64,000 bases of DNA from Acidobacteria bacterium SCN 69-37 (lineage in GTDB: Bacteria; Acidobacteriota; Vicinamibacteria; Vicinamibacterales; SCN-69-37): the NCBI GenBank assembly GCA_001724025.1, contig MEDJ01000006.1:62001-126000 (forward strand), read 5' to 3'. The position numbers and the translations under genes are program-made. Position 1 is the stretch's first letter; each line of letters begins with the position of its first letter. The notes under the pieces were generated by a model. That model was given only the letters and a program-made list of their open reading frames with translations. It ran no database searches and was not told where the DNA came from. Shown piece by piece: positions 1-64,000 of this stretch.

Positions 1-905
1 TCGTTGCTGATCAGGATCGCCGCGCGCGAGACGCGCTCGAACCGGCTCTCGTGGACCCAGAGCTGATCGGAGTACTGGTCGTCGATCTCGATCGCCACCG
101 GTACGTCGCGGAACGTGGTGCGCACGACGGTGAGCATCGCGTTGTGCTCGCGGATCGCGGCATCGCGCTGGCCCTCGAACGTCGAGTCGATGATCGTGAA
201 CTGCCAGTACGGCTTCGTGTTCTCGGTGAGGATGCCGTAGCGGCCACCGGAGAAATGCAGATCCTGGACGGCGTTGGCGATCTGCGTCAGGGCGGCCAGT
301 CCCGATCCCATGCGGAAGTGCATGTGCCGCAGCACGGCATGCTGTGCGGCGTGAAAGCGAATCGCGACAGCGGCCGGATTCCCATCGCCCACCTCGAAAT
401 CGATGTTGTTCAGGCCCGGATAGAACGTGCCATGGTTCGCGTCGGCGATGGTCGTGGTGGGCGGCACCTGTCCGATCGCCGGAAACGGCACGCCGCGTCC
501 GCCCCGGCCGGCGACGGGCGGACCTCCGCCCGAGACCATGACCATCAACCCGAGGCCCTGCTGATAGCCGGGCGTGTTCGGGCCGAGCACGATGACCGGT
601 CGCGTCTCGCCATAGCCGATCACCCGCACCGCCCGCCAGATGTAGATCGTGCGGCTGATGCGATAACGACCGGACGGTACGAACACCACGCCGCCGCCAG
701 GGCCCGCGGCCTTGTCGATCGCCGCCTGCAGTCCCGCGCTGTCGTCGGCGATACCGTCGCCCGTCACGCCGAAGTCCCCGGGCGTCAGGTAGACCGCCGC
801 GGGATCATCGGGACGCGCGGTGATCACCGATTGCGCGGCGGCCTGGCTCGCTGCGACGAGGCACAGCGCGGCGGTCAACACGGCGGGCAGGAGCCGAAGT
901 CTCAT
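1..905 (-). CDS. Secreted pectate-lyase-superfamily protein (C-terminus off window)
   Basis: The reading frame stays open from an ATG at 905 to the left edge, about 301 residues. A GAGAGGA ribosome site lies just upstream. Residues 1-24 form a signal peptide ending AQAAA-like before Q25, so the product is exported. Residues 44-63 carry the DFGVTGDGIADDSAGLQAAID-type opening of Pfam pectate lyase 3 / glycoside hydrolase 55 right-handed beta helices, and several weak beta-helix rungs follow. A Gly/Pro/Arg-rich insert lies near residues 120-145. The substrate, probably a polysaccharide, cannot be told. The catalytic end is missing here. Confidence 0.75.
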   Translation of the reverse strand, partial: MRLRLLPAVLTAALCLVAASQAAAQSVITARPDDPAAVYLTPGDFGVTGDGIADDSAGLQAAIDKAAGPGGGVVFVPSGRYRISRTIYIWRAVRVIGYGETRPVIVLGPNTPGYQQGLGLMVMVSGGGPPVAGRGGRGVPFPAIGQVPPTTTIADANHGTFYPGLNNIDFEVGDGNPAAVAIRFHAAQHAVLRHMHFRMGSGLAALTQIANAVQDLHFSGGRYGILTENTKPYWQFTIIDSTFEGQRDAAIREHNAMLTVVRTTFRDVPVAIEIDDQYSDQLWVHESRFERVSRAAILISN

Positions 906-1210
906 GAGTCCTCTCTCGGGGACCGGCGCGCGGACGGGCCACGCCGGGCTGCAGGAACCAGCCGATTATCGCCCGGTTGACGCCGAGGGCTACACGACGG
1001 CTGTCTCGTTCGGCTGTCGGTGGCGATGCGACTCCGTCGCACAACGGTGATCGGTCGCGCGATCGACTGCGCCCGCACGGCGCCGCAAGGACAGAGAGGT
1101 CGCATGACGCGTCGGGCGGCGCCTCTCGAGGCCAGGGTGCGAGCGCACCGGTCTCCCGGACGTGGCGGCGACGTCGCGCCGCCTGTTTGCAGGAGGGTCT
1201 ATTGCGCCGG
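906..1210. other. Intergenic, no gene seen
   Basis: About 300 bases between the pectate-lyase-like gene, which reads away leftward, and the oxidoreductase gene ending at 1211. Only scattered high-GC reading frames are present. I saw no clear promoter or hairpin beyond the ribosome site of the left gene. Confidence 0.5.
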
Positions 1211-2320
1211 CTACGGCTCCGACACGCGCATGATGATCTTCCCGCGCGTACGGCCGGCCTGGCTTTGCGCCCAGGCCTCGGCGGTCTGTTCGAGCGGGAA
1301 CGTGGCGTCGACGTTGACGTCATAGCGCCCCTGCTCCACCAGGACGACCACCTGCCGCAGCACCTCGCCAATCGGCGTGCCCATCGTCCGCATGGAGCAG
1401 CGGATCCCGGCGGCGGCGCAGGCCTCGGTGGGCACCTGCCCGGCGATCGACACCAGGATGCCGCCGCGCTTGAGCGTGGACACGGATCGCGCGGCCGTCT
1501 CGGCGTCGACGGTATTGATCACCGCATCGAGGTCCTTCGCCACCGTCTCGAAACGCACCGCCGTATAGTCGATCGGCTCGTCGACGCCTATCGAGCGGAG
1601 GAACGCGTGATTGCGTGCCGAGGCCGTGGCCAGCACATGGGCGCCGCGCGATTTGGCGAGTTGGACGGCCGCCGACCCGACGCCGCCAGCCCCGCCGTGC
1701 ACGAGCACGCGCTGGCCGCGCTGGACGTCGGCGATGTCGACGACGGCGCTGTAGGCGGCAAACGCCACGGTCGGAATACCGGCCGCCTCATCGAAGGAAA
1801 TACCCGCCGGCTTCGCCACCACCGCGTCGACAGGGGCGACCGCGTATTCGGCATAAGCCCCACGCGCATCGAGAAACGCGATCACCTCGTCGCCGACGCG
1901 CCATCCCGTGACACCAGGACCGAGACGATCGATCACGCCAGCCGCATCGAATCCGGGAATCCCGAGCGGGTTGGCCGCGCCGCCCGGCCGCGCCGGACCG
2001 CCACCACGTGGGCCGCCGCCGCGGTCCGGCGGACCACCGCGTCCCGGAGGCGGTCCACCGGACCGCCCCATGGTCAGTGATCGCCAATCCACCGGATTGA
2101 CGGCCGCTGCGCGCACGCGCACCCGCACTTCGCCCGCCACAGGTTCGGGTATGGGCACGCGACGCACCTCGGGCGTGGTGCCGTCGATGACGACCGCGCG
2201 CATGTCAGCGGGCGCCTGCCCCGATAGGCCTGACGCGGCCAGGCCGGTCGCGGCCAGGCACGCAACGACCCACATCCCCATCGTCTGCATCGATCCGGCT
2301 CGTCTCATCCACATGTGCAT
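1211..2320 (-). CDS. Exported zinc-type MDR alcohol dehydrogenase / quinone oxidoreductase
   Basis: The protein is about 369 residues. It opens with a hydrophobic signal-like segment (MWVVACLAATGLAASGLSG), followed by the groES-like fold (MRAVVIDG, VRVRAAAVNPVDW) and the Rossmann domain with VHGGAGGVGSAAVQLAK. It ends KIIMRVSEP, as in NADPH:quinone oxidoreductases. The catalytic zinc cysteines are absent, which is usual for the quinone-oxidoreductase branch. A Gly/Pro/Arg-rich insert of about 30 residues (coding bases about 1975-2071) splits the groES fold. Starts at 2320, 2314 and 2308 are all in frame and the choice is uncertain. An export signal is unusual for this normally cytosolic family. 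Confidence 0.8.
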   Translation of the reverse strand: MHMWMRRAGSMQTMGMWVVACLAATGLAASGLSGQAPADMRAVVIDGTTPEVRRVPIPEPVAGEVRVRVRAAAVNPVDWRSLTMGRSGGPPPGRGGPPDRGGGPRGGGPARPGGAANPLGIPGFDAAGVIDRLGPGVTGWRVGDEVIAFLDARGAYAEYAVAPVDAVVAKPAGISFDEAAGIPTVAFAAYSAVVDIADVQRGQRVLVHGGAGGVGSAAVQLAKSRGAHVLATASARNHAFLRSIGVDEPIDYTAVRFETVAKDLDAVINTVDAETAARSVSTLKRGGILVSIAGQVPTEACAAAGIRCSMRTMGTPIGEVLRQVVVLVEQGRYDVNVDATFPLEQTAEAWAQSQAGRTRGKIIMRVSEP

Positions 2321-2360
2321 GGCGTCCCGTTTTCCGCAGCCGCGTCGTCGTGGACGGCGG

Positions 2361-3395
2361 TCAACGACCGGGCGTGCAATCGCCATCGACGATACCGAGG
2401 GCCCAGCGGATTCCCCCGACCAGGTGCTGGCGGAACGCGGTGGCGACCTCGGGCGGATTGGCGCGCTGGCCGTCGTTCCCCAGCCACGCCGGGTCCCAGA
2501 GATCGAGACGATGTCCGAGGGACGTGTAGAACACACGCCCCTCGCCGTAGGGCTTGCACCACGACACCGGGTAGTGCCCGGCCGTCTTCTCGTTGGGGTG
2601 CGCGGTCATGCTCAGGAGCGAGTGCACCTGGCTCCGATCGTAGTTGCGGAAGAGATAGAACTCTTCACGGATATCCAGCGACGGCGGGAAGGCGGCCGTG
2701 GCCGGGTGTCGTGGATCATCGTTGACCACCGGCATCGTCTCCTGGGCGCCGTGGCCGGCGAACTCGCCGCCGACCATCGCCAGATAGCCGTCGGCCTGGT
2801 GCAGCGTGTCCGACGCCGCGTGCGTGCCGACATACCCGTGGCCGTCCCGCAGCCATGCCAGGAAACCCGGCAGATCCGGCATCGGCAGTTCACCGTTGGT
2901 CGTCAGGAAGAACACCCCGTCGAAATTCTTCAGCTTCTCCGGCGTGAGGTAGTTGGCGAGCGTCAGCCTGACTTTCTCGGCTGTCTCGGCGTTGCCCGCA
3001 CCGCCAGGGCCCCCGCGACCGCGGCCGGGTTCACCTGCGCCGCCGGCGCGTGGGCCATCGGCTGCGCCAGGGCCACCGCCGCGTCGCGCTCCCGGGGCCC
3101 CGCCGCCGCGCCCCGCGGGACCGGCCGTGGCAGCCCCTGCGAGCTCCCACTCCTGGGCCGGCGCGTACCTGGGAAAGTCCGGGTCGTCTGCCGTGGACGT
3201 CACGGTGAAGTCCCCTGACTGGGCGGCCAGGTCACGCACGACCTTGTCGGAGAAATCAACCGACGGATGCCGGAAGCCGACGGACGCATTGACGACCAGC
3301 AGGCGCTTCGGCGACGTCTGTGCAGACAGCAGGACGCCGGCCGCTGCCGCAGTCGACAGGGCCATGACAACGAGTCTCGAGAAAGGTGTCCTCAC
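2361..3395 (-). CDS. Secreted ThuA-domain protein
   Basis: About 344 residues from a GTG at 3395. The start is chosen because it leaves a normal signal peptide (FSRLVVMALSTAAAAGVLLS); an upstream start at 3506 is possible. The mature part matches ThuA-like class I glutamine-amidotransferase-fold proteins: LLVVNASVGFRHPS at the start, FDGVFFLTTNGELP, GYVGTHAASDT, and a C-terminal GEGRVFYTSLGHR. These are often secreted with sugar-metabolising oxidoreductases. The catalytic role is unknown. A 50-residue Gly/Arg/Ala/Pro insert (coding about 2992-3145) interrupts the fold. It shares orientation with the oxidoreductase gene 40 bases downstream. Confidence 0.82.
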   Translation of the reverse strand: MRTPFSRLVVMALSTAAAAGVLLSAQTSPKRLLVVNASVGFRHPSVDFSDKVVRDLAAQSGDFTVTSTADDPDFPRYAPAQEWELAGAATAGPAGRGGGAPGARRGGGPGAADGPRAGGAGEPGRGRGGPGGAGNAETAEKVRLTLANYLTPEKLKNFDGVFFLTTNGELPMPDLPGFLAWLRDGHGYVGTHAASDTLHQADGYLAMVGGEFAGHGAQETMPVVNDDPRHPATAAFPPSLDIREEFYLFRNYDRSQVHSLLSMTAHPNEKTAGHYPVSWCKPYGEGRVFYTSLGHRLDLWDPAWLGNDGQRANPPEVATAFRQHLVGGIRWALGIVDGDCTPGR

Positions 3396-3570
3396 GACGT
3401 CAGCACTTTGTCCCGCGCCGCTCTCGTGAGGCAATGCGGCGGGATGAAAATTCGTGAAATTCCTGAAAATGGCGGCAGACCGCTGGAGATCGTCGGTCGC
3501 GATCACATCGACCGCGCAACCGCTCGCGACGAAAGCGCACGCGACGTCGTCTCGCGCGCGCCGTCGATGC

Positions 3571-3894
3571 TCACGGCGCGTCGTCGGAGCCGATCATGCC
3601 GCCTTCGCCCTCGAGACGGGCGATCTGGCGGACATCCGCACGGGTGAATTTCAATCGGACGCCAGCGCCCATGCCGTCCGCCTCGTCGATGACCATCACG
3701 CCGAAGTGCACCATCCCCTGCATGATGGCCGTCACGTCCGATGCCGAGCTGACCCAGGCGCTGCCGCCCGCCTCCAGCTGGCAGAACGTATCGACGGCCA
3801 TGTCGCACGCCGCCGCGAAGTCTGCCTGACTGACGCCAGCCAAGGCCCGCGCGGCAGCAATCACGCGTCCACTGATCCGAATCATCGTGCTCAT
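3571..3894 (-). CDS. Small XRE-type transcriptional regulator
   Basis: 107 residues from an ATG at 3894 (MSTMIRISGRV). Residues about 10-65 form a helix-turn-helix (AARALAGVSQADFAAACDMAVDTFCQLEAGGS). A short C-terminal part (GVRLKFTRADVRQIARLEGEGG) is typical of small single-domain XRE proteins encoded singly on chromosomes. It is transcribed away from the membrane-protein gene at 4014. The target is unknown. Confidence 0.7.
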   Translation of the reverse strand: MSTMIRISGRVIAAARALAGVSQADFAAACDMAVDTFCQLEAGGSAWVSSASDVTAIMQGMVHFGVMVIDEADGMGAGVRLKFTRADVRQIARLEGEGGMIGSDDAP

Positions 3895-4013
3895 TGTATG
3901 GACTTTTCCGGGAGGGGCAAGCTGGAGGCCTTCGGTGCTCCAGTGCCCGGTTGGCATCCACCCGTGGACGATCCACCATTGACGATCCGTCGGGTCGAAC
4001 GGGAGGAGGATCC

Positions 4014-4730
4014 ATGTCGCCTGCACCGCCGTCTGCCAGGGACACCAGTCCGGGGCAGCCGCATCTCATCGAGGTGCGGCTCGTCGAACTGCGGCAGCTC
4101 TTCAACGCGATCGATCCATCTCCATTCCGCGAGCGCGATCTCGATCCACGTGCGGAGGAGTTCATCGTCGGGTGGGCGCGCGATCTGCCTCGTCACGCGG
4201 CCCTGGCCCTGCTGGTCCACCTGGAGCGGGGCGCAGGGCGGTCGGACGAAACAGCGATCCTGAGCGACGCGATTCACCAGTATTTCGGGGAACGGGCGGC
4301 AGGTTCACGCCGGACACTTCGCGAACTGTTCGGCCGGGGCCGAATCAGTCTGCTGATCGGTCTGACGTTCCTCGCCGTGTCGAGCGGCGTCGGCGACGCT
4401 GTCTCCAGCACGTTCCGCGACAGCCGGTTCGCCGAGGTGCTCGGTGAGGGGTTTCTCATCGGCGGCTGGGTGGCGATGTGGCGGCCTCTGGAAGTGTTCC
4501 TCTACGACTGGTGGCCGATTCGCGCAGACCTTCGGCTCTTCGAGCGGCTCAGCACGATGCCGGTCAGCATCCACTACCAGGCAACCGGCGCGAGTGACGC
4601 CTGGCGCTCGGACTGGCCGGCCATGACGACGGCCGAATCGCGGCGGTCGAGCGTCGACGATGAGGACGCCTCGCGTTCGACGACGGCACGACCGGACGAT
4701 CATCACGCACCGGGGAGCTCGATGGAATGA
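4014..4730 (+). CDS. Conserved membrane protein of unknown function
   Basis: 238 residues starting at an ATG with a strong GGGAGGAGG site. The N-terminal half is soluble, with the conserved-looking stretch LRQLFNAIDPSPFRERDLD and then AEEFIVGWARDLP. Two membrane segments follow (LLIGLTFLAVSSGVGDAVS and FLIGGWVAMWRPLEVFLYDWW). The tail is polar and Ser/Asp-rich. I recognise the pattern from uncharacterised proteins of many bacteria but know no function. The stop overlaps the next start in an ATGA, so it is co-translated with the AraC-type regulator. Confidence 0.7.
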   Translation: MSPAPPSARDTSPGQPHLIEVRLVELRQLFNAIDPSPFRERDLDPRAEEFIVGWARDLPRHAALALLVHLERGAGRSDETAILSDAIHQYFGERAAGSRRTLRELFGRGRISLLIGLTFLAVSSGVGDAVSSTFRDSRFAEVLGEGFLIGGWVAMWRPLEVFLYDWWPIRADLRLFERLSTMPVSIHYQATGASDAWRSDWPAMTTAESRRSSVDDEDASRSTTARPDDHHAPGSSME

Positions 4731-5494
4731 CGGGACGAGGACGGGAGAGAGCGGCACGCGGTGCTGGCCGCATGGTGGATCGATCTGCCGGGGACGGGGC
4801 GGGCACAGGTCCGGACGTCCGCGTCCACGTGGGCGTCAGCGAACTCGTGTACGTCGGCCCCGCACTCGGGATCCGCTCCCACAGCACGGCCGTTCCCAGG
4901 CTGTTGCTCGCCCTCGACGAGCCTTTTGTCCTGGTCGGCCCGGCGGCGTCCACCGCTCCCCTGCGGGCGCTCTACGTGCCAGCGCGGACGCGTCATGCGG
5001 TCGCCACGCCGGGGATCCGGTGGCTGGTCGTCTACCTGGAGCCGGGATCCCATCGAGACCGCGCGTGTCGCCATCGGGGTATCCCCGATCCCGACCGTCT
5101 GGTCCACCTCGCTCGAACGGGCCGCGTCCGGCACCTGCTCGACGCGATCGGGCCGGCGGGACGTCCATCCTCACCCACAGACGAAGTGATCACGCGGATG
5201 CTCAGGGAACCGGCCACGCGCGTCTCGGCGGCGGCGATGGCCGCCAGCGTGGGCCTGTCCCTGGCCCACTTCCTGCGAACGTTTACCGAGGACACGGGGA
5301 CGACGTTCCGGTTGTTCGGCAGGTGGGTCCGATTGCTCGAAGCCACCCGCCTGGTGTCGGGCCGGACGCTCACCGAGACGGCGACGGATGCGGGGTTTGC
5401 CTCACCTTCGCACTTCAGCGATACCGTGCGCTGGGCCTTTGGTTTCACGGCCACCGAGCTACTCGCGACGGGCGTGCGTATCGAGCCGATCTGA
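4727..5494 (+). CDS. AraC-family transcriptional regulator
   Basis: 255 residues. The C-terminal hundred residues carry the two helix-turn-helix motifs of AraC proteins: MAASVGLSLAHFLRTFTEDTG, then LTETATDAGFASPSHFSDTVRWAFG, with the usual FGFTATE ending. The N-terminal part (VSELVYVGPALGIRSH, LYVPARTRHAVATPG) is a cupin-like sensor. It is translationally coupled to the upstream membrane protein. Its last 36 bases overlap the 3' end of the convergent serine hydrolase gene. The effector is unknown. Confidence 0.85.
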   Translation: MTGRGRERAARGAGRMVDRSAGDGAGTGPDVRVHVGVSELVYVGPALGIRSHSTAVPRLLLALDEPFVLVGPAASTAPLRALYVPARTRHAVATPGIRWLVVYLEPGSHRDRACRHRGIPDPDRLVHLARTGRVRHLLDAIGPAGRPSSPTDEVITRMLREPATRVSAAAMAASVGLSLAHFLRTFTEDTGTTFRLFGRWVRLLEATRLVSGRTLTETATDAGFASPSHFSDTVRWAFGFTATELLATGVRIEPI

Positions 5495-6874
5495 CTGGTA
5501 CGCCCGCAGCCGCGCGACGAATACGGCGAGGCCGGCCCCCGCAACGCCGACGAGGACAACGAGCGGCGTGAGCAGCAGGTAGGTGATCTGCGTCCAGCTG
5601 ATGGTCCGCGTACCGAGCGTCAGCATCCCGACGATCTGCGGCAGGCCGATGACCGGCACCGTCAGCAGCGGGAGCCAGACGAGACGCCCCAGCGTTCCAG
5701 CACGGCCGGCATCCCGTCGGCGCACGGCCCACCGGCCGGCCCGCCTGACGCCGCGCCCTCCCAGCCAGGCCGCGAGGATCAAGGCCGCGGCGTAGCCGAC
5801 ATTGGTGAACCTGGCCGCGTGACCGAGAGGCGCGCGCGCACGCCCCTCGATTACGTCGAGGGCCCCGGAGGCGATGGCGAAGGCACTCCCGTGCATGTCG
5901 CTCGTGTTGACGACGACCGCCGCGCCGGTGCCGCGCGCGGGGTCGATCAGCAGGTGGCTCATCTCCGTCATCTGCATGCCGCTCTTGCCCAGGCGATCCC
6001 CCGAGGCCTCGAAGCCATCGGTCGTGCGCGCCTCGAGCGCCCGTGCGATGAGACGCGCACGCGTCGCCGGTCGCAGGATCCCACCGGGTTCACCGGTGGC
6101 CAGCCAGCGGGTCCACTGGAGAAGATCCCCGGCCGTGGTGACGAGCCCGTTGGAGCCGCTGCTCGCCGAGAACAGCACGTGATCGGCACGTCGCACGTGG
6201 AACCCGAAGATCTCCTGGTAGCCCCCCGGCGGATCGACGTTGGCCACGGCGACCGTCGACTGTGTCATCTGAAGCGGCGCGAAGAGGCTCGACCGGAGAT
6301 GCTCGTCGTAGAGAATCCCGGTCACGACCTCGACCAGGCGGGCCAGGATTTCCCAGTTGGCATTGCAGTACGCCCGCGCCGCCCCGGGATCGCTCGCGAG
6401 GCTGGCATGCTGCAACCCGGCCACGTAGTCCTGCAGGGAGGCCGAGCGGTTGAGCGCGGAGAGATCCAGGCGGCCATCGCGCAGGCCACTGCGATTGTCG
6501 AGCAGGTGTTGCACGGTGATGCGCGTGTACCGGGCATCTGCCAGGCGAAACGCCGGCAGATATCTGATGACGGGATCGTCCAGGCCGATGCGTCCCTGCT
6601 CGGCCAACTGGTGAACCGCGACAGCGGTGACGGTCTTGGTCAGGGACGCGACCCGCAGGAGCGACCGGGCCGACATCGGCTGGCCCCGGCCATCGCGACC
6701 ATACGCCGCGATCACGTCCTCGCCACCACTCGTGACGACGGCGACCATTCCGGGTACGCCACTGGCATCGAAGGATTGGCGCAGCCACGATTCCACGCCG
6801 GACGGTGCCGCCAGGGTCACGGCCACGCTGGCGAACAGCAGACTGGCAATCAGGAGACGTTCGCCGGTGCGCAT
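5459..6874 (-). CDS. Serine hydrolase, class C beta-lactamase-like, with C-terminal membrane segments
   Basis: 471 residues. A signal peptide (LLIASLLFASVAVTLAAPSG) precedes a beta-lactamase / penicillin-binding-like domain with the nucleophile motif S77-L-T-K80 and Y169-C-N171. These catalyse acyl-enzyme chemistry on peptides, esters or cell-wall substrates. The last 130 residues hold about four hydrophobic spans (AALILAAWLGG, LPLLTVPVIGLPQIVGML, ITYLLLTPLVVLVGVAGAGLAVFV), so the enzyme should be anchored with the catalytic domain outside. It is convergent with, and overlaps, the AraC gene. It could be an esterase or peptidase rather than a resistance enzyme. Confidence 0.85.
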   Translation of the reverse strand: MRTGERLLIASLLFASVAVTLAAPSGVESWLRQSFDASGVPGMVAVVTSGGEDVIAAYGRDGRGQPMSARSLLRVASLTKTVTAVAVHQLAEQGRIGLDDPVIRYLPAFRLADARYTRITVQHLLDNRSGLRDGRLDLSALNRSASLQDYVAGLQHASLASDPGAARAYCNANWEILARLVEVVTGILYDEHLRSSLFAPLQMTQSTVAVANVDPPGGYQEIFGFHVRRADHVLFSASSGSNGLVTTAGDLLQWTRWLATGEPGGILRPATRARLIARALEARTTDGFEASGDRLGKSGMQMTEMSHLLIDPARGTGAAVVVNTSDMHGSAFAIASGALDVIEGRARAPLGHAARFTNVGYAAALILAAWLGGRGVRRAGRWAVRRRDAGRAGTLGRLVWLPLLTVPVIGLPQIVGMLTLGTRTISWTQITYLLLTPLVVLVGVAGAGLAVFVARLRAYQSDRLDTHARRE

Positions 6875-7114
6875 GGGCGCATCATCGCAGGACCGGCGCT
6901 CGCCGGCTTCCGAGAACGTGCGGCGGCCGGGACCCGACTACATGGAGCGGCGGGACGGCTGTGGCAGAATTGCGCGGGGCCACTCCATGCACGACCGTGG
7001 AGCGATACCTCGACAGGCCATCGTTCATGTAAGGGAGTTCGCGTGCCAAACATCAATCCCGAACCACACGAGTTCGGCAGTGACGGTCGACCGTCATGAG
7101 TTGAGGATCCGGGC

Positions 7115-8011
7115 ATGATCGACGGGACGACCAACGCAGCGTGGCATTACGGCATCCCGCCGCCGGCATTCCGCTTGCCGGCCGCGGCCCATGTCGGCGC
7201 CGTGCATCTGCAGGTCAGCGACCTCGCACGATCGCTCGAGTACTACGAGCGGGTGATAGGCCTCCGCCCGCACGGCCTCACCGGGACCGGCGCCATCCTG
7301 AGCGCTCACGGCGACGATCAGCCGCTCGTGACGCTGCGAACGCGCCCGGGTGTCTCGTCCGCGCAGCGCGGCGCACTCGGTCTCTACCACTTCGCGATCC
7401 TGCTGCCCGACCGCGCGGCCCTTGGACGGTTTGCCGCGCATCTCGCTTCGCGCGACGTGCGCGTCGGCATGGCCGATCACCTCGTGAGCGAGGCCCTGTA
7501 TCTCTGGGATCCCGACGGGCTGGGTATCGAAGTATACGTCGATCGACCGCGTGCGTCGTGGCAGCATCAGGGCCGCGAACTCGCCATGACGACCGATCCG
7601 CTGGACATCCAGGACCTCATCGCGAGCGGTCATGGCGAACCGTGGACGGGGGCGCCGGCGGGAACCACCATGGGCCACGTCCATCTGCACGTCGGCACTC
7701 TGGCGGACGGCGAAGCCTTCTATCACCGGGCACTCGGCTTCGACAAGACGGCGTGGAGCTATCCTGGCGCGCTCTTCATGTCGGCGGGCGGTTATCACCA
7801 TCATCTCGGCACGAACATCTGGTCGCCAGGGGGCCCGCCCTCCGCGGACCGGGCGCAGTTGCTGGCGTGGGAACTGGTCGTGCCCACGACAGCAGACGTC
7901 TCCGCGGCGGCCGCCAGTCTGCGGAATGCCGGATACGCCGCAGACGCGACAGGGTCCGAGGTCACGACCGCGGATCCGTGGGGGACTGGTCTCCGTATTC
8001 GGCCTCGGTGA
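7115..8011 (+). CDS. VOC-family glyoxalase/dioxygenase-like protein (CatE type)
   Basis: 298 residues forming two VOC modules, at about residues 25-145 and 165-290. Candidate metal ligands are H31 (AVHLQVSDLARS) with the glutamate of GIEVYVDRP, and the histidines of GHVHLHVG with the glutamate of LAWELVVP. The phrase SAGGYHHHLGTNIWSPGG is typical of CatE-like catechol-2,3-dioxygenase homologues. The substrate is unproven and it may be a thiol or quinone detoxifying enzyme. The FMN reductase gene follows on the same strand 124 bases later, which fits a redox stress pair. Confidence 0.82.
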   Translation: MIDGTTNAAWHYGIPPPAFRLPAAAHVGAVHLQVSDLARSLEYYERVIGLRPHGLTGTGAILSAHGDDQPLVTLRTRPGVSSAQRGALGLYHFAILLPDRAALGRFAAHLASRDVRVGMADHLVSEALYLWDPDGLGIEVYVDRPRASWQHQGRELAMTTDPLDIQDLIASGHGEPWTGAPAGTTMGHVHLHVGTLADGEAFYHRALGFDKTAWSYPGALFMSAGGYHHHLGTNIWSPGGPPSADRAQLLAWELVVPTTADVSAAAASLRNAGYAADATGSEVTTADPWGTGLRIRPR

Positions 8012-8135
8012 TCCTCACTCCGGGGATCGCGCACGAGGGCAGCCTCGATCGGAGTCACGGACAGGTCGGCTTCGCGCCTGCAGACGTCGGCTCCTGTCGA
8101 TGCGTCACGGTCAAGACGGTCAAGGAGGAAGTCAG

Positions 8136-8708
8136 ATGAAGACGTACAAGGTTGGCTACATGGTCGGCAGCCTCGCAAAGGGCTCCATCAACCGGCTGCT
8201 GTCCAAAGCACTCACCCGTCTCGCACCGCCGCAGCTGGAACTGGTCGAGATCGTCATCAAGGATCTGCCGCTCTACAGCTACGACTACGACGCCGACTAT
8301 CCGCCGGTGGCCCGTGCGTTCAAGAAGGCGATCGCCGACGTTGACGGGATCCTGTTCGTCACGCCGGAGTACAACCGATCGATCCCCGGCGCGCTCAAGA
8401 ATGCGATCGATTGGGCGAGCCGCCCGTGGGGCCAGAACTCGTTCGCGCGCAAGCCGTCCGGCATCATCGGCACGTCGCCGGGTGCGATCGGCACCGCGGT
8501 GGCACAGCAGCAGCTTCGAGGGGTGCTGTGCTTCTGCAACTCGCCGCTGATGAACACGATGGAAGCCTACGTCCAGTTCCGTCCCGGCATGATCGCCGAG
8601 GATGGCACGGTCAGCGAGGACACCACGACGGAGTTCCTGAGCAACTACATGAAGGAACTGCACCTGTTCATCGAGCGCGTGCTGACCGTGCACCCGCGCG
8701 AAAACTGA
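8136..8708 (+). CDS. NADPH-dependent FMN reductase (ChrR/azoreductase type)
   Basis: 190 residues from an ATG preceded by AAGGAGGAA. The flavodoxin-like fold shows GSLAKGSINRLL near residue 12 (FMN phosphate loop), FVTPEYNRSIPGALKNAID and KPSGIIGTSPGAIGTAVAQ. Members reduce flavins, quinones, chromate or azo dyes with NAD(P)H. The enzyme is cytosolic. It ends three bases before the convergent SgcJ/EcaC gene. Confidence 0.9.
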   Translation: MKTYKVGYMVGSLAKGSINRLLSKALTRLAPPQLELVEIVIKDLPLYSYDYDADYPPVARAFKKAIADVDGILFVTPEYNRSIPGALKNAIDWASRPWGQNSFARKPSGIIGTSPGAIGTAVAQQQLRGVLCFCNSPLMNTMEAYVQFRPGMIAEDGTVSEDTTTEFLSNYMKELHLFIERVLTVHPREN

Positions 8709-8711
8709 CCG

Positions 8712-9221
8712 TCACGAGACGCGACCGCTGCGATAGTTGGCCGAGTGAAACGTCCCGTCCTCGCCGACGATGTTGGTCTCCATCCGCGGCACCACGTCGG
8801 TGTTGTGCGCGGAGGCGCACAGCCAGCCGCTGCGGCCACGATGGACGACGAACGAGAAGATGTTCACGCGAGGCCCAGGCCGATCGATGGGTCCGGCCGG
8901 CGTCTGCCCCGTGAGCGCCATGCGGGCGTGAACAATCACGACGTCCTCGCGAAGGACCTTGCAGGCAATCTCCTCGACGGTCAGCGTTGACTGGCTGAAT
9001 ATACGCGCGAGCCCGTACGCGTGCGCCTCGCGGATGGATGCCCGATCGTGCCACCACAGGCCGGTGACGTTCACGAACTCCGCGTCCGACTCGAACAGCG
9101 CGGCCAGCGCATCCGGATCCCGGGCGTTCCATGCCTCGGCAAACAACGATGGGATCTGTTCGGGCCGGTTCACCGTCGACCGGGATCCACCTCCGACGCT
9201 GACCTCGTGCCCCGCTGACAT
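8712..9221 (-). CDS. SgcJ/EcaC-family (SnoaL-like, NTF2-fold) protein
   Basis: 169 residues with the NTF2-like pattern FAEAWNARDPDALAALFESDAEFVNVTGLWWHDRASI and IVHARMALTG. This is the SgcJ/EcaC branch of DUF4440-type proteins. The family includes small enzymes and ligand-binding proteins of uncertain role. No signal peptide is present. Confidence 0.8.
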   Translation of the reverse strand: MSAGHEVSVGGGSRSTVNRPEQIPSLFAEAWNARDPDALAALFESDAEFVNVTGLWWHDRASIREAHAYGLARIFSQSTLTVEEIACKVLREDVVIVHARMALTGQTPAGPIDRPGPRVNIFSFVVHRGRSGWLCASAHNTDVVPRMETNIVGEDGTFHSANYRSGRVS

Positions 9222-9354
9222 GATGCCTCCAGGAAGGTTTCGCGAACATCATCCCACGAGCAGGACCCCGCGCCCGGCGGCCCCGGGATCGGGACGGCCT
9301 CGGTGACGGGACGTGCGATCGCGGGTACCATTCCCCGCGTCGATCGGAGTGTCC

Positions 9355-9999
9355 GTGCCTGATGCCAGGGTTCTCGTGGAGCGGTACGTCGAGATCCGCA
9401 GTCTGCTGCTGGCGCTCGATCTTGCCGGCACGGCCGTGTTCGCCATCAGTGGTGCGGCGGCCGGCGTGAAGCATCGACTCGACGTCTTCGGCGTCTGCGT
9501 TCTCGCGTTCGTGGCGGGCAACGCGGGCGGCATGCTCCGCGACGTCCTGATCGGAGCCGTCCCCCCGGCGGCCCTCACCGAGTGGAGATATGTGGCGGTC
9601 GCCCTGCTGGCCGCCGTGGTCACGTTCTTCTGGCATCCCCGGCTGGAACGTCTCCGCACACCCATCCTGCTGTTCGACGCCGCCGGGTTGGCGCTGTTCG
9701 CCGTGTCGGGTACGCAGAAGGCCCTGGCCTTCGGACTGAATCCCTTCATCGCGGCCCTGCTCGGCATGCTGACGGGAATCGGCGGCGGCATGCTTCGCGA
9801 TGTCCTCGTCCGCGAGATTCCGACGGTGTTACGCGAGGATCTGTATGCGATCGCCGCCCTGCTCGGCGCAGCGGTCGTCGTCGGGGGTTACATGATGCAG
9901 TTCTCTCCCGCGGCGACGACGGCCGCCGGTGCAGTGCTCTGCTTCGCGATCCGGCTGGTGGCGATCCGGCGCGGGTGGTCGCTTCCCGTCCCCCGGTGA
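9355..9999 (+). CDS. TRIC-like / UPF0126 membrane protein (YadS/YicG type)
   Basis: 214 residues from a GTG at 9355 with GGAG five bases upstream; an earlier start at 9313 is less likely. Seven hydrophobic spans are arranged as two related halves, each containing the family's glycine motif: FVAGNAGGMLRDVLIG in the first and MLTGIGGGMLRDVLVREIP in the second. These inner-membrane proteins are trimeric-intracellular-cation-channel relatives; some homologues have been linked to glycine uptake. The gene stands alone here. Confidence 0.88.
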   Translation: MPDARVLVERYVEIRSLLLALDLAGTAVFAISGAAAGVKHRLDVFGVCVLAFVAGNAGGMLRDVLIGAVPPAALTEWRYVAVALLAAVVTFFWHPRLERLRTPILLFDAAGLALFAVSGTQKALAFGLNPFIAALLGMLTGIGGGMLRDVLVREIPTVLREDLYAIAALLGAAVVVGGYMMQFSPAATTAAGAVLCFAIRLVAIRRGWSLPVPR

Positions 10000-10136
10000 C
10001 TCTCCCGTCGACGCGTGGTCAGCCGCACGACGACGACCGCCGCTCTTGACGGCGCTGGCACCTGCGGCCGTTCCCAGGCCAGCGGTGCCAGCCGCTCGAG
10101 CAGCACGCCCGAACCTCTCTGGACGGGCGGGGCGTC

Positions 10137-10764
10137 TCAGAGCAGTCGCGTGACCCAGTTCGCACAACGCTCCGCGAACCGCTGGTACCACGACCGCTGA
10201 CGGAACGTGGCGAGCGTCATCTCTTCGGCGTATCGCAGGTCGTCGAGGAACAGGCGCGTCATCTGCTCACCGACGGCGCGATCGAGCACCATGAGCGTGG
10301 CTTCATCGTTGAGAGCCAGCGATCGGTTGTCGAAGTTGATCGACCCGATGGTGGACCATTCGTCGTCGATCACGAACGTCTTAGCGTGCAGATTGGTCGG
10401 CTGCCACTCGTACACCCGCACGCCGGCGGTCAGGAGCCTGTCGTACCAGGCGCGCCCGGCGAGACGCACGATGTTGACATCCGTCCGGGGGCCGGCCGTC
10501 AGGATGCGCACGTCGACGCCGCGCGTCGCCGCCGCGGCGAGGAGGTCGACGAAGTGGCGGTCTGGCACGAAGTACGTATTCGTGACGTACAGCGTCTTCC
10601 GGGCCGCCGCGATGGAGACGGCCAGGAAACGCTCCGCTGCGGTGCTGCCGAGGGTCGGCGCCGTGTACAGCAGACCCGGCGACGGTCGTGGCGTGCTCCG
10701 CGACGGCCAGCGTGGGGCGACCGGCGAACAACACTCCCGTGACTTGCCCCAGCACTTGTCTTGA
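10137..10764 (-). pseudogene. Cardiolipin synthase / phospholipase D C-terminal part, frameshifted and truncated
   Basis: The downstream frame carries the second HKD motif, HAKTFVIDDEWSTIGSINFDNRS, and ends WVTRLL. It reads back in the same frame through YTAPTLGSTAAERFL and LYVTNTYFVPDRHF. Homology then jumps one frame to VLGQVTGVLFAGRP. The jump sits at a run of three C (plus strand 10675-10677), where one extra base breaks the frame. The first half of the enzyme, with the first HKD motif and membrane helices, was not found. It is either a decayed gene or a truncated gene with a sequencing error. Confidence 0.7.
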
Positions 10765-10799
10765 CCGCTATTTCGCTCGGCTGCAGCGACCGCGCAGGG

Positions 10800-10939
10800 G
10801 AGTCATCCAGTCCCGTGGCTTCGACCGAGACGCGCGGACGCAGGTGCACGAGAGCGACGGCTACGCGGCGGCGCTCGAGGTGGCACGGTTCCAGAAGACG
10901 GACGCGATGAAGATCGTCGAGTTGGAGCGCGTCGACTGA
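10800..10939 (+). other. Possible 3' end of a lost rightward gene
   Basis: An open frame ending TGA at 10937-10939 encodes GYAAALEVARFQKTDAMKIVELERVD at its end. It is followed 36 bases later by a terminator-like hairpin reading the same way. Upstream the frame runs into the cardiolipin synthase remnant. I do not recognise the product. The terminator is the main reason to believe a gene ended here. Confidence 0.25.
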
Positions 10940-10975
10940 TACCACGCGGTCATCCGCGACGTCGCTCGTCGCCAG

Positions 10976-11010
10976 ACAGCCCGAATGCGTCACCGCCGCG
11001 TTCGGGCTGT
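10976..11010 (+). terminator. Rho-independent terminator-like hairpin
   Basis: Arms ACAGCCCGAA (10976-10985) and TTCGGGCTGT (11001-11010) are perfect complements around a 15-base loop and are followed by TTGCTGTT. It sits downstream of the frame ending at 10939. Confidence 0.6.
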
Positions 11011-11204
11011 TTGCTGTTCCATCCCGTCGTTGCAGCGCGCATTGCGACCATTTCGTCAACGACGAATGAGCCGCGATGGTCGAACAGACGATCGCGGCGG
11101 CGTTCATCGCTCCTGCTGAAGAACGCGCAGGCTGATGTCCTGCTATCGAGACGACGCGTTTGCGGAGTACGGAGCGGAACGCGCGACCGACGGGATCTCG
11201 TGCT

Positions 11205-11984
11205 TCACCGGTAGACGAGTCCCCCGTCGATCAGCGGGGCCTGGCCTGTCATGTAATCGGAATCGGGCCCCGCGAGGAACGAGACGAACGCAGCGACATC
11301 CTCCGGCGTTTGCGCTCGCCCGAGGGCGATGCCGTCAACGTATTTCTTGTAGGTCTCGCCGACCGGCGCCCCCGTGATCTCGGCGAAGCGCTTGTCGATC
11401 TCCACCCACATGTCGGTGCCGACAATCCCGGGGCAGTAGGCATTGACCGTGATGCCGTCGCTCGCGAATTCCTTCGCGGCGGCCTGCGTGAGTGCGCGGA
11501 CCGCGAACTTCGTCGCGGAGTACACGCCGAGCATGGCGAACCCCTCGTGTCCGGCGATGGACGAGGCGCTGATGATCTTGCCCGGCTGCTTCCGTTCCTT
11601 GAACTTCTTCGCGGCCCCCTGAATGCCCCACAGCACGCCCGTGACGTTGACCTTGATAATCGCGTCGACCTCGGCCGGGGTTACGTCTGCGATCGGCTGG
11701 ACCTGCGCGATGCCCGCGTTGTTCACCATGATGTCGAAGCCGCCGAGCTCCCGCTCCGCGTGTGCGATAGCGGCGTACACGTCCTCGCGACTGGTGACGT
11801 CGGCCTTGAACGACGTCGCGCGCCGTCCGATCGCCTCGACTTCGCGAGCCACGGCGCTGGTGCTCGAGTCGTCGAGATCCACGACGGCGATGTGTGCACC
11901 ATCACGTGCCAACCGCAGCGCAATGGCGCGTCCGATGCCGCGTCCAGCTCCGGTGACCAGAACGACCTTGCCGTCAAGGCTCAT
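11205..11984 (-). CDS. SDR oxidoreductase, acetoin/diacetyl reductase type
   Basis: 259 residues with all classical short-chain dehydrogenase marks: [10 protein letters not shown] cofactor loop near residue 12, NNAG, the catalytic serine in SASSIAG and YSATKFA for the Tyr/Lys pair. The C-terminal half ([49 protein letters not shown]) matches the BudC/ButA group, which reduces diacetyl to acetoin and acetoin to 2,3-butanediol with NADH. Substrate assignment rests on overall similarity. It is divergent from the AhpD-like gene at 12190. Confidence 0.85.
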
Positions 11985-12189
11985 GGGATGTTCCTCGCTT
12001 TTTGTCCTTGCGGAACGGATTCTACCTCGGCTCCCGGCTGATCGCAGCCCGACCAGCGATCAGACACGTGGTCGCCGCGTCGGGGCGCTCGTGACTGTAG
12101 GATTGAGATGATACAGCGTGTGTGCTTGGGCGTCTCTGCGACTCGCCCGAATCCCCGTGGCATCGCAGGACGCGGAAGGGAACCAGATC

Positions 12190-12525
12190 ATGCTCGACTG
12201 GGATGGCTATCGAGAAGAACTGCTTCAACGGATCGGGGAACTTGGGAAGCTGACGCCCTCGACTGTGCGTGGATATCGTGAACTGAGCGATGCCGGCAAC
12301 CAGACCGCGCACCTCGACGCCAAGACGCGGGAGCTGATTGCCCTTGCGGTCGGCGTCACGCGCCAGTGCGACGGCTGCATCACGACACACGTCCACGCGG
12401 CGAAGCAGCGCGGTGCGACGAAAGAGGAGATCGCCGAGGCGCTCGGCGTCGCGATCGCCGTGAATGCCGGGGCGGCCCTGGTGTTCTCTGCCCGGGTGAT
12501 GGATGCGCTGGCCGATCGGGCCTGA
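12190..12525 (+). CDS. Carboxymuconolactone decarboxylase / AhpD-like protein
   Basis: 111 residues from an ATG behind GGAAGGGAACC. The redox motif C60-D-G-C63 followed by histidines 67 and 69 (TTHVHAAKQRGATKEE) marks the AhpD-like alkylhydroperoxidase branch, which supports peroxide reduction. The helical ending (EALGVAIAVNAGAALVFS) also fits. It stands alone, next to the SDR gene on the other strand. Confidence 0.88.
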   Translation: MLDWDGYREELLQRIGELGKLTPSTVRGYRELSDAGNQTAHLDAKTRELIALAVGVTRQCDGCITTHVHAAKQRGATKEEIAEALGVAIAVNAGAALVFSARVMDALADRA

Positions 12526-13008
12526 CCCGCTGTCGAGCGCATGAGGGCGTTGTCCCGTTCGTCCCTGAAGGCGTGGCGCTCAGCGGAAAACACGTCGACC
12601 GAACCGCTGTAAGCGCTTCTCCTTTCGAGTATCTCGGCCGTTTGAGGAATCGGCAGAAGGATGGTGGCCCAGATTTTCCCCAGATGGAACCCACTGACCA
12701 GCTGGATGCGCCAAATCGAAGACTTCCAGAAAGCCGCGTAAGGCGGTTTGCTAAACGCCGATCGGCCTGTCGGCCACTTTCGTCTTTCCGAGCAAGTCCT
12801 CGCGCTTCAACAACTTCCTCGATCGCCCGACTTGGCTGCTGTTGGCTCTTGAGGCCTGATTTTGGGAGCTCGCAGGGACAATTTCAGGGACAGTTCAACC
12901 GTTCAACTGGATTGAACTTGTCGCGACAACGTCGAGGTGGGCCACCGCGTGGGCGCTGGTCGGGCAATCAGAAAAAGTTCGTCTCGAACTCGTGGGCCGG
13001 CCCTGATG
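12526..13008. other. Intergenic boundary region left of the metal island
   Basis: About 480 bases without a believable gene between convergent genes. It contains a GGCGGTTT/AAACGCC dyad near 12742-12758, the left copy of the 20-base inverted repeat (12873-12892), and a GTTCAA/TTGAAC dyad just to its right. Confidence 0.5.
12873..12892 (-). repeat. Left copy of a 20-base inverted repeat flanking the metal island
   Basis: Read on the minus strand this is TGTCCCTGAAATTGTCCCTG, itself two TGTCCCTG units around AAAT. The identical sequence occurs on the plus strand at 25895-25914. The two copies face each other across the complete metal-resistance gene set. Confidence 0.8.
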
Positions 13009-13344
13009 TCAGCGCTTGTCCTTCGCTTTGGTGAGTTTGAACTCCCTCGCCAGGTAGGTCGTTTCCCCAGTGGCTCCCTCCTCGTAGTCGACGAGGACTT
13101 CCACACGCGCGCCGACATGGCCCTGGGAGATGTCAACGCGTTCCTTCCCCAGCCGGTACTTGGTGTCACTGTTGACGAGCACTCGAACAGTTCGCGTCGA
13201 CATCGACGCGAGATCGCGCACTTCGATCCTCACGTCGTCCTTCGATACGCTCACGAGCGTGCCGGTCAGGAGCGTCGACCCATGACCGGGATGCGCTGAG
13301 CCGAGGGCGACGACCGACATCACTGCCGCCAGAACGCTGATCAT
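13009..13344 (-). CDS. Small secreted protein, DUF5666-like, metal-island member
   Basis: 111 residues with a signal peptide ending near SAHPGHG. The mature part is a single small beta domain (LLTGTLVSVSKDDVRIEV, VLVNSDTKYRLGKE) resembling DUF5666-type folds, with a lysine-rich end. It is related to the next protein upstream, which shares the layout of signal, then HG or HD, then G-T-V/L-V. It is probably periplasmic. The role in metal handling is inferred from position only. Confidence 0.6.
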   Translation of the reverse strand: MISVLAAVMSVVALGSAHPGHGSTLLTGTLVSVSKDDVRIEVRDLASMSTRTVRVLVNSDTKYRLGKERVDISQGHVGARVEVLVDYEEGATGETTYLAREFKLTKAKDKR

Positions 13345-13352
13345 GGGCTCGC

Positions 13353-13670
13353 CTACTTTGCTGTCGGGGCGGGAACGATCCTGACCTCGAGGACGACGAG
13401 ATCCTCGAGACTGTCGCCGAGGGCATCAACCACGACGTATGCGCCCGTTTTCATCTCCGTGCGGGCGACTTTCTTCTTGTCCCGCGTCACGATGGTATTG
13501 GCGTCGGTCTTCATCGTGAAGACCTTGCCGTCCTTGCTCTGCTTGACGGTGAGTGTCGCCGCTGAAATCTTCGTGACCGTGCCGATGATTCGATATTCGT
13601 CGTGCGCCGATAGACCGACGACACTCGCCATGATGATCGCCGACAGCGCGGCGATGATGGTGACCTTCAT
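13353..13670 (-). CDS. Small secreted protein, DUF5666-like paralog
   Basis: 105 residues from an ATG at 13670 with GGGAG eight bases upstream. The signal peptide (TIIAALSAIIMASVVGLSA) precedes HDEYRIIGTVTKISAATLTVKQSKDG and ANTIVTRDKKKV, a one-domain beta protein. It lies nine bases upstream of its apparent paralog, in the leftward arm of the metal island. Function is unknown. Such proteins recur beside Czc-type efflux operons. Confidence 0.6.
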   Translation of the reverse strand: MKVTIIAALSAIIMASVVGLSAHDEYRIIGTVTKISAATLTVKQSKDGKVFTMKTDANTIVTRDKKKVARTEMKTGAYVVVDALGDSLEDLVVLEVRIVPAPTAK

Positions 13671-13697
13671 ACGCAATTCTCCCTTATGCCGTCAATA

Positions 13698-14366
13698 TCA
13701 CGGCGCTGATACTGTTCCCGTCCGGACCACATTCGGGGCATGCAGCGTGTGCGGATGCCGCGTCCGATCCGATCGAATTTCAATGGCGCCAGAGTAGAAA
13801 CCTGCGGTCGTCAAACGAATCTTGATCGTGTCGCCGCCAGGGTTTTCCCAGAACCAGCCGTGGATGCCAGTGAAAGGCGCCGTGTAGCTACCTGCCGCCT
13901 CCTGACGATCCTTCTTGTCGAAGCTTTCGGCTTCGGGCTCGCCGCCGCCCACGGCCGGGTGCTCGCCATGCATATCGTGGTGGACACCCGCGGACGCCGT
14001 CCACGAATACACCATCGTCGCCCCCTTCTCCATCGAGTACTTGTACTCGAGGTAGTCGTATGGGCCCAGCGCCACCTCGAAGGTGTCGAGCTTGAATTCG
14101 TGTGGGTATTCACCAATCGGACCGTTCGCCGTAGGCGCAAGCGGCGCGCCTTCGGACTTCGGCATCTCGATGATGGTCACCGGCGGGTTTGCGATGGCTG
14201 TCAACCCGAGACGCTCCCCGGCACCGAGCGGATCGATGCCGTACTCGGCCGGCAGAATGATCGTCATCAAGATAAGACCGGCCGCGGCCAACACGATCGC
14301 CGTCGTCTTCGCCAGCGTCGCCAATGACGGCGCGGGCGCAGTTTGTGGTTCCGCTTTTGTCGTCAT
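13698..14366 (-). CDS. Transmembrane anchor protein of Czc-type islands
   Basis: 222 residues from an ATG at 14366 with GGGGAG upstream. A single membrane segment (residues about 20-40, ending ILPAEYGIDPLG) anchors a periplasmic beta domain with HGEHPAVGGG and FTGIHGWFWENPGGDTIKI. The pattern VLPAEYGIDP followed by HGWFW is characteristic of the transmembrane anchor proteins found with HupE/UreJ proteins in Czc clusters. It is translationally coupled (ATGA) to the HupE/UreJ gene, which suggests a complex. Confidence 0.78.
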   Translation of the reverse strand: MTTKAEPQTAPAPSLATLAKTTAIVLAAAGLILMTIILPAEYGIDPLGAGERLGLTAIANPPVTIIEMPKSEGAPLAPTANGPIGEYPHEFKLDTFEVALGPYDYLEYKYSMEKGATMVYSWTASAGVHHDMHGEHPAVGGGEPEAESFDKKDRQEAAGSYTAPFTGIHGWFWENPGGDTIKIRLTTAGFYSGAIEIRSDRTRHPHTLHAPNVVRTGTVSAP

Positions 14367-15097
14367 CGACTCCCCGAGAAGTAACCGGCCATTTGGTACC
14401 CCGCCAACACGAAGCCTGCAGTCATGAGCGTGGCATTGGTAGCGTATGCGTGACGTAGGTAGCCCGGCCGTGTGCGCCAATAGGCAAGCGCCAGTAAGAC
14501 GCCCGCCAGCGCGGTGAACTGGCCGATCTCCACCCCGACGTTGAAGCTCACGATGTTCGTCACTAACCCGTTCCGGGAGAGGTTGAAATCCTGCAGCTTC
14601 GTCGCGAGGCCAAATCCGTGAACGAAACCAAAGCACAGGACGGCGGCACGCGTGCTTGGTTGAACACCGAGCGCTTTGAAGCCACCCATGTTCTCGAAAC
14701 CCTTGTAGACGATAGACAACCCGATGATGGCATCGACGATGTACGCGTTCGCATGGATCCCGCCGAGCGCGCCGGCGAGGAGTGTGACGCTGTGGCCAAT
14801 CGTGAACAGGCTGACGTACAGAAGGATGTCCTTCAATCGGTAGAGGAAGAAAATCACCCCGACGAGGAACAGCAGATGGTCGTATCCGGTGACCATGTGC
14901 TTGGCGCCGAGATACATCAGCGGAATGATCGCTGGCCCATTCAACGACAACAGGAACAACGCATCCTTGCTCGAGACGCCATGGGCGCTGACGTCAGGTG
15001 CGATGGCGAGCGACGTGAACAGGGCCACGGCGACGGCACCAATGAGGTGCCGCCGCTCGCACAGCCACTGCTGAAGACGGATTATCCGCGTTGCCAT
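14363..15097 (-). CDS. HupE/UreJ-family membrane protein
   Basis: 244 residues with about seven membrane spans. The conserved HupE/UreJ motif is present as GAKHMVTGYDHLLFLVG and later FTIGHSVTLL and GFVHGFGLA, whose histidines and aspartate are proposed metal ligands. Family members import or handle nickel or cobalt. Here the partner genes argue for a role with RND metal efflux. The start overlaps the upstream stop by one base (TGATG) and the stop overlaps the next start. Confidence 0.85.
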   Translation of the reverse strand: MATRIIRLQQWLCERRHLIGAVAVALFTSLAIAPDVSAHGVSSKDALFLLSLNGPAIIPLMYLGAKHMVTGYDHLLFLVGVIFFLYRLKDILLYVSLFTIGHSVTLLAGALGGIHANAYIVDAIIGLSIVYKGFENMGGFKALGVQPSTRAAVLCFGFVHGFGLATKLQDFNLSRNGLVTNIVSFNVGVEIGQFTALAGVLLALAYWRTRPGYLRHAYATNATLMTAGFVLAGYQMAGYFSGSR

Positions 15098-15561
15098 CAC
15101 TGTTGCGGGCGAGGCGCAAGCTTGGTCAGCGCGGTCGAGCGAATGCCATTCGGCCCTTTGGTAAAGTCCTCGACCTTACCGTCAGCCAGGCGTTGCCGCA
15201 ACCCCCACACCAGTTCCGTTTTGTCGCGCGGATTGCGGGCCACGAATGAAAACTCCGCGAACTCGCCCGGCGGAATGTTCATCGTCCAGACGATGCCGGT
15301 AATGCGCTTCGAGGCGTCGCGTTTCAATTCGTACTTCCAGCCGTTCGGCACCGACACGACTTCAACGACAACGCCTTCGGGGATGTCCACCTCGGCACCG
15401 ATTGTCGCTACCTGGCTTTCGGTCGGCACGCGCACGGTGTATTTCTCCGTCGCGCCCTGCATCGACTGGTTTGGGGCGATCGAGACGTGAGCGTGGGCAA
15501 TCGATTCGAATCCACTCAACAGCAAAATCATGAGACACGTTCTGACGAGGGCTGCTTTCAT
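15097..15561 (-). CDS. YcnI-like DUF1775 periplasmic protein
   Basis: 154 residues from an ATG behind GGAGAGCGAC. Cleavage of the signal peptide after AHA would leave an N-terminal histidine (HVSIAPNQS), as in YcnI proteins, whose N-terminal His binds copper. VVSVPNGWKYELKRD and PGEFAEFSFVARNP match DUF1775. It is first of the main leftward arm and coupled to the HupE/UreJ gene. Metal specificity is unproven. Confidence 0.82.
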   Translation of the reverse strand: MKAALVRTCLMILLLSGFESIAHAHVSIAPNQSMQGATEKYTVRVPTESQVATIGAEVDIPEGVVVEVVSVPNGWKYELKRDASKRITGIVWTMNIPPGEFAEFSFVARNPRDKTELVWGLRQRLADGKVEDFTKGPNGIRSTALTKLAPRPQQ

Positions 15562-15685
15562 GTCGCTCTCCTGAGACGGCGAACCTGTTGGCCGGGACCA
15601 ACGTCCCGAGGAGCGAACGCGCCGCACGTACGCTCCAACTATCGGAAAGCGGATTTCAAGGACGGCCGGACACACCAGCCGAATT

Positions 15686-16084
15686 TCAGGTAGTCGCGAG
15701 AGAAGGTGGGGCGCGGGGAGGGAGAGAAACGAGATGGGGCGGACCGTGCTGGCGCGGATCGACAGGCATCCGCGAGATGCGGCTCGCCGAATCGCCTGAC
15801 AATTCGTACGCCGCACCGATCTCGAGGGCCGGTGCAAACGCAACCCCGAGCCGACACGCCTTCGTCACCGTCGCGAGGAAGACCGCGTGCGCTCCCGGAT
15901 CGCAGGAGGCCACGTGCGCGCCCGCGCCGTGCGTTGGAGCGCGCCGCGTGTGCTCGTGAGACGCCGGGCCGTGATCGTGCTCAGCATGCCCGTGACCTGC
16001 ATACGCATGCACGTGGATCGACGGGCGCGCCACAGTCGATGAGGCGATCGCCACGGTCACCAACAGGTAGAACACCCTGCGCAC
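15686..16084 (-). CDS. Secreted histidine-rich protein
   Basis: 132 residues from a GTG at 16084. The signal peptide (VFYLLVTVAIASSTVARP) is followed by a His-rich stretch (HVHAYAGHGHAEHDHGPASHEH) likely to bind metal ions. The rest is low in recognisable features. It lies at the head of the leftward arm, facing the promoter region at 16.1 kb. It could be a periplasmic metal buffer. No family assignment is possible by eye. Confidence 0.6.
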   Translation of the reverse strand: MRRVFYLLVTVAIASSTVARPSIHVHAYAGHGHAEHDHGPASHEHTRRAPTHGAGAHVASCDPGAHAVFLATVTKACRLGVAFAPALEIGAAYELSGDSASRISRMPVDPRQHGPPHLVSLPPRAPPSLATT

Positions 16085-16149
16085 GCGGCAAGCTTATCTC
16101 AACACCGCTGCGGTACGAGACGGTATTTGGGCCGGTGACCGCACGTTGC

Positions 16150-16180
16150 TTGACACCACGCCGGAGGTCGCTCGTATACT
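16150..16180 (+). promoter_or_regulatory. Promoter with 19-bp spacer driving the efflux operon
   Basis: TTGACA at 16150-16155 and TATACT at 16175-16180 are separated by 19 bases. Such strong boxes with overlong spacing are the hallmark of MerR-family controlled metal promoters. No merR-like gene is in this window, so the regulator would be encoded elsewhere or be of another type. Confidence 0.6.
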
Positions 16181-16187
16181 GACAGTC

Positions 16188-16559
16188 TTGGTCCAGAGTC
16201 GCCTTCTACGAATCGGCGTCACGGTTGTCGCGGTGTGTGCCGTGCTGGGACTCGGTGTGCTCCCGGCTGCGCACGCCCACACGTTGAGCTCGGGGAAGAC
16301 CCTCGTCCATAGCCACCTGATTAGCGATCCGATCGAACACGCCGGGACGCTCGACCACGGGGACCATCACGGCGTCGCGACGTTTGTGCCGTCGTTCACG
16401 ATCGAGCGAACGCTGGAGATCGGCGTTCCTGTGGTGGTCGGTGTAGTGGTCCTCACGCTGCCTGAAACGAGGCCGCTCAGCCACGTCGATGCGCTCGACG
16501 CTCCAGTGATTCACGGCCCGCCCCTACGGGTCCAGTCCCTCCGCGCACCGCCCGCCTAA
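16188..16559 (+). CDS. Small membrane protein with histidine-rich loop
   Basis: The frame gives about 123 residues from a TTG at 16188, the first start after the predicted transcription start; translation may be leaderless. A membrane or signal segment (VTVVAVCAVLGLGVLPAAHAH) precedes HSHLISDPIEHAGTLDHGDHHG and a second hydrophobic span (IGVPVVVGVVVLTLP). The histidines suggest metal binding outside the membrane. It is first gene of the rightward operon. The exact start is uncertain. Confidence 0.5.
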   Translation: MVQSRLLRIGVTVVAVCAVLGLGVLPAAHAHTLSSGKTLVHSHLISDPIEHAGTLDHGDHHGVATFVPSFTIERTLEIGVPVVVGVVVLTLPETRPLSHVDALDAPVIHGPPLRVQSLRAPPA

Positions 16560-16635
16560 GCCTCCCTGCAGTACCTCGCTGCGGCTTTCCGCAGCTTCGT
16601 TCCGGAAAATTCGTTCGATCTCGTTGTGAGGTGCC

Positions 16636-18060
16636 ATGCCTGTTGGCTTTGGCGCGGGCCGCCGTGCGGTGTCTCGCGCTCTCTTCGCTGTTGCACTCGC
16701 CGGCGCCATGCTCTTGGTACCGGCGCGTCATGCTCGCGGTCAGGAACCAGTCCCTAAGCGGCCGCTCGGGCAAGACATACCGGTCTATGTTCCGGCTGTT
16801 GACGAGCTTCAGCCCCGTGAGGCGCCGTCGATTCAGAACCCCACTGGAACGGTGTCGCTACGGGACGCGGTGACCCTCGCGCTGCTGCAGAATCCGGCCC
16901 TGGCGGCGTTCGCGTGGGAGACGCGGGCCCGTGAAGCTCGGATCCTGCAGGCGGGGCGCCCGCCAAACCCGGCCGTCAGCGTGCTTCTCGAAGACTTGGG
17001 CGCGAGACAGTTTGCCGGCGGCGGACTGAACGAGCCAATCCAACCGCAGACGACGATCCAACTCAGCCAACTCATCGAGCTGGGGGGGAAACGCGCCGCT
17101 CGCGAGCGCTTGGCGACGCTCAATCGCGATCTTGCGGCGTGGGACTACGAGGCTGCACGCATCGATGTCCTGACTGAGGTCACCCGGGCGTTTACCGATG
17201 TCCTCGCGGCCCAGGAAAGCGTGACGCAGATTGAACGCACCACGCGACTCGTCGAAGACGTGCAGCAAAGTGTCGGTTTGCGGGTGGTGGCCGGCGTCGT
17301 GTCCCCAATCGAGGAGACACGAGCTGGCGTCGCGGCGGCGTCCGTTCGCGTGGAGCTCGCCCGCGCGCGTCGTGTCCTCGAGGCAAGCCGAGCGCGCCTC
17401 GCGCTCCTGTGGGGCGGCTCGACGCCGGCGTTCACGGCGGTCGAAGGGAATCTGCAACGTGATCCCGCACCGCTTCTGCCCTTCAGCGCGCTGACGGCCA
17501 AAATCGAACAGAACCCCGAACTGGCCCGGTGGGCAGCCGAAATCGTCCAACGCGAAGCCGCCGTCGCGGTCGAGCGCTCGAAGGCCGTGCCGGACGTGTC
17601 CCTCATCGCCGGATACCGCCGATTCACCGAGGTGGACGCCAACGCGTTCGTCGTCGGGGCGTCCATCTCCTTGCCGTTCTTCGATCGAAATCGCGGCGGC
17701 GTTCAGGAAGCGCAGAGCCGCATGGCCAAGGCATTTGAGGAACGCCGCGCCGCTGAGTCGCGGGTGACCGCGGCACTCGCCGATGCGTACGCGGCCCTGG
17801 CGAGTGCGTACGACGAGGTCACCACGCTGCGGTCCGCGGTCCTACCGGGCTCCCAACAGGCGTTCGAAGCCGTCAGCGAGGGTTACCGCCTTGGACGGTT
17901 CGGCTACCTGGATGTGTTGGAGTCGCAGCGAACCTTGATCGGCGCAGGCAGTCAGTACTTGCGGGCGCTCTCTGACTATCACAAGGCCGTCGCGAATGTG
18001 GAACGCCTGATCGGCGCTCCCCTGCTTGACGGTGCATCTCCGACGACCGGAAGAGAGTAG
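16636..18060 (+). CDS. czcC: Outer-membrane efflux protein, CzcC/TolC family
   Basis: 474 residues with a signal peptide, then two OEP repeats: VSLRDAVTLALLQNPALAAFAWE early and SRVTAALADAYAALASAYDEVTTL late. LSQLIELGGKR and ISLPFFDRNRG are typical for CzcC-like channels. It forms the outer-membrane tube of a tripartite heavy-metal (Co/Zn/Cd type) pump with the two following genes. The stop is six bases from the next start. Metal specificity cannot be read from this component. Confidence 0.9.
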   Translation: MPVGFGAGRRAVSRALFAVALAGAMLLVPARHARGQEPVPKRPLGQDIPVYVPAVDELQPREAPSIQNPTGTVSLRDAVTLALLQNPALAAFAWETRAREARILQAGRPPNPAVSVLLEDLGARQFAGGGLNEPIQPQTTIQLSQLIELGGKRAARERLATLNRDLAAWDYEAARIDVLTEVTRAFTDVLAAQESVTQIERTTRLVEDVQQSVGLRVVAGVVSPIEETRAGVAAASVRVELARARRVLEASRARLALLWGGSTPAFTAVEGNLQRDPAPLLPFSALTAKIEQNPELARWAAEIVQREAAVAVERSKAVPDVSLIAGYRRFTEVDANAFVVGASISLPFFDRNRGGVQEAQSRMAKAFEERRAAESRVTAALADAYAALASAYDEVTTLRSAVLPGSQQAFEAVSEGYRLGRFGYLDVLESQRTLIGAGSQYLRALSDYHKAVANVERLIGAPLLDGASPTTGRE

Positions 18061-18065
18061 ACATC

Positions 18066-22745
<4,680 letters not shown>

Positions 22746-22746
<1 letters not shown>

Positions 22747-23075
22747 TGAGAGAAATCAAAGCCATCATTCGTCCAGAGCGCCTGTCAACGGTGCTGCAGG
22801 CCCTCCACGAAATGCCGAGGCTCCCCGGCGTGACGGTCTCGTACGTCCGTGGCTTCGGCCGGCAGGTTCCTCCCCAGGACGGCGGCGAGGCCTTCGCCGC
22901 CGTCGACATGGCCAAACTCGAAATCGTCGTGCCAACGGAGCTTGCGATGGAGGTGGTCAGCACGATTGAACGCACGGCGCATACCGGGCATGTCGGCGAC
23001 GGCAAGATCTTCATGCTGCCGGTTGAGCATGCCGTGAAGGTGAGGTCGGGCGAGCGCGACGCGAACGCTCTATGA
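22746..23075 (+). CDS. P-II-like signalling protein of metal-efflux operons
   Basis: 109 residues with the P-II ferredoxin-like fold: MREIKAIIRPERLSTVLQAL, GVTVSYVRGFGRQ, AKLEIVVPTELAMEVVSTIERTAHTG and GDGKIFMLPVEHAVKVRSGE. The T-loop differs from GlnB/GlnK, lacking the uridylylated tyrosine region, so a nitrogen role is unlikely. Position between CzcA and a P-type ATPase, with overlaps on both sides, points to regulation or metal sensing of the pumps, as known for other P-II proteins in Czc operons. Confidence 0.88.
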
Positions 23076-24946
23076 TCCCGCGCTCGCCAGCACACGAGGC
23101 CGATGATGCGCCGCTCTTCACGCCGCTGCGGCGGCGGGAAGCGGCACGCATTGGTCTCGTGGCTGTCCTGACGCTGTTGTACTGGCGGGGGTGGCTTCCA
23201 TTTCCACTCCTGGTGTTGACGCTCGCCACAGGTCTCTATCCACTGGCCAAAGCCGGCCTGCTGGAGCTATGGCATGAACGGAAGATCGGCACCGAACTGT
23301 TCGTCACGGTGGCGACGCTCATCGCGTTCATCGGAGGCGAGTACGTCGCAGCCGCGGTGCTGATGACCATCATCCTCATCGCCGAGTACATCGCCGACTT
23401 CAATACCGACCGCGCGCGAGCATCGATTAAGGCGCTGATCGGGGCCACACCGCGTACGGCGACGGTCCGTACACCTGATGGCGAGCAGACGGTGCCCATT
23501 GACAGTCTGGCGGCGGGCGCCGTCGTGCTCGTCCGGGCGGGGGAGAAGATTCCGGTGGACGGCACCGTGCTCGCCGGGATGGGTGCCGTCAACGAGTCAT
23601 CGATCACGGGAGAGAGCCTCCCGGTTGAGAAATCGCCATCGACGTCCGTGCTGGCGGGCACCATCGTCGAGACGGGAGCGCTCGACGTCCGAACGGAGAA
23701 GGTTGGTGCCGACACGTTGTTCGCGCGCATTGTCAAGCTCGTTGAGCAGGCGGAGAGCGAGGCCGCGCCGGTTCAGAAGCTCGCCGACCGTGTGGCCGCA
23801 TGGCTGCTGCCGCTGGTGCTCGTGTTTCTGATCGGCGTGTTCGTGGTCACTCGCGACGTCCGGAAGATCGTCGCCCTGTTGATCTTCACGTCTCCGGCGG
23901 AGCTCGGTCTCGCGACCCCGATGGTGATGATCGCCGCAATTGCCCGGGCGGCCCGTCTGGGGATTCTGGTGAAGGGCGGCTTGTACCTCGAGCAACTGGC
24001 CAAGGCCGACGCCTTCGTGTTCGACAAGACCGGGACCCTGACCTACGGAACGCCGGTTGTTGTCGAAGTCGTGGCCCATGACGCCGCCTTCACCGACGAT
24101 CAACTGCTCGCTCTCGCCGCCGCTGCCGATCAGCGTTCTGCACATCCACTGGCACGGGCCGTGGTGGAGGCCGCACGCGAACGCGGTCTGCAGATCTCAG
24201 GCGCCCACGACTTCCGGACCATTCACGGGCGTGGCGTGATCGCGATTGTCGATGCCCGAGAGGTGATGGTCGGGAATGATGCGCTGCTGGAAGAGCACGC
24301 GGTGAAGTCACTGGACATCGGATTCCAGTATCCGGGGACGAGCGTCCGTATTGCGGTCAAGGGCCAGCTCGCCGGGTCGGTGCATTTTGCCGATCAGCCA
24401 AAGGTTGGCACCGCCGACGCACTGCAAGCCTTGCGGCAGTCGGGCGTGAAACGCCTGGTCATGCTCACGGGAGATAACCTCGAGTCGGCCCGTCAGGTCG
24501 CGGACAGCGTCGGCATCGAGGATGTGCGAGCCCGACTCCTCCCGGAGGAGAAGGTCGGCGCGGTCGAGGACCTGCGGCGGCAAGGTTTCATCGTCGCGAT
24601 GGTGGGTGACGGTGTCAATGACGCGCCCGCCTTGGCGCGCGCTGATGTGGGGATCGCCATGGGCGCTCGCGGCACGCAAGCTGCGATTGAGGCGGCCGAC
24701 ATCGCGCTCATGGCTGACGACCTCGCCAAGATCGCGACGGCTCGCCTGCTCGCCAGACGCGCCTATCGAACGATTCAAGAGAACTTGATCGTGGGCGTCG
24801 GCGTGGTGCATGTGTTGGGGATCATCGCCGCGCTACAAGGGTGGATTGGGCCCATCCAAGCGGCGTTACTGCACCTCGGTCCCGACGTTCTGGTGTTTCT
24901 GAATTCCGTGAAGCTCCTCCGAGTACGACTCGAAGGCGCTCAGTGA
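23072..24946 (+). CDS. P1B-type heavy-metal ATPase lacking the membrane cysteine motif
   Basis: 624 residues. All soluble motifs are intact: TGES at 179-182, phosphorylation site D318-K-T-G-T, the HP motif SAHPLARA, TGDN and GDGVNDAP. There is no N-terminal HMA metal-binding domain and the N-terminus enters the membrane by residue 27. The ion-site motif of helix 6, normally CPC, CPT or SPC, reads S274-P-A-E (TSPAELGLATP), with no cysteine. Ion selectivity is therefore unclear. The start overlaps the P-II-like gene by four bases, so the pumps are co-expressed. Confidence 0.9.
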   Translation: MIPRSPAHEADDAPLFTPLRRREAARIGLVAVLTLLYWRGWLPFPLLVLTLATGLYPLAKAGLLELWHERKIGTELFVTVATLIAFIGGEYVAAAVLMTIILIAEYIADFNTDRARASIKALIGATPRTATVRTPDGEQTVPIDSLAAGAVVLVRAGEKIPVDGTVLAGMGAVNESSITGESLPVEKSPSTSVLAGTIVETGALDVRTEKVGADTLFARIVKLVEQAESEAAPVQKLADRVAAWLLPLVLVFLIGVFVVTRDVRKIVALLIFTSPAELGLATPMVMIAAIARAARLGILVKGGLYLEQLAKADAFVFDKTGTLTYGTPVVVEVVAHDAAFTDDQLLALAAAADQRSAHPLARAVVEAARERGLQISGAHDFRTIHGRGVIAIVDAREVMVGNDALLEEHAVKSLDIGFQYPGTSVRIAVKGQLAGSVHFADQPKVGTADALQALRQSGVKRLVMLTGDNLESARQVADSVGIEDVRARLLPEEKVGAVEDLRRQGFIVAMVGDGVNDAPALARADVGIAMGARGTQAAIEAADIALMADDLAKIATARLLARRAYRTIQENLIVGVGVVHVLGIIAALQGWIGPIQAALLHLGPDVLVFLNSVKLLRVRLEGAQ

Positions 24947-24961
24947 GCCGCGGAGCCCACC

Positions 24962-25510
24962 GTGAAGAGCAAGGTCGCGCGGCGACCGCGGTCGTGGCTG
25001 CGTCGCGCGCATTTCTCGCCGTCGTCGAATCTGCAAGCCGCCATACTCACCGGTCTCGTCATTGTGCTGTTCTTGAGTTTCATAGGGTTGGCAGTGGTGA
25101 GACACGAACGGCTTCTGCGGTACCGGCGAGGCGAATGGGTCTCTGTCCCTTGGAACCCGGCTTGGCCAGCCATGCCGGGCCCGCTGAAGGAACTGCGAGA
25201 AGACATCGCACGTGCTGTCTACTCGTTCGCTGGAACCAAGCCGGACGTGCTGGAACACATCCCCTGTTTTTGCGGGTGTCGACTTCGCGGCCACGGAAGT
25301 GTCCACGACTGCTATGTCAAGCATCGCTCAGCAGAAAGCGTTGTGACCGAGTGGGACGATCACGGCCTCACTTGCGCGCTCGCGACCGACATCACCGGAG
25401 ACGTGATGCTCTGGCACGATCAGGGCGAGTCGCTGTCGACGATTCGCCGAAGAATCGATCAAGAGTTCGGAACGCGAGGACCCGCGACGGACACGCCGCT
25501 GCCGCGGTGA
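24962..25510 (+). CDS. PCYCGC-motif protein, membrane anchored
   Basis: 182 residues from a GTG 15 bases after the ATPase. One membrane segment (residues about 25-45, AILTGLVIVLFLSFIGLAVV) anchors an outer domain with HIPCFCGCRLRGHGSVHDCYV, the PCYCGC-type cysteine/histidine motif, likely to bind metal or act in thiol redox. The remainder (TGDVMLWHDQGESLSTIRRRID) matches the family's conserved tail. It is the last gene of the rightward operon. Confidence 0.85.
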   Translation: MKSKVARRPRSWLRRAHFSPSSNLQAAILTGLVIVLFLSFIGLAVVRHERLLRYRRGEWVSVPWNPAWPAMPGPLKELREDIARAVYSFAGTKPDVLEHIPCFCGCRLRGHGSVHDCYVKHRSAESVVTEWDDHGLTCALATDITGDVMLWHDQGESLSTIRRRIDQEFGTRGPATDTPLPR

Positions 25511-25894
25511 TCGACGGCGGTACACAGCTGGATCCGTGGTGAGCTCGGTGCTGCTCCTGCGAGCGTACTGGACCTTGAGTCAGCGGTTTCGTGGACCGCC
25601 ACCTGTTTGGCGGCGCCGTCCTGCGCAACCACCCGCGCGCGTCGCATTGAAAGCCCTACGTTCGATCACGCGAGAGCATGACGAAGGTCGCGGGGCCGTC
25701 CTCAAGTGTCAGCTCGTCGCCCAGCTCTGAGATGAGCGGCTGGACGTCAAGGGGTGTGCGTCTGCTCCCCGAGCAGCGGTTCAACAAACCGCCGCTTTCG
25801 GCCACTCAGCCACCTCACCGTGTGGAGTTAACTATTGTTGCACAAAGACTTGCGGATTCAGAATCATTCACCCCGAGGACGGATTCTCCTCGAT
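25511..25894. other. Intergenic, right edge of metal island
   Basis: No believable gene. A GCGGTT...AACCGC dyad lies at about 25775-25791, echoing the CAAACCGCC motif left of the island near 12.75 kb. The segment ends at the right copy of the 20-base inverted repeat. Confidence 0.45.
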
Positions 25895-25914
25895 TGTCCC
25901 TGAAATTGTCCCTG
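25895..25914 (+). repeat. Right copy of the 20-base inverted repeat flanking the metal island
   Basis: TGTCCCTGAAATTGTCCCTG, identical to the minus strand at 12873-12892. It lies about 385 bases beyond the last gene of the efflux operon. Confidence 0.8.
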
Positions 25915-26018
25915 TCGCGACATCGAGACGCTAACGTGGCTGCCGTGGGCCTCTCGACGCTTCCGGCATTGTAGCGGAGAAGCCGGCTTGTTGGGGGCCT
26001 CTGACGTCCAAGGGTGTG

Positions 26019-26036
26019 GGTCAGTTTGCATATCGG
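26019..26036 (+). repeat. 18-base direct repeat, copy 1
   Basis: GGTCAGTTTGCATATCGG, repeated exactly at 26280-26297. The pair brackets a broken small membrane-protein gene on the minus strand. Confidence 0.75.
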
Positions 26037-26258
26037 TTGCTGTGACGCGACTCGTCGGTAGGCCCAGCGGACACCGAGGCCGAAGACGGCGAGCGCCGGT
26101 GGTGGCACGACGAAACCAGCGACCGACAGGACATAGCCCAGCAGGTCAGAGTGGTGAAAGGGACCGTCGGGACTTGCTCACACGAAGACCCAGAACACGT
26201 AGCCACCCAGACAGCCGACAGGGCACCTCCAGACCGTCCACCAGATGCGCTTGGCCAT
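26037..26258 (-). pseudogene. Small membrane-protein gene with in-frame stop
   Basis: From an ATG at 26258 the minus strand reads MAKRIWWTVW, then a hydrophobic run ending VFWVFV and a TGA. The same frame continues with SDLLGYVLSVAGFVV and LAVFGLGVRWAYR, a second membrane helix. One nonsense change appears to split a two-helix protein of about 75 residues. The family is not recognised. Exact 18-base direct repeats lie at both ends. Confidence 0.4.
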
Positions 26259-26279
26259 AGGCAGATTCTTGGCCCGTCC

Positions 26280-26297
26280 GGTCAGTTTGCATATCGG
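26280..26297 (+). repeat. 18-base direct repeat, copy 2
   Basis: Second copy of GGTCAGTTTGCATATCGG, 261 bases from the first. It lies just upstream (minus strand) of the broken small membrane-protein gene. Confidence 0.75.
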
Positions 26298-26370
26298 CCG
26301 GAAGCCTGACGGTGGAGTGCGGTGTGACCGGCCTTGACACGGTCGCGGAGCATAGTCATCCTCATGCCGG

Positions 26371-26697
26371 TTGACGCCCTCCCAAGTCGACATAGTGATA
26401 GCGCTACTTGGCGCCTCCGTGGCGTTGGCCGGTTTACTCCTGGTCTTCGCCGGGTATCTCTTTTCCCAAGCTGCAGCGTTTCCTTCCGAAACACCAGACT
26501 CCACGATCAACCGGTTTCGGTTTGCAGGTCGACTGGGGTTGGTGCCTTTCACTGCATGCCTCGCGTCGGCCGGTCTGTCCCTGCGGTGCCTCGTGGCTCC
26601 GTCGCACGGCGCGTTCACGTGGGCCTGGGTAGCTCTGGCGCTGTGCCTTGTGGGAACAGGACTCTACGGCGTGTTCGTCATTTTGAGGCGCCTGTAG
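26371..26697 (+). CDS. Hypothetical membrane protein
   Basis: 108 residues from a TTG (MTPSQVDIVIALLG); an in-frame GTG at 26395 is an alternative. Three hydrophobic spans (ALLGASVALAGLLLVFAGYLF, LGLVPFTACLASAGLSLRCL, WVALALCLVGTGLYGVFVIL) and an acidic/polar loop after the first. No function is recognised. It leads a small rightward group with the next two genes. Confidence 0.5.
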   Translation: MTPSQVDIVIALLGASVALAGLLLVFAGYLFSQAAAFPSETPDSTINRFRFAGRLGLVPFTACLASAGLSLRCLVAPSHGAFTWAWVALALCLVGTGLYGVFVILRRL

Positions 26698-26708
26698 CGA
26701 GAGGTGAC

Positions 26709-27005
26709 ATGGGGATTACGGTCGAGATCATCCACCGTCTCTGCGGAAAGAAGTTTGACGAGTTGTACACAGAGCATCAGGCAAAATGGGTCGACATGAC
26801 GGCGAATGCTCGGACGTATGCGGAGTCATTCATATCTGATGGTGACATCGTTCGGCCGGGAGATATCTCGCAGATCTTGCAGAACGCTGTCAAGGTCGAT
26901 CCTCACTTCGAGAGCCACATGGCAGCGAAGAAGCTGAATCAGAAGTATTGGGCGCGCGACTTCTCCGACTATATCCTCGACAAGATCTACCCCCCGAACG
27001 TCTAG
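26709..27005 (+). CDS. Hypothetical protein, 98 residues
   Basis: Starts at an ATG behind GAGAGGTGAC. It is soluble, mixed alpha-helical, with IIHRLCGKKFDELYTEHQAKW and SHMAAKKLNQKYWARDFSDYILDKIYP. Codon use is less GC-biased than that of the chromosomal genes to the left. No family recognised. It sits 11 bases after the membrane-protein gene and 18 bases before the next small gene, so the three may be one operon. Confidence 0.55.
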   Translation: MGITVEIIHRLCGKKFDELYTEHQAKWVDMTANARTYAESFISDGDIVRPGDISQILQNAVKVDPHFESHMAAKKLNQKYWARDFSDYILDKIYPPNV

Positions 27006-27023
27006 ACTAAGAGAGAGGTTCCG

Positions 27024-27197
27024 ATGTCATCGACAGAACTCGCGAAACGATTCGTTCGGGATCAGATTGAGATAATGAAGAAGCATGGCGCCGCGCCGAA
27101 GTTGACGCCTGAGCAACGGCGGGACTTGGTGACTTCCACCAAGCGAACTTTCGACGGCTTCATCCGGACGCGCCGGGTTGCGGAGACGAAAGCCTAA
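27024..27197 (+). CDS. Hypothetical small protein, 57 residues
   Basis: A short complete gene with AGAGAGG five bases before its ATG. The product is helical and basic: MSSTELAKRFVRDQ, MKKHGAAPKLTPEQRRDL, STKRTFDGFIRTRR. It could be a small nucleic-acid-binding or regulatory protein, but nothing identifies it. It ends four bases into the IS1-like remnant on the other strand. Confidence 0.45.
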   Translation: MSSTELAKRFVRDQIEIMKKHGAAPKLTPEQRRDLVTSTKRTFDGFIRTRRVAETKA

Positions 27198-27480
27198 GAG
27201 AGCAAGGCGACGGTTTCTTCCTCACTCCGCACGTGACTGCTCACGCCAGCTTCCATCGCAGGCGTAACCCGCAGCGTCTGATGCACGCGGCCGAAGTGGT
27301 ACCACATGAAGTAGAGCGTCACCGCAGCCGCGTGGTTCTCGGCATTCCGTGAGAACGCGTTCGTCAGGTGCGCGAACCGACGCATCGACATCCGCGCCGT
27401 CAGGCTCTGGCACTCCACGTAGGACGTGCTGATGTGCTTCGGGTCAGGGTCGCCGCAACCGGCGTCGTGAAGCAGAAACT
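27194..27480 (-). pseudogene. IS1-like transposase, C-terminal remnant
   Basis: The frame reads DPDPKHISTSYVECQSLTAR, then MSMRRFAHLTNAFSRNAENH, FMWYHFGRVHQTLRVTPAMEAGV and ends ETVALLS. This is the conserved end of IS1-family-like DDE transposases (YVERQNLTMRMSMRRF in intact relatives). The first part of the enzyme and terminal inverted repeats are missing. It abuts the integrase end of the conjugative element, so it may mark an older insertion at the same hotspot. Confidence 0.8.
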
Positions 27481-27582
27481 ATTTCAGCGGCTCACGGATG
27501 ATGTCGACCATCCACGCTTGCGCGAGCACCTCGGTTCAGTCGTCGGATGAACGAGGCGGCAGGCTCCTCGACAACTGGCAGG

Positions 27583-28698
27583 TCACAGCCCTTGCGCATC
27601 CAGTCGCCTTGCCGCCTCGCGAAGGTCACCCACGCTGACGATGTTGTACCGCTCGAACACGCTGCGCGTCTTGTGTCCTGTCATCTGCATCGCGACGCGC
27701 TCCGGGATTCCGGCGCGGACGAGGTTCCGCACAGCCGTTCGGCGGAAGTCGTGAAGAAGGCGCCCGGGACAGCCGGCCAATGCACAGGCACTCCGAAATG
27801 CCGCTCGGAAGCTCTTGATTGGCCGCCCTTCTCGATGGAACACCTGCGCACACACACCACCCGCCCTTCGCTGAACCGCGTCCGTGTAGTCCCTCTGTTC
27901 CTTGAGCAGGCCACGCAGTGCCATCGTCATCGGGAATGTTCGTCCTTCTCCGTTCTTCGTCCTCCCCGGATCGAGCGTGACGACACCTGCACCAAAATCG
28001 ACCTGCCGCCACTGGAGCGGGAGCACCTCGCTGTCGATCCGCCAGCCGGTGTGGTAGGCAAATGCCGCCGCTGGGCGGACCGGTCCAGGCAGGTGCGCCA
28101 GCACGGCGAGAAACTGGTCGCGTTCGAAGAAACCCACGCGAACATTGTCTTCTTTGAGGAAAGGGATGTGCGGTTTCTGCAGGAGCTTGCCTGCCTGAAT
28201 CGCGAGGTTGAACATCCGCTTGAGCGCAGTGAGCTCGCGGTTGATCTCGGCGTTGGAGACGCCTGCAATGGTGCGCCGTTGCTCCGGCACGTATCGAGGT
28301 GTGCCGCCACGGCCGATAAACGTGAACGCCTTTCGAACGACGGTCGTTTGCTTCTGACGAGAGTCGATGTACTCCCTAATGTCGGCTGTCGTAATCGATG
28401 CCATCCGCCTATTCCCGAAGAACGGCTTAAGGTGCCTTTCGATCCGTCGCTCAACATCGTCCAGTGAACGTTTCCGGTTCGTGCGGTAGTCGTTGAGCAC
28501 GTCCGCAACTGCCTCGTCGAATCGGATGCGACCGACCTTCGGCGTAATGGCGACACCGCGTTCAATGTCTCCCTCACGTAGCCGCAACAGGCCCTTCGCG
28601 TCGCCTTCCTTCGCGCTGCCCGAGCTCTCTTCGTAGCGCCGCCCGTTCCTGTAGTACCGAATCCACCAGATCCGGCCCCGTTGCTTGAGTTCTCCCAT
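27583..28698 (-). CDS. Tyrosine recombinase / phage-type integrase
   Basis: 371 residues from an ATG at 28698. An N-terminal arm-binding part (GRIWWIRYYRNGRRYEES) and SAM-like core-binding domain precede the catalytic domain, where the full set R220, K248, H316, R319, H342 and Y351 can be placed (YHTGWR, DPGRTKNG, LLHDFRR, TGHKT, ERYNI). It catalyses site-specific integration and excision. It lies at the left end of the conjugative element with its 3' end facing outward, and an excisionase-like gene lies just upstream. Confidence 0.92.
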   Translation of the reverse strand: MGELKQRGRIWWIRYYRNGRRYEESSGSAKEGDAKGLLRLREGDIERGVAITPKVGRIRFDEAVADVLNDYRTNRKRSLDDVERRIERHLKPFFGNRRMASITTADIREYIDSRQKQTTVVRKAFTFIGRGGTPRYVPEQRRTIAGVSNAEINRELTALKRMFNLAIQAGKLLQKPHIPFLKEDNVRVGFFERDQFLAVLAHLPGPVRPAAAFAYHTGWRIDSEVLPLQWRQVDFGAGVVTLDPGRTKNGEGRTFPMTMALRGLLKEQRDYTDAVQRRAGGVCAQVFHREGRPIKSFRAAFRSACALAGCPGRLLHDFRRTAVRNLVRAGIPERVAMQMTGHKTRSVFERYNIVSVGDLREAARRLDAQGL

Positions 28699-28923
28699 CG
28701 CAGCCTTCTCCTTCACGACGCAGCGAGTGCGTCCGTGCTCTCCACGGGACGTCACGCAGCTCGATTGCTTGATTGAGAAAGCCGTCGACCGTGCCGTGAG
28801 GGCGCCGGCGTTCAGCGCCTCCGCGCCTGGCGACACGGAGGCAGTTGCTCTTGGCAACACAGGGTGGGCGAGATGATCGTACCGACTCAGGAACACCCGG
28901 TCAACTGGCTCCGGGCTTGGCCG

Positions 28924-29199
28924 CTACCGTTCGGCGCGCTCTTTCCAGCCTGCGATTGCACGATCCAGGTCCGCGCGATCGATCCAGACTCGGCGCAGGC
29001 GTGGCGGCCGGACCGCTGGCAGGTCCCCTGCGGCAATCAGGTCACGCAGCGTCCAGGCGCTGATACCGCTGTACAGTTCAGCTGCCCTGAGGTCGAGCAG
29101 CCGTCCTGACGCCCTGGCCGGTGCCTTGCGACGTACCGGAAGCGGTAGACTCGGTCGGCCTTCGGATTGATCGGTAGATTCGCCAATGGGCATCGCCAT
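28924..29199 (-). CDS. Excisionase-like helix-turn-helix protein
   Basis: 91 residues from an ATG behind TGAGGAACATT. The core LLDLRAAELYSGISAWTLRDLIAAGDLPAVRPPRLRRVWIDRADLDRAIAGW is a MerR/Xis-type winged helix used by excisionases and helix-turn-helix DNA-binding proteins. Its place 225 bases upstream of the integrase supports a directionality-factor role. A general regulator is the alternative. Confidence 0.75.
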   Translation of the reverse strand: MAMPIGESTDQSEGRPSLPLPVRRKAPARASGRLLDLRAAELYSGISAWTLRDLIAAGDLPAVRPPRLRRVWIDRADLDRAIAGWKERAER

Positions 29200-29230
29200 A
29201 ATGTTCCTCACTCACAACCTAAAGGAACCC

Positions 29231-29256
29231 GGGCGCCGCTTCGGGTGGTGGCGCCC
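29231..29256. terminator. GC hairpin after the SpoVG-like gene 1
   Basis: GGGCGCC (29231-29237) and GGCGCCC (29250-29256) pair around a 12-base loop. It lies 14 bases beyond the stop of the leftward gene ending at 29271 and lacks a T-run. Confidence 0.4.
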
Positions 29257-29270
29257 AGGCTCGGATCGAC

Positions 29271-29597
29271 CTACGAAACACTCGCCTCACTTCCCTGCTC
29301 TTCCATCTCCGTGTACGCACGCAGCACAGCATCGCGGATGCGGTCCTGGGCGTCGGGATCCGAGACGGGACGCAGCAGCGAGAAGCTACGGCGCTCGCCG
29401 TGGACGGTGAACTGGCGCGCGGGAAACGTCACGTTGCGACCGTTGCCGTCGCGCCGCTGCCAGACGGCGAAGCCAATCAGCTTGAGGCCGTCCAGCTCGC
29501 CGCCGGTGAAGTGGACCTCGGCGTCGGCCAGCTTCCCGGGCGGGACGTTGCGTTCGTTCGGCAGAATGCGGACGGTGGTGCGAACGGTGCTCTCCAT
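29271..29597 (-). CDS. SpoVG-like small protein, paralog 1
   Basis: 108 residues behind an AAGGAGAACGACC start. The chain VRTTVRILPN...PGKLADAEVHFTG, GLKLIGFAVWQRRDGNGRNVTFPARQ, RRSFSLLRPV and DRIRDAVLRAYTEME parallels SpoVG in order and spacing (V-R-I start, GK-A-V-H, IGFA-like strand, FPAR, then IxDAVLxAY). SpoVG proteins are small nucleic-acid-binding regulators. A second copy lies at 33552-33872. Family assignment is by my own pattern comparison. Confidence 0.55.
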   Translation of the reverse strand: MESTVRTTVRILPNERNVPPGKLADAEVHFTGGELDGLKLIGFAVWQRRDGNGRNVTFPARQFTVHGERRSFSLLRPVSDPDAQDRIRDAVLRAYTEMEEQGSEASVS

Positions 29598-29617
29598 GGT
29601 CGTTCTCCTTGTGAAGG

Positions 29618-29633
29618 CCGTCGGGCCGGACGG
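29618..29633. terminator. Short hairpin between mobile-element genes
   Basis: CCGTC (29618-29622) pairs with GACGG (29629-29633) just before the stop of the gene ending at 29643 and upstream of the SpoVG-like gene. The stem is short and the call is weak on its own. Confidence 0.25.
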
Positions 29634-29642
29634 TGCGGTGGT

Positions 29643-30023
29643 TCAACTGGCGCGAGCGATGTCGGAATCCCCGGTGAACGGCGCTTTCAGCCGCTGCCAG
29701 AGCCAGCGCTGCAGCGTGCTCAGGCTCACAAGCACGTCGTCGGGCGTCGTGAGCTGGTGCCCGCTCTCGGTGTAGCGGGCGCGCTGCCAGGCGAGCTCGA
29801 CGGCATCAATGAGCACGAGACGCGCGGACGTCCTCGAGCCGAGCGTGTCGAGCACGTCCGGATCCATGGCGAATCCAGCCAGGTCGGTGACCGTGGACTC
29901 GTAGAGCGCCACGGTCGATGGCGCGTCGAATCTCGCCGGTGCGGTGGTGATGTAGGCGTGATAGAGCCGCACCTGCTGGCCAATGACGACCGTGACGTGC
30001 GGGGTGATCCCTGTGGTGTGCAT
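29643..30023 (-). CDS. Mobile-element protein of unknown function
   Basis: 126 residues from an ATG behind AGGAGAGGACCC. Soluble; begins HTTGITPHVTVVIGQQVRLYHAY and contains LVLIDAVELAWQRARY and TLQRWLWQRLKAPFTG. No motif known to me. It belongs to the leftward row of separately spaced genes with RadC and the SpoVG-like proteins, so a maintenance or establishment role is likely but unproven. Confidence 0.55.
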   Translation of the reverse strand: MHTTGITPHVTVVIGQQVRLYHAYITTAPARFDAPSTVALYESTVTDLAGFAMDPDVLDTLGSRTSARLVLIDAVELAWQRARYTESGHQLTTPDDVLVSLSTLQRWLWQRLKAPFTGDSDIARAS

Positions 30024-30104
30024 GGGTCCTCTCCTCTCTCTCTGTGTCTGCTGAGCAGTCCTGCCGGCCATCGCGCAAATGCCAGGACTGGCGCCGCGCG
30101 GGCG

Positions 30105-30160
30105 CTCGTCAAGCCCGAAAGCCCCAACGGGGTCGGCGCCGTGCGCCGAGGCTTGACGAG
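30105..30160. repeat. Inverted repeat with inner hairpins between RadC and the 126-residue gene
   Basis: CTCGTCAAGCC (30105-30115) and GGCTTGACGAG (30150-30160) are perfect 11-base arms, and CCCC/GGGG pairs inside. It lies in the 200-base gap downstream of radC and could be a terminator or a protein site for the next gene. Confidence 0.5.
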
Positions 30161-30223
30161 GCCGAGCGGTGCCGTACGATCGCGAGACGTGATGGCCGGT
30201 GGCGTCCAGACGTGTGGTCGGGT

Positions 30224-30742
30224 TTAGGTCCAGGGCGGACACGAGCCGATGAGTCCGACCTCTCGGAAGCTGTAGAAGCGCTCGCCTTCGCCGACGATCA
30301 GGTGATCCAGCAACGGCATGTCGAGGATGACCGCCGCGGTCTGGAGCCGTCTCGTCAGCGCCACGTCCTCGGGACTTGGTGTGGGCTCGCCGCTCGGGTG
30401 GTTGTGCACGACGATCAACCCGGTCGTACCCGGTGTGAGACACGCGGGCACGAAGACGTCTGGCATCGAGATCGGCGTGCTCGAGCGGGTCCCGCGCGAC
30501 ACGACGTGCCACGAGAGCAATCGCAGACGCGTGGACACGCAGGCCACGCCGAAGACCTCGACGACCTGATCCGCGATCAATGGCGCCAGCGCCCTGGCCG
30601 CCATGCTCGGGGTGCTCAACATCAGTGTGGGTGTGTCGACGATGCGACCCGACGGGTCCCTGAGGGGACGGTAGGAGCACACCAGTTCTCGGACGCGGTG
30701 TGTAGGTGCCGAAACGCGCGCGGCAAGTGATCTGACAGTCAT
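30224..30742 (-). CDS. radC: RadC-type JAB-domain protein
   Basis: 172 residues. The JAMM metal site is complete: E62 in VVEVFGVACVS, H113-N-H115 in HNHPSGEPTPS, S123 and D126. RadC proteins on conjugative elements and plasmids are shortened like this one, lacking the N-terminal helix-hairpin-helix of chromosomal RadC. Their biochemical role, possibly nuclease or protease-like, is not settled. It starts behind AAAGGAACGAACC. Confidence 0.85.
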   Translation of the reverse strand: MTVRSLAARVSAPTHRVRELVCSYRPLRDPSGRIVDTPTLMLSTPSMAARALAPLIADQVVEVFGVACVSTRLRLLSWHVVSRGTRSSTPISMPDVFVPACLTPGTTGLIVVHNHPSGEPTPSPEDVALTRRLQTAAVILDMPLLDHLIVGEGERFYSFREVGLIGSCPPWT

Positions 30743-30983
30743 GGTTCGTTCCTTTCAATGACGCAGCGACTCGTCGTCCGCAGGACGTACGAGTGCCGCT
30801 GCCGCGACGACGGGGTTCGTCGGGGCGGGGTGAAGTGGACGTGGATGCAGTGCGAGTGACCTGGCGCATGGCGACACCTCGGGAGTGGGAACACCCGGCT
30901 CTGGTGAGCGGAGGCGACGGCATGCGGCGAGGCCGCGTGCGAGGGAGGCGTCCGACGACGTCGGACGCGGCGGTCTGGAAGGA
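30743..30983. other. Intergenic between radC and the DUF932 gene
   Basis: About 240 bases upstream of radC. High-GC frames here carry no recognisable protein. The radC promoter should lie here but no convincing box pair stands out. Confidence 0.4.
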
Positions 30984-31008
30984 GCCGTGCGGGCGATGCC
31001 CGCACGGC
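30984..31008 (-). terminator. Hairpin after the DUF932 gene
   Basis: GCCGTGCGGGC (30984-30994) and GCCCGCACGGC (30998-31008) form a perfect 11-base stem with a three-base loop, ten bases past the DUF932 stop. The minus strand continues TCCTTCC, a weak pyrimidine tail. Confidence 0.6.
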
Positions 31009-31018
31009 TACTACCGCG

Positions 31019-32125
31019 TCAGTGCACGAGGGCCAGGAGACGCCCGGCGGCGCGATCGAGCGCGAATCGTCCGTCCTGCCAGGGCGTCCGCTGGCTGACA
31101 CGCGTCAGTCCCTGGACGTAGCCCCAGACCGAACGGGGATTCGACTCGTGCTGCTCCGCCACGGTGTACGCCTCCGTGGCCTGCTTGATCGACAGGTCGA
31201 CACGTTGCGCGACCATGTCAATCACCGCCTCGCGCGTCGAACCGAGCTCCTGGGTCGTGGCCCGCTGGAGCACGGTGCGGTCGGCGGACGGGTCGGCGTC
31301 GAGCGCCGCGCGGATCCCCTCGAGTGAAGTCGTCCACGCGTCCTGAATCGACGTCCCCACGTGTCGGCGCCGGAAGCCGGCCACGTGTTGGAACCCCCAG
31401 ATGATGTGATTCCCGCACACGGCGCGGAACAGGAACACATCGAGGGTCAAGGCGGCGGCGCCCACGTCGCTGTTCCGGAGGATGAACCCACGGAAGAGCC
31501 CGGCCTGGGTGGAGTCACTCGGGTCCTCGATATCGCGATTGCCATCGACGAGGAAGAGAAACATGTCCCGATCTCCCAGATAGGCGCCGGACGGAACTCG
31601 TTCGGCACCGAAGACGCCGTTCCTGTACCCGAGCGGCAAGTGCCAGGCCGGATGTGCAGACATGAGGTCGAGCACTCGGCCGGCCAGCTCGTCGTGGTGG
31701 ACCCGCGCGTACATCGTGGAGGTGATCGCGTGGACCGTCCGAGGGGCGTCGTGTTCGACGAAGAGCTGCTGCTCCTCGCGCCGGTGACGCCTGAGCCCGT
31801 AATTGATCGCGTCGGATGCGATCGCCGCAGGCAGGGTGCGGAGATACCTCGGCGGGGCGCCAGCGATGCCGGCGAGCTGCTCGAAGCTCCAGTGCGTCAG
31901 GCCCAGTCGCACGCCGAATGCGTCGTTGAGGACGAGCGCATCGGACGCCACGGCTTCGGTCCTGAGGTCTTTCGTGTCAATCGCTCGCGCGTTGATGCGC
32001 TCGCGACGGGTGCGTGCCGCGTCGTGCAGGGCGGCAACGCTCGAGTACCGTTCGTCGGGTGGCCTGGTGGCCCATTCCCGATGGGCGGTGTACGCAGAAA
32101 CAGCAGACACTAATGCTCCGTTCAT
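31019..32125 (-). CDS. DUF932 (phage/plasmid-like) protein
   Basis: 368 residues from an ATG behind AAGGAGCACACC. The DUF932 pattern shows as LNDAFGVRLGLTHWSFEQLAGIAGAPPRYLRTLP, STMYARVHHDEL, RDMFLFLVDGN, FRGFILRNSDVGAAALTLDVFLFRAVCGNHIIWG. These proteins are frequent on plasmids and conjugative elements and are suspected to act in replication or recombination. No function is established. A strong hairpin follows. Confidence 0.85.
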   Translation of the reverse strand: MNGALVSAVSAYTAHREWATRPPDERYSSVAALHDAARTRRERINARAIDTKDLRTEAVASDALVLNDAFGVRLGLTHWSFEQLAGIAGAPPRYLRTLPAAIASDAINYGLRRHRREEQQLFVEHDAPRTVHAITSTMYARVHHDELAGRVLDLMSAHPAWHLPLGYRNGVFGAERVPSGAYLGDRDMFLFLVDGNRDIEDPSDSTQAGLFRGFILRNSDVGAAALTLDVFLFRAVCGNHIIWGFQHVAGFRRRHVGTSIQDAWTTSLEGIRAALDADPSADRTVLQRATTQELGSTREAVIDMVAQRVDLSIKQATEAYTVAEQHESNPRSVWGYVQGLTRVSQRTPWQDGRFALDRAAGRLLALVH

Positions 32126-32172
32126 GGTGTGCTCCTTGTCAGTGCCCGGTGGGCGGTTGCGGGGAGGACGGG

Positions 32173-32218
32173 CTCCACGTCGCGGGACGACACGTGGAGG
32201 AGTGGCCAGGGCGGCCAC
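32173..32218. terminator. Two adjacent hairpins between mobile-element genes
   Basis: CTCCACGT (32173-32180) pairs with ACGTGGAG (32192-32199), and GTGGCC (32202-32207) with GGCCAC (32213-32218). They lie between the DUF932 gene start and the end of the 375-residue gene. Confidence 0.45.
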
Positions 32219-32289
32219 GGGAAAGGAACGAGACCCGAACGGGTTCAGCGCATCAGACGAGGGGTATGCGGTTCTCCTTGGAAGAGGGC

Positions 32290-33417
32290 CTACGCGTCTG
32301 GTGCGTGATATTCGCGCCGGAGCACCACGGCTCCGACGCTCTGGCTGACGACGAGCGTGTGCTGGATGAGACGGGGCGCCTTCGGATCGACGAGCCACGT
32401 CAGCTCGCGAACATGCAGCACAACACTCGCCGCGGGCACGGCGGCCTGCACTTCCTGCAGCTGCGCCCACTGTGCGGCCGTCGCGGTCGTGGCCTTCCGA
32501 CCGACGGACTTGAAGTCCGTGGGCGCAACGACCGCCTCCGCGTAGCGAGGTGACTGCCGCAGGAAAGCCTGGAGGCAACGTCCCCCGTCGCGCACGTAGC
32601 GCGGGTACGCGGCCAGCGACGCGAACGCCTGGTCGGTCATCGCTTCGATCGCCTCCTCCATCGGCAACAGGCCAGCGGCATGTCGGGCACGTTGCTCCGA
32701 GGATCCCTGTGTGGCGACCCAGGCAGCAATCGCTTGCTTCCGCTCTTCATGGACGCGCAGACCATCGGCGCGCTCTGTCTGCTTGCGGGCGCGGGCATTC
32801 TGCAGGTCGGCGCGGAACCGACGATGCGCCTCGGCCGGCACATCACGCGCCGGAAGGTCGTCGTCATGCGCGTCGAACTGGACGCGTCCCTGCGAGGTGA
32901 CCAGCACGCAGCGCTTCGGCGACGGTGATGGGTGCACCAGGGCGCGTTGACTGGGATCAGCCAGAAACGCCGCGGCAACCTCGTTGCGCCACTCGCGTTC
33001 GGAATCGCGCCGCTTCGTGCGCCCCGCGGAGCGCTCGGCTTGGTAGGCGCGGTCCAGTTCATGGTTGCGGGCGGCCTCGCTGAACAGTTGGTCGATGGTC
33101 GGCGGTGAGTCGTACGACGGTGGCTCTTCGATCCGCCGGATGCGCTGGCCTTCGTCGGCCTCGAAACGGGGGCTCAGCTTCAGCCGGGCCTCACCTCTGG
33201 CGTTGACCGCCACGAGGTGCAGCCGATTGGCCGGGACGGACACCCGGAGACGCTGCACCGCGTGTCCGTCGCCACCCTCGAGCAGCGACGCCTTTCGGCC
33301 CGTCTCCGATAGGTGATAAACCGCGGTCACAACCAGCGCACGACTGCTGTCGGTCATCGCCACGGGCGACGACGAGGCCAGTTCGGGGCGGCGGATGACG
33401 GTGGTGGCAGCTTCCAT
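32290..33417 (-). CDS. Large mobile-element protein of unknown function
   Basis: 375 residues from an ATG behind GAGGACCACGCC. The N-terminal third is mixed (ALVVTAVYHLSETGRKASLL, VSVPANRLHLVAVNARGEARL). The middle is strongly charged and helical (RAYQAERSAGRTKRRDSEREWRNE; RADLQNARARKQTERAD). The end has HVRELTWLVDPKAPRLIQHTLVV. It may bind nucleic acid, judging by basic helices, but I know no family. It sits between the DUF932 and second SpoVG-like genes, each separated by hairpins. Confidence 0.6.
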   Translation of the reverse strand: MEAATTVIRRPELASSSPVAMTDSSRALVVTAVYHLSETGRKASLLEGGDGHAVQRLRVSVPANRLHLVAVNARGEARLKLSPRFEADEGQRIRRIEEPPSYDSPPTIDQLFSEAARNHELDRAYQAERSAGRTKRRDSEREWRNEVAAAFLADPSQRALVHPSPSPKRCVLVTSQGRVQFDAHDDDLPARDVPAEAHRRFRADLQNARARKQTERADGLRVHEERKQAIAAWVATQGSSEQRARHAAGLLPMEEAIEAMTDQAFASLAAYPRYVRDGGRCLQAFLRQSPRYAEAVVAPTDFKSVGRKATTATAAQWAQLQEVQAAVPAASVVLHVRELTWLVDPKAPRLIQHTLVVSQSVGAVVLRREYHAPDA

Positions 33418-33506
33418 GGCGTGGTCCTCAGTGAGCCAAGAGTGAATCGGATGTCCGCCTGTCCACGAGGCGTCGTCGGACGGCTGCGTGGACGCGGCGG
33501 AGAGGG

Positions 33507-33539
33507 CCCAGGTGACGGCCCGAGGGCGCGTCACCTGGG
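33507..33539 (-). terminator. Strong nested hairpin after SpoVG-like gene 2
   Basis: CCCAGGTGACG (33507-33517) and CGTCACCTGGG (33529-33539) pair perfectly, and GCCC/GGGC pair inside the loop. It begins 13 bases past the stop of the leftward gene ending at 33552. Confidence 0.55.
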
Positions 33540-33551
33540 ATGCCTGAAGTG

Positions 33552-33872
33552 TCAGGCCTGAACGTCGGCGTTGTTGTACGCCTCGATGATCAGGTCCCGA
33601 ATCGCCTCCTGAGTGCTCACCTCTCCATTGGAGGGGCGAAGCAGCGCGAAGCTCCGGCGTTCTCCGTTGACCGAGTACTGCCGGGCGGGGAACGTCACGT
33701 TGCGCCCTCCGCCACGTCGTTCCCAGACGGCGAAGCCGACGAGTTTGAGTCCGTTGAAGGGACCCGCATCGGCTTCGAAGACCACCTCCGCGTCGGCGAG
33801 CTTCCCGGGAGGATTGCTCGCGGTATTGGGAAGGATCTTCACGGACACCACTGGTGTGCTGTGCTTGGACAT
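33552..33872 (-). CDS. SpoVG-like small protein, paralog 2
   Basis: 106 residues behind AAGGAGAGCACCA. It aligns along its whole length with the protein encoded at 29271-29597: VKILPN, PPGKLADAEVVF, GLKLVGFAVWERRGGGRNVTFPARQ, GERRSFALLRP, IRDLIIEAY. The SpoVG resemblance is the same as for paralog 1. Two copies on one element suggest distinct timing or partners. Confidence 0.55.
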   Translation of the reverse strand: MSKHSTPVVSVKILPNTASNPPGKLADAEVVFEADAGPFNGLKLVGFAVWERRGGGRNVTFPARQYSVNGERRSFALLRPSNGEVSTQEAIRDLIIEAYNNADVQA

Positions 33873-34299
33873 TGGTGCTCTCCTTGAACGCCGAGGATCG
33901 AAGACCGACGGCGTGGTTGCGTTCGCGCGGATCAGACTGATGCCACGGAACAGGGGCAGGACGTGCGACCCGACGGGTGCGCACGCGGTGACGGAACAAC
34001 CGTCTCAGACACTTAGATGAACGCGGGTTTGGGGCGGAATCTTTCCGGACCGCTCAATTGGCTATCGGACCGAGCGGAGTGGCTGTGCTCTTGGGACCTG
34101 AGGTTCGGGTGCGCTCGATGACACGGCGCGCAGCCGCCCGCCCTCGCCGCTGGGGGATGTGTGAGAGGCGGGGGGTGCGCCTTCGAGATCTGACCCAATA
34201 CATCCGTTGCCACATGGGTATTCCAGCGGGCTTTGGTGCCGAGCCGGCGATGTCTGAAGACCAGGCCGGGGTCCCGGCTCACTTGACAACATGCTCCAG
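33873..34299. other. Intergenic, no gene seen
   Basis: About 430 bases between the second SpoVG-like gene and the PglW-like remnant. Frames on both strands look random. The promoter of the 33552 gene should lie at its left end. Confidence 0.4.
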
Positions 34300-34499
34300 C
34301 TTCAGCAGCGCGACCTCCCGGTGCAAGGACGAGCAGGTCGACCTCACTGATCGTACCGTCGCCAGCGATGAACTCGAAGTTCGTCTAGGCGGGATAGACT
34401 TCCTAGTCAGGCAACCGCTGACGCACGAACTCCAACGTCTCTTCTTCCCAGGGGAACGAGGACTCGGTGATGACGAACCAGCGGAGGGGACAAGGGCAT
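34300..34499 (-). pseudogene. Remnant of the N-terminus of a PglW-like (NERD kinase) gene
   Basis: The minus strand reads LRWFVITESSFPWEEETLEF, VRQRLPD, TAG, EVYPA, TAG, TNFEFIAGDGTISEVDLLVLAP. This closely resembles the first 60 residues of PglW-type NERD-domain kinases of phage-defence loci, which begin with an ITES-FPWE segment and the nuclease-related EFI-DDG-EVDLLV strand pair. Two in-frame TAG codons and loss of the rest show decay. It is 9 bases beyond the AIPR gene. The match is from memory. Confidence 0.5.
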
Positions 34500-34508
34500 T
34501 GGGGAAGG

Positions 34509-36278
34509 CTACTGCAGCTTCTTGTGTACCCAGCCCCACCGTTTGTAAGCCAGAGCCATCGACTTCTCGAAGGCCCGATCCGTCCTGAGGAAGCTCAGAT
34601 TCTCCTCAGCTACCTTGTCGGCATAGTCTTTGTCGGTCAGGAGTTCAGAAAGCAACACGCGGACACGCGTGGTGGCAATCCGCGTCACGAGTTCGCTGTA
34701 GTCGGCCGGTACGGAAATGGACGTGCCGTGCTTCTCTGCCACTTCCTCGAGATTCTTCTCGTTCAGCAAGCCTTGGCAGACGAGTGCCCACAACAGGTTG
34801 CGGGCCCTCGACACGAACCAGTACTTGTTCTGGCCCTTCTGCTCGATCTCCTTCGTCAACTTGCGCAGACGAAACTGCACCTTGTAGCAGAGAAGGACGT
34901 GGCGAGAGTCAGCCTGAAGCCTGCCCCTTCGAAAGACCTGGCTGTACATCTTCTCGTCTTCGAATACGCGACGCATCTCCGATAGACGGCTGATCAGACC
35001 GTCGGTCAAAAGGAACGTCTGGGTCAGCTTCAGCAGATGAATGGGCTTGCCGTCCTCTTTGATTCCGTATTCGTCGAGATCCTCTGTGCTCAACTGATCG
35101 AATGCATTGTCCTGCCGCTCGTAAAAGATCGAGAGATCCGTCTGAAACTTCTCCTGCAGCTCGACCTGGATAAGGTCATTGGCGTGCAGGTTCCAGGGCT
35201 CCACCGGATTCTGACGGTTGTTGTTGATGGTAACGCTGGTGACAAACTGATCGTCGGCCTGCGTGATGACCCGACACATGAGCCGTATGGCATCGAGGCG
35301 ATCCCGCCCGTCATCGAGGCGGCGGTCTTCCTTCGCGCTTTCGAGGAACGACGCGGTGGTGGTCACGGTCTGCGCTCCGTTCAAGAGGCGCGGCGAGACG
35401 AGGACGTACTTGCCGTCTCGCTTCTCGAAGCGCTCGGCATAAAGCGTGATGCCGTTGTGATTAAACGCAAACACATCCGGCGACTCAACGGCGTCGATAA
35501 CAATGCGCCTCAGTGCTCTACCGATCGCCCGATTGACCGCCTCCCCCTCGCCGAGTCCGTAGCGAATGTTGCGATCGAAGAAGCGCGGTCCGATCTGCCG
35601 GCGCATCTGCACCAGATCGACCAGACGAATGAAGCCCACTTTCATCTGTTCGCCACCGGGACCGGCAATCTCCAGCAGTGAGTCCAGCTCGACCGAAAAG
35701 CTCCGGGCGGTCGGCGCGGCCGTTGGCGGACCGCCGACACGCCCGCTGGCCGAGCGGTACTCGATCACGAGGCGTACTTCACGGCCGAAAAACTCGTCCA
35801 CCAGGAAGCGTCTGTTTTCCAGGTCTTCCCGGAGCCGCTCGAGAACAGGACTTCTCTCAGCCTCTTCAGGGTCTCCGAGGAAGACGAATCTGATGCAGAC
35901 TTGATCGATCAGAGCCCGATTCTCGTTGATGCATGCGCTAAGCTGAAGTAACAGCTGGTTCTTGGCTGTGTCCTTGTTCGGCTCGGCGAAGATGCGCTGA
36001 AGACCGATGTCCTTGAGACGCTGGAGCGACTGCTTGAAAAGGCCGACAGACTTCGAGTATTTGAACTGAAAGAGGTAAAGGTTCCGTTGATCGCGGTCGA
36101 AATGGAACCCATCAATTCCATAGTCATTCCCGCCAAACGCCACGCAGTTCACTGCCCGTTCGCGGACTACGTTGTACTCGTTCTCCAGATAGAGAAGGCC
36201 GAAGTAGTCTTCACGCACGCCTCCGCACGCGCGACGTAGGTCCGAGAATGCCTGGTCAATGAGCCTGTCAGTGATCAC
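34509..36278 (-). CDS. AIPR-family abortive-infection protein with Mrr-like nuclease motif
   Basis: 589 residues. The middle and C-terminal parts match AIPR (abortive infection phage resistance) proteins: DVFAFNHNGITLYAERFEK, LLNGAQTVTTTASFLES, SVTINNNRQNPVEPWNLHANDLIQVELQEKF. The N-terminal region has GNDYGIDGFHFDRDQRNLYLFQFKYSK, giving D56 and Q71-F-K73, the D...QxK form of the PD-(D/E)XK nuclease site as in Mrr. It likely senses infection and cuts nucleic acid. It stands alone. GC content is lower than its neighbours, which suggests separate acquisition. Confidence 0.85.
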   Translation of the reverse strand: MITDRLIDQAFSDLRRACGGVREDYFGLLYLENEYNVVRERAVNCVAFGGNDYGIDGFHFDRDQRNLYLFQFKYSKSVGLFKQSLQRLKDIGLQRIFAEPNKDTAKNQLLLQLSACINENRALIDQVCIRFVFLGDPEEAERSPVLERLREDLENRRFLVDEFFGREVRLVIEYRSASGRVGGPPTAAPTARSFSVELDSLLEIAGPGGEQMKVGFIRLVDLVQMRRQIGPRFFDRNIRYGLGEGEAVNRAIGRALRRIVIDAVESPDVFAFNHNGITLYAERFEKRDGKYVLVSPRLLNGAQTVTTTASFLESAKEDRRLDDGRDRLDAIRLMCRVITQADDQFVTSVTINNNRQNPVEPWNLHANDLIQVELQEKFQTDLSIFYERQDNAFDQLSTEDLDEYGIKEDGKPIHLLKLTQTFLLTDGLISRLSEMRRVFEDEKMYSQVFRRGRLQADSRHVLLCYKVQFRLRKLTKEIEQKGQNKYWFVSRARNLLWALVCQGLLNEKNLEEVAEKHGTSISVPADYSELVTRIATTRVRVLLSELLTDKDYADKVAEENLSFLRTDRAFEKSMALAYKRWGWVHKKLQ

Positions 36279-36633
36279 TTGTTGTCCTCATTCCCACTTC
36301 GTTGTCTGCAGGGAATCGTTGCAGTGCTTTGACAGCCAAGAGAACACGCGATGCGGCCCCCTGCAGCTGCACCTGAGGCCACGCGGACTGCCTCGGTCTG
36401 GTCGTCCCGCCAACCGCACCGATCTACTCGTCTGTTGCTCCCAGTCAGCGCTTTCAAATTGTCGAGATTCTATCTCGGCATATCGTGATCCCAGCCGCTG
36501 ACAGCCCAGGTCCTACGCAGTTTGTTCGCCAGAGTGCGAAGGGGAGGGACGCGAGCGACAGTATGGACGGCCTCGACGCGCGGGCGGCGCCGGTCGAATC
36601 GACTGGAGCTTCGGCGGGGTCAGGAAAGCGCGC
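36279..36633. other. Intergenic, no gene seen
   Basis: About 350 bases between the AIPR gene start and the end of the second ParB-like gene. It must carry the AIPR promoter. No repeat, hairpin or small gene stood out. Confidence 0.4.
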
Positions 36634-37530
36634 TCACGCGGTGGTCCCTTGGTCCAGTGAACTCGCCGCCACGACTGTTTGAAGCTCGGTCAGGAACTCA
36701 GCATGGCGTTTCTGCAGGTAGCGGCAGATTCTCGGATTGGCGAGCAGTTTGGCCAGATAGCCTGAAGCGATCACGAGATTCAGGACGTCATCGCCGTACC
36801 TGGACTCGACGCTTTTGACGTCTTCCTGAAGAGCGTCCATCTCGCGTTCCATCCGGGCCATCTGCTCAGGTGTAAGGCCGCCTACCTTCTTGGGTTGATC
36901 CGAGTTCACGAGCTGAGATTGCTTGGTAGCGGCGAGCAGCGCGCGGGCGTAGCTGGCCGAGAAATTGGCGGCCGTGATCATCAATTCGGCCGCCTCGATC
37001 TGTCGTCCGGGTTTCATCTTCCGAAGAGCACCGAAGATGGTCGCGTTCGCCACCCGCTCCTTGAGCAAGTCCACGACTTCCGGGCAGATGCCGATGAGCA
37101 TCGTGCGCCGTCGCTGGATGCCCCGCACATCCAGGTTGAGGGCTTTCGCCAGCCGCTCCTCGGACACACCTCGCTCGAGCGCACGAACGATCATCAGGTG
37201 CTCCTGAATCGGCGCTAGCCTGTTGATCCGCTTGTTGTAGGTGAACGCTTCGTCGTCGGTAGCTACCAGGCAGGTCACGGTCGCGACGCCTGCCTCTGCC
37301 AAGGCGGCGTGGCGCAAGTGCCCGTCGAGCAGCATGAAGCGATCCATCTCGGTCTTCGAGCGGGCAACGACGATCGGCTCGATGACGCCAACCGCCGCAA
37401 TCGACGCGGCGATCTGGCGATACTTACTGGACGTCCTGATGGCCGGAGATACTGCCTTCAAGGGCAGGATCGCGGCCATCGACAACTGAACGGTGTGTGA
37501 CTCAAATGCGGGCACGACACGCGTCGACAT
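36634..37530 (-). CDS. ParB/RepB-like partition protein 2
   Basis: 298 residues. A ParB/Srx-type N-terminal domain (SKYRQIAASIAAVGVIEPIVV, LLDGHLRHAALAEAG) is followed by a helix-turn-helix (SEERLAKALNLDVRGIQRRRTML) and a RepB-type C-terminal region (GRQIEAAELMITAANFSASYARALLAAT). ParB proteins bind DNA sites, and many use CTP to slide. No parA is nearby. It is four bases downstream of the other ParB-like gene, third in an operon headed by a serine recombinase. Confidence 0.85.
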   Translation of the reverse strand: MSTRVVPAFESHTVQLSMAAILPLKAVSPAIRTSSKYRQIAASIAAVGVIEPIVVARSKTEMDRFMLLDGHLRHAALAEAGVATVTCLVATDDEAFTYNKRINRLAPIQEHLMIVRALERGVSEERLAKALNLDVRGIQRRRTMLIGICPEVVDLLKERVANATIFGALRKMKPGRQIEAAELMITAANFSASYARALLAATKQSQLVNSDQPKKVGGLTPEQMARMEREMDALQEDVKSVESRYGDDVLNLVIASGYLAKLLANPRICRYLQKRHAEFLTELQTVVAASSLDQGTTA

Positions 37531-37534
37531 CAGT

Positions 37535-38428
37535 TCACCTCGCGACCCGAACGCGCTCGGCGAGAGGCCGCGGAAGGTTGTTCAGCCCCTCCGCTTGCAG
37601 CAGCGTCACGAAGTCCTCGTCGTCGAGAAGGCGTCGCATGGTGTTCACGACGAATAAGAGCCGACGCTGGCTGAGGTTTGCCCGTCTGACCAGCAGCTTC
37701 TGTCGCTCGGTCTCCTTTCTGTAGGCCCGGACGAGGGAGTCGGCGGACACGCGTTTCCGTGCGCTCGGGCGCTCGCGGCCGTTCTGTCCGAGGCCCTTTC
37801 CATTCGCCCGCCGTTGTTCGATGATCCCCCGGATGGCCAACACCTGATTGCCTGGAAGGGACCGCTGCTCGTACGCCTCCGTCAGCGCCAACTGCACATC
37901 GGCCTCGGGTGCCTTCGCGATCTCCATGGCAATCGTCGCCGGTACGACACCCCGGTCTACGGCGGCGAGCAGACGGTTCTCGCCATGGTCGAGCAGGTAG
38001 CAGATTGCCGAAATGTACTCGTCGCTGAACGCCGTCTTGATGGCGATCTCGGTGATCGAGTAGCCGCGTCCCCGCAGATCGCCAATCTGTCGCATCAGGT
38101 CAAGTGGGGAATGCTGTCGACGGGCCAGATTTTCGACAAGGCTCATGACAAAGCAGTCTTCTTCGGATGCCTCCACGACGACGGCGCTGATTTCCGTCTC
38201 GCCGAGCGCCACAAACGCTTCAAGGCGCCCCTGTCCGCACACGAGGTCGTAGCCGTGCCGCCCTTGTCTCTGGCAGACCGTGATCGGCCTCTTCAGACCG
38301 AGTTGGCGGATGCTGGTAACCAGCTCGTTGAAGACCCGCCGGTTGCGGGCCCGGGGATTCATCACCGCAATTGCTGCAATCGGAATGAGCCGAACCCCTC
38401 CAGTGGTCTCAGTCGAGGTGATGGTCAT
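37535..38428 (-). CDS. ParB/RepB-like partition protein 1
   Basis: 297 residues. ParB N-terminal signature VFNELVTSIRQLGLKRPITV, DLVCGQGRLEAFVALGE and SLVENLARRQHSPLDLMRQI, then a helix-turn-helix (GYSITEIAIKTAFSDEYISAI) and a basic C-terminal coil (RAYRKETERQKLLVRRANLSQRRLLF). The start overlaps the recombinase stop in ATGA, so translation is coupled. It is clearly different in sequence from the second ParB, so the two are probably non-redundant. Confidence 0.86.
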   Translation of the reverse strand: MTITSTETTGGVRLIPIAAIAVMNPRARNRRVFNELVTSIRQLGLKRPITVCQRQGRHGYDLVCGQGRLEAFVALGETEISAVVVEASEEDCFVMSLVENLARRQHSPLDLMRQIGDLRGRGYSITEIAIKTAFSDEYISAICYLLDHGENRLLAAVDRGVVPATIAMEIAKAPEADVQLALTEAYEQRSLPGNQVLAIRGIIEQRRANGKGLGQNGRERPSARKRVSADSLVRAYRKETERQKLLVRRANLSQRRLLFVVNTMRRLLDDEDFVTLLQAEGLNNLPRPLAERVRVAR

Positions 38429-39972
38429 GCGACCCTTCCGATCGCCGTCCGCGAGGCGAGGTAGAAGAACGGCTCGAGCGAATCGTAGCGGAAGCTATCC
38501 AGGTCCAGACCGTTCTCATCGCGGAGGCGGAGAGGGCCGGCCGGCACGCCCAGACGAGGCAAGAGGTAGTAGTCGAGTGCCGATTGGTTCGCGAGATCCA
38601 TCCGAACGGCCACCGTGATATCCGGTCGAAGACTCGCGTCCAGTCGAATGGTCCAACGCCGGGCGCCTGATGGGAGTTCAACGCAACGGCTGATAACCAC
38701 CGAAGTGGTGAACTCGCCGTTCACGGTCAGCAGGTCGGTAGTCGGGTCCACGTCCACTTCTCCCCCACCGCTGCGGATGGACGCGACGGCGTCCGCCACG
38801 ACATGTGGATGCATGGCGCGTAGCGCGCGATTGACCTCGACGTATCGAAAGTCGCGCTCCGGGTTGTACCCGACGAGTTCGTATGCCCTCAAGAGACTGC
38901 CGAAGCGACATCGGTAGGCGGAACTGGACGGCAGGTCGTCCTGCTCGTCGATGACGAGGGCGGACAAGCGCCCGACGTTCTGAAGCAGAACCGAAAGTCG
39001 GCCGAGCATGTCCTGATCCGAGTATCTCTTGGAGCGCTCAGCGATGATCTGTTGAACGGTGCCGTAGACAGCCTGATTCACGACGCCTGGGAAAGCGCCC
39101 TCGGCACGAACCCACATATCGGGAGGATTAGAGACCCGATTCTTCTTCAGTTTGAACGACGTCCGATTGTAGAGGTTGTTGCCGATGTACTTCTCGTTGG
39201 TGAGGACCTGATGCACCGTTCCACGTGTCCAGGGCCGCTTCAGGTCTGTCGTTCGATCCTCGCGGTTCAGCAGGTCTGCAATCTGCTGCTCCGAGTGGTC
39301 CTCGAGAAAGAGGCGGTACATGCGGCGGACCGTTTCCACCTCGTCGATCGGTCCCTGCACGAGGACCACTCGATCGGTCTGAATGCTCTTCTGGACGCCA
39401 ATCGCCAACTCGCCCTTGGGCGTTCGATGCTCATCGATCAATTGCCGGCGCAACCCGTAGCCGGCGAGTCCACCCTGCCTGAATCCCAGAGTGATGAGCC
39501 GGCACTGCCCCGTGAACACCTTCGCGGACAGCTCCCGACTGTACTCACCCGCCATTGCCCGCTTCATGCTCTTGATGATGGTCGCGCTCAGGCTGCCGTC
39601 GTTCTCGAACTGCTCAGCACAGTAGTGCACGATGATTCCTGCCTCTTTGCAGAGGTATTCGTAGTAGGCGCTCTCATCCGCGTCCTGGAAACGGCCCCAG
39701 CGGCTGACGTCGTAGACCAGGACGGCAGTGAAGTCGGCACGGCCTGATCGAACATCGTCGATCAGTTGCTTGAGGGCATCACGTCCATCCAGGCGAAGCC
39801 CGCTCTTGCCGTGGTCGGCATACGTCCGCACGATTTCGAAGCCCCGGTCGCCCGCGAACCTTCTGATGATCTCCGCCTGATTCTCGGTGGAGTACTTCTG
39901 GTGCTCCGTGGACATGCGCACGTACTCCGCAGCTTTGACAGACAGGCCTTGCGCTCCGGTCGCTTCAGTCAT
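38425..39972 (-). CDS. Large serine recombinase
   Basis: 515 residues. The resolvase/invertase catalytic domain opens with AAEYVRMSTEHQKYSTENQ, placing the nucleophile at S21, followed by RPxxxD-like FTAVLVYDVSRWGRFQD. The Recombinase domain (AGYGLRRQLIDEH, NREDRTTDLKRPWTRGTVHQVLTNEKYIGNN) follows. Instead of the usual zinc-ribbon and coiled coil, the C-terminal 150 residues form an unfamiliar region. It cuts and religates DNA at specific sites. It heads an operon with two ParB-like genes. Confidence 0.88.
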   Translation of the reverse strand: MTEATGAQGLSVKAAEYVRMSTEHQKYSTENQAEIIRRFAGDRGFEIVRTYADHGKSGLRLDGRDALKQLIDDVRSGRADFTAVLVYDVSRWGRFQDADESAYYEYLCKEAGIIVHYCAEQFENDGSLSATIIKSMKRAMAGEYSRELSAKVFTGQCRLITLGFRQGGLAGYGLRRQLIDEHRTPKGELAIGVQKSIQTDRVVLVQGPIDEVETVRRMYRLFLEDHSEQQIADLLNREDRTTDLKRPWTRGTVHQVLTNEKYIGNNLYNRTSFKLKKNRVSNPPDMWVRAEGAFPGVVNQAVYGTVQQIIAERSKRYSDQDMLGRLSVLLQNVGRLSALVIDEQDDLPSSSAYRCRFGSLLRAYELVGYNPERDFRYVEVNRALRAMHPHVVADAVASIRSGGGEVDVDPTTDLLTVNGEFTTSVVISRCVELPSGARRWTIRLDASLRPDITVAVRMDLANQSALDYYLLPRLGVPAGPLRLRDENGLDLDSFRYDSLEPFFYLASRTAIGRVA

Positions 39973-40043
39973 CGCGGTCTCGCTTCACCTTCTTGCCGCC
40001 CTCAGCGAAAGGGCCGCAACTGGTAGCACGGAGAGGCTTCAGA

Positions 40044-40059
40044 ATCGCTGAATAGCGAT
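40044..40059. promoter_or_regulatory. Dyad in the divergent recombinase / HTH promoter region
   Basis: ATCGCT (40044-40049) and AGCGAT (40054-40059) are separated by GAAT. The dyad sits in the 111-base gap between the leftward recombinase and the rightward HTH gene, a plausible operator for the HTH protein. Confidence 0.35.
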
Positions 40060-40083
40060 CAGGCTACGCCAAGGAGGTCGGGA

Positions 40084-40446
40084 ATGTCGCTTCCGAAAAA
40101 TGACCGAAACTTTCGGCCAGAAAGTGGAAATAGATTTCCGACCGTTCCGTTCGCGACGGCCGTTGCCGCCGCTCTGCACCGTGAGTACGACCACACGGGG
40201 GACGGCGTCGCAAGGGTCGTCGCACTAACGGGCGCGAACGAGCGGACCGTGCGCAATTGGTTCGAGGCGAAGAATGGGCCTGGCGGGGACTACCTGATTG
40301 CGCTGTGCCGTCACTCGGACGAAGTGCTTGAGATCATCCTGACGCTCGCCGGGCGCGCAACGCTCGCCAAGGTGGCGAGTCTGGAGCAGGTGCGGCGACG
40401 ATTGACAGAGGTCCGGACGCTGCTGGTTGGGCTTGACCTCGACTGA
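40084..40446 (+). CDS. Small HTH-like protein divergent from the recombinase operon
   Basis: 120 residues from an ATG behind AAGGAGGTCGGGA. The segment ARVVALTGANERTVRNWFEAKNGPGGDYLIALCRHSDEV looks like a helix-turn-helix of phage-type regulators that recognise DNA through TVRNWF. The C-terminal half is helical (RRRLTEVRTLLVGLDLD). It may regulate the divergent recombinase-parB-parB operon. Confidence 0.65.
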   Translation: MSLPKNDRNFRPESGNRFPTVPFATAVAAALHREYDHTGDGVARVVALTGANERTVRNWFEAKNGPGGDYLIALCRHSDEVLEIILTLAGRATLAKVASLEQVRRRLTEVRTLLVGLDLD

Positions 40447-40830
40447 CTGCGGCCGGTCGGTCAATGGCTATGTCACGTCACCCGCCGCAGCAGCACCATC
40501 CACCCGGGCTACTCGAACGTGGCCGGTTCCTTCACGAAGAAGGGCCCAAGTGACGTTCGCAACCAGTTGCCCACGGCCGGTCACTCGTACCGCTGCCCCT
40601 GCAGTTGCGCGATGTGGGCTCAACCTGCCGCAGGGAGGCCTGCGGATCCTGGAGAATCGACATCGCTGGTCCGGGGAACCTGACTCAAACGGGCCAGGAC
40701 GTGCGGCCACACCTGATCAGAACCGTGCCCATTCTACCCAACGCCGTCCAACGCAGCAGAATGAGGAACGTTCATGCGGGTGAACGCGAGGTCCGCCCAC
40801 CGCGCGGTCGCGCTCGACGTGGATGGGGTT
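40447..40830. other. Intergenic, no gene seen
   Basis: About 380 bases between convergent genes. Frames are open by GC bias only. No RNA gene or strong hairpin was found. Confidence 0.4.
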
Positions 40831-41034
40831 TCACGTGGGCTCGGCGGGCTGCGATTTGTAACCGCCCGACACGACCGGGTCGATCCGGTCGGCCTGGGCG
40901 TGCGCCCATGAGGACCAGGTCTCAAGCTCATCCGCGGTCATGGGTTCGGCGGCCGTCGCGTTGAGCGCCTTCACGGCCTCGACATAGGCGCGAATACGCG
41001 ACGCCTGGTGCAGGGCAACATTCTCATCACTCAC
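40831..41034 (-). CDS. Hypothetical small protein, 67 residues
   Basis: From a GTG at 41034 (SDENVALHQASRIRAYVEAVKALN). The product is a helical, acidic protein with MTADELETWSSWAHAQADRID. It overlaps the end of the DUF4406-like fragment upstream by eight bases, which suggests coupled translation. It is a common small partner downstream of DUF4406-type genes in mobile DNA, but the function is unknown. Confidence 0.5.
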   Translation of the reverse strand: MSDENVALHQASRIRAYVEAVKALNATAAEPMTADELETWSSWAHAQADRIDPVVSGGYKSQPAEPT

Positions 41035-41182
41035 CGACCGCCGGTATCTCCTCCAGCGTTCGGAATACGGGCTTGCCACGGCGCACGAATGCCGCCACTT
41101 CCTCGTCGGCGCCAGGCGATCGTCCACCGATCCGGAAAATGGCGTCGCAGCGATCCGTCAATAGCAAAGACAGCGGCATCAT
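41027..41182 (-). pseudogene. DUF4406 / nucleoside deoxyribosyltransferase-like C-terminal fragment
   Basis: About 51 residues from an ATG at 41182: LSLLLTDRCDAIFRIGGRSPGADEEVAAFVRRGKPVFRTLEEIP. This is the end of DUF4406-type proteins (RCDAxxRxPG-SxGADxEV, GxPVFxSLEE). The N-terminal half with the nucleotide-binding ISGP motif is absent upstream. A short but functional protein cannot be excluded. Confidence 0.45.
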
Positions 41183-41366
41183 GACCGAGTCGTACGTAGC
41201 CTGTCCGGGGCCTCCGTGCAACCCGTGAGCCCGGTTCGCAACCCGCCAACAGACTCCGAAGCATAGCCGAGGAGGCGCGCTCGGCCGGTAACAAGGCGTC
41301 GGTTCGCTCGCCACGTCTTGGACAGTGACCTTGGCTGACACAGCCGCTCGGTTACACTGGCCTCGA

Positions 41367-42164
41367 ATGATGGTCGCAGACCCGGTCGCTACTCTCAGGC
41401 CGCCCCTCAAATGGGCGGGCGGCAAGCGGTGGCAGGTGCCCCACTTGCGGCCCCTCTGGGCCGCTCACACGCACCGCAGGCTGGTGGAGCCGTTCTGCGG
41501 CGGGCTCGCTGTCACTCTTGGCTTGATGCCGAGTGCGGCCGTCCTGAACGACGCGAACCCTCATCTGGTCAATTTCTACCGATGGCTCCAGAAGGGGTTA
41601 CGAATCGACTGGCCGATGGAGAACGACGAAGCCTCGTTCTATAGGCTTCGCGAACGTTTCAACGCCATCCTGGCGAGCGGCAGGGCCAACACGAAGGAAG
41701 CGGCGGGCCTGTTCTACTACCTGAACCGGACGGGCTACAACGGACTCTGCCGCTTCAACAGCCGGGGCGGATTCAATGTTCCGTTCGGGCGCTATCGGAC
41801 CATCAACTACACGCGGGACTTCACCCCCTATCGCGAGCTGATGGCGTCATGGACGTTCACGCTTGGCGACATCGCCGACGTGAACCTTGAACCGGGTGAT
41901 TTCGTTTACGCGGACCCTCCGTACGACGTCGAGTTCACGCAGTACTCGCAGGGCGGCTTCGACTGGGACGACCAGCAGCGCACGGCGGAACTGCTCGCCA
42001 GGCACCGCGGACCAGTGGTCTTGGTGAATCAGGCCACCGACCGTGTCGAGCGTCTGTATCGCAAGCTCGGTTTCACCGTGAACCACCTGGCCGCTCCACG
42101 GCGGATCAGCTGCACAGGCGACCGCACGCCGGCCCAAGAAGTCATCGGAATGAGAAACCTATGA
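41367..42164 (+). CDS. D12-class DNA adenine methyltransferase
   Basis: 265 residues. Class alpha N6-adenine methylase order: PPLKWAGGKRWQVPHL (AdoMet pocket), LVEPFCGGLAVTLGL, LNRTGYNGLCRFNSRGGFNVPFG and the catalytic D-P-P-Y in FVYADPPYDVEF. It is Dam-like and should methylate adenine in a short site. It is coupled through an ATGA overlap to the nuclease-like gene, forming a compact restriction-modification unit. The recognised sequence is unknown. Confidence 0.9.
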   Translation: MMVADPVATLRPPLKWAGGKRWQVPHLRPLWAAHTHRRLVEPFCGGLAVTLGLMPSAAVLNDANPHLVNFYRWLQKGLRIDWPMENDEASFYRLRERFNAILASGRANTKEAAGLFYYLNRTGYNGLCRFNSRGGFNVPFGRYRTINYTRDFTPYRELMASWTFTLGDIADVNLEPGDFVYADPPYDVEFTQYSQGGFDWDDQQRTAELLARHRGPVVLVNQATDRVERLYRKLGFTVNHLAAPRRISCTGDRTPAQEVIGMRNL

Positions 42165-42577
42165 CCCCTCGGAACACGAACACAGGTGGCGTGTTGGAGG
42201 CCATGGTGGTTCCGGCGTTGGAGCGGGGCGGTTACGCCTGCCAGACACAGGTGAAGGTTGGTCAACGGTGCGGCGGCGGGATCCACAAGGTAGATGCCAT
42301 TGCCACGCGAAGCGGCGAAAAGGTGCTCGTGTCGATGAAGTGGCAGCAGACCGGTGGCACTGCTGAACAGAAAGTACCGTTCGAGGTGATGTGCCTGGCT
42401 GACGCCGTGAGGGCAGAGCACGCCCTCCGCGCGTACCTTGTCCTCGGAGGCGACGGCTGGACGCTCCGGGACTACTACACCTCAGGCAAGTTGTCGGAAC
42501 ATCTGGTGCACGCCTCTCTGGTCCGTGTCGTGACGCTGGAGGCGTTCATTCGAATCGCCAACAACGGCCAACTTTGA
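42161..42577 (+). CDS. PD-(D/E)XK-type nuclease, probable restriction enzyme partner
   Basis: 138 residues. NTNTGGVLEAMVVPALERGGY begins the fold. GGGIHKVDAIATRSGEKVLVSMKWQ gives D45 and S58-M-K60, a PD-(D/E)XK site in which the usual acidic residue before lysine is serine or lies elsewhere. QTGGTAEQKVPFEVMCLADAVR is typical of this small nuclease family. Translational coupling to the adenine methylase argues for a type II restriction endonuclease. Confidence 0.75.
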   Translation: MTPRNTNTGGVLEAMVVPALERGGYACQTQVKVGQRCGGGIHKVDAIATRSGEKVLVSMKWQQTGGTAEQKVPFEVMCLADAVRAEHALRAYLVLGGDGWTLRDYYTSGKLSEHLVHASLVRVVTLEAFIRIANNGQL

Positions 42578-42847
42578 CCCAGCGTCACCGGCCGCCGATT
42601 TGCTAGCTTCGTCTGCACCGCGACAGCAGTGAGCACTTGGAGACGCCACGGCAGCCAGCCGCGACAGGGCCGCGCCCCTCGAGAGAAAACCATTTGACCC
42701 TCCTTTGCCGCCCCGAAGCGAAAGCGGCACATTTCTCGCAGCCATCACCCCACTTGCGGTGAATAGGTCGAACTGACCGTCAGACGTGAAGGCGTGAGTT
42801 CGATTCTGTAATCAGACAGCCTGGAGTCGGCTGGGGAGTGCACGGTT
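42578..42847. other. Intergenic between the restriction pair and membrane cargo genes
   Basis: About 270 bases with locally lower GC. The cargo operon promoter is probably here. A GAGTTCGATTC stretch near 42797 resembles a tRNA T-arm but no tRNA fold surrounds it. Confidence 0.35.
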
Positions 42848-43111
42848 ATGGCCAAGACCGGGATCACGGGAGTTCGCATCGCGCTGATCCTGATGATCGG
42901 GGCCTGCCTCGTGGGCCTGATTCCGGGCTATCGCGAGACGTACCCGGACACGTGGGAAGTCGTCGAGCGAGTATTCGGTGTCGCCTTCTTCTCCTTCTTC
43001 CTGTGGGCCGACCTCACGCCGTCTCGGACAACCGCACCGGTGGGAAGGTCCAGCCAGTCAATTGGTCGCGAACCGATGGGCATCGACGACGAAGGCGGGG
43101 ACGCAGGATGA
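42848..43111 (+). CDS. Small membrane protein, 87 residues
   Basis: Two hydrophobic spans (IALILMIGACLVGLIPGY, RVFGVAFFSFFLWADL) and a polar acidic tail. No family recognised. The stop overlaps the next start (ATGA), so it is made with the DUF6804-like protein. Confidence 0.5.
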   Translation: MAKTGITGVRIALILMIGACLVGLIPGYRETYPDTWEVVERVFGVAFFSFFLWADLTPSRTTAPVGRSSQSIGREPMGIDDEGGDAG

Positions 43112-43410
43112 CCGCTTCGCTCGTGGCGCTGGGTATGGTCCTCGTCGGACTGGGTGACATGCCGTATGGCTACTACATGCTTCTACGGCTCGTTCTCTGC
43201 GGCATTTGCCTCTTTCACCTGCTCGGTGGGCATCCACCGGCGAGCGACTGGCAGCGTTGGGTCACCGGCGGGTTCGCCGTGCTGTACAACCCCATCGTTC
43301 CGATTCAGCTGGGCGACAAGGACCTCTGGATTGTTATCAACTTCCTGACTGTGGGCTGGCTATTCTTCATCGAGCGACAGTCCAAGACCAGTGCCGGCGT
43401 TCGTACCTAG
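43108..43410 (+). CDS. DUF6804-like membrane protein
   Basis: 100 residues with three to four short membrane spans. DMPYGYYMLLRLVLCGICLFHLL, TGGFAVLYNPIVPIQLGDKDLWIVINFLTVGWLF fits DUF6804-type proteins (YYxLLR, FNPIIPIHL, W-VID). Function is unknown. Coupled to the preceding gene. Confidence 0.65.
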   Translation: MTASLVALGMVLVGLGDMPYGYYMLLRLVLCGICLFHLLGGHPPASDWQRWVTGGFAVLYNPIVPIQLGDKDLWIVINFLTVGWLFFIERQSKTSAGVRT

Positions 43411-43482
43411 CGCCATCGCCTCCGGAGCCAAGCTCTGGATACTCACGCATGCCTACCGATCGGCTATCGAGGGTCTGTAACA

Positions 43483-44799
43483 ATGTGGCATCCAAACCGA
43501 TTGCAGTGGGCTGTCATTTGGGTATGTACGCTCATCGCGCTGCTCTTGTGGGTTGGCGACGCGCCACCCTACGACGGCGGCACTTCCCGGCTTGCGGTGG
43601 CCGTACTGGTCGTGGGCGGTTTGCTTGTCTGGAACCTGTCCGGGCGCGGTCGAAGTGGCGCGGTGCGTCCGGAGACGCAGGCGACTTCAACCCCAACGCC
43701 GGCCTCGTCGTCCGCCGTGCCTCTGCCCTTGTGCCCGCAATGCGGGCGTAGCCTCGCCGGCGCGGCATTCTGCGAATGCGGACGCTCGTCTTTGTCCTCG
43801 ACGGACCAGCAGCGGCTGACCGGTGTTCGAGGGTGGCTCGCACTGTTCGTGTTCGGTTGGCTAGTCGGCGGACCAGCCGTGCTGATCTTGGCCTTCGCTA
43901 GCTTGGTCCCTGAACTTGGCGATTGGTCCGCCGCTGATGCTCTGCGGGCTGGCGGACCGTTGACGGGCATGGCGTTGACCTCGGTCGTCGGAGCCTACGC
44001 CGGCTGGCTGCTGTTGTTCCGACGCTCGACCGGGCCTCAGGTCGCACGGCTCGCTCTCGTCTCGTCGGTGTTCTACTTCGTAGCACTCTCCGTGGCCATG
44101 GGCCTCTTGCTGGGCGCCGTTGAGGCGGGCAGGGCATTGGGCCAAGGCTTGGGCGGTCTAATCGGAATGCTGTTCTGGTGGCAGTACTTCGACAAGTCGA
44201 AACGTGTCGCTGCCACGTTCGGAGTCGGAGCCGCACGGACACGCCCGCCGGTCTCGCATGTGGTCGGAGTTCTCGCCGCCGTGCTCCTCGTCACGGTTGG
44301 TCCGGTCGTTGTTGTGAGTCTCTCGTGGCCATCGTCGCAGGGTACGTGGATGAGGTTCTCTCCCGAAGGCGGTCAATTCGCGGCGCTGTTGCCCGGAGAG
44401 CCGACAGTCAGCTATGAAAGCGACGCCGATGACCCGTCCGTCCTCATCACGTCCGCAATGGTGGAGACGTCGGACGGAGCGGCCTTTCTTATCGCCTACT
44501 TCGACTTCCCATCGCACTATGATCTCGACGAAGGCGCCATCCTGGGTCGGGCCATGGACGACCGGATGGCGGCGCTCAACCTTCAAAAGGGCAGACGGAC
44601 TCTTGTCGAAGCAAATGGCTTCTATGGGGTCGGAAGTAGCGGCACCTCCGACAGCCTAGCACTGGACGGAAAGGTCCGGCTGTTTCTGGTTGGCCGCCGT
44701 TTGTATACCGTCATCGCGCTATCTCCATCCCCGCAATCATCGGTTCACTCCAGCGCAGCGCAGAAATTCCTGGCGTCGTTCGCCCCGTACCCCGAGTAG
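43483..44799 (+). CDS. Zinc-ribbon DUF2569-like membrane protein with outer domain
   Basis: 438 residues. Two N-terminal spans are followed by a zinc-ribbon-like CPQCGRSLAGAAFCECG (residues about 86-102). A DUF2569-like four-helix membrane block comes next (LTGVRGWLALFVFGWLVGG, FYFVALSVAMGLLLG, GMLFWWQYFDKSKRV). The last 150 residues, after one more span, form a soluble domain (MRFSPEGGQFAALLPGEPTVSYE) resembling PsbP-like lipoprotein folds. It could sense and respond at the membrane. No function is known. Confidence 0.65.
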   Translation: MWHPNRLQWAVIWVCTLIALLLWVGDAPPYDGGTSRLAVAVLVVGGLLVWNLSGRGRSGAVRPETQATSTPTPASSSAVPLPLCPQCGRSLAGAAFCECGRSSLSSTDQQRLTGVRGWLALFVFGWLVGGPAVLILAFASLVPELGDWSAADALRAGGPLTGMALTSVVGAYAGWLLLFRRSTGPQVARLALVSSVFYFVALSVAMGLLLGAVEAGRALGQGLGGLIGMLFWWQYFDKSKRVAATFGVGAARTRPPVSHVVGVLAAVLLVTVGPVVVVSLSWPSSQGTWMRFSPEGGQFAALLPGEPTVSYESDADDPSVLITSAMVETSDGAAFLIAYFDFPSHYDLDEGAILGRAMDDRMAALNLQKGRRTLVEANGFYGVGSSGTSDSLALDGKVRLFLVGRRLYTVIALSPSPQSSVHSSAAQKFLASFAPYPE

Positions 44800-44910
44800 C
44801 CTCACCAGCCCAGGCAGCGCGGTGGGTTGCGGCCGGCTGGCCGTCGGGATGCCCGGCCCGGTCTCCGAAATGGGGTTCGCTGTGCCACAATCCTGCCGGG
44901 ACCTTTCGGT

Positions 44911-45435
44911 ATGGCAGATAGCAGGCGCGAGGCGCTGAAGACCATTGCTTGGGGAGTGCTCTGGATCGTCGGCGCCGTCGCGGTCTGGCTTCAATCCGCA
45001 GGCAATCCGATTCACGACCTACGACTCGCGCTGGGTGCCGAGGTTTCTCCCGGACGCGTGACCGATTCCTGGGAGGACACAGACGACGGAGACGACGGTC
45101 GGCTGAACTGGTGGAGCGCCGTGGCCTATACCTTCGTGCTGCCTGACGGCCGGGAGATCAAGTCTGGCGACTCCGGAAGCGGTCGACTGCGGCCCGAATT
45201 CGCGGACATCACCGATCCGGTTCCGGTCGAAGTCGAATACCTTGCAAGTTCACCAACGATCAACAGGCTCCGGGGCAGTGGCAGTCAGAGCCTCGGCGAA
45301 TGGCTTCTACGGAAGGTGGGGCTTGGTGGCGTCTTGCTCGTCGTCTTCCTGATGCCGGGAGCCCACCTGCTGCGTAGCGGCATCGCCGATTTGCGTGGTG
45401 AGGCACGCGCGCAGCCCTCGGAGGCAGGCGAGTGA
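44911..45435 (+). CDS. DUF3592-like membrane protein
   Basis: 174 residues. Two membrane helices, near each end, flank an outer beta domain (LGAEVSPGRVTDSWED, VAYTFVLPDGREIKSGDSG, VPVEVEYLASSPTINRLRG), the DUF3592 layout in which a duplex of signals and a beta domain face the periplasm. Function unknown. Last of four membrane cargo genes. Confidence 0.7.
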   Translation: MADSRREALKTIAWGVLWIVGAVAVWLQSAGNPIHDLRLALGAEVSPGRVTDSWEDTDDGDDGRLNWWSAVAYTFVLPDGREIKSGDSGSGRLRPEFADITDPVPVEVEYLASSPTINRLRGSGSQSLGEWLLRKVGLGGVLLVVFLMPGAHLLRSGIADLRGEARAQPSEAGE

Positions 45436-46011
45436 CCGTTCCTGCGACGAGCTGAACGGGTCGCTCTGGTCACGTCAATTGCACTCAGGCACCCTCACTC
45501 TCGCCAGATGTAGAACGTGCCAGCTTCGTCATCATCGGCCTCGTCTGATCGTCTGTCCTTCGTGTCTCGATACTTCTCGTAGCCCAAGTCGTTGCCCGTC
45601 CGAACGAGGGACTACATCCCACGCGCCCTCGTCAACGTCTCGGTCCGCGTCAGTTAATTGCCGGCTTTTGAGGTGTCGACTAATTGAAGGCTCTGGGTGT
45701 CCACCGAGGTATACCTGGCGAACTGGGAAGCTGGCTGCTTGTTCTTGGATGTCGTCGCCACGCGCCAGAGTCTACAAGGCTGTGCCCGAACTGGTCTCGT
45801 TCCGTTCGATTCGGTCAGTTCCATCGGCTCCAACGGCGGCTCGCTGCGGTCAACGCCTTCGGGAACAACGCGTTGGCCGATTTTTAGGCCGAAGCCGATG
45901 AACGCCGACGAACACCGATTTGCGACTCTTAATCTGCTGGTCGACGATTCGATGCCTGCTGGAAGGTCCTCACGAACGCCGCAGGGTTAGCGCTCGACCG
46001 CAACACGCCCC
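45436..46011. other. Intergenic, no gene seen
   Basis: About 575 bases between the DUF3592-like gene and the convergent lipoprotein gene. Both strands have many stops compared with neighbours, and GC is a little lower. No repeat or RNA gene recognised. Confidence 0.45.
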
Positions 46012-46497
46012 TCACTGCTTCGTCAGCACCACCGTCCCCGAGAACGTGGCGAGCTGGCAGTCACTGCCGTTGAAGTCGGCTTCGATCCGCGTCGCCTGCG
46101 CCGTGCCGATGCTGGCGAACGTGCCACGGCAGCCACGCGGTGAGTTGTACTCGCCCTGCGTGCTGATGGACGTTGGTGGCGAGTTGTCTGGTGTCAGCGC
46201 CGTGGACGCCGTCGTCTCGATGGTCAGCCACGGGTCCTGGGACCGAATCGTTGTCTTGAACGTCCGCAGGTCCGTTTGCGGGACGACGGCAAACGTCCAG
46301 GTGATCGGGCCGGTGGTCGGCGGCGGCGCGTCGGGATCACCGGGATTGACCTGAAAGGTGATCGTGCCGGTCCACGTCCCCGTCAGGAACGATGAAGAGG
46401 TCGGCGAAGTTGGCGACGGTGACCGGCCGTCACACCCTGCCAGCAACACGAACAGCGCGATCGGTATCGCGTGCGTTCCTCGCGCGCGCACGTTCAT
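46012..46497 (-). CDS. Lipoprotein at the end of the conjugation operon
   Basis: 161 residues with a lipobox LFVLLAGC at about residue 22, then a Ser/Thr/Pro linker and a beta-rich domain (LTGTWTGTITFQVNPG, GTFASIGTAQATRIEADFNG). The cysteine should be lipid-modified. It lies 20 bases downstream of the VirB11-like ATPase gene. It might act as a VirB7-like or entry-exclusion lipoprotein, but that is inference from position. Confidence 0.6.
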   Translation of the reverse strand: MNVRARGTHAIPIALFVLLAGCDGRSPSPTSPTSSSFLTGTWTGTITFQVNPGDPDAPPPTTGPITWTFAVVPQTDLRTFKTTIRSQDPWLTIETTASTALTPDNSPPTSISTQGEYNSPRGCRGTFASIGTAQATRIEADFNGSDCQLATFSGTVVLTKQ

Positions 46498-46517
46498 GGA
46501 CTCTCCTCCCCCGTTCC

Positions 46518-47495
46518 TCACACGCCGGTCGGCCACGCCTCCAGCACGAACTGCTCGTTCTGGGCGTCGTACCGGCGGAGACCCACGACTTCGCTGACCG
46601 CCCGCCTCCCCTCTTGGCGCGCGATGTGGACGACCAGGTGGATCGCGAGCGCGATGGCCTCCCGTGTGCTGCGATGTGGCAGACCGACGTTCGCGGTCAG
46701 CACGCAGTGCGCGAGCCGCGTGAGTGCCTGCTCCGCGGAGTTCGCGTGGATCGTACTGAGGCTCCCGAGATGGCCGGTGTTGAGCCCTTGCAGGAGGTCG
46801 AACGCTTCCGGACCGCGCACCTCACCGACGAGGATCCGGTCGGGCCGGTGCCGGAGCGTGGCTCGCAGCAGGTCCGAGATGGTCACGGCCGGAAGGGGTG
46901 CTTCCTGGCCGAGCGGCGCTTGCGCCCGTCTCGCCTCGAACCGGACGAGATTCGGCTTGTCGATCAGGATCTCGGACGTCTCCTCAATCAGCACGATCCG
47001 GTCGCTTGCCGGAATCGTCGCCGCCAGCGCATTCAGGAGCGTCGTCTTTCCCGTCCCGGTTCCGCCGGAGATGAGGATGTTGCGTCGGTCCGCGACCGCG
47101 CGGCGCAGCGCCTGCGCCAGCTCCGGTGTCAGCGTCCCGACCGAGACGAGTTCGTCCAGCGAGTACCGATGCGTGAACTTCCGCACCGTGAGCGTGGGTC
47201 CGTCGACCGAACACGGTGGGAACATGGCGGCTACGCGCGAGCCGTCTTCGAGCCTGGCATCGAGCACGGGCTGATGGTCGGAGATCTCGTCTCCACAGGC
47301 GCGCGCAATGTTCTTGATGGCGACGGCGAGATTCCTGACCTCGAGCGTTCGATCGGGAACGGGTTCGACCACTCCGGCACGCTCCACGAAGACGCGCCGG
47401 CCGCCGGCGTTGACCATCACTTCGGTGACCTCGGGATCGACCAGCAGGTCCTCGATGGGCCTGAGGAACGGCAGGATGCGGTCGAGACTGCTCAC
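46518..47495 (-). CDS. trbB: VirB11/TrbB-type conjugation ATPase
   Basis: 325 residues from a GTG overlapping the previous stop (GTGA). Walker A GGTGTGKT at 144-151, the Asp box IVLIEETSE, Walker B and His box (DRILVGEVRGPEAFDLL, GHLGSLSTIHANS) are complete. It forms the hexameric cytoplasmic motor of type IV secretion and closes the secretion gene set, following the coupling protein. Full length for the family. Confidence 0.93.
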   Translation of the reverse strand: MSSLDRILPFLRPIEDLLVDPEVTEVMVNAGGRRVFVERAGVVEPVPDRTLEVRNLAVAIKNIARACGDEISDHQPVLDARLEDGSRVAAMFPPCSVDGPTLTVRKFTHRYSLDELVSVGTLTPELAQALRRAVADRRNILISGGTGTGKTTLLNALAATIPASDRIVLIEETSEILIDKPNLVRFEARRAQAPLGQEAPLPAVTISDLLRATLRHRPDRILVGEVRGPEAFDLLQGLNTGHLGSLSTIHANSAEQALTRLAHCVLTANVGLPHRSTREAIALAIHLVVHIARQEGRRAVSEVVGLRRYDAQNEQFVLEAWPTGV

Positions 47496-49480
47496 AGGGC
47501 ACCTCGCTCGAGATGGTCGAAGTAGCTCTGCCGCACGTCCAGATAGTGCGGCTTCAGGTAGCAGAACTGCGGCGGGAGGGGATTGAGGCCATCATACGGT
47601 AAGGCCACCGCCTGGGCGTTCTGCAGCTCCGTGAATACACGAGGCTGGAACACGTAGTCTGATTCGAAGCTGTAGCTCTTGCTGGCGCTCAGCGTCTGCT
47701 TGGATGCCGCGGCGCGGCCGGTGAGCCAGGAGATGTGGGCGCCCTGGTCCGCCTCGGCCAGCGTGTACCGCGTCTTGAGCCGGTCCCTCTTGCCACACAA
47801 CTCGGCCGCCATGCGGGCCGTGAACTCGTCGCTGGTCGTGAGAAAGAGTTTGGTGCGGAAGCACTGGACGAGCGTGCGCCAGCTCTCATCCCCGCCGAGC
47901 GATGACCGCAGCGAGCTCAGGCTCTGGGTCGCCACGATCGGAATCAAGCGCGCCTGCCGCGACAGCGCGAAGGCGCGTTCGTCTCCCGTGGGATCCGTTT
48001 CCCCGACCGTCGCGAACGCGTGGTACTCGTCCGCCACGAACAGCAGGTCGCGCCAAGACCGCTCCGGGTGCTCCCCCATCTTCGGAATGCGCTGGAGGAC
48101 GGCGCGCTGGAAGTCGAGCTTCAGCATCACCCCAAGGCCACGGGCCAGCGCCGGGTTCAACGCGACCGGGAAGTTGAGCCCCAGGACGTGTCCCGTCTCG
48201 AGCAGTTCTTCGAGCGGCGGCAGCGGTCGCGGTTCTCCCGGCGCCGGCGCCTTCGCATACGCCGACCGGGGCGGACAGAACGCGCGGTACACGTCGGGGT
48301 TCTCGTCGAAGAGCGAGAGAAAGACGACGGCGCCCTCGACAATCGAGGAGCGGAGCTTCGGGTCGAGCCGTGCCCACGCACTGTAGTACCAGCGATCGAT
48401 GGCCTCCAACCGGTGCCACCGATCGGCCGCGATCGCCGCATCGCCGGTGCGGACGGTGAACGGCAGGCCATGTTCCGCCAGGTAGGTCTCGAGTTCGGCA
48501 TCGTACGGGTGCGCCATGTGTGCGCCATCGAACCGCACCCACAACGTCCACGGCGCCTGCTTCAAGTGGAGCGCGTGCTCGACCTGCGGCACGACGAGCA
48601 CATCGCCCGGATTCTTGAACTGTGCCTGCAGCGCGCGGATGTTCTTGTCGATCAGCTTGTCGTCGATGATGTAGCGGTACACCTCGGCCAGGGTGGTGTA
48701 GCCATCGGTGATCCGGCGAAGTGAGATCACGAACTTCAGGAGATCGGTGTACGCCTGCTGCCAGAACGGTTCCTTCGACCGGCCGAAGAGGTTGTTCACA
48801 AGCGTGGCCACGGCGTAGGCGACCGCATACGGGTCGAGATCGTTGTGCAGTGGGTTGTAGCAGACACCGCTGTTGAGCCCGACCTCGACGTAGTCGGCCT
48901 CGCGACCGGCGCGCGTCAGGATGCCGCGCACCTGCCGGCAGAAGTCGCCCTTCACCTCCAGCACGAGACCACCCATCTTGCGGTCGACGTCTGCAGCCCG
49001 CCAGCGCAGCAGCTGGTCGACATACGGGTACATACACGCGGACGTCTTGCCCGTGCCGACGGCACCGAAGATCAGGATGCCGGTGTAGAGACCCCGCTGC
49101 GGAATGGTCAGCCATGTCGGTTCCGGTGCGCGTCCCGCCGAGGTCGGGTGGTGCGCTTCCCCGAGCACGAGGATCGGCGTCGGCCCCGCTTCGGACGCTG
49201 GGAATGGCGGGAGATCACGGTAGCGCGCTGACGGAACGGAGCGGAGTACGAGAACGGTCACGAGCGATGTCAGCATGGACGCCAGCAGGTACGGCGTCGT
49301 GAACCACAACGTGGCGTACCCGTAGGTCAGCACCTGAAAGGCGTGGGGCCTGCGCGCGGCAATCAACGCGAGGAAAGGATTGTCCGTCTGCACCGGGAAG
49401 GCGTGCAGACCCCACGTGCCGACGACGGTGGCGATCACCAGGCCGAGGACGGCGCGATGTTCCAGAAGGGATCGCAGCAT
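47492..49480 (-). CDS. traG: Type IV coupling protein, VirD4/TraG type
   Basis: 662 residues from an ATG at 49480; a GTG at 49489 is an alternative. Two N-terminal membrane spans (AVLGLVIATVVGTWGL, LWFTTPYLLASMLTSLVTVLVL) precede Walker A GAVGTGKT at 139-146 and Walker B DLLFVADEYHAF. The end (FTARMAAELCGKRDRLKTRYTLAE) is TraG-like. It brings the relaxosome to the channel. The stop overlaps the trbB start. Confidence 0.92.
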   Translation of the reverse strand: MLRSLLEHRAVLGLVIATVVGTWGLHAFPVQTDNPFLALIAARRPHAFQVLTYGYATLWFTTPYLLASMLTSLVTVLVLRSVPSARYRDLPPFPASEAGPTPILVLGEAHHPTSAGRAPEPTWLTIPQRGLYTGILIFGAVGTGKTSACMYPYVDQLLRWRAADVDRKMGGLVLEVKGDFCRQVRGILTRAGREADYVEVGLNSGVCYNPLHNDLDPYAVAYAVATLVNNLFGRSKEPFWQQAYTDLLKFVISLRRITDGYTTLAEVYRYIIDDKLIDKNIRALQAQFKNPGDVLVVPQVEHALHLKQAPWTLWVRFDGAHMAHPYDAELETYLAEHGLPFTVRTGDAAIAADRWHRLEAIDRWYYSAWARLDPKLRSSIVEGAVVFLSLFDENPDVYRAFCPPRSAYAKAPAPGEPRPLPPLEELLETGHVLGLNFPVALNPALARGLGVMLKLDFQRAVLQRIPKMGEHPERSWRDLLFVADEYHAFATVGETDPTGDERAFALSRQARLIPIVATQSLSSLRSSLGGDESWRTLVQCFRTKLFLTTSDEFTARMAAELCGKRDRLKTRYTLAEADQGAHISWLTGRAAASKQTLSASKSYSFESDYVFQPRVFTELQNAQAVALPYDGLNPLPPQFCYLKPHYLDVRQSYFDHLERGAL

Positions 49481-49493
49481 CGCCGGCACCGTC

Positions 49494-49817
49494 TCACTGT
49501 GCGCCTGTCGAACTGGACATCGGCCCGGCGTGATCGCCGGACGCCGGTGACGCGGCGAATGGTCGGCGACTCGGCACCCGGCGCCGACGCCCGTTGGCCA
49601 GCGGGCCGGGCACGTACGAATCCCGATTGGTGGTCCGCCACTGCAGGAACTCTTTGTCTTTGGCGAGGACGGTGTCGACGACCTGGTTGAGCACGTACTC
49701 GGTGGACTCACCGATGAACCGGGCGTAGGCGTACAGCGTCTCGTTCGTCTCGTGGTCCAACCGTGTGCGATGTCTGACGAGGCGCTTACCGCGCGAACGG
49801 GGCTTGATCAGGGCCAT
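49494..49817 (-). CDS. Small basic protein next to the candidate oriT
   Basis: 107 residues. The N-terminal half is basic and helical (LIKPRSRGKRLVRHRTRLDHETNETLYAYARFIGESTEYVLNQVVDTVLA), resembling ribbon-helix-helix-type accessory DNA-binding proteins. The tail is Arg/Pro/Ser-rich. Its location between the structured region at 50.0 kb and traG makes a relaxosome accessory or nicking-site binding role likely. No family is certain. Confidence 0.55.
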   Translation of the reverse strand: MALIKPRSRGKRLVRHRTRLDHETNETLYAYARFIGESTEYVLNQVVDTVLAKDKEFLQWRTTNRDSYVPGPLANGRRRRVPSRRPFAASPASGDHAGPMSSSTGAQ

Positions 49818-49972
49818 GGGAAAACTCTCCTTCTCCGGAAAGGAACGACCGTGACGATCGCCTGCGGCCTGGCACGACATGCGACACCGGAACGACCACG
49901 TGATGCGCGCGTTCGTGCGGCGGACGGCCGGCACGTGCGCGGGCTGGAACGTGCGGAACGGACTGGGCCCGC

Positions 49973-50053
49973 AGTCGGGGCGTGAGCGACCCCCCGAATC
50001 GGGGGTGGTTCCACCTGCACCCCACCCAGGGTGGGGTCGCTCACGCCCCGACT
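49973..50053. other. Candidate origin of transfer (nested inverted repeats)
   Basis: Two perfect 21-base arms (49973-49993 and 50033-50053, beginning AGTCGGGGCGTGAG on the left) enclose three smaller perfect dyads: CCCCCG/CGGGGG at 49991-50005, GGTGG/CCACC at 50004-50015, and ACCCCACCC/GGGTGGGGT at 50019-50037. The 460-base gene-free gap around it lies between conjugation genes. No nick site is identified. Confidence 0.5.
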
Positions 50054-50276
50054 GTCCTGCTGCCCACACACGCGGGCGGCAACGAACGCCACCCGCTTCT
50101 CACGGCACCTGCCTCCGCGCAGGCGCCTAAAGACCACGGCAACAACGACTAACGCTTCGCTTCGACCGCGTCCTCGACGTCCTGGCGGTTGTGGCTTTCA
50201 CCATCAGCGCCGGCCGCTGCAGGGGAAACACGCGCGCCGGGGCCTCTTCCCCTGTCTCTTCCCCCCGGACGCTGCG

Positions 50277-51254
50277 TCAGGCCGTGGCCAGCAGAGGAGA
50301 AAGATGACGGTAGCGATGCGTCAGAACCCGGCATTCGAGACGCCCCACATCCCTGGCGATCACGTCCGCCAGCGACGGAGACACGGATGCCTGCACCACC
50401 GAGTCCCCCCGCTCCCTCCAGACTCGATACAGCGCCTGAAAGCGAGGCGCGGCGAAGGCTTCCGTCGCCCGGAGAAACCGAGTGTCTCGCGTCCCGATGC
50501 CAGACTGCCTCGCGTCGAAGTACCAGCGCAGCTCGTCTCGCGTCTCGGGTCGCAGCGGCATCGCCACCTGCTCGAGGAAGGCCGTCGTGAAGGCGCCGGT
50601 GGCCTTGCGCAGATGCTGCGGCACCAGGAGCCGAACGGTCCACTCCGGCAACGCCCGCAGCAGGTCGGCGTGGTGCTCGAGGAACGCCCGGAACTCGACG
50701 GGAGAGGGGCGGGTCATCAGGTACAGGAACACCGTGGCGCGTTCGTCATTCGAGACACCAATGGGCCACTTGTCCACGAAGTAGCGGACGGTGGACGTGC
50801 CGACACCGTGATACGTCACCGAGGGGAGCTCCGGACGCGGCACCGGACGGCTCAACGTGAAGTAGTTCACCTTGTCACCCTCCGTGCCCAGCCACGTGAG
50901 CGCTCGGTCTTCGAGCACGGCATCAAGAACCATAAGGCGTTCAATCGCCCTGGCGAGCGCCATGGGCTTGCGATGACGGTTGTTCGGATCGCCGATCGCC
51001 TCGTACAGCGGGCGGGAGTGCACGTGGTAGATCAGCGCGCGGTTGTGTCCGCAGGGTCTGACCGTGGCCATCTTGCGAGCCAGCAGGCGCGCGAAGAAGT
51101 CGTGCATCTTCTGTCCGTATGCGATGTGGCCGAACGTGCAGTAGTGGCGGCCCATACACACGCCGCTGTGCAGCATGACGGTCGTCAGGAAGCCCGCCTG
51201 CCGCGTGGTGAAACCGTGGCTTTCAACGGCCTGCACGCGCTCCTCCCAGGTCAT
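50277..51254 (-). CDS. Conserved conjugative-element protein of unknown function
   Basis: 325 residues, coupled through ATGA to the upstream gene. It begins with a helical segment (WEERVQAVESHGFTTRQAGFLTTVMLHSG) like a winged helix. CMGRHYCTFGHIAYGQKMHDFFARLLARK and HNRALIYHVHSRPLYEAIG follow. It has many histidines and tyrosines, but no HUH relaxase signature could be assigned. It directly borders the candidate oriT, so a role in DNA processing should be tested. Confidence 0.6.
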   Translation of the reverse strand: MTWEERVQAVESHGFTTRQAGFLTTVMLHSGVCMGRHYCTFGHIAYGQKMHDFFARLLARKMATVRPCGHNRALIYHVHSRPLYEAIGDPNNRHRKPMALARAIERLMVLDAVLEDRALTWLGTEGDKVNYFTLSRPVPRPELPSVTYHGVGTSTVRYFVDKWPIGVSNDERATVFLYLMTRPSPVEFRAFLEHHADLLRALPEWTVRLLVPQHLRKATGAFTTAFLEQVAMPLRPETRDELRWYFDARQSGIGTRDTRFLRATEAFAAPRFQALYRVWRERGDSVVQASVSPSLADVIARDVGRLECRVLTHRYRHLSPLLATA

Positions 51255-52186
51255 CGCAGCACCTCCTCGGCAAGGTGCGGATCCGCCCCGCGGCGGCTGC
51301 CCGCTCGCCCGCCGCGGCTCCCGACACGACCACCGGACGACCGGTACCGGGTGAACCCTGCGCTCGCCTTGCCCGACGCCTGCAGCCCGCGATAGTGCAG
51401 CGTCGTCACCTCGATGTCCTCGATCTCGCGTCGACCGTCCGGCATCTCCAGTTCCAAGCGGAGATCGGGAAACTGGACACGGCCGTCACGCATGGAGAGG
51501 TCGTGCTCCTCCGCCCAGGCGCGGACCTCCTCAGGCGTCCGCTTGACGCGCCCGTCTGCATCGGACCGTCCGCGGTTGGGTTCCTGGAGAAAGCGCTGAT
51601 ACTCACGTTTCAGGTCCTGCTCCAGCACGATCCGGAGAATCCGCGCGTCGCGCGCCGCCTGTCGTTCGGCGCTCCGTTCGAAGGCCCGGTAGACCTGGGT
51701 GTCGTGCCCCAGCTCCCGCGTCCGAACGACGCCCGCGTGGAACGTCTGGGCCGGTTCGTGGTCCGGGCGCCGGTGCGCCTCGAGCAGGGTCTTCCCGCGT
51801 TCGGTCAACGTCACCACGGGCGTCCGCGAATCGCGTTCCGTCGGCACAATCGTGGTGACCAGGCCGCTGGCTCTGAGGCTGCGGAGATCTCCCTTCCACA
51901 GCGCGGCGGGCTCGTCGCCGTGGTCGCGGAGATCGTCCAGCGCGACGATCCGGAACGCGCCGACCGTCGCGAGCGTCCGCACTTCGGACCCTCTCAGCTC
52001 GTAGACCTCGTCATCAAGCAAGACCGGCTCCCGCTCCCGACCTCGGGGCAGGTCGAGTCCCTCCGTCAAGGCCTGTCGTGGATCCTGGCCGGAGCGGCTT
52101 CTGGCATCAGCCGAGACGCTCCCGCCTCGGCCCGGACTCGGTCGACCGGGTGTATCCGTCGACCGCGGATCAATGTGGTCCCACAT
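51251..52186 (-). CDS. Replication-relaxation-like winged-helix protein
   Basis: 311 residues from an ATG behind GAGGAGATGCC. After a disordered, basic N-terminus comes a winged-helix part (LATVGAFRIVALDDL, RSLRASGLVTTIVP, VVTLTERGKTLLEAH). A later PDLRLELEMPDGRREIEDIEVTT segment resembles the nuclease-like end of replication-relaxation (Rep/Rlx) family proteins. These take part in plasmid replication or transfer initiation. It is the best candidate here for a relaxase-associated factor. Confidence 0.5.
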   Translation of the reverse strand: MWDHIDPRSTDTPGRPSPGRGGSVSADARSRSGQDPRQALTEGLDLPRGREREPVLLDDEVYELRGSEVRTLATVGAFRIVALDDLRDHGDEPAALWKGDLRSLRASGLVTTIVPTERDSRTPVVTLTERGKTLLEAHRRPDHEPAQTFHAGVVRTRELGHDTQVYRAFERSAERQAARDARILRIVLEQDLKREYQRFLQEPNRGRSDADGRVKRTPEEVRAWAEEHDLSMRDGRVQFPDLRLELEMPDGRREIEDIEVTTLHYRGLQASGKASAGFTRYRSSGGRVGSRGGRAGSRRGADPHLAEEVLR

Positions 52187-52195
52187 GGCATCTCC

Positions 52196-52489
52196 TCACC
52201 TTCCATTCACGTGCGGTCTCAGGTCCTCGTGAACGGTGTCGGCGGTGCCGAGCTGACGGTCCACATGCGTGAGCTTCCGACCTGCATCGCGAAGAAAGAT
52301 CCAGCGGGAGATGCCGTAGAACAGTGCGAAGAGATTCAGGAACAGCAGCAGGGTGCCAGCGCCGAGGACCTCGACATGACGCCGGAACAGGGTGGCCTTG
52401 TAGGAGGCGAGGAACGTGAGTTCGCCCGCCAGCCATGCGGCCAGGAGAAAGACGACGAGCGCGGCCAGGAGTGCGGCACTGGCAATCAC
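52196..52489 (-). CDS. Small two-helix membrane protein of the secretion operon
   Basis: 97 residues with two membrane spans (SAALLAALVVFLLAAWLAG, LGAGTLLLFLNLFALFYGI) and a basic, polar tail. The start overlaps the VirB8-like stop (ATGA). No family recognised. It is probably a membrane component peculiar to this transfer system. Confidence 0.55.
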   Translation of the reverse strand: MIASAALLAALVVFLLAAWLAGELTFLASYKATLFRRHVEVLGAGTLLLFLNLFALFYGISRWIFLRDAGRKLTHVDRQLGTADTVHEDLRPHVNGR

Positions 52490-53187
52490 GGCCGCGTCTC
52501 CTGAAACGCCTGGTCGACCCGGAAGTAGGCAATCTGGAGCCCGAGCGGATTCACCCGGACAAACTCATTCGGCACACGGTCGCGAAGCACGAAATCGATC
52601 TGGGCCACGTGGGTTTCTCGCGCACGCTCGTGGCGCGTACCCGGCGCGTAGAAGACCTTCTGAAAGGCGACCGTGGCCTTGTAGGGTACGGTCGTCAACT
52701 CGGACAGGCTGACGTTCTGAACGATGACGTCAATCTCGTCGCTCGAGGCGGTGGTGACAAACGTCTGGAGCGCGCGGCTCTGGTCGTTCTGCGCGATGGT
52801 CGCGTCCGCGAGCGCCGGCTCCAGGAACAGCAGCGAATCGGGGTACTCGCGCTGGACGGTGGCCCTGATCCGACTGAAGTGCTTCACGACGAACTGCGTC
52901 AGGAAGTAGCGCAGTTCCGGCGGCCGTGGCGCATACCCTGCCGCGTCGTACTGCACGGCCTCGGCCCGACCGACCTCGTCGATACGAATGACGAGCGGCT
53001 TGACCTGCGCGTAGCGCGTCATTGTGAACACGTTGAGCCCGATCAGGCCAAGCGCGACGAGGGAGACGAGGACGAGCGCGATCTTCAGGTACGTGTTCAG
53101 GACCAGCGCCGATCCGTACACCTCCACGAACTGCCGCTTCGCACTCTCGAGAGACTTCGGGACGATGTCGCCGACGGTTGCTGGCAT
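52486..53187 (-). CDS. trbF: VirB8/TrbF-type conjugation protein
   Basis: 233 residues from an ATG behind GAGGGAGGACAGG. A short cytoplasmic lead, one membrane span (LKIALVLVSLVALGLIGLNVF) and a periplasmic NTF2-like domain (QVKPLVIRIDEVGRAEAVQ, LTQFVVKHFSRIR, TVPYKATVAFQKVF, HVAQIDFVLRDRVP) match VirB8/TrbF. It nucleates the inner-membrane complex. Confidence 0.85.
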   Translation of the reverse strand: MPATVGDIVPKSLESAKRQFVEVYGSALVLNTYLKIALVLVSLVALGLIGLNVFTMTRYAQVKPLVIRIDEVGRAEAVQYDAAGYAPRPPELRYFLTQFVVKHFSRIRATVQREYPDSLLFLEPALADATIAQNDQSRALQTFVTTASSDEIDVIVQNVSLSELTTVPYKATVAFQKVFYAPGTRHERARETHVAQIDFVLRDRVPNEFVRVNPLGLQIAYFRVDQAFQETRP

Positions 53188-53198
53188 CCTGTCCTCCC

Positions 53199-53366
53199 TC
53201 ACCCGCCGAAGTAGCGATTCCAGAGGTGGTAGGCCATCCACACGACACCGCAGGCGACGCCGATGAGCATCGCCACGACGATCCCGGTGAGGAGCAGCTT
53301 CGTCAGCTCCGGGGAGGCGGTCTCCTCCCGGTCGGTGCGTGTCGGACCGTGCGAACGTTGCGCCAT
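53199..53366 (-). CDS. Single-span small membrane protein, 55 residues
   Basis: A charged N-terminus (SHGPTRTDREETASPEL) and one membrane helix (LLLTGIVVAMLIGVACGVVWMAY). The gene has its own AGGAGAGCCCCA ribosome site and sits tightly between the VirB6-like and VirB8-like genes. It has no lipobox, so it is not a plain VirB7. Confidence 0.55.
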   Translation of the reverse strand: MAQRSHGPTRTDREETASPELTKLLLTGIVVAMLIGVACGVVWMAYHLWNRYFGG

Positions 53367-53376
53367 TGGGGCTCTC

Positions 53377-54228
53377 CTATCGTCTGAATATCCTGCCCAC
53401 CGAGACGCGGGGGGAGAGAACGCTCTCGCCCCCACCGCCCGTAAAGATGTTGCTCGTCAGAGACGGGACCAGCAGCATGCCGATCACAAACGTCCCGACG
53501 ACGGCCACGGCCTGAAGTGCGTAGACCCCATATTCCGCCTGGGTGATCATCGGTGGCAAGGTGGTGATGTAGCGGAAGACGAATTGCTCGAAGATCATCA
53601 AGAACGCCACCGCGACCACGGGAATGAACGAGTACTGAATGAAGGCCTTCAGCCAACTCCAGAACAACCAGTCCAGTTTCGGGACGATGAAGAACGGCAC
53701 GAAGATCGGCCCAAGGAGCGCACAGACCGCGCTGGCAATGAGACCGAAGGCGATGACCGCCAGCGAGATGGCCTTGGCCAGCGCAATGAGCAGCAGAACC
53801 GTCCAATAGATCAGATTCGCCAGAATCGACCACGGGTCGGGCTGCATGAAGTGGTCGGCCAGTTCGTCCAAGTGGCGGTAGATGTTGTCGAAGGCCCGGG
53901 CTTCCAAGATGGACTGAAAGTAGTGGGCCTGGTCCGTGATCAGGTTGCTGAACGAGACGCCAATCCCGGGGAGCGGCGCCTCGTAGAAGGTGATGAACGA
54001 GTAGCCGAAGGACACGAACAGCAACAGCTTGGCGAAGTCGAACATCTGCTCACCGAGTCCGTCGTTCGAGAACATCATCCGGATGCCCTGCCACGCGATG
54101 ATGATGGTCGCGAGCGCCATGAACAGCCGTGAACCGAATTGCAGGAACTCCGGCTCATACGTGATCAGCAGGTTCGAGATCGCCTGTTGCACGGTCGGCA
54201 GCAGATTGAGCGACGGCTGGCTGGGCAT
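53377..54228 (-). CDS. VirB6/TrbL-type polytopic membrane protein
   Basis: 283 residues with about six membrane spans in the TrbL/VirB6 arrangement: LFMALATIIIAWQGIRMMF, FAKLLLFVSFGYSFITFYEAP, YWTVLLLIALAKAISLAVIAFGLIASAVCALLGPIFVPFFIV, WFWSWLKAFIQYSFIPVVAVAFLMIFEQF and a final span. LGPIFVPFFIVP followed by W-W-KAF is the family's central motif. It forms part of the inner-membrane channel. Confidence 0.85.
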   Translation of the reverse strand: MPSQPSLNLLPTVQQAISNLLITYEPEFLQFGSRLFMALATIIIAWQGIRMMFSNDGLGEQMFDFAKLLLFVSFGYSFITFYEAPLPGIGVSFSNLITDQAHYFQSILEARAFDNIYRHLDELADHFMQPDPWSILANLIYWTVLLLIALAKAISLAVIAFGLIASAVCALLGPIFVPFFIVPKLDWLFWSWLKAFIQYSFIPVVAVAFLMIFEQFVFRYITTLPPMITQAEYGVYALQAVAVVGTFVIGMLLVPSLTSNIFTGGGGESVLSPRVSVGRIFRR

Positions 54229-54249
54229 GAACGTCTCCCGACTCCGGTC

Positions 54250-55029
54250 CTACGGCTGCCGCCAGGTTCTGAGCGCGTCGCCCGACCCGGCCACAAGGGC
54301 CTCGTTGGCCGCGCGACGGTCGCGCCACGTGACGAGCTGCATGTTCATGGCCGCCGCGTCGGCGTCGCGCGTGCGTTTGTTCTCAATGAGCAACTGTTCG
54401 ACCACGCCGGTCATGAGTCGCCCTCGCGCTTCCCGCTGGCGCACGCCAATCAGCCGGGCGCCGCTGATCTTGCCGAGCACGGCCGTGGCGCTCTCCTCGT
54501 CGGAATTCCGCGTGACGTCGCGCTCCAATGCCTCGATGGCCAGCAGCTCCCTCCGTCCGTTGAAGCGAACCTGACCGCTCTGGTGGGTGGCGGCAATGAT
54601 CGTGGCGTCCGCCGCCTCGATCGTCGCCAGCCTCGTCGCCAGCGCGCGGCGTGCGTGCGGCGGCAGTCTGCTCAGGTCGGCGTCGGCAGCGAGCACCTGG
54701 TGGGTGATGTCGCGGTAGGCCGCTCCCGCCGCGTCGCCGTAGTTGAGCGCCGCGTGGTACCGGCGGGAGAAGTGGAAGAGATCGCTTTCCCAGTCGTGCG
54801 TACGCCAGCGAGGTGCCTCTGGCGCGACATACCGGATCAGACCGCGAAGGCGCTGGGCCATCCGCAGGAGTCGGGCGTGCTGCTCCGCCTGCAGTTCGTT
54901 GAGGAACTCCTGCACGATCGCGGTCAGGCGGCTGCGGGTGGTCGTGGCGACATCCGTGACACCGAGCTGCGCCTGGGCGCGGGGCGCGAACACCAGCAAC
55001 AGAACCAGGGCGAGGGTGAAACGACGCAT
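54250..55029 (-). CDS. VirB5/TrbJ-like secreted protein, copy 2
   Basis: 259 residues. Signal peptide (FTLALVLLLVFAPRAQAQ), then long amphipathic helices (LTAIVQEFLNELQAEQHARLLRMAQRLRGLI). It ends AAAMNMQLVTWRDRRAANEALVAGSGDALRTWRQP, nearly the same as the end of its upstream neighbour. VirB5/TrbJ proteins cap or assemble the pilus. The two copies share the final 35 residues best. Confidence 0.72.
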   Translation of the reverse strand: MRRFTLALVLLLVFAPRAQAQLGVTDVATTTRSRLTAIVQEFLNELQAEQHARLLRMAQRLRGLIRYVAPEAPRWRTHDWESDLFHFSRRYHAALNYGDAAGAAYRDITHQVLAADADLSRLPPHARRALATRLATIEAADATIIAATHQSGQVRFNGRRELLAIEALERDVTRNSDEESATAVLGKISGARLIGVRQREARGRLMTGVVEQLLIENKRTRDADAAAMNMQLVTWRDRRAANEALVAGSGDALRTWRQP

Positions 55030-55046
55030 GGCGTGTGCTCCTGTCG

Positions 55047-55829
55047 TCATGGCTGGCGCCACGTTCTCAGCGCGTCGCCGTTGCCCGCCGCCATCGCTTC
55101 GCTCGCCGCGCGGCCGTGCCGCCAGGTCGCGAGCTGCATGTTCATGCTGGCGGCTTCCGTGTCGCGCTGCCGTTTGCCACGGGCCAGCAACTGCTCGAGC
55201 GCGTGCGACAGCAGCTGGTTGTGGGCCATGTCTTGACGAACCGTGAGGAGCTCACCGCCGGCGATCTTGTCGAGAATCGCGGTCATCTCGTGGTACTGCA
55301 GCAGGGGGCTCAAGACGTCCGCCTCGAACTCACGGACCGCATCGCGCAGCACGTCCTGATAGACGCGCAGAGCGCCGACCTGATGCCCGGCCATCATCGC
55401 GACCGAGTCGCTCATTTCGATGGTGGCGTACTGGCGTTCGAACGTCTGGCGGGCAGCGGATGGAAGGCCGTTGCCCGGCACGCCCGGGCGCTCGAGCGGT
55501 AGCACGGATGCGAGGTAGGCCGTCCCCGCGGCGTCTCCCGAGTTCAGCGCGTTCAACAAGGTCGTGGCGTGGCTCCACCGGGCCACATCGTGGCGGGCCA
55601 CACCGACGTCGGGGACCCGGTAGTGGTCCATGGCTCCGAGCGCGCGGCCCATGCGGACAATGGTTCGGTACTGCGCGCGCAGTTCGTCGAGGTGGCGTTG
55701 CACGCGCTGCGCGATGAGGATGGCCTGCGCCAGGTGGGCGCCGTCGATCACCGGGATCTGCGCCCGGGCGGGCGTGGCCACGCTGAGAGCGGCCGTGACA
55801 ACACCGATGAGGAAGAGACGACGGGCCAT
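55047..55829 (-). CDS. VirB5/TrbJ-like secreted protein, copy 1
   Basis: 260 residues. Signal peptide ending TPARAQ, helices (LAQAILIAQRVQRHLDELRAQYRTIVRMG) and a C-terminus AASMNMQLATWRHGRAASEAMAAGNGDALRTWRQP. It lies 17 bases upstream of its paralog, so a tandem duplication is likely. The middle parts have diverged strongly, which suggests different partners or functions. Confidence 0.72.
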   Translation of the reverse strand: MARRLFLIGVVTAALSVATPARAQIPVIDGAHLAQAILIAQRVQRHLDELRAQYRTIVRMGRALGAMDHYRVPDVGVARHDVARWSHATTLLNALNSGDAAGTAYLASVLPLERPGVPGNGLPSAARQTFERQYATIEMSDSVAMMAGHQVGALRVYQDVLRDAVREFEADVLSPLLQYHEMTAILDKIAGGELLTVRQDMAHNQLLSHALEQLLARGKRQRDTEAASMNMQLATWRHGRAASEAMAAGNGDALRTWRQP

Positions 55830-55841
55830 ATGTACCTCCTG

Positions 55842-57077
55842 TCAGGGACCGGTCCGGACACGCGGGTATGCGGGCAGCTCGAGGTCTCGCGTGATGTAAA
55901 CCTTGACGCGATGACCTTCGCGGATCGTCACGGTGGGCAGCCGGTTCAGGAACCGGTTCATCACCTGCGCACTGGCCTGCGCCGTGGAATCCGTCGCGCC
56001 GCCGGCAATGACGACGGTGCCGTCACCGTCACCGCGGGCGAGGCCGGACGTGCCGAACCATTGCGCGAGACCGCCGATGAGCCCGACGGCTCCGGCCGCC
56101 CCGAACGTCGCCCAGAAGTGTTGATTCACCTTGTCGCGAAGCCCGGCGTCGCCGACCTGGTTCAGCCCCAGGAACTGATCGAGTCGATACGTGCGGCCGT
56201 CGGGCTGGACGAGCCGATGCAACGCGACAGCGAGACGGGACTCCCCCAGCGACTGCACCGGCCGTGTCTCACCCAGAATCCGGGCACCGGCGGGAATCAC
56301 GACCTGCTGCCCGCTGTGCGAGTACACCGGGTTCGTCACGAGCAGATTCACCGGCGCGGCAACGCTCCCGTCGAGCCGATTCGTCAGAACCGTATCGATC
56401 AGCGTGCCTTCGAGGAGGAGATTCATCGACGCCGCAGCCGGAATGGGTCCGGTGCCGGCTGGCGTGCGCTCCTGCCCTACCCCTCCCCTCGGCGTCTGGT
56501 CTTCGGCGTCAACGACCGGCCGCGACGTGGCCGACACAGATGTGCCGGCGCGGCCCGCGGCACGCACGACCGCGTCAGCAACATCGTCAACGGACGGAAT
56601 ACCGGTGTCCGCAATGCCGCTCGACGTTCTGGCGAGTCCGACGTCGGGCCGATCACCCTCGGGTCGTCTGCTGACGGCGACGTTGCTGGCGAACAGGCTT
56701 TCGTATTCGCGTCGATGCCTGTCGGCCGCCGCCGGATCCGGAGGCGTGGCCCGGGCCGGCTCGCCGACAGCCAGGGGCGGCACGCGGGCGGCCGCCTGCT
56801 CGGCGGCCTGCAGCTCACCGAGGGCCTGGGCTTCCATGGCCCGTAGTCGGTCCTGATAGTCGCGAACTCTGTCCGCGTTCGGAACCTGGGGAACCACCGA
56901 CGCTCTGGACGCGCCGGTCGGCGGATCCGGTTGCCCGACCAGCAGGATCACCAGAACAATGCCGCCCGCGAGTCCCGCCATGAGCCACGTCTGCAGGTTC
57001 CGCGGCAGCACACCCCGGGGAGCCACACGCCGATCGGTGACGACCGCGGTCTCCGGTGCGTCGGTGTGTTCAGCCAT
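55842..57077 (-). CDS. trbI: VirB10/TrbI-type conjugation protein
   Basis: 411 residues. One N-terminal span (WLMAGLAGGIVLVILLVG), a long Pro/Ala/Arg-rich periplasmic region, then the VirB10 beta-barrel domain: LLLEGTLIDTVLTNRLDGSVAAPVNLLVTNPVYSHSGQQVVIPAGARILGET, RLDQFLGLNQVGDAGLRDKVN and a final VTIREGHRVKVYITRDL. It spans the envelope and links inner and outer membrane complexes. Confidence 0.9.
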   Translation of the reverse strand: MAEHTDAPETAVVTDRRVAPRGVLPRNLQTWLMAGLAGGIVLVILLVGQPDPPTGASRASVVPQVPNADRVRDYQDRLRAMEAQALGELQAAEQAAARVPPLAVGEPARATPPDPAAADRHRREYESLFASNVAVSRRPEGDRPDVGLARTSSGIADTGIPSVDDVADAVVRAAGRAGTSVSATSRPVVDAEDQTPRGGVGQERTPAGTGPIPAAASMNLLLEGTLIDTVLTNRLDGSVAAPVNLLVTNPVYSHSGQQVVIPAGARILGETRPVQSLGESRLAVALHRLVQPDGRTYRLDQFLGLNQVGDAGLRDKVNQHFWATFGAAGAVGLIGGLAQWFGTSGLARGDGDGTVVIAGGATDSTAQASAQVMNRFLNRLPTVTIREGHRVKVYITRDLELPAYPRVRTGP

Positions 57078-57083
57078 CGCCCG

Positions 57084-57866
57084 TCACCGCTCCCGAAGGG
57101 AGAATGAGAACCGCTGGTCGCCGAGCGCGAGGTAGCCGCGCTCGAGGATCTTGGGCACCACGAAGGTGCCGTCCTGCACCTGGAAGTTCACGATGGCCGG
57201 CTTGTCGTCCTTCAATTCGTAGAGCGCGGGCAGTTCCCGTGCGTCGGACTTCACGTAGGTGAACTTCCCGTCGTGCCACATCGCCTGCACGAAGAACGGC
57301 CGCTCGTACTTTGGCGTGCCGTAGGCGAAGTCGAGCGTCGTCGGGTAGTCCCGCTGAAATCGGGCGACGGCTTCCTCGGCCTGCCGGTTGGCTGACTGCA
57401 CGGCGGCGGCGGCTTCGGCCACCTGGGTCTCGAGCGCCTCCACGTGCGCCGCACTGAAGTAGCGGGGCCGTCCCGTGGGGGCGACCGTGTCGCCTTCGAC
57501 ATAGACCTTCAGATCGGGCGACGTGTTCGGTGGACCTCCCTCCTTCAGGAGGAACGAGTAGATCGCCCCACTTCCCGTGACCAGGTTCAGGTTCGTCTCG
57601 GCGCCGGCCTTCGCCGGCTTCACATGCGCGATGTTCTGCGTGGCACTGATCACCCAGAAGTCGCGGTCGCCACAGATGATGTCGAGGATTTCCTCGTTGT
57701 CGGGTAACACAATCATGGTCGTGTACCGCACGCGGGTCTGGAGGTCGATCAGGCTGCGCTCAGACGCCGCGACCTGGCGAATGCCCGGCGTCTGCCCAAG
57801 TGCAGGCACCGAGAGCGAGAACAGAACCATTGCCGTCCACAACGGCACACAGAGACGACGTGTCAT
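57084..57866 (-). CDS. trbG: VirB9/TrbG-type conjugation protein
   Basis: 260 residues. Signal peptide (LCVPLWTAMVLFSLSVPALGQ), then IMVLPDNEEILDIICGDRDFWVISATQNIAHVKPAK, NLNLVTGSGAIYSFLLKEG, and the C-terminal domain with PFFVQAMWHDGKFTYVKSDARELPALYELKDDKPAIVNFQVQDGTFVVPKILERGYLALG. These are VirB9 marks. The first match reads IVLPDNEEI in this copy. It binds VirB10 in the outer-membrane core. Confidence 0.9.
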   Translation of the reverse strand: MTRRLCVPLWTAMVLFSLSVPALGQTPGIRQVAASERSLIDLQTRVRYTTMIVLPDNEEILDIICGDRDFWVISATQNIAHVKPAKAGAETNLNLVTGSGAIYSFLLKEGGPPNTSPDLKVYVEGDTVAPTGRPRYFSAAHVEALETQVAEAAAAVQSANRQAEEAVARFQRDYPTTLDFAYGTPKYERPFFVQAMWHDGKFTYVKSDARELPALYELKDDKPAIVNFQVQDGTFVVPKILERGYLALGDQRFSFSLRER

Positions 57867-57879
57867 GGCATCCCTCCGA

Positions 57880-60303
57880 TCAGGCCGACTCCGCGAGGCG
57901 TGCCAGCCCCGCATCGAATCCATGCGCGAGGACACTCTCGTCCACGCGTTCGTTGTCGACGGGCGTGTTGGTGTAGATCCAGTAGCTCTTCGGATCCACC
58001 GTCAGCGAGAGCACCTTCGCCAGCGACGCTCGCTTGAGCAGGAGCTGCTGGCGCGGAATGAGATTCGTCAGGAGTTCCAGTTCCATCGGATTCAGATGGA
58101 AGAGGTCCACGTACTGCTGTGTGTCGAGCGACGGGTTCGCGAGCAGCAGCTTCGTCGGACAGCTCTCGATGACGGTGCGAAGCAGGTCGGCGGACGCGAA
58201 GTCGTCGGCCGCCTGCGTCGCCAGCATCATCATCGCGTTGCGCTTGCGCCAGGTCTTGAGGGCTTCCTGAACGTAGGCGCGGAGCGTGGGATGCTGTATG
58301 AATCGCCACGCCTCGTCCATCACACACAGCTTCAGCGTGGCCGCTTCGGCCGGCTCCATGATGCGGGCCGTCACCCGATGCAGAACATAGAACAGCAGCG
58401 GCTCGAGCAGCACCGGATAGGCGCGCATCGCCTCGAAATCGAACACCTGCAGGCGATTGACTGTCAGCGTGTCGTCCACGTTGTCGAAGAGGGCGGCATA
58501 GCGTCCGCCCTCGACCCACTTGTGAAGACGAGCCGCCAGGGCACGAGGCAACAGGTTGGCCAACGTGAACAATCGCCGCTGCGCGCGGTCGAGCACGTAG
58601 AGGTTCTCGATCGCCTCGTAGACCTCGCGGTCCTCGAGATCACTCAGCCGATAGTTGTCGTTGCCCTCGAGCAGCACGCGCACGAAGGCGTGCAGAAAAT
58701 GCAGGTGCTCCGATGACGCCTCCAGCGCGAAGGGGTTGATCGTCACGGCCTCGTTGCGAAGGCCGACCTCGAGGTACTGGCCCTGCAGCAGCGTTGCGAG
58801 CTTGCGGTAACTGTGGCCGAGGTCGAGGATGACGGTCACCGGGTCGTACTTCTGCGCGTGGGTGACGAGGAAGTTCAGGAGGAAACTCTTGCCGCTGCCC
58901 GTGGCGCCGAGGACAAGCGTGTGACCGACGTCCTGCACGTGCGGGTTGAACGCGTACGGCGCTCCGGCCGGCGTCTCGAAGATGGCCAAGGCCTCCTTCT
59001 GCAAGTGCGGACTGATCGGCTCGCCGGGATCCGGCGCACACAGAAAGCTCAGGTCGGCGACGTTGGTCTCGAGCAAAGCGAGCCGGCGAAGGTTGAACGC
59101 GCCGTTCCCGGGCACCATGCCCAGCCACGCATTCAGCAGGTTGTAGCTCTCCTCGAAGAGGCTACCGTCGTGCACGGCCAGCATCTTCATCGCCTCGGCC
59201 GCCTGGTGCTCCAGCGCCCGCGAATCCGGACCGTGCAGCGCGAGGGTCAGGGAACACGAGCCGAAGAAGTGCCCATGGGCCTCGATCTCGGTCATGGCAT
59301 CGCCGAGCTGACGCACCACCATGTTGGCCGAGTCGTCGACCAGCATGTCCTCAGGCCGCGTGTCGGGTGCGACGTAGTTCACGAACGACACCCGTTTGTT
59401 GAAGAAGTGTCGGCGCCGCGCCTGAATGTCGCGCCGCATCCGGTCACTGGCCGTCCGCTGCCATTCCAGACACGCGATGAACTCCCCGGGCACGGCCACG
59501 AGGTCCGCCATGACCTGCGCAAACGTCTGGCTCGGTGGCTCCTTCATCGTCAAGACCTTGACCCCCTGGCGGCCGACCGTGAGGTGGTCGCGATGGCACT
59601 CGATCGGGGAGTCCGCCATGAAGTAGTCCAGGTGCACGTCGTGCGACAGCCGCGCCGCATCGACCACCACGGGGTCGTAGTTCAGGAGCTGACGGAAGAA
59701 GCGGAACGCCCGTGTCTTGGGCAGTCTCTGAAGCCCGAAGTCAGTCAGCTGCACCTCGAACGCCTGCGCCTTGTGGTGGAGTGTCGAGACCGCCCGTTCC
59801 AGGTCCGCCTCGACCACCCTGGCGCCGGCTGACGGTGACAACCAGGTGCGCAGGCCCTGCCGCGGTGCACACCAGACGTCGCGGAGGGCAGTGCTGCGGC
59901 GGGATGGGAGCGGAGCCTCGTACAGCAGGACCAGGAACAGCCCGACCTGGGAGAGCGTGCCCAGTCGTCCGTTCAGGTACGCCACCCGCCGTTGAATGGC
60001 GTCGTTCGCCACCGGTCGGGAGCACTCGGACGCGGCGAAGGGCGGCACGGCCTGCTTGATCACGTATTGAGAGACACGGCAGTGCTCGTCGAGCACACGC
60101 AGGGCCGCCTCGAACCGGTGCGTGAGGGCCCGACGCTGCGGATGGGGCAAGGCCTCGCCATCGACGCCGCGCAGGGCATAGACGATGCCGACGTGGCCGC
60201 TCTTGGTCAGGAACGTCTCGTCATCGACGAACCCCCAGGGCGCCAGCAGCGTGTTCACGGCGCCGGCCTCGCCGTAGTCCCGAAGAAGACGTGGCAGGTA
60301 CAT
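57880..60303 (-). CDS. trbE: VirB4/TrbE-type conjugation ATPase
   Basis: 807 residues from an ATG overlapping the previous stop (TGATG). The N-terminal part (LLAPWGFVDDETFLTKSGHVGIVYALRG) precedes an ATPase domain with GATGSGKS near residue 465. VILDLGHSYRKLATLLQGQYLEVG and LCVMDEAWRF, LATQAADDFASADLL follow. It powers pilus and channel assembly. Length is normal for the family. Confidence 0.93.
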   Translation of the reverse strand: MYLPRLLRDYGEAGAVNTLLAPWGFVDDETFLTKSGHVGIVYALRGVDGEALPHPQRRALTHRFEAALRVLDEHCRVSQYVIKQAVPPFAASECSRPVANDAIQRRVAYLNGRLGTLSQVGLFLVLLYEAPLPSRRSTALRDVWCAPRQGLRTWLSPSAGARVVEADLERAVSTLHHKAQAFEVQLTDFGLQRLPKTRAFRFFRQLLNYDPVVVDAARLSHDVHLDYFMADSPIECHRDHLTVGRQGVKVLTMKEPPSQTFAQVMADLVAVPGEFIACLEWQRTASDRMRRDIQARRRHFFNKRVSFVNYVAPDTRPEDMLVDDSANMVVRQLGDAMTEIEAHGHFFGSCSLTLALHGPDSRALEHQAAEAMKMLAVHDGSLFEESYNLLNAWLGMVPGNGAFNLRRLALLETNVADLSFLCAPDPGEPISPHLQKEALAIFETPAGAPYAFNPHVQDVGHTLVLGATGSGKSFLLNFLVTHAQKYDPVTVILDLGHSYRKLATLLQGQYLEVGLRNEAVTINPFALEASSEHLHFLHAFVRVLLEGNDNYRLSDLEDREVYEAIENLYVLDRAQRRLFTLANLLPRALAARLHKWVEGGRYAALFDNVDDTLTVNRLQVFDFEAMRAYPVLLEPLLFYVLHRVTARIMEPAEAATLKLCVMDEAWRFIQHPTLRAYVQEALKTWRKRNAMMMLATQAADDFASADLLRTVIESCPTKLLLANPSLDTQQYVDLFHLNPMELELLTNLIPRQQLLLKRASLAKVLSLTVDPKSYWIYTNTPVDNERVDESVLAHGFDAGLARLAESA

Positions 60304-60596
60304 CACGGCGCCACCTCGATGTCGATCCGTTCGTGTTTGCCTGGGTCGTAGCGCCGCCGCGCACGAGACGACGCGAACAGGATGCGGAGCATGTCGGCGT
60401 CGTGGTGCGTGGCCCAGAGCCCGAAGCCGTAGAGACCGGCGAAGACCATCAGGCCTGCCATGAGCGAGTAGAAGAGATTGAACGTGGCGCCGCCCAGCAG
60501 CAGGGCCAGGAAGAACAGGCGCCGGTCGATGCCGCAGACGGTCAACGGCCGGTGCAGGGCTTTGCACACGGTGCGAAAGGTCGGACCTTCAGTCAT
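60303..60596 (-). CDS. trbD: VirB3/TrbD-type membrane protein
   Basis: 97 residues. KALHRPLTVCGIDRRLFFLALLLGGATFNLF and GLMVFAGLYGFGLWAT form the two membrane spans of VirB3-type proteins, with the typical HRPLT lead. It is coupled to the VirB4-like gene (TGATG), the usual B3-B4 pair. Confidence 0.85.
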   Translation of the reverse strand: MTEGPTFRTVCKALHRPLTVCGIDRRLFFLALLLGGATFNLFYSLMAGLMVFAGLYGFGLWATHHDADMLRILFASSRARRRYDPGKHERIDIEVAP

Positions 60597-60623
60597 GGCG
60601 CTCCTCCCAACGACGGACCGACG

Positions 60624-60917
60624 TTAGAAGAGCCACGTCAGGAACTGGGCCGCGAAGAGCGCCAGCCCGCCGCCAAAGACGATGCCCGAGATCTGGCGTT
60701 TTGCGCCACTCTCGCCGAACATGAAGAGGAGCCCACCGATCACGATGGCGACCAAGGCGAGGGACCGGGCGAGCGGGCCCGTGAAGGTCTGCTCGAGGTT
60801 GCTCGCCGCGCGTTCCCACGGCGACTGAGCAAAGACGGCCACTGGAAACAGCAGCAGGACGCTCACGCCCAGCAGGGCAACGCGTCGCACACAGGCGGAC
60901 GCTGATTGTTCAGCCAT
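60624..60917 (-). CDS. trbC: VirB2/TrbC-type pilin
   Basis: 97 residues from an ATG behind TTGGAGGTGTGTCG. The signal segment (VALLGVSVLLLFPVAVFAQSPWE) would leave a small mature pilin with two hydrophobic helices (LARSLALVAIVIGGLLFMFGESG and GIVFGGGLALFAAQFLTWLF) and the GESGAKRQISG turn typical of VirB2/TrbC. It is the first gene of the secretion operon. Confidence 0.88.
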   Translation of the reverse strand: MAEQSASACVRRVALLGVSVLLLFPVAVFAQSPWERAASNLEQTFTGPLARSLALVAIVIGGLLFMFGESGAKRQISGIVFGGGLALFAAQFLTWLF

Positions 60918-61210
60918 CGACACACCTCCAACGGGAAACGGTCGCGCCCCGCAGCCCGCAACGAAATGGCTGACGAAGCGATTGACAGCCGGTGGATGCA
61001 GCGCGATGATAGTTTCGGAGTCGCGCCAGTCACGAAGCGCCAGACCGCACGCACTTCCCGACTTCGATTCCTGACGTCTTCCCGCAACGACGTCTCTGCT
61101 GGATCGAACGCTGATTGAGACCAGAATCTTTCCAGGCGTGGACAAGCGACTCGTCGTAAGCTGACAGTTCGTGTCACAGCAATTGGGGCGCTTCCTCCCG
61201 GCGCCGTCCA
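60918..61210. other. Divergent control region between pilin and sigma-factor genes
   Basis: About 290 bases. TTGACA occurs at 60982-60987 on the plus strand but without a well-placed -10 box. The region should hold promoters for both the leftward secretion operon and the rightward sigma/anti-sigma pair. Confidence 0.45.
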
Positions 61211-61882
61211 ATGGGGATGGACATGGAGCATCTGCGGAAGCTCGCGCTGCTCGACGGCAGCGGCAATCCGTTCGGCGCGCACATCGATCGCGTGCTCATT
61301 CGACTACTGCCTCGTCTGCGCCGCGAGTTCCCGGCGATGCAGGACGAAGTGGCGCAAGTCGATGTCCTAGAAGAAGCGGGCAGGCGTCTCGTCGCACGCG
61401 AGGCGCGTGGCGGTCCGATCGAGAAGATCAACGGCTACGCGTGGGTCACGATTCGCAGCGTCGCGATGTCGCGTTTGCGCCAGGGATCAGGACGCCTGCT
61501 GCAGCGCACGATGGGCGCGGACGCGAGCGATGCCGTGCTGTCGCGTGTGACCGCGGTCGACGGGTCGGTCGAACAGACCGAACGGGACATCCTGATACGG
61601 GAACTCCTCGCTCCTCTCACACGAGACGAGCAGCGGGTGTGCGTGTGGAAATTCATGGGATTCTCGAGCCAGGAGATCGCCCAGCGGCGACGCTGCACGG
61701 TGGCCGCCGTCGACATGCTCTTCTTTCACGCCAAGGAAAAGATTCGACGGACCGTCGGCGTTCAACACTCACAACCGAAACCCACTGCGTCGGCAGCTGT
61801 CTCGCGAGAGGCAGCTGCCCCTCCACAGATTCTTTCTCTCTCAAGTGATCATCCCGATGACGAAGCCGAGTCACTCCGCTGA
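61211..61882 (+). CDS. Sigma-70-family (ECF-like) sigma factor
   Basis: About 223 residues from an ATG at 61211; ATGs at 61217 and 61223 are alternatives with GGGGA before the last. Region 2 reads DVLEEAGRRLVAREARGGPIEKINGYAWVTIRSVAMSRLRQ and region 4 LLAPLTRDEQRVCVWKFMGFSSQEIAQRRRCTVAAVDMLFFHAKEKIRR, as in ECF sigma factors. It is divergent from the conjugation operon, so control of transfer genes is a reasonable guess. Its stop lies within the anti-sigma-like gene. Confidence 0.75.
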   Translation: MGMDMEHLRKLALLDGSGNPFGAHIDRVLIRLLPRLRREFPAMQDEVAQVDVLEEAGRRLVAREARGGPIEKINGYAWVTIRSVAMSRLRQGSGRLLQRTMGADASDAVLSRVTAVDGSVEQTERDILIRELLAPLTRDEQRVCVWKFMGFSSQEIAQRRRCTVAAVDMLFFHAKEKIRRTVGVQHSQPKPTASAAVSREAAAPPQILSLSSDHPDDEAESLR

Positions 61883-62120
61883 CCTGACGGCCCTCGGGTT
61901 CGGCGACGACGTCGACCAGGTCCTGCGCATCGCCAATCCGAATCCGACCCGGCAGGGCTGTCCATCACACGACGTGCTGGCGGCGCTCTCACGCCGGGAG
62001 CGGCCCATCGAGGATCCGGCGTACGAACACTTGATCGAATGCTCGCCGTGCTACTGCGAGGTCAGGGACATGCAGCGCGCGCATGTCACGGCGACGAGGG
62101 ATCAGGAATCAGGGACGTAA
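61857..62120 (+). CDS. Zinc anti-sigma-like (ZAS) protein
   Basis: 87 residues from an ATG 26 bases inside the sigma gene. GCPSHDVLAALSRRERP and the motif H58-x3-C62-x2-C65 (EHLIECSPCYCEV) match the HLxxCSPC zinc site of ZAS anti-sigma factors. No membrane segment follows, so it would be a soluble, redox- or zinc-responsive inhibitor of the neighbouring sigma factor. Confidence 0.68.
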   Translation: MTKPSHSADLTALGFGDDVDQVLRIANPNPTRQGCPSHDVLAALSRRERPIEDPAYEHLIECSPCYCEVRDMQRAHVTATRDQESGT

Positions 62121-62664
62121 GGTGACGGCTGTCTTGGGAGCGTGCCCCTTCACATCGGATCACGCCACACCTCACTTCATTGGCATCGAGGCGCCGCTGG
62201 TGCCGACGGCGCCCGGGGAGGAAGAAGGACGGCACGTGCCAGAGCCTCCAGAAGCCGGCGCTGAGCCACACGGTGGGCAATCTCCCGAATTGTGCCTGAG
62301 GCCGCGGCAGGAGGAACCCGCGCCAGCCGAGTTCCTCGCCTGTCCCGGTGAGGCACTGCATAGCGACGACGAATGGAAGAGCGATCAGTGGGATGAATGG
62401 CGCCCCTTCGCCCGAGGCTCGCGCTACGAGCACGGCCGTCGCGGTCGCGCACGCGGGCACGGCAGCGGCGATCACCAGCCATCGGCAGTCATCGCGTCGG
62501 CACCGCAGGCCTCGGAGGGCCTGCCTTACACCCGCAGGCCCATCCGCCCACCATGTCAAGAGCGGCGCAACGACGGTTGGCGCCCAGAGCCAACGACGCC
62601 TTCGGGTCCGAGAGAGTCTTGTTGACTGGTCAGGCGGGCGCACAGCGGGGCAGCAAGAGCGCAA
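62121..62664 (-). pseudogene. CPBP-family intramembrane protease, broken
   Basis: The minus strand encodes TVVAPLLTWWADGPAGVRQAL, then the CPBP motif 1 GTGEELGWRGFLLPR and motif 2 LSAGFWRLWHVPSFFLPG. After SFFLPG the frame no longer resembles the family; shifting one base gives AVGTSGASMPMK and a stop. The N-terminal membrane helices and the C-terminal motifs are missing, so the gene is a fragment. Such proteases cleave membrane or prenylated proteins. Confidence 0.6.
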
Positions 62665-62787
62665 GCTCTTCGACGACAGGCTCGTGGGGTGGGCGATTGA
62701 GCGACTGGCCTCTTCCGCGTCGAAACAGAGCGGCGATATCGCAGGCTAGAACTCGCGTCTCGCAGACCCGCCTACCCTGCCTGCAAT

Positions 62788-63309
62788 TCAGAGAAGTCCG
62801 AGAGTCGAGAGCCGGATTGTCATTGCCTGCTCGCTCACCTTGAACGTCTTCGCTAGCTCACTCACATCAGAGTCCCACAAAGGGAGCCCCTGCTGTTCTG
62901 CCAGCTTGCGCACGATGCGGCTCGGCATGAGCAACGAAGCTGCGAACTGATTGGCTTCGATCTCCATCGGATCCACACCTGCAGATGAGCGGGGACCACG
63001 CTGGCTGATGAAATTGCCCTTGTCCACGTGCACGTGCTCTCCGCCAATGAACTGGTGGCGAAGGACGAAGTGACCGATCTCATGCGCGATAGTGAAGCGC
63101 CGTCGCGTCTCAGCGTCGCTCTTTTGAACGCAGATGTAAGCGTTCCGCCCATTGTTGACCAAAAGTCCGGAGACTTCGGCCCCAAGGTCTTCGGAAAGGA
63201 TCTGAAGGCCAAGATCCTTCGCGATGCGATTGACGTCAATTGGTGCAGCGCCGTGGCCGCCTTGCTCCGCCAGCGTCTCAGCCTGACGTCGTACGAAATG
63301 CAAGCGCAT
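62788..63309 (-). CDS. ImmA/IrrE-type metallopeptidase
   Basis: 173 residues. The zinc site H76-E-I-G-H80 (FTIAHEIGHFVLRH) with the downstream E in MEIEANQFAASLLMPS is the ImmA/IrrE signature. These proteases cleave a partner repressor in response to DNA damage or act as toxins with an XRE antitoxin. The partner gene lies seven bases upstream. Confidence 0.88.
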   Translation of the reverse strand: MRLHFVRRQAETLAEQGGHGAAPIDVNRIAKDLGLQILSEDLGAEVSGLLVNNGRNAYICVQKSDAETRRRFTIAHEIGHFVLRHQFIGGEHVHVDKGNFISQRGPRSSAGVDPMEIEANQFAASLLMPSRIVRKLAEQQGLPLWDSDVSELAKTFKVSEQAMTIRLSTLGLL

Positions 63310-63316
63310 CTCGGTT

Positions 63317-63661
63317 CTAGGGCTCCACTCGGAAATGGGTCGAGAGCCGCTTGAGCGCGGCCGCTGAAACGTCCAGCTTCTTCATCAGTTCCTGTTCAAG
63401 AGCCTTCGGCTTCACATCTGGTTCAGCCTGATCCGGAATCGGCAGCAGAAGGCCGACCTCTACGTCCAGAACCTGCGCCAACTGAGCGACCGTATGCGCC
63501 AGCACCCGCTGTTTGCCGTTCTCTACGTTGGCGATGGCCGCGCGCGTCACCTGGGGGTTCAACATCTTGCCTAGGCTGTCCTGGGTCAGGCCACACTTGG
63601 CCCGAAACCCCCGAACGCGCTGGCCGAGCTCGCGATAGAACGGATCGTCGGCAGACTTCAC
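63317..63661 (-). CDS. XRE-family regulator paired with ImmA/IrrE protease
   Basis: 114 residues from a GTG at 63661. The helix-turn-helix is RGFRAKCGLTQDSLGKMLNPQVTRAAIANVENGKQRV, and a C-terminal extension (KALEQELMKKLDVSAAALKRL) may be the protease recognition part. It should repress its own operon, since a dyad overlaps a good -35 box upstream, and be cut by the downstream protease. Confidence 0.82.
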   Translation of the reverse strand: MKSADDPFYRELGQRVRGFRAKCGLTQDSLGKMLNPQVTRAAIANVENGKQRVLAHTVAQLAQVLDVEVGLLLPIPDQAEPDVKPKALEQELMKKLDVSAAALKRLSTHFRVEP

Positions 63662-63691
63662 CTAGCGCATTGTTTCCGGCAGGGACCCGCC

Positions 63692-63705
63692 GTGTCAAGT
63701 GACAC
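63692..63705. promoter_or_regulatory. Operator dyad over the XRE-ImmA promoter
   Basis: GTGTCA (63692-63697), AG, TGACAC (63700-63705). On the minus strand this contains TTGACA (63693-63698), a -35 box with AAACAA about 17 bases downstream as a weak -10. Binding of the XRE protein here would block its own promoter. Confidence 0.5.
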
Positions 63706-63877
63706 TGTCGCTCGACCGGCCGACGAAACGGTCGTGGACATCAGTACTGTCGCCATTGCAAGGTGCGACCGCATTGCTTGACAACACGCAGGCCGTACAT
63801 GCAGCATCGTGATCGACCTCGTCGGCGCTGCAGGGTGGTACCAGCAGCACATCGGCTGAGACGAAAGGAGAGCACCA

Positions 63878-64000
63878 TGGTGAGTAGCTTCGAAGAAGGT
63901 GTGGAAGATGTCCCGGCCGCGATCGCTGCCGGGCGCCCCGTGCGCGGCCGGGGGCCATACGGGATCCTCGTGGGTGACGCCGACCTGAACTTCTCGCCGG
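63878..64000 (+). CDS. Possible multiubiquitin-domain protein, start only
   Basis: An ATG behind AAAGGAGAGCACC opens a frame that runs off the window. The 41 residues contain EEGVEDVPAAIAAGRPV and RGRGPYGILVGDADLNFSP. This resembles the leader plus first beta strands of bacterial multiubiquitin-domain proteins (xxPYRVxVGDxxLNF). Those are substrates or modifiers in bacterial ubiquitin-like conjugation operons. The identification comes from memory of the pattern and a short piece. Confidence 0.45.

Follow-up and report, generated by a model that had tools for sequence, protein, structure and literature searches.

Large serine integrases are the closest described systems, and in those that are known an element-encoded partner protein modulates the reaction (PMC5814800, PMC3783163). 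The locus analysed here is an operon of three genes, hereafter the trio, encoding a large serine recombinase and two ParB/RepB-like proteins, B1 and B2. With the integrases of SPbeta (YokA/YotN), PhiC31 and Bxb1, it shares the Resolvase and Recombinase domains, the serine motif and the fold of the first approximately 325 residues, but its recombinase has neither the C-terminal zinc ribbon nor the coiled coil, and is always accompanied by the two ParB/RepB-like partners encoded in the same operon. We know of no directionality factor that resembles such a pair. B1 and B2 themselves are similar in sequence and fold to RepB (PF07506)/ParB, Noc and KorB, from which they differ in being linked to a recombinase, in their altered nucleotide-site motifs and in the absence of ParA or replication genes from the trio.

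Two further systems call for comparison. Gamma-Mobile-Trio islands are tyrosine-recombinase (GmtY) trios carrying defence genes; compared by description only, they resemble the present locus as a three-gene recombination module beside defence cargo, whereas the recombinase is of the tyrosine type there and of the serine type here (Pfam), where it has ParB-like partners. A survey of Paracoccus prophages described a cluster of serine recombinases without identifiable integration (att) sites in alphaproteobacterial prophages (PMC6536676). This cluster is possibly the family of the trio recombinase, but ParB is linked there to DNA methyltransferases and not to the recombinases. A literature search for recombinase/ParB combinations, with subscription journals and preprints mostly outside its reach, returned no description, and the trio is apparently undescribed as a system. 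Most likely, it is a variant of large-serine-recombinase element with two ParB-like accessory proteins.

Gene content and spread of the trio

The operon lies in a stretch of 64,000 nucleotides from Acidobacteria bacterium SCN 69-37, the whole of which is referred to as the window (table 1). An initial annotation, made from the sequence, had described a large serine recombinase and two ParB/RepB-like genes that overlap or lie four bases apart, with an HTH gene and a dyad placed divergently. This layout was correct: the last 4 bp of the recombinase gene are shared with B1, and B2, the second of the partners, follows after a 4-bp gap. According to Pfam, the recombinase contains a Resolvase domain (PF00239, 8e-23, residues 14-151) and a Recombinase domain (PF07508, 3e-21, residues 210-313), B1 contains ParB_N and RepB (PF07506, 6e-27) and B2 contains RepB (PF07506, 5e-54) with a sub-threshold ParB_N. 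No other PF07506 protein is encoded in this 4.43-Mb genome. B1 and B2 are diverged paralogues, which align with each other over part of their length at roughly 25-33% identity, and each is 46-65% identical to its plasmid orthologues. The dyad is real, if weak, and several alphaproteobacterial plasmid copies have a homologue of the HTH gene at the corresponding position (23-43% identity); none is annotated at the trio in Escherichia coli. The HTH protein is probably a repressor of the divergent trio operon.

Table 1. Positions of the features discussed, in the window unless a locus is named.
Feature	Position	Strand	Evidence or remark
Large serine recombinase, 515 aa	38425-39972	(-)	Pfam, relatives alignment, AlphaFold2 model and fold search
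B1, ParB_N + RepB (PF07506) protein, 297 aa	37535-38428	(-)	Pfam; plasmid relatives
B2, RepB (PF07506) protein with degenerate ParB-like N domain (DGHxR motif), 298 aa	36634-37530	(-)	Pfam; fold match
Divergent small HTH protein, 120 aa	40084-40446	(+)	HTH_23 weak; homologues beside plasmid copies
Dyad ATCGCT-N4-AGCGAT, between HTH gene and recombinase gene	40044-40059	.	Weak, 6-nt arms
Variable cargo hotspot of the ICE, holding the trio module	34050-46533	.	Conserved backbone on both sides in relatives
AIPR/AbiU-like defence protein, directly downstream of the trio, cargo	34509-36278	(-)	PF10592 6e-20; PADLOC AbiU 2e-23
Dam-type adenine methyltransferase and PDDEXK_11 protein, cargo	41325-42577	(+)	PF02086 5e-38; PF20472 8e-12
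Tyrosine integrase, likely the ICE's own integrase	27583-28896	(-)	PF00589 4e-17
TraD-like gene	47492-49711		ICE-type
TraG/VirB4-like gene	57880-60567		ICE-type
Structured RNA, examples	L161:6556-6693; L080:9381-9518; L033:18368-18505		After B2
T-arm-like repeat	L041:9458 and 13340; L236:443, 5999, 9883; L235:3083, 5999		Rhizobiaceae plasmids

The recombinase is 43-77% identical to 43 relatives, and in the alignment of these 44 sequences the catalytic YVRMST serine motif and other residues of the catalytic domain are invariant. Its last approximately 200 residues are of another kind. Indeed, no Pfam domain was detected after residue 313, conserved cysteines are absent from the C-terminus in the alignment of relatives, and the SPbeta, PhiC31 and Bxb1 integrases match the AlphaFold2 model (mean pLDDT 83.8, pTM 0.51) over about 325 alignment columns of the 515 residues. 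Since solved integrases align over this length only, the region that holds the zinc ribbon and the coiled coil in them is, on the predicted model, replaced by a family-specific region; neither of the two was found by Pfam, fold search or cysteine check. The initial annotation had likewise judged the C-terminal part to be unlike the usual zinc ribbon and coiled coil.

Relatives of the recombinase were drawn from plasmids, one-per-species genomes and IMG/VR. Downstream sequence of 2.2 kb or more was available at 132 genome and viral loci, and 130 of them display the recombinase, B1 and B2 in this order, at recombinase identities ranging from 77% down to 43%, and this recurrence excludes a chance arrangement. 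The replicons involved are plasmids, chromosomes and prophage contigs, and the annotated plasmid loci show the same trio with mostly overlapping genes. In E. coli, the trio is present in 653 of 5,426 complete genomes, with both partners and a recombinase 43% identical to that of the window; it is always chromosomal there, on no plasmid of the collection, and is carried by strain BL21(DE3), at 2625334-2628669 of NZ_CP053602.1. Searched across genomes, the three-gene set is thus a real, widespread unit; it is not a peculiarity of this element, which the initial annotation had named as an outcome that would speak against its reading. A 13-kb linear record labelled as a plasmid of Lactiplantibacillus plantarum (L048, NZ_CP110863.1) also holds a proteobacterial-type trio, possibly through contamination.

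The presence of PF07506 in both partners raises the question of partition. Two diverged ParBs without ParA had been reported by the initial annotation, and no ParA-like (AAA_31) match exists in the window; neither RepA nor RepC adjoins B1 and B2, whose neighbours are the recombinase and the HTH gene, and both proteins fall far below the cut-off of the NCBIfam RepB models. Genuine host ParA-ParB pairs are encoded on contigs C4 and C1. Ordinary partition is rejected on this distribution, and the other outcome that would have spoken against the initial annotation, a match of the two ParBs to a nearby ParA-encoded system, did not arise either. The B2 model finds its best fold matches in ParB, Noc and KorB, followed by sulfiredoxin and SerK, and the GERR CTPase motif of ParB is replaced by GQGR in B1 and by DGHLR in B2, where DG-R is invariant (36 sequences). 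The earlier suggestion of a self-contained recombination module rather than ordinary partition is supported; a role in segregation finds no support. We also give very little credence to a ParA-less variant, in which B1 and B2 would partition or stabilize an excised element and the recombinase would resolve its multimers. Site-specific resolvases do occur in partition loci, both partners have the RepB partition domain and the operon is common on plasmids; however, the serine recombinase is large and not small, the GERR motif is altered in both proteins, genuine ParAB pairs are found elsewhere in the genome, and the trio is also found in prophages and on chromosomes, and in the E. coli collection on chromosomes only.

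Genomic context and module ends

By its genes, the window resembles an integrative conjugative element (ICE): in addition to a tyrosine integrase, it has TraD-like, TraG/VirB4-like, RND and P-type ATPase genes. In relatives from the same taxonomic order, the backbone is conserved at window 29.2-34.05 kb and from 46.53 kb onward, and the DNA between the two blocks amounts to about 1 kb in two relatives, 8.5 kb of other DNA in one and 12.5 kb in the window, where it comprises the AIPR/AbiU, trio, Dam and PDDEXK genes. The trio thus sits in a hotspot of variable cargo and is not needed as the integrase of the ICE. As in the window, a second integrase accompanies the trio in E. coli and in some prophages, so that the larger element can do without the trio for its integration. 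The hotspot belongs to an ICE family of this taxonomic order, and relatives L228-L230 have other contents there. The Dam and PDDEXK pair has a 75%-identical copy in the same genome (G000:C6:56905-58155), and its relatives occur in many genomes that lack the trio.

In E. coli, a tyrosine integrase at ssrA precedes the trio, and type I RM or TIGR04141/Hxs genes come after it; in strain GF153, the trio lies within an island beside a tRNA-Arg gene. The ORFs flanking the relatives matched defence models for DISARM, Dpd, BREX, Qat, AbiE, type I RM and McrBC, among others, in a descriptive scan with no matched control set, and phage and metabolic genes were found in these flanks too. At two loci (L195 and L196), a NusG/RfaH-like gene stands on each side of the trio, the two copies being in direct orientation. 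The defence role considered by the initial annotation is supported by the neighbourhood only, through the AIPR/AbiU gene of the window and the defence genes beside relatives; a PADLOC scan of the recombinase and B1 gave no match. It is accordingly improbable, in our estimate, that the trio is an anti-phage system in its own right, with ParB-like proteins sensing or loading on invading DNA and a recombinase cutting or rearranging it: many copies are indeed flanked by defence genes, as in the window, but the scan that revealed them is descriptive, phage and metabolic genes turn up in the flanks as well, and prophage contigs too carry the trio.

The ends of the module are clearest in Agrobacterium. 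In the stretches compared, plasmids pAtC58 and pAt1D1460 have only the HTH-trio block in common (9457-13360, approximately 3.9 kb, 97%), between unrelated flanks, and imperfect 27-bp direct repeats resembling a tRNA T-arm are located at both breakpoints in both plasmids. Taken alone, the alignment scores of these repeats, 14.8 and 14.0, exceed the 95% point of a cross-locus null (13.6) without reaching its 99% point (15.6), but the repeats coincide in position with the breakpoints. In this genus, the trio appears to move as a unit with recognizable ends, as the initial annotation had proposed to look for. Some 35 module-less plasmids of Agrobacterium, Rhizobium and Neorhizobium match the right flank of pAtC58, and among those listed the match starts exactly at the repeat. 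The DNA before the repeat is different each time in the four that were read; the adjacent Fic gene is thus itself cassette-like, and the module-less plasmids are in consequence not clean empty sites. A clean empty site turned up neither for the window copy nor for any other, including those of E. coli, where one was specifically sought.

Other replicons offer further boundaries. Aminobacter and Rhizobium plasmids have the module in common as a separate block, with a similar site at its left edge in Aminobacter. At the E. coli locus L224, the last approximately 75 codons of a tyrosine integrase are duplicated on each side of the trio (19488-19719 and 23445-23677, 82%), and in Roseomonas plasmids a tyrosine-integrase fragment is followed by the trio and a restriction endonuclease gene, then by the integrase, with a direct repeat of 81%. 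Such duplicated integrase ends would fit insertion into gene ends, and homologous recombination could also give them. At L038, the two copies of the tyrosine-integrase 3' end that flank the trio lie at 14278-14407 and 19515-19642. For the window copy, no end repeats were found above the chance null, and ARAGORN detected no tRNA gene in the window or in 16 plasmid loci.

In Rhizobiaceae plasmids, the T-arm-like repeat (approximately 24 bp) stands just behind the stop codons of genes that are unrelated to one another, Fic and LysR among them, in the manner of a cassette boundary. This raises the alternative of a resident recombinase which, instead of mainly moving itself, would swap or invert neighbouring defence cassettes at repeated sites, like an integron. 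The single orientation of the site behind several unrelated genes points in this direction, as do Sphingobium plasmids, which vary in cargo on both sides while the trio and an adjoining block stay. However, in Agrobacterium it is the module itself that forms the common block between unrelated flanks, and the T-arm-like site, possibly a remnant derived from a tRNA, occurs only in Rhizobiaceae plasmids and shows no enrichment near the trio in other replicons. We regard such shuffling as rather unlikely, and favour a module that inserts itself. The T-arm-like site was also considered as a general att site and rejected, its 6 matches in 257 kb of boundary zone all being in four Rhizobiales loci and 5 of the 6 being sites from which the matrix was built.

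A structured RNA downstream of B2

Downstream of B2, 73 loci share approximately 105 bp followed by a GC hairpin. This conserved DNA was at one point taken for the start of a terminase gene, a candidate dropped when covariation revealed a structured RNA of approximately 135 nt, located immediately downstream of B2 at about 75 loci, or about half of those that carry the trio. In the alignment, 94.3% of cells pair and 18 pairs change on both sides; double changes number 132, as against 38 after shuffling and no more than 27 in slid controls. The one member tested against Rfam matched no family at threshold. A covariance model retrieved further RNAs after B2, including one at L091, where an insertion interrupts B2, and on the recombinase tree (FastTree) the RNA is scattered, with 14 changes versus 48 for shuffled labels. 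At six other loci (L127:13394-13536, L152, L156, L157, L158 and L160), B2 is followed by a different, apparently structured sequence with a boxA-like CTTTAACAAT start.

In the window, the covariance model gave weak matches only, the best (15.6 bits, versus 80-151 for true members) lying away from B2 at 46917-47064, and folding of the 234 nt that follow B2 was no better than that of shuffled sequences (z +1.36). An RNA-assisted recombination, in which the recombinase, the two ParB-like proteins and the RNA would act together, the RNA choosing or regulating the site, would require that branches such as that of the window have lost the RNA or carry one diverged beyond recognition; we hold this to be a long shot.

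Proposed mechanism and significance

Given the gene set, conservation and neighbourhood observed, and the boundaries observed in some relatives, we consider it reasonably probable that the trio is an obligate three-protein module of site-specific recombination, which uses its ParB-like proteins as accessory factors and inserts itself into mobile elements. Against this reading weigh the searches that gave no clean empty site and, for the window copy, no end repeats, the second integrase beside several copies, and the possible origin of long duplicated gene ends by homologous recombination. The recombinase would cut and rejoin DNA at short attachment sites forming the edges of the module, with a C-terminus devoid of the zinc ribbon and coiled coil used elsewhere for half-site recognition and synapsis control. 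B1 and B2 would probably attach to the DNA next to these sites and, by bridging or spreading, permit or direct synapsis; because the operon is strictly conserved, the simplest reading is that the recombinase depends on both as obligate partners for site binding, synapsis or direction. Plasmids, ICEs, islands and prophages would be the targets into which the module inserts itself, sometimes together with a small defence gene; in the window it lies in the cargo hotspot of an ICE, any att sites of this copy being putative.

Large serine recombinases are important tools of genome engineering, and how they recognize sites and choose direction is a live question. If the proposed mechanism is true, a family without the usual C-terminal control domains would represent a different solution to the control of site and direction, and proteins of the ParB fold would gain a role in recombination. 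In any case, this family is common, is present in E. coli BL21(DE3) and is found beside defence cargo in mobile elements, and so bears on how islands change: the stretches of accessory genes in which the trio sits, often anti-phage ones, may owe part of their mobility to it.
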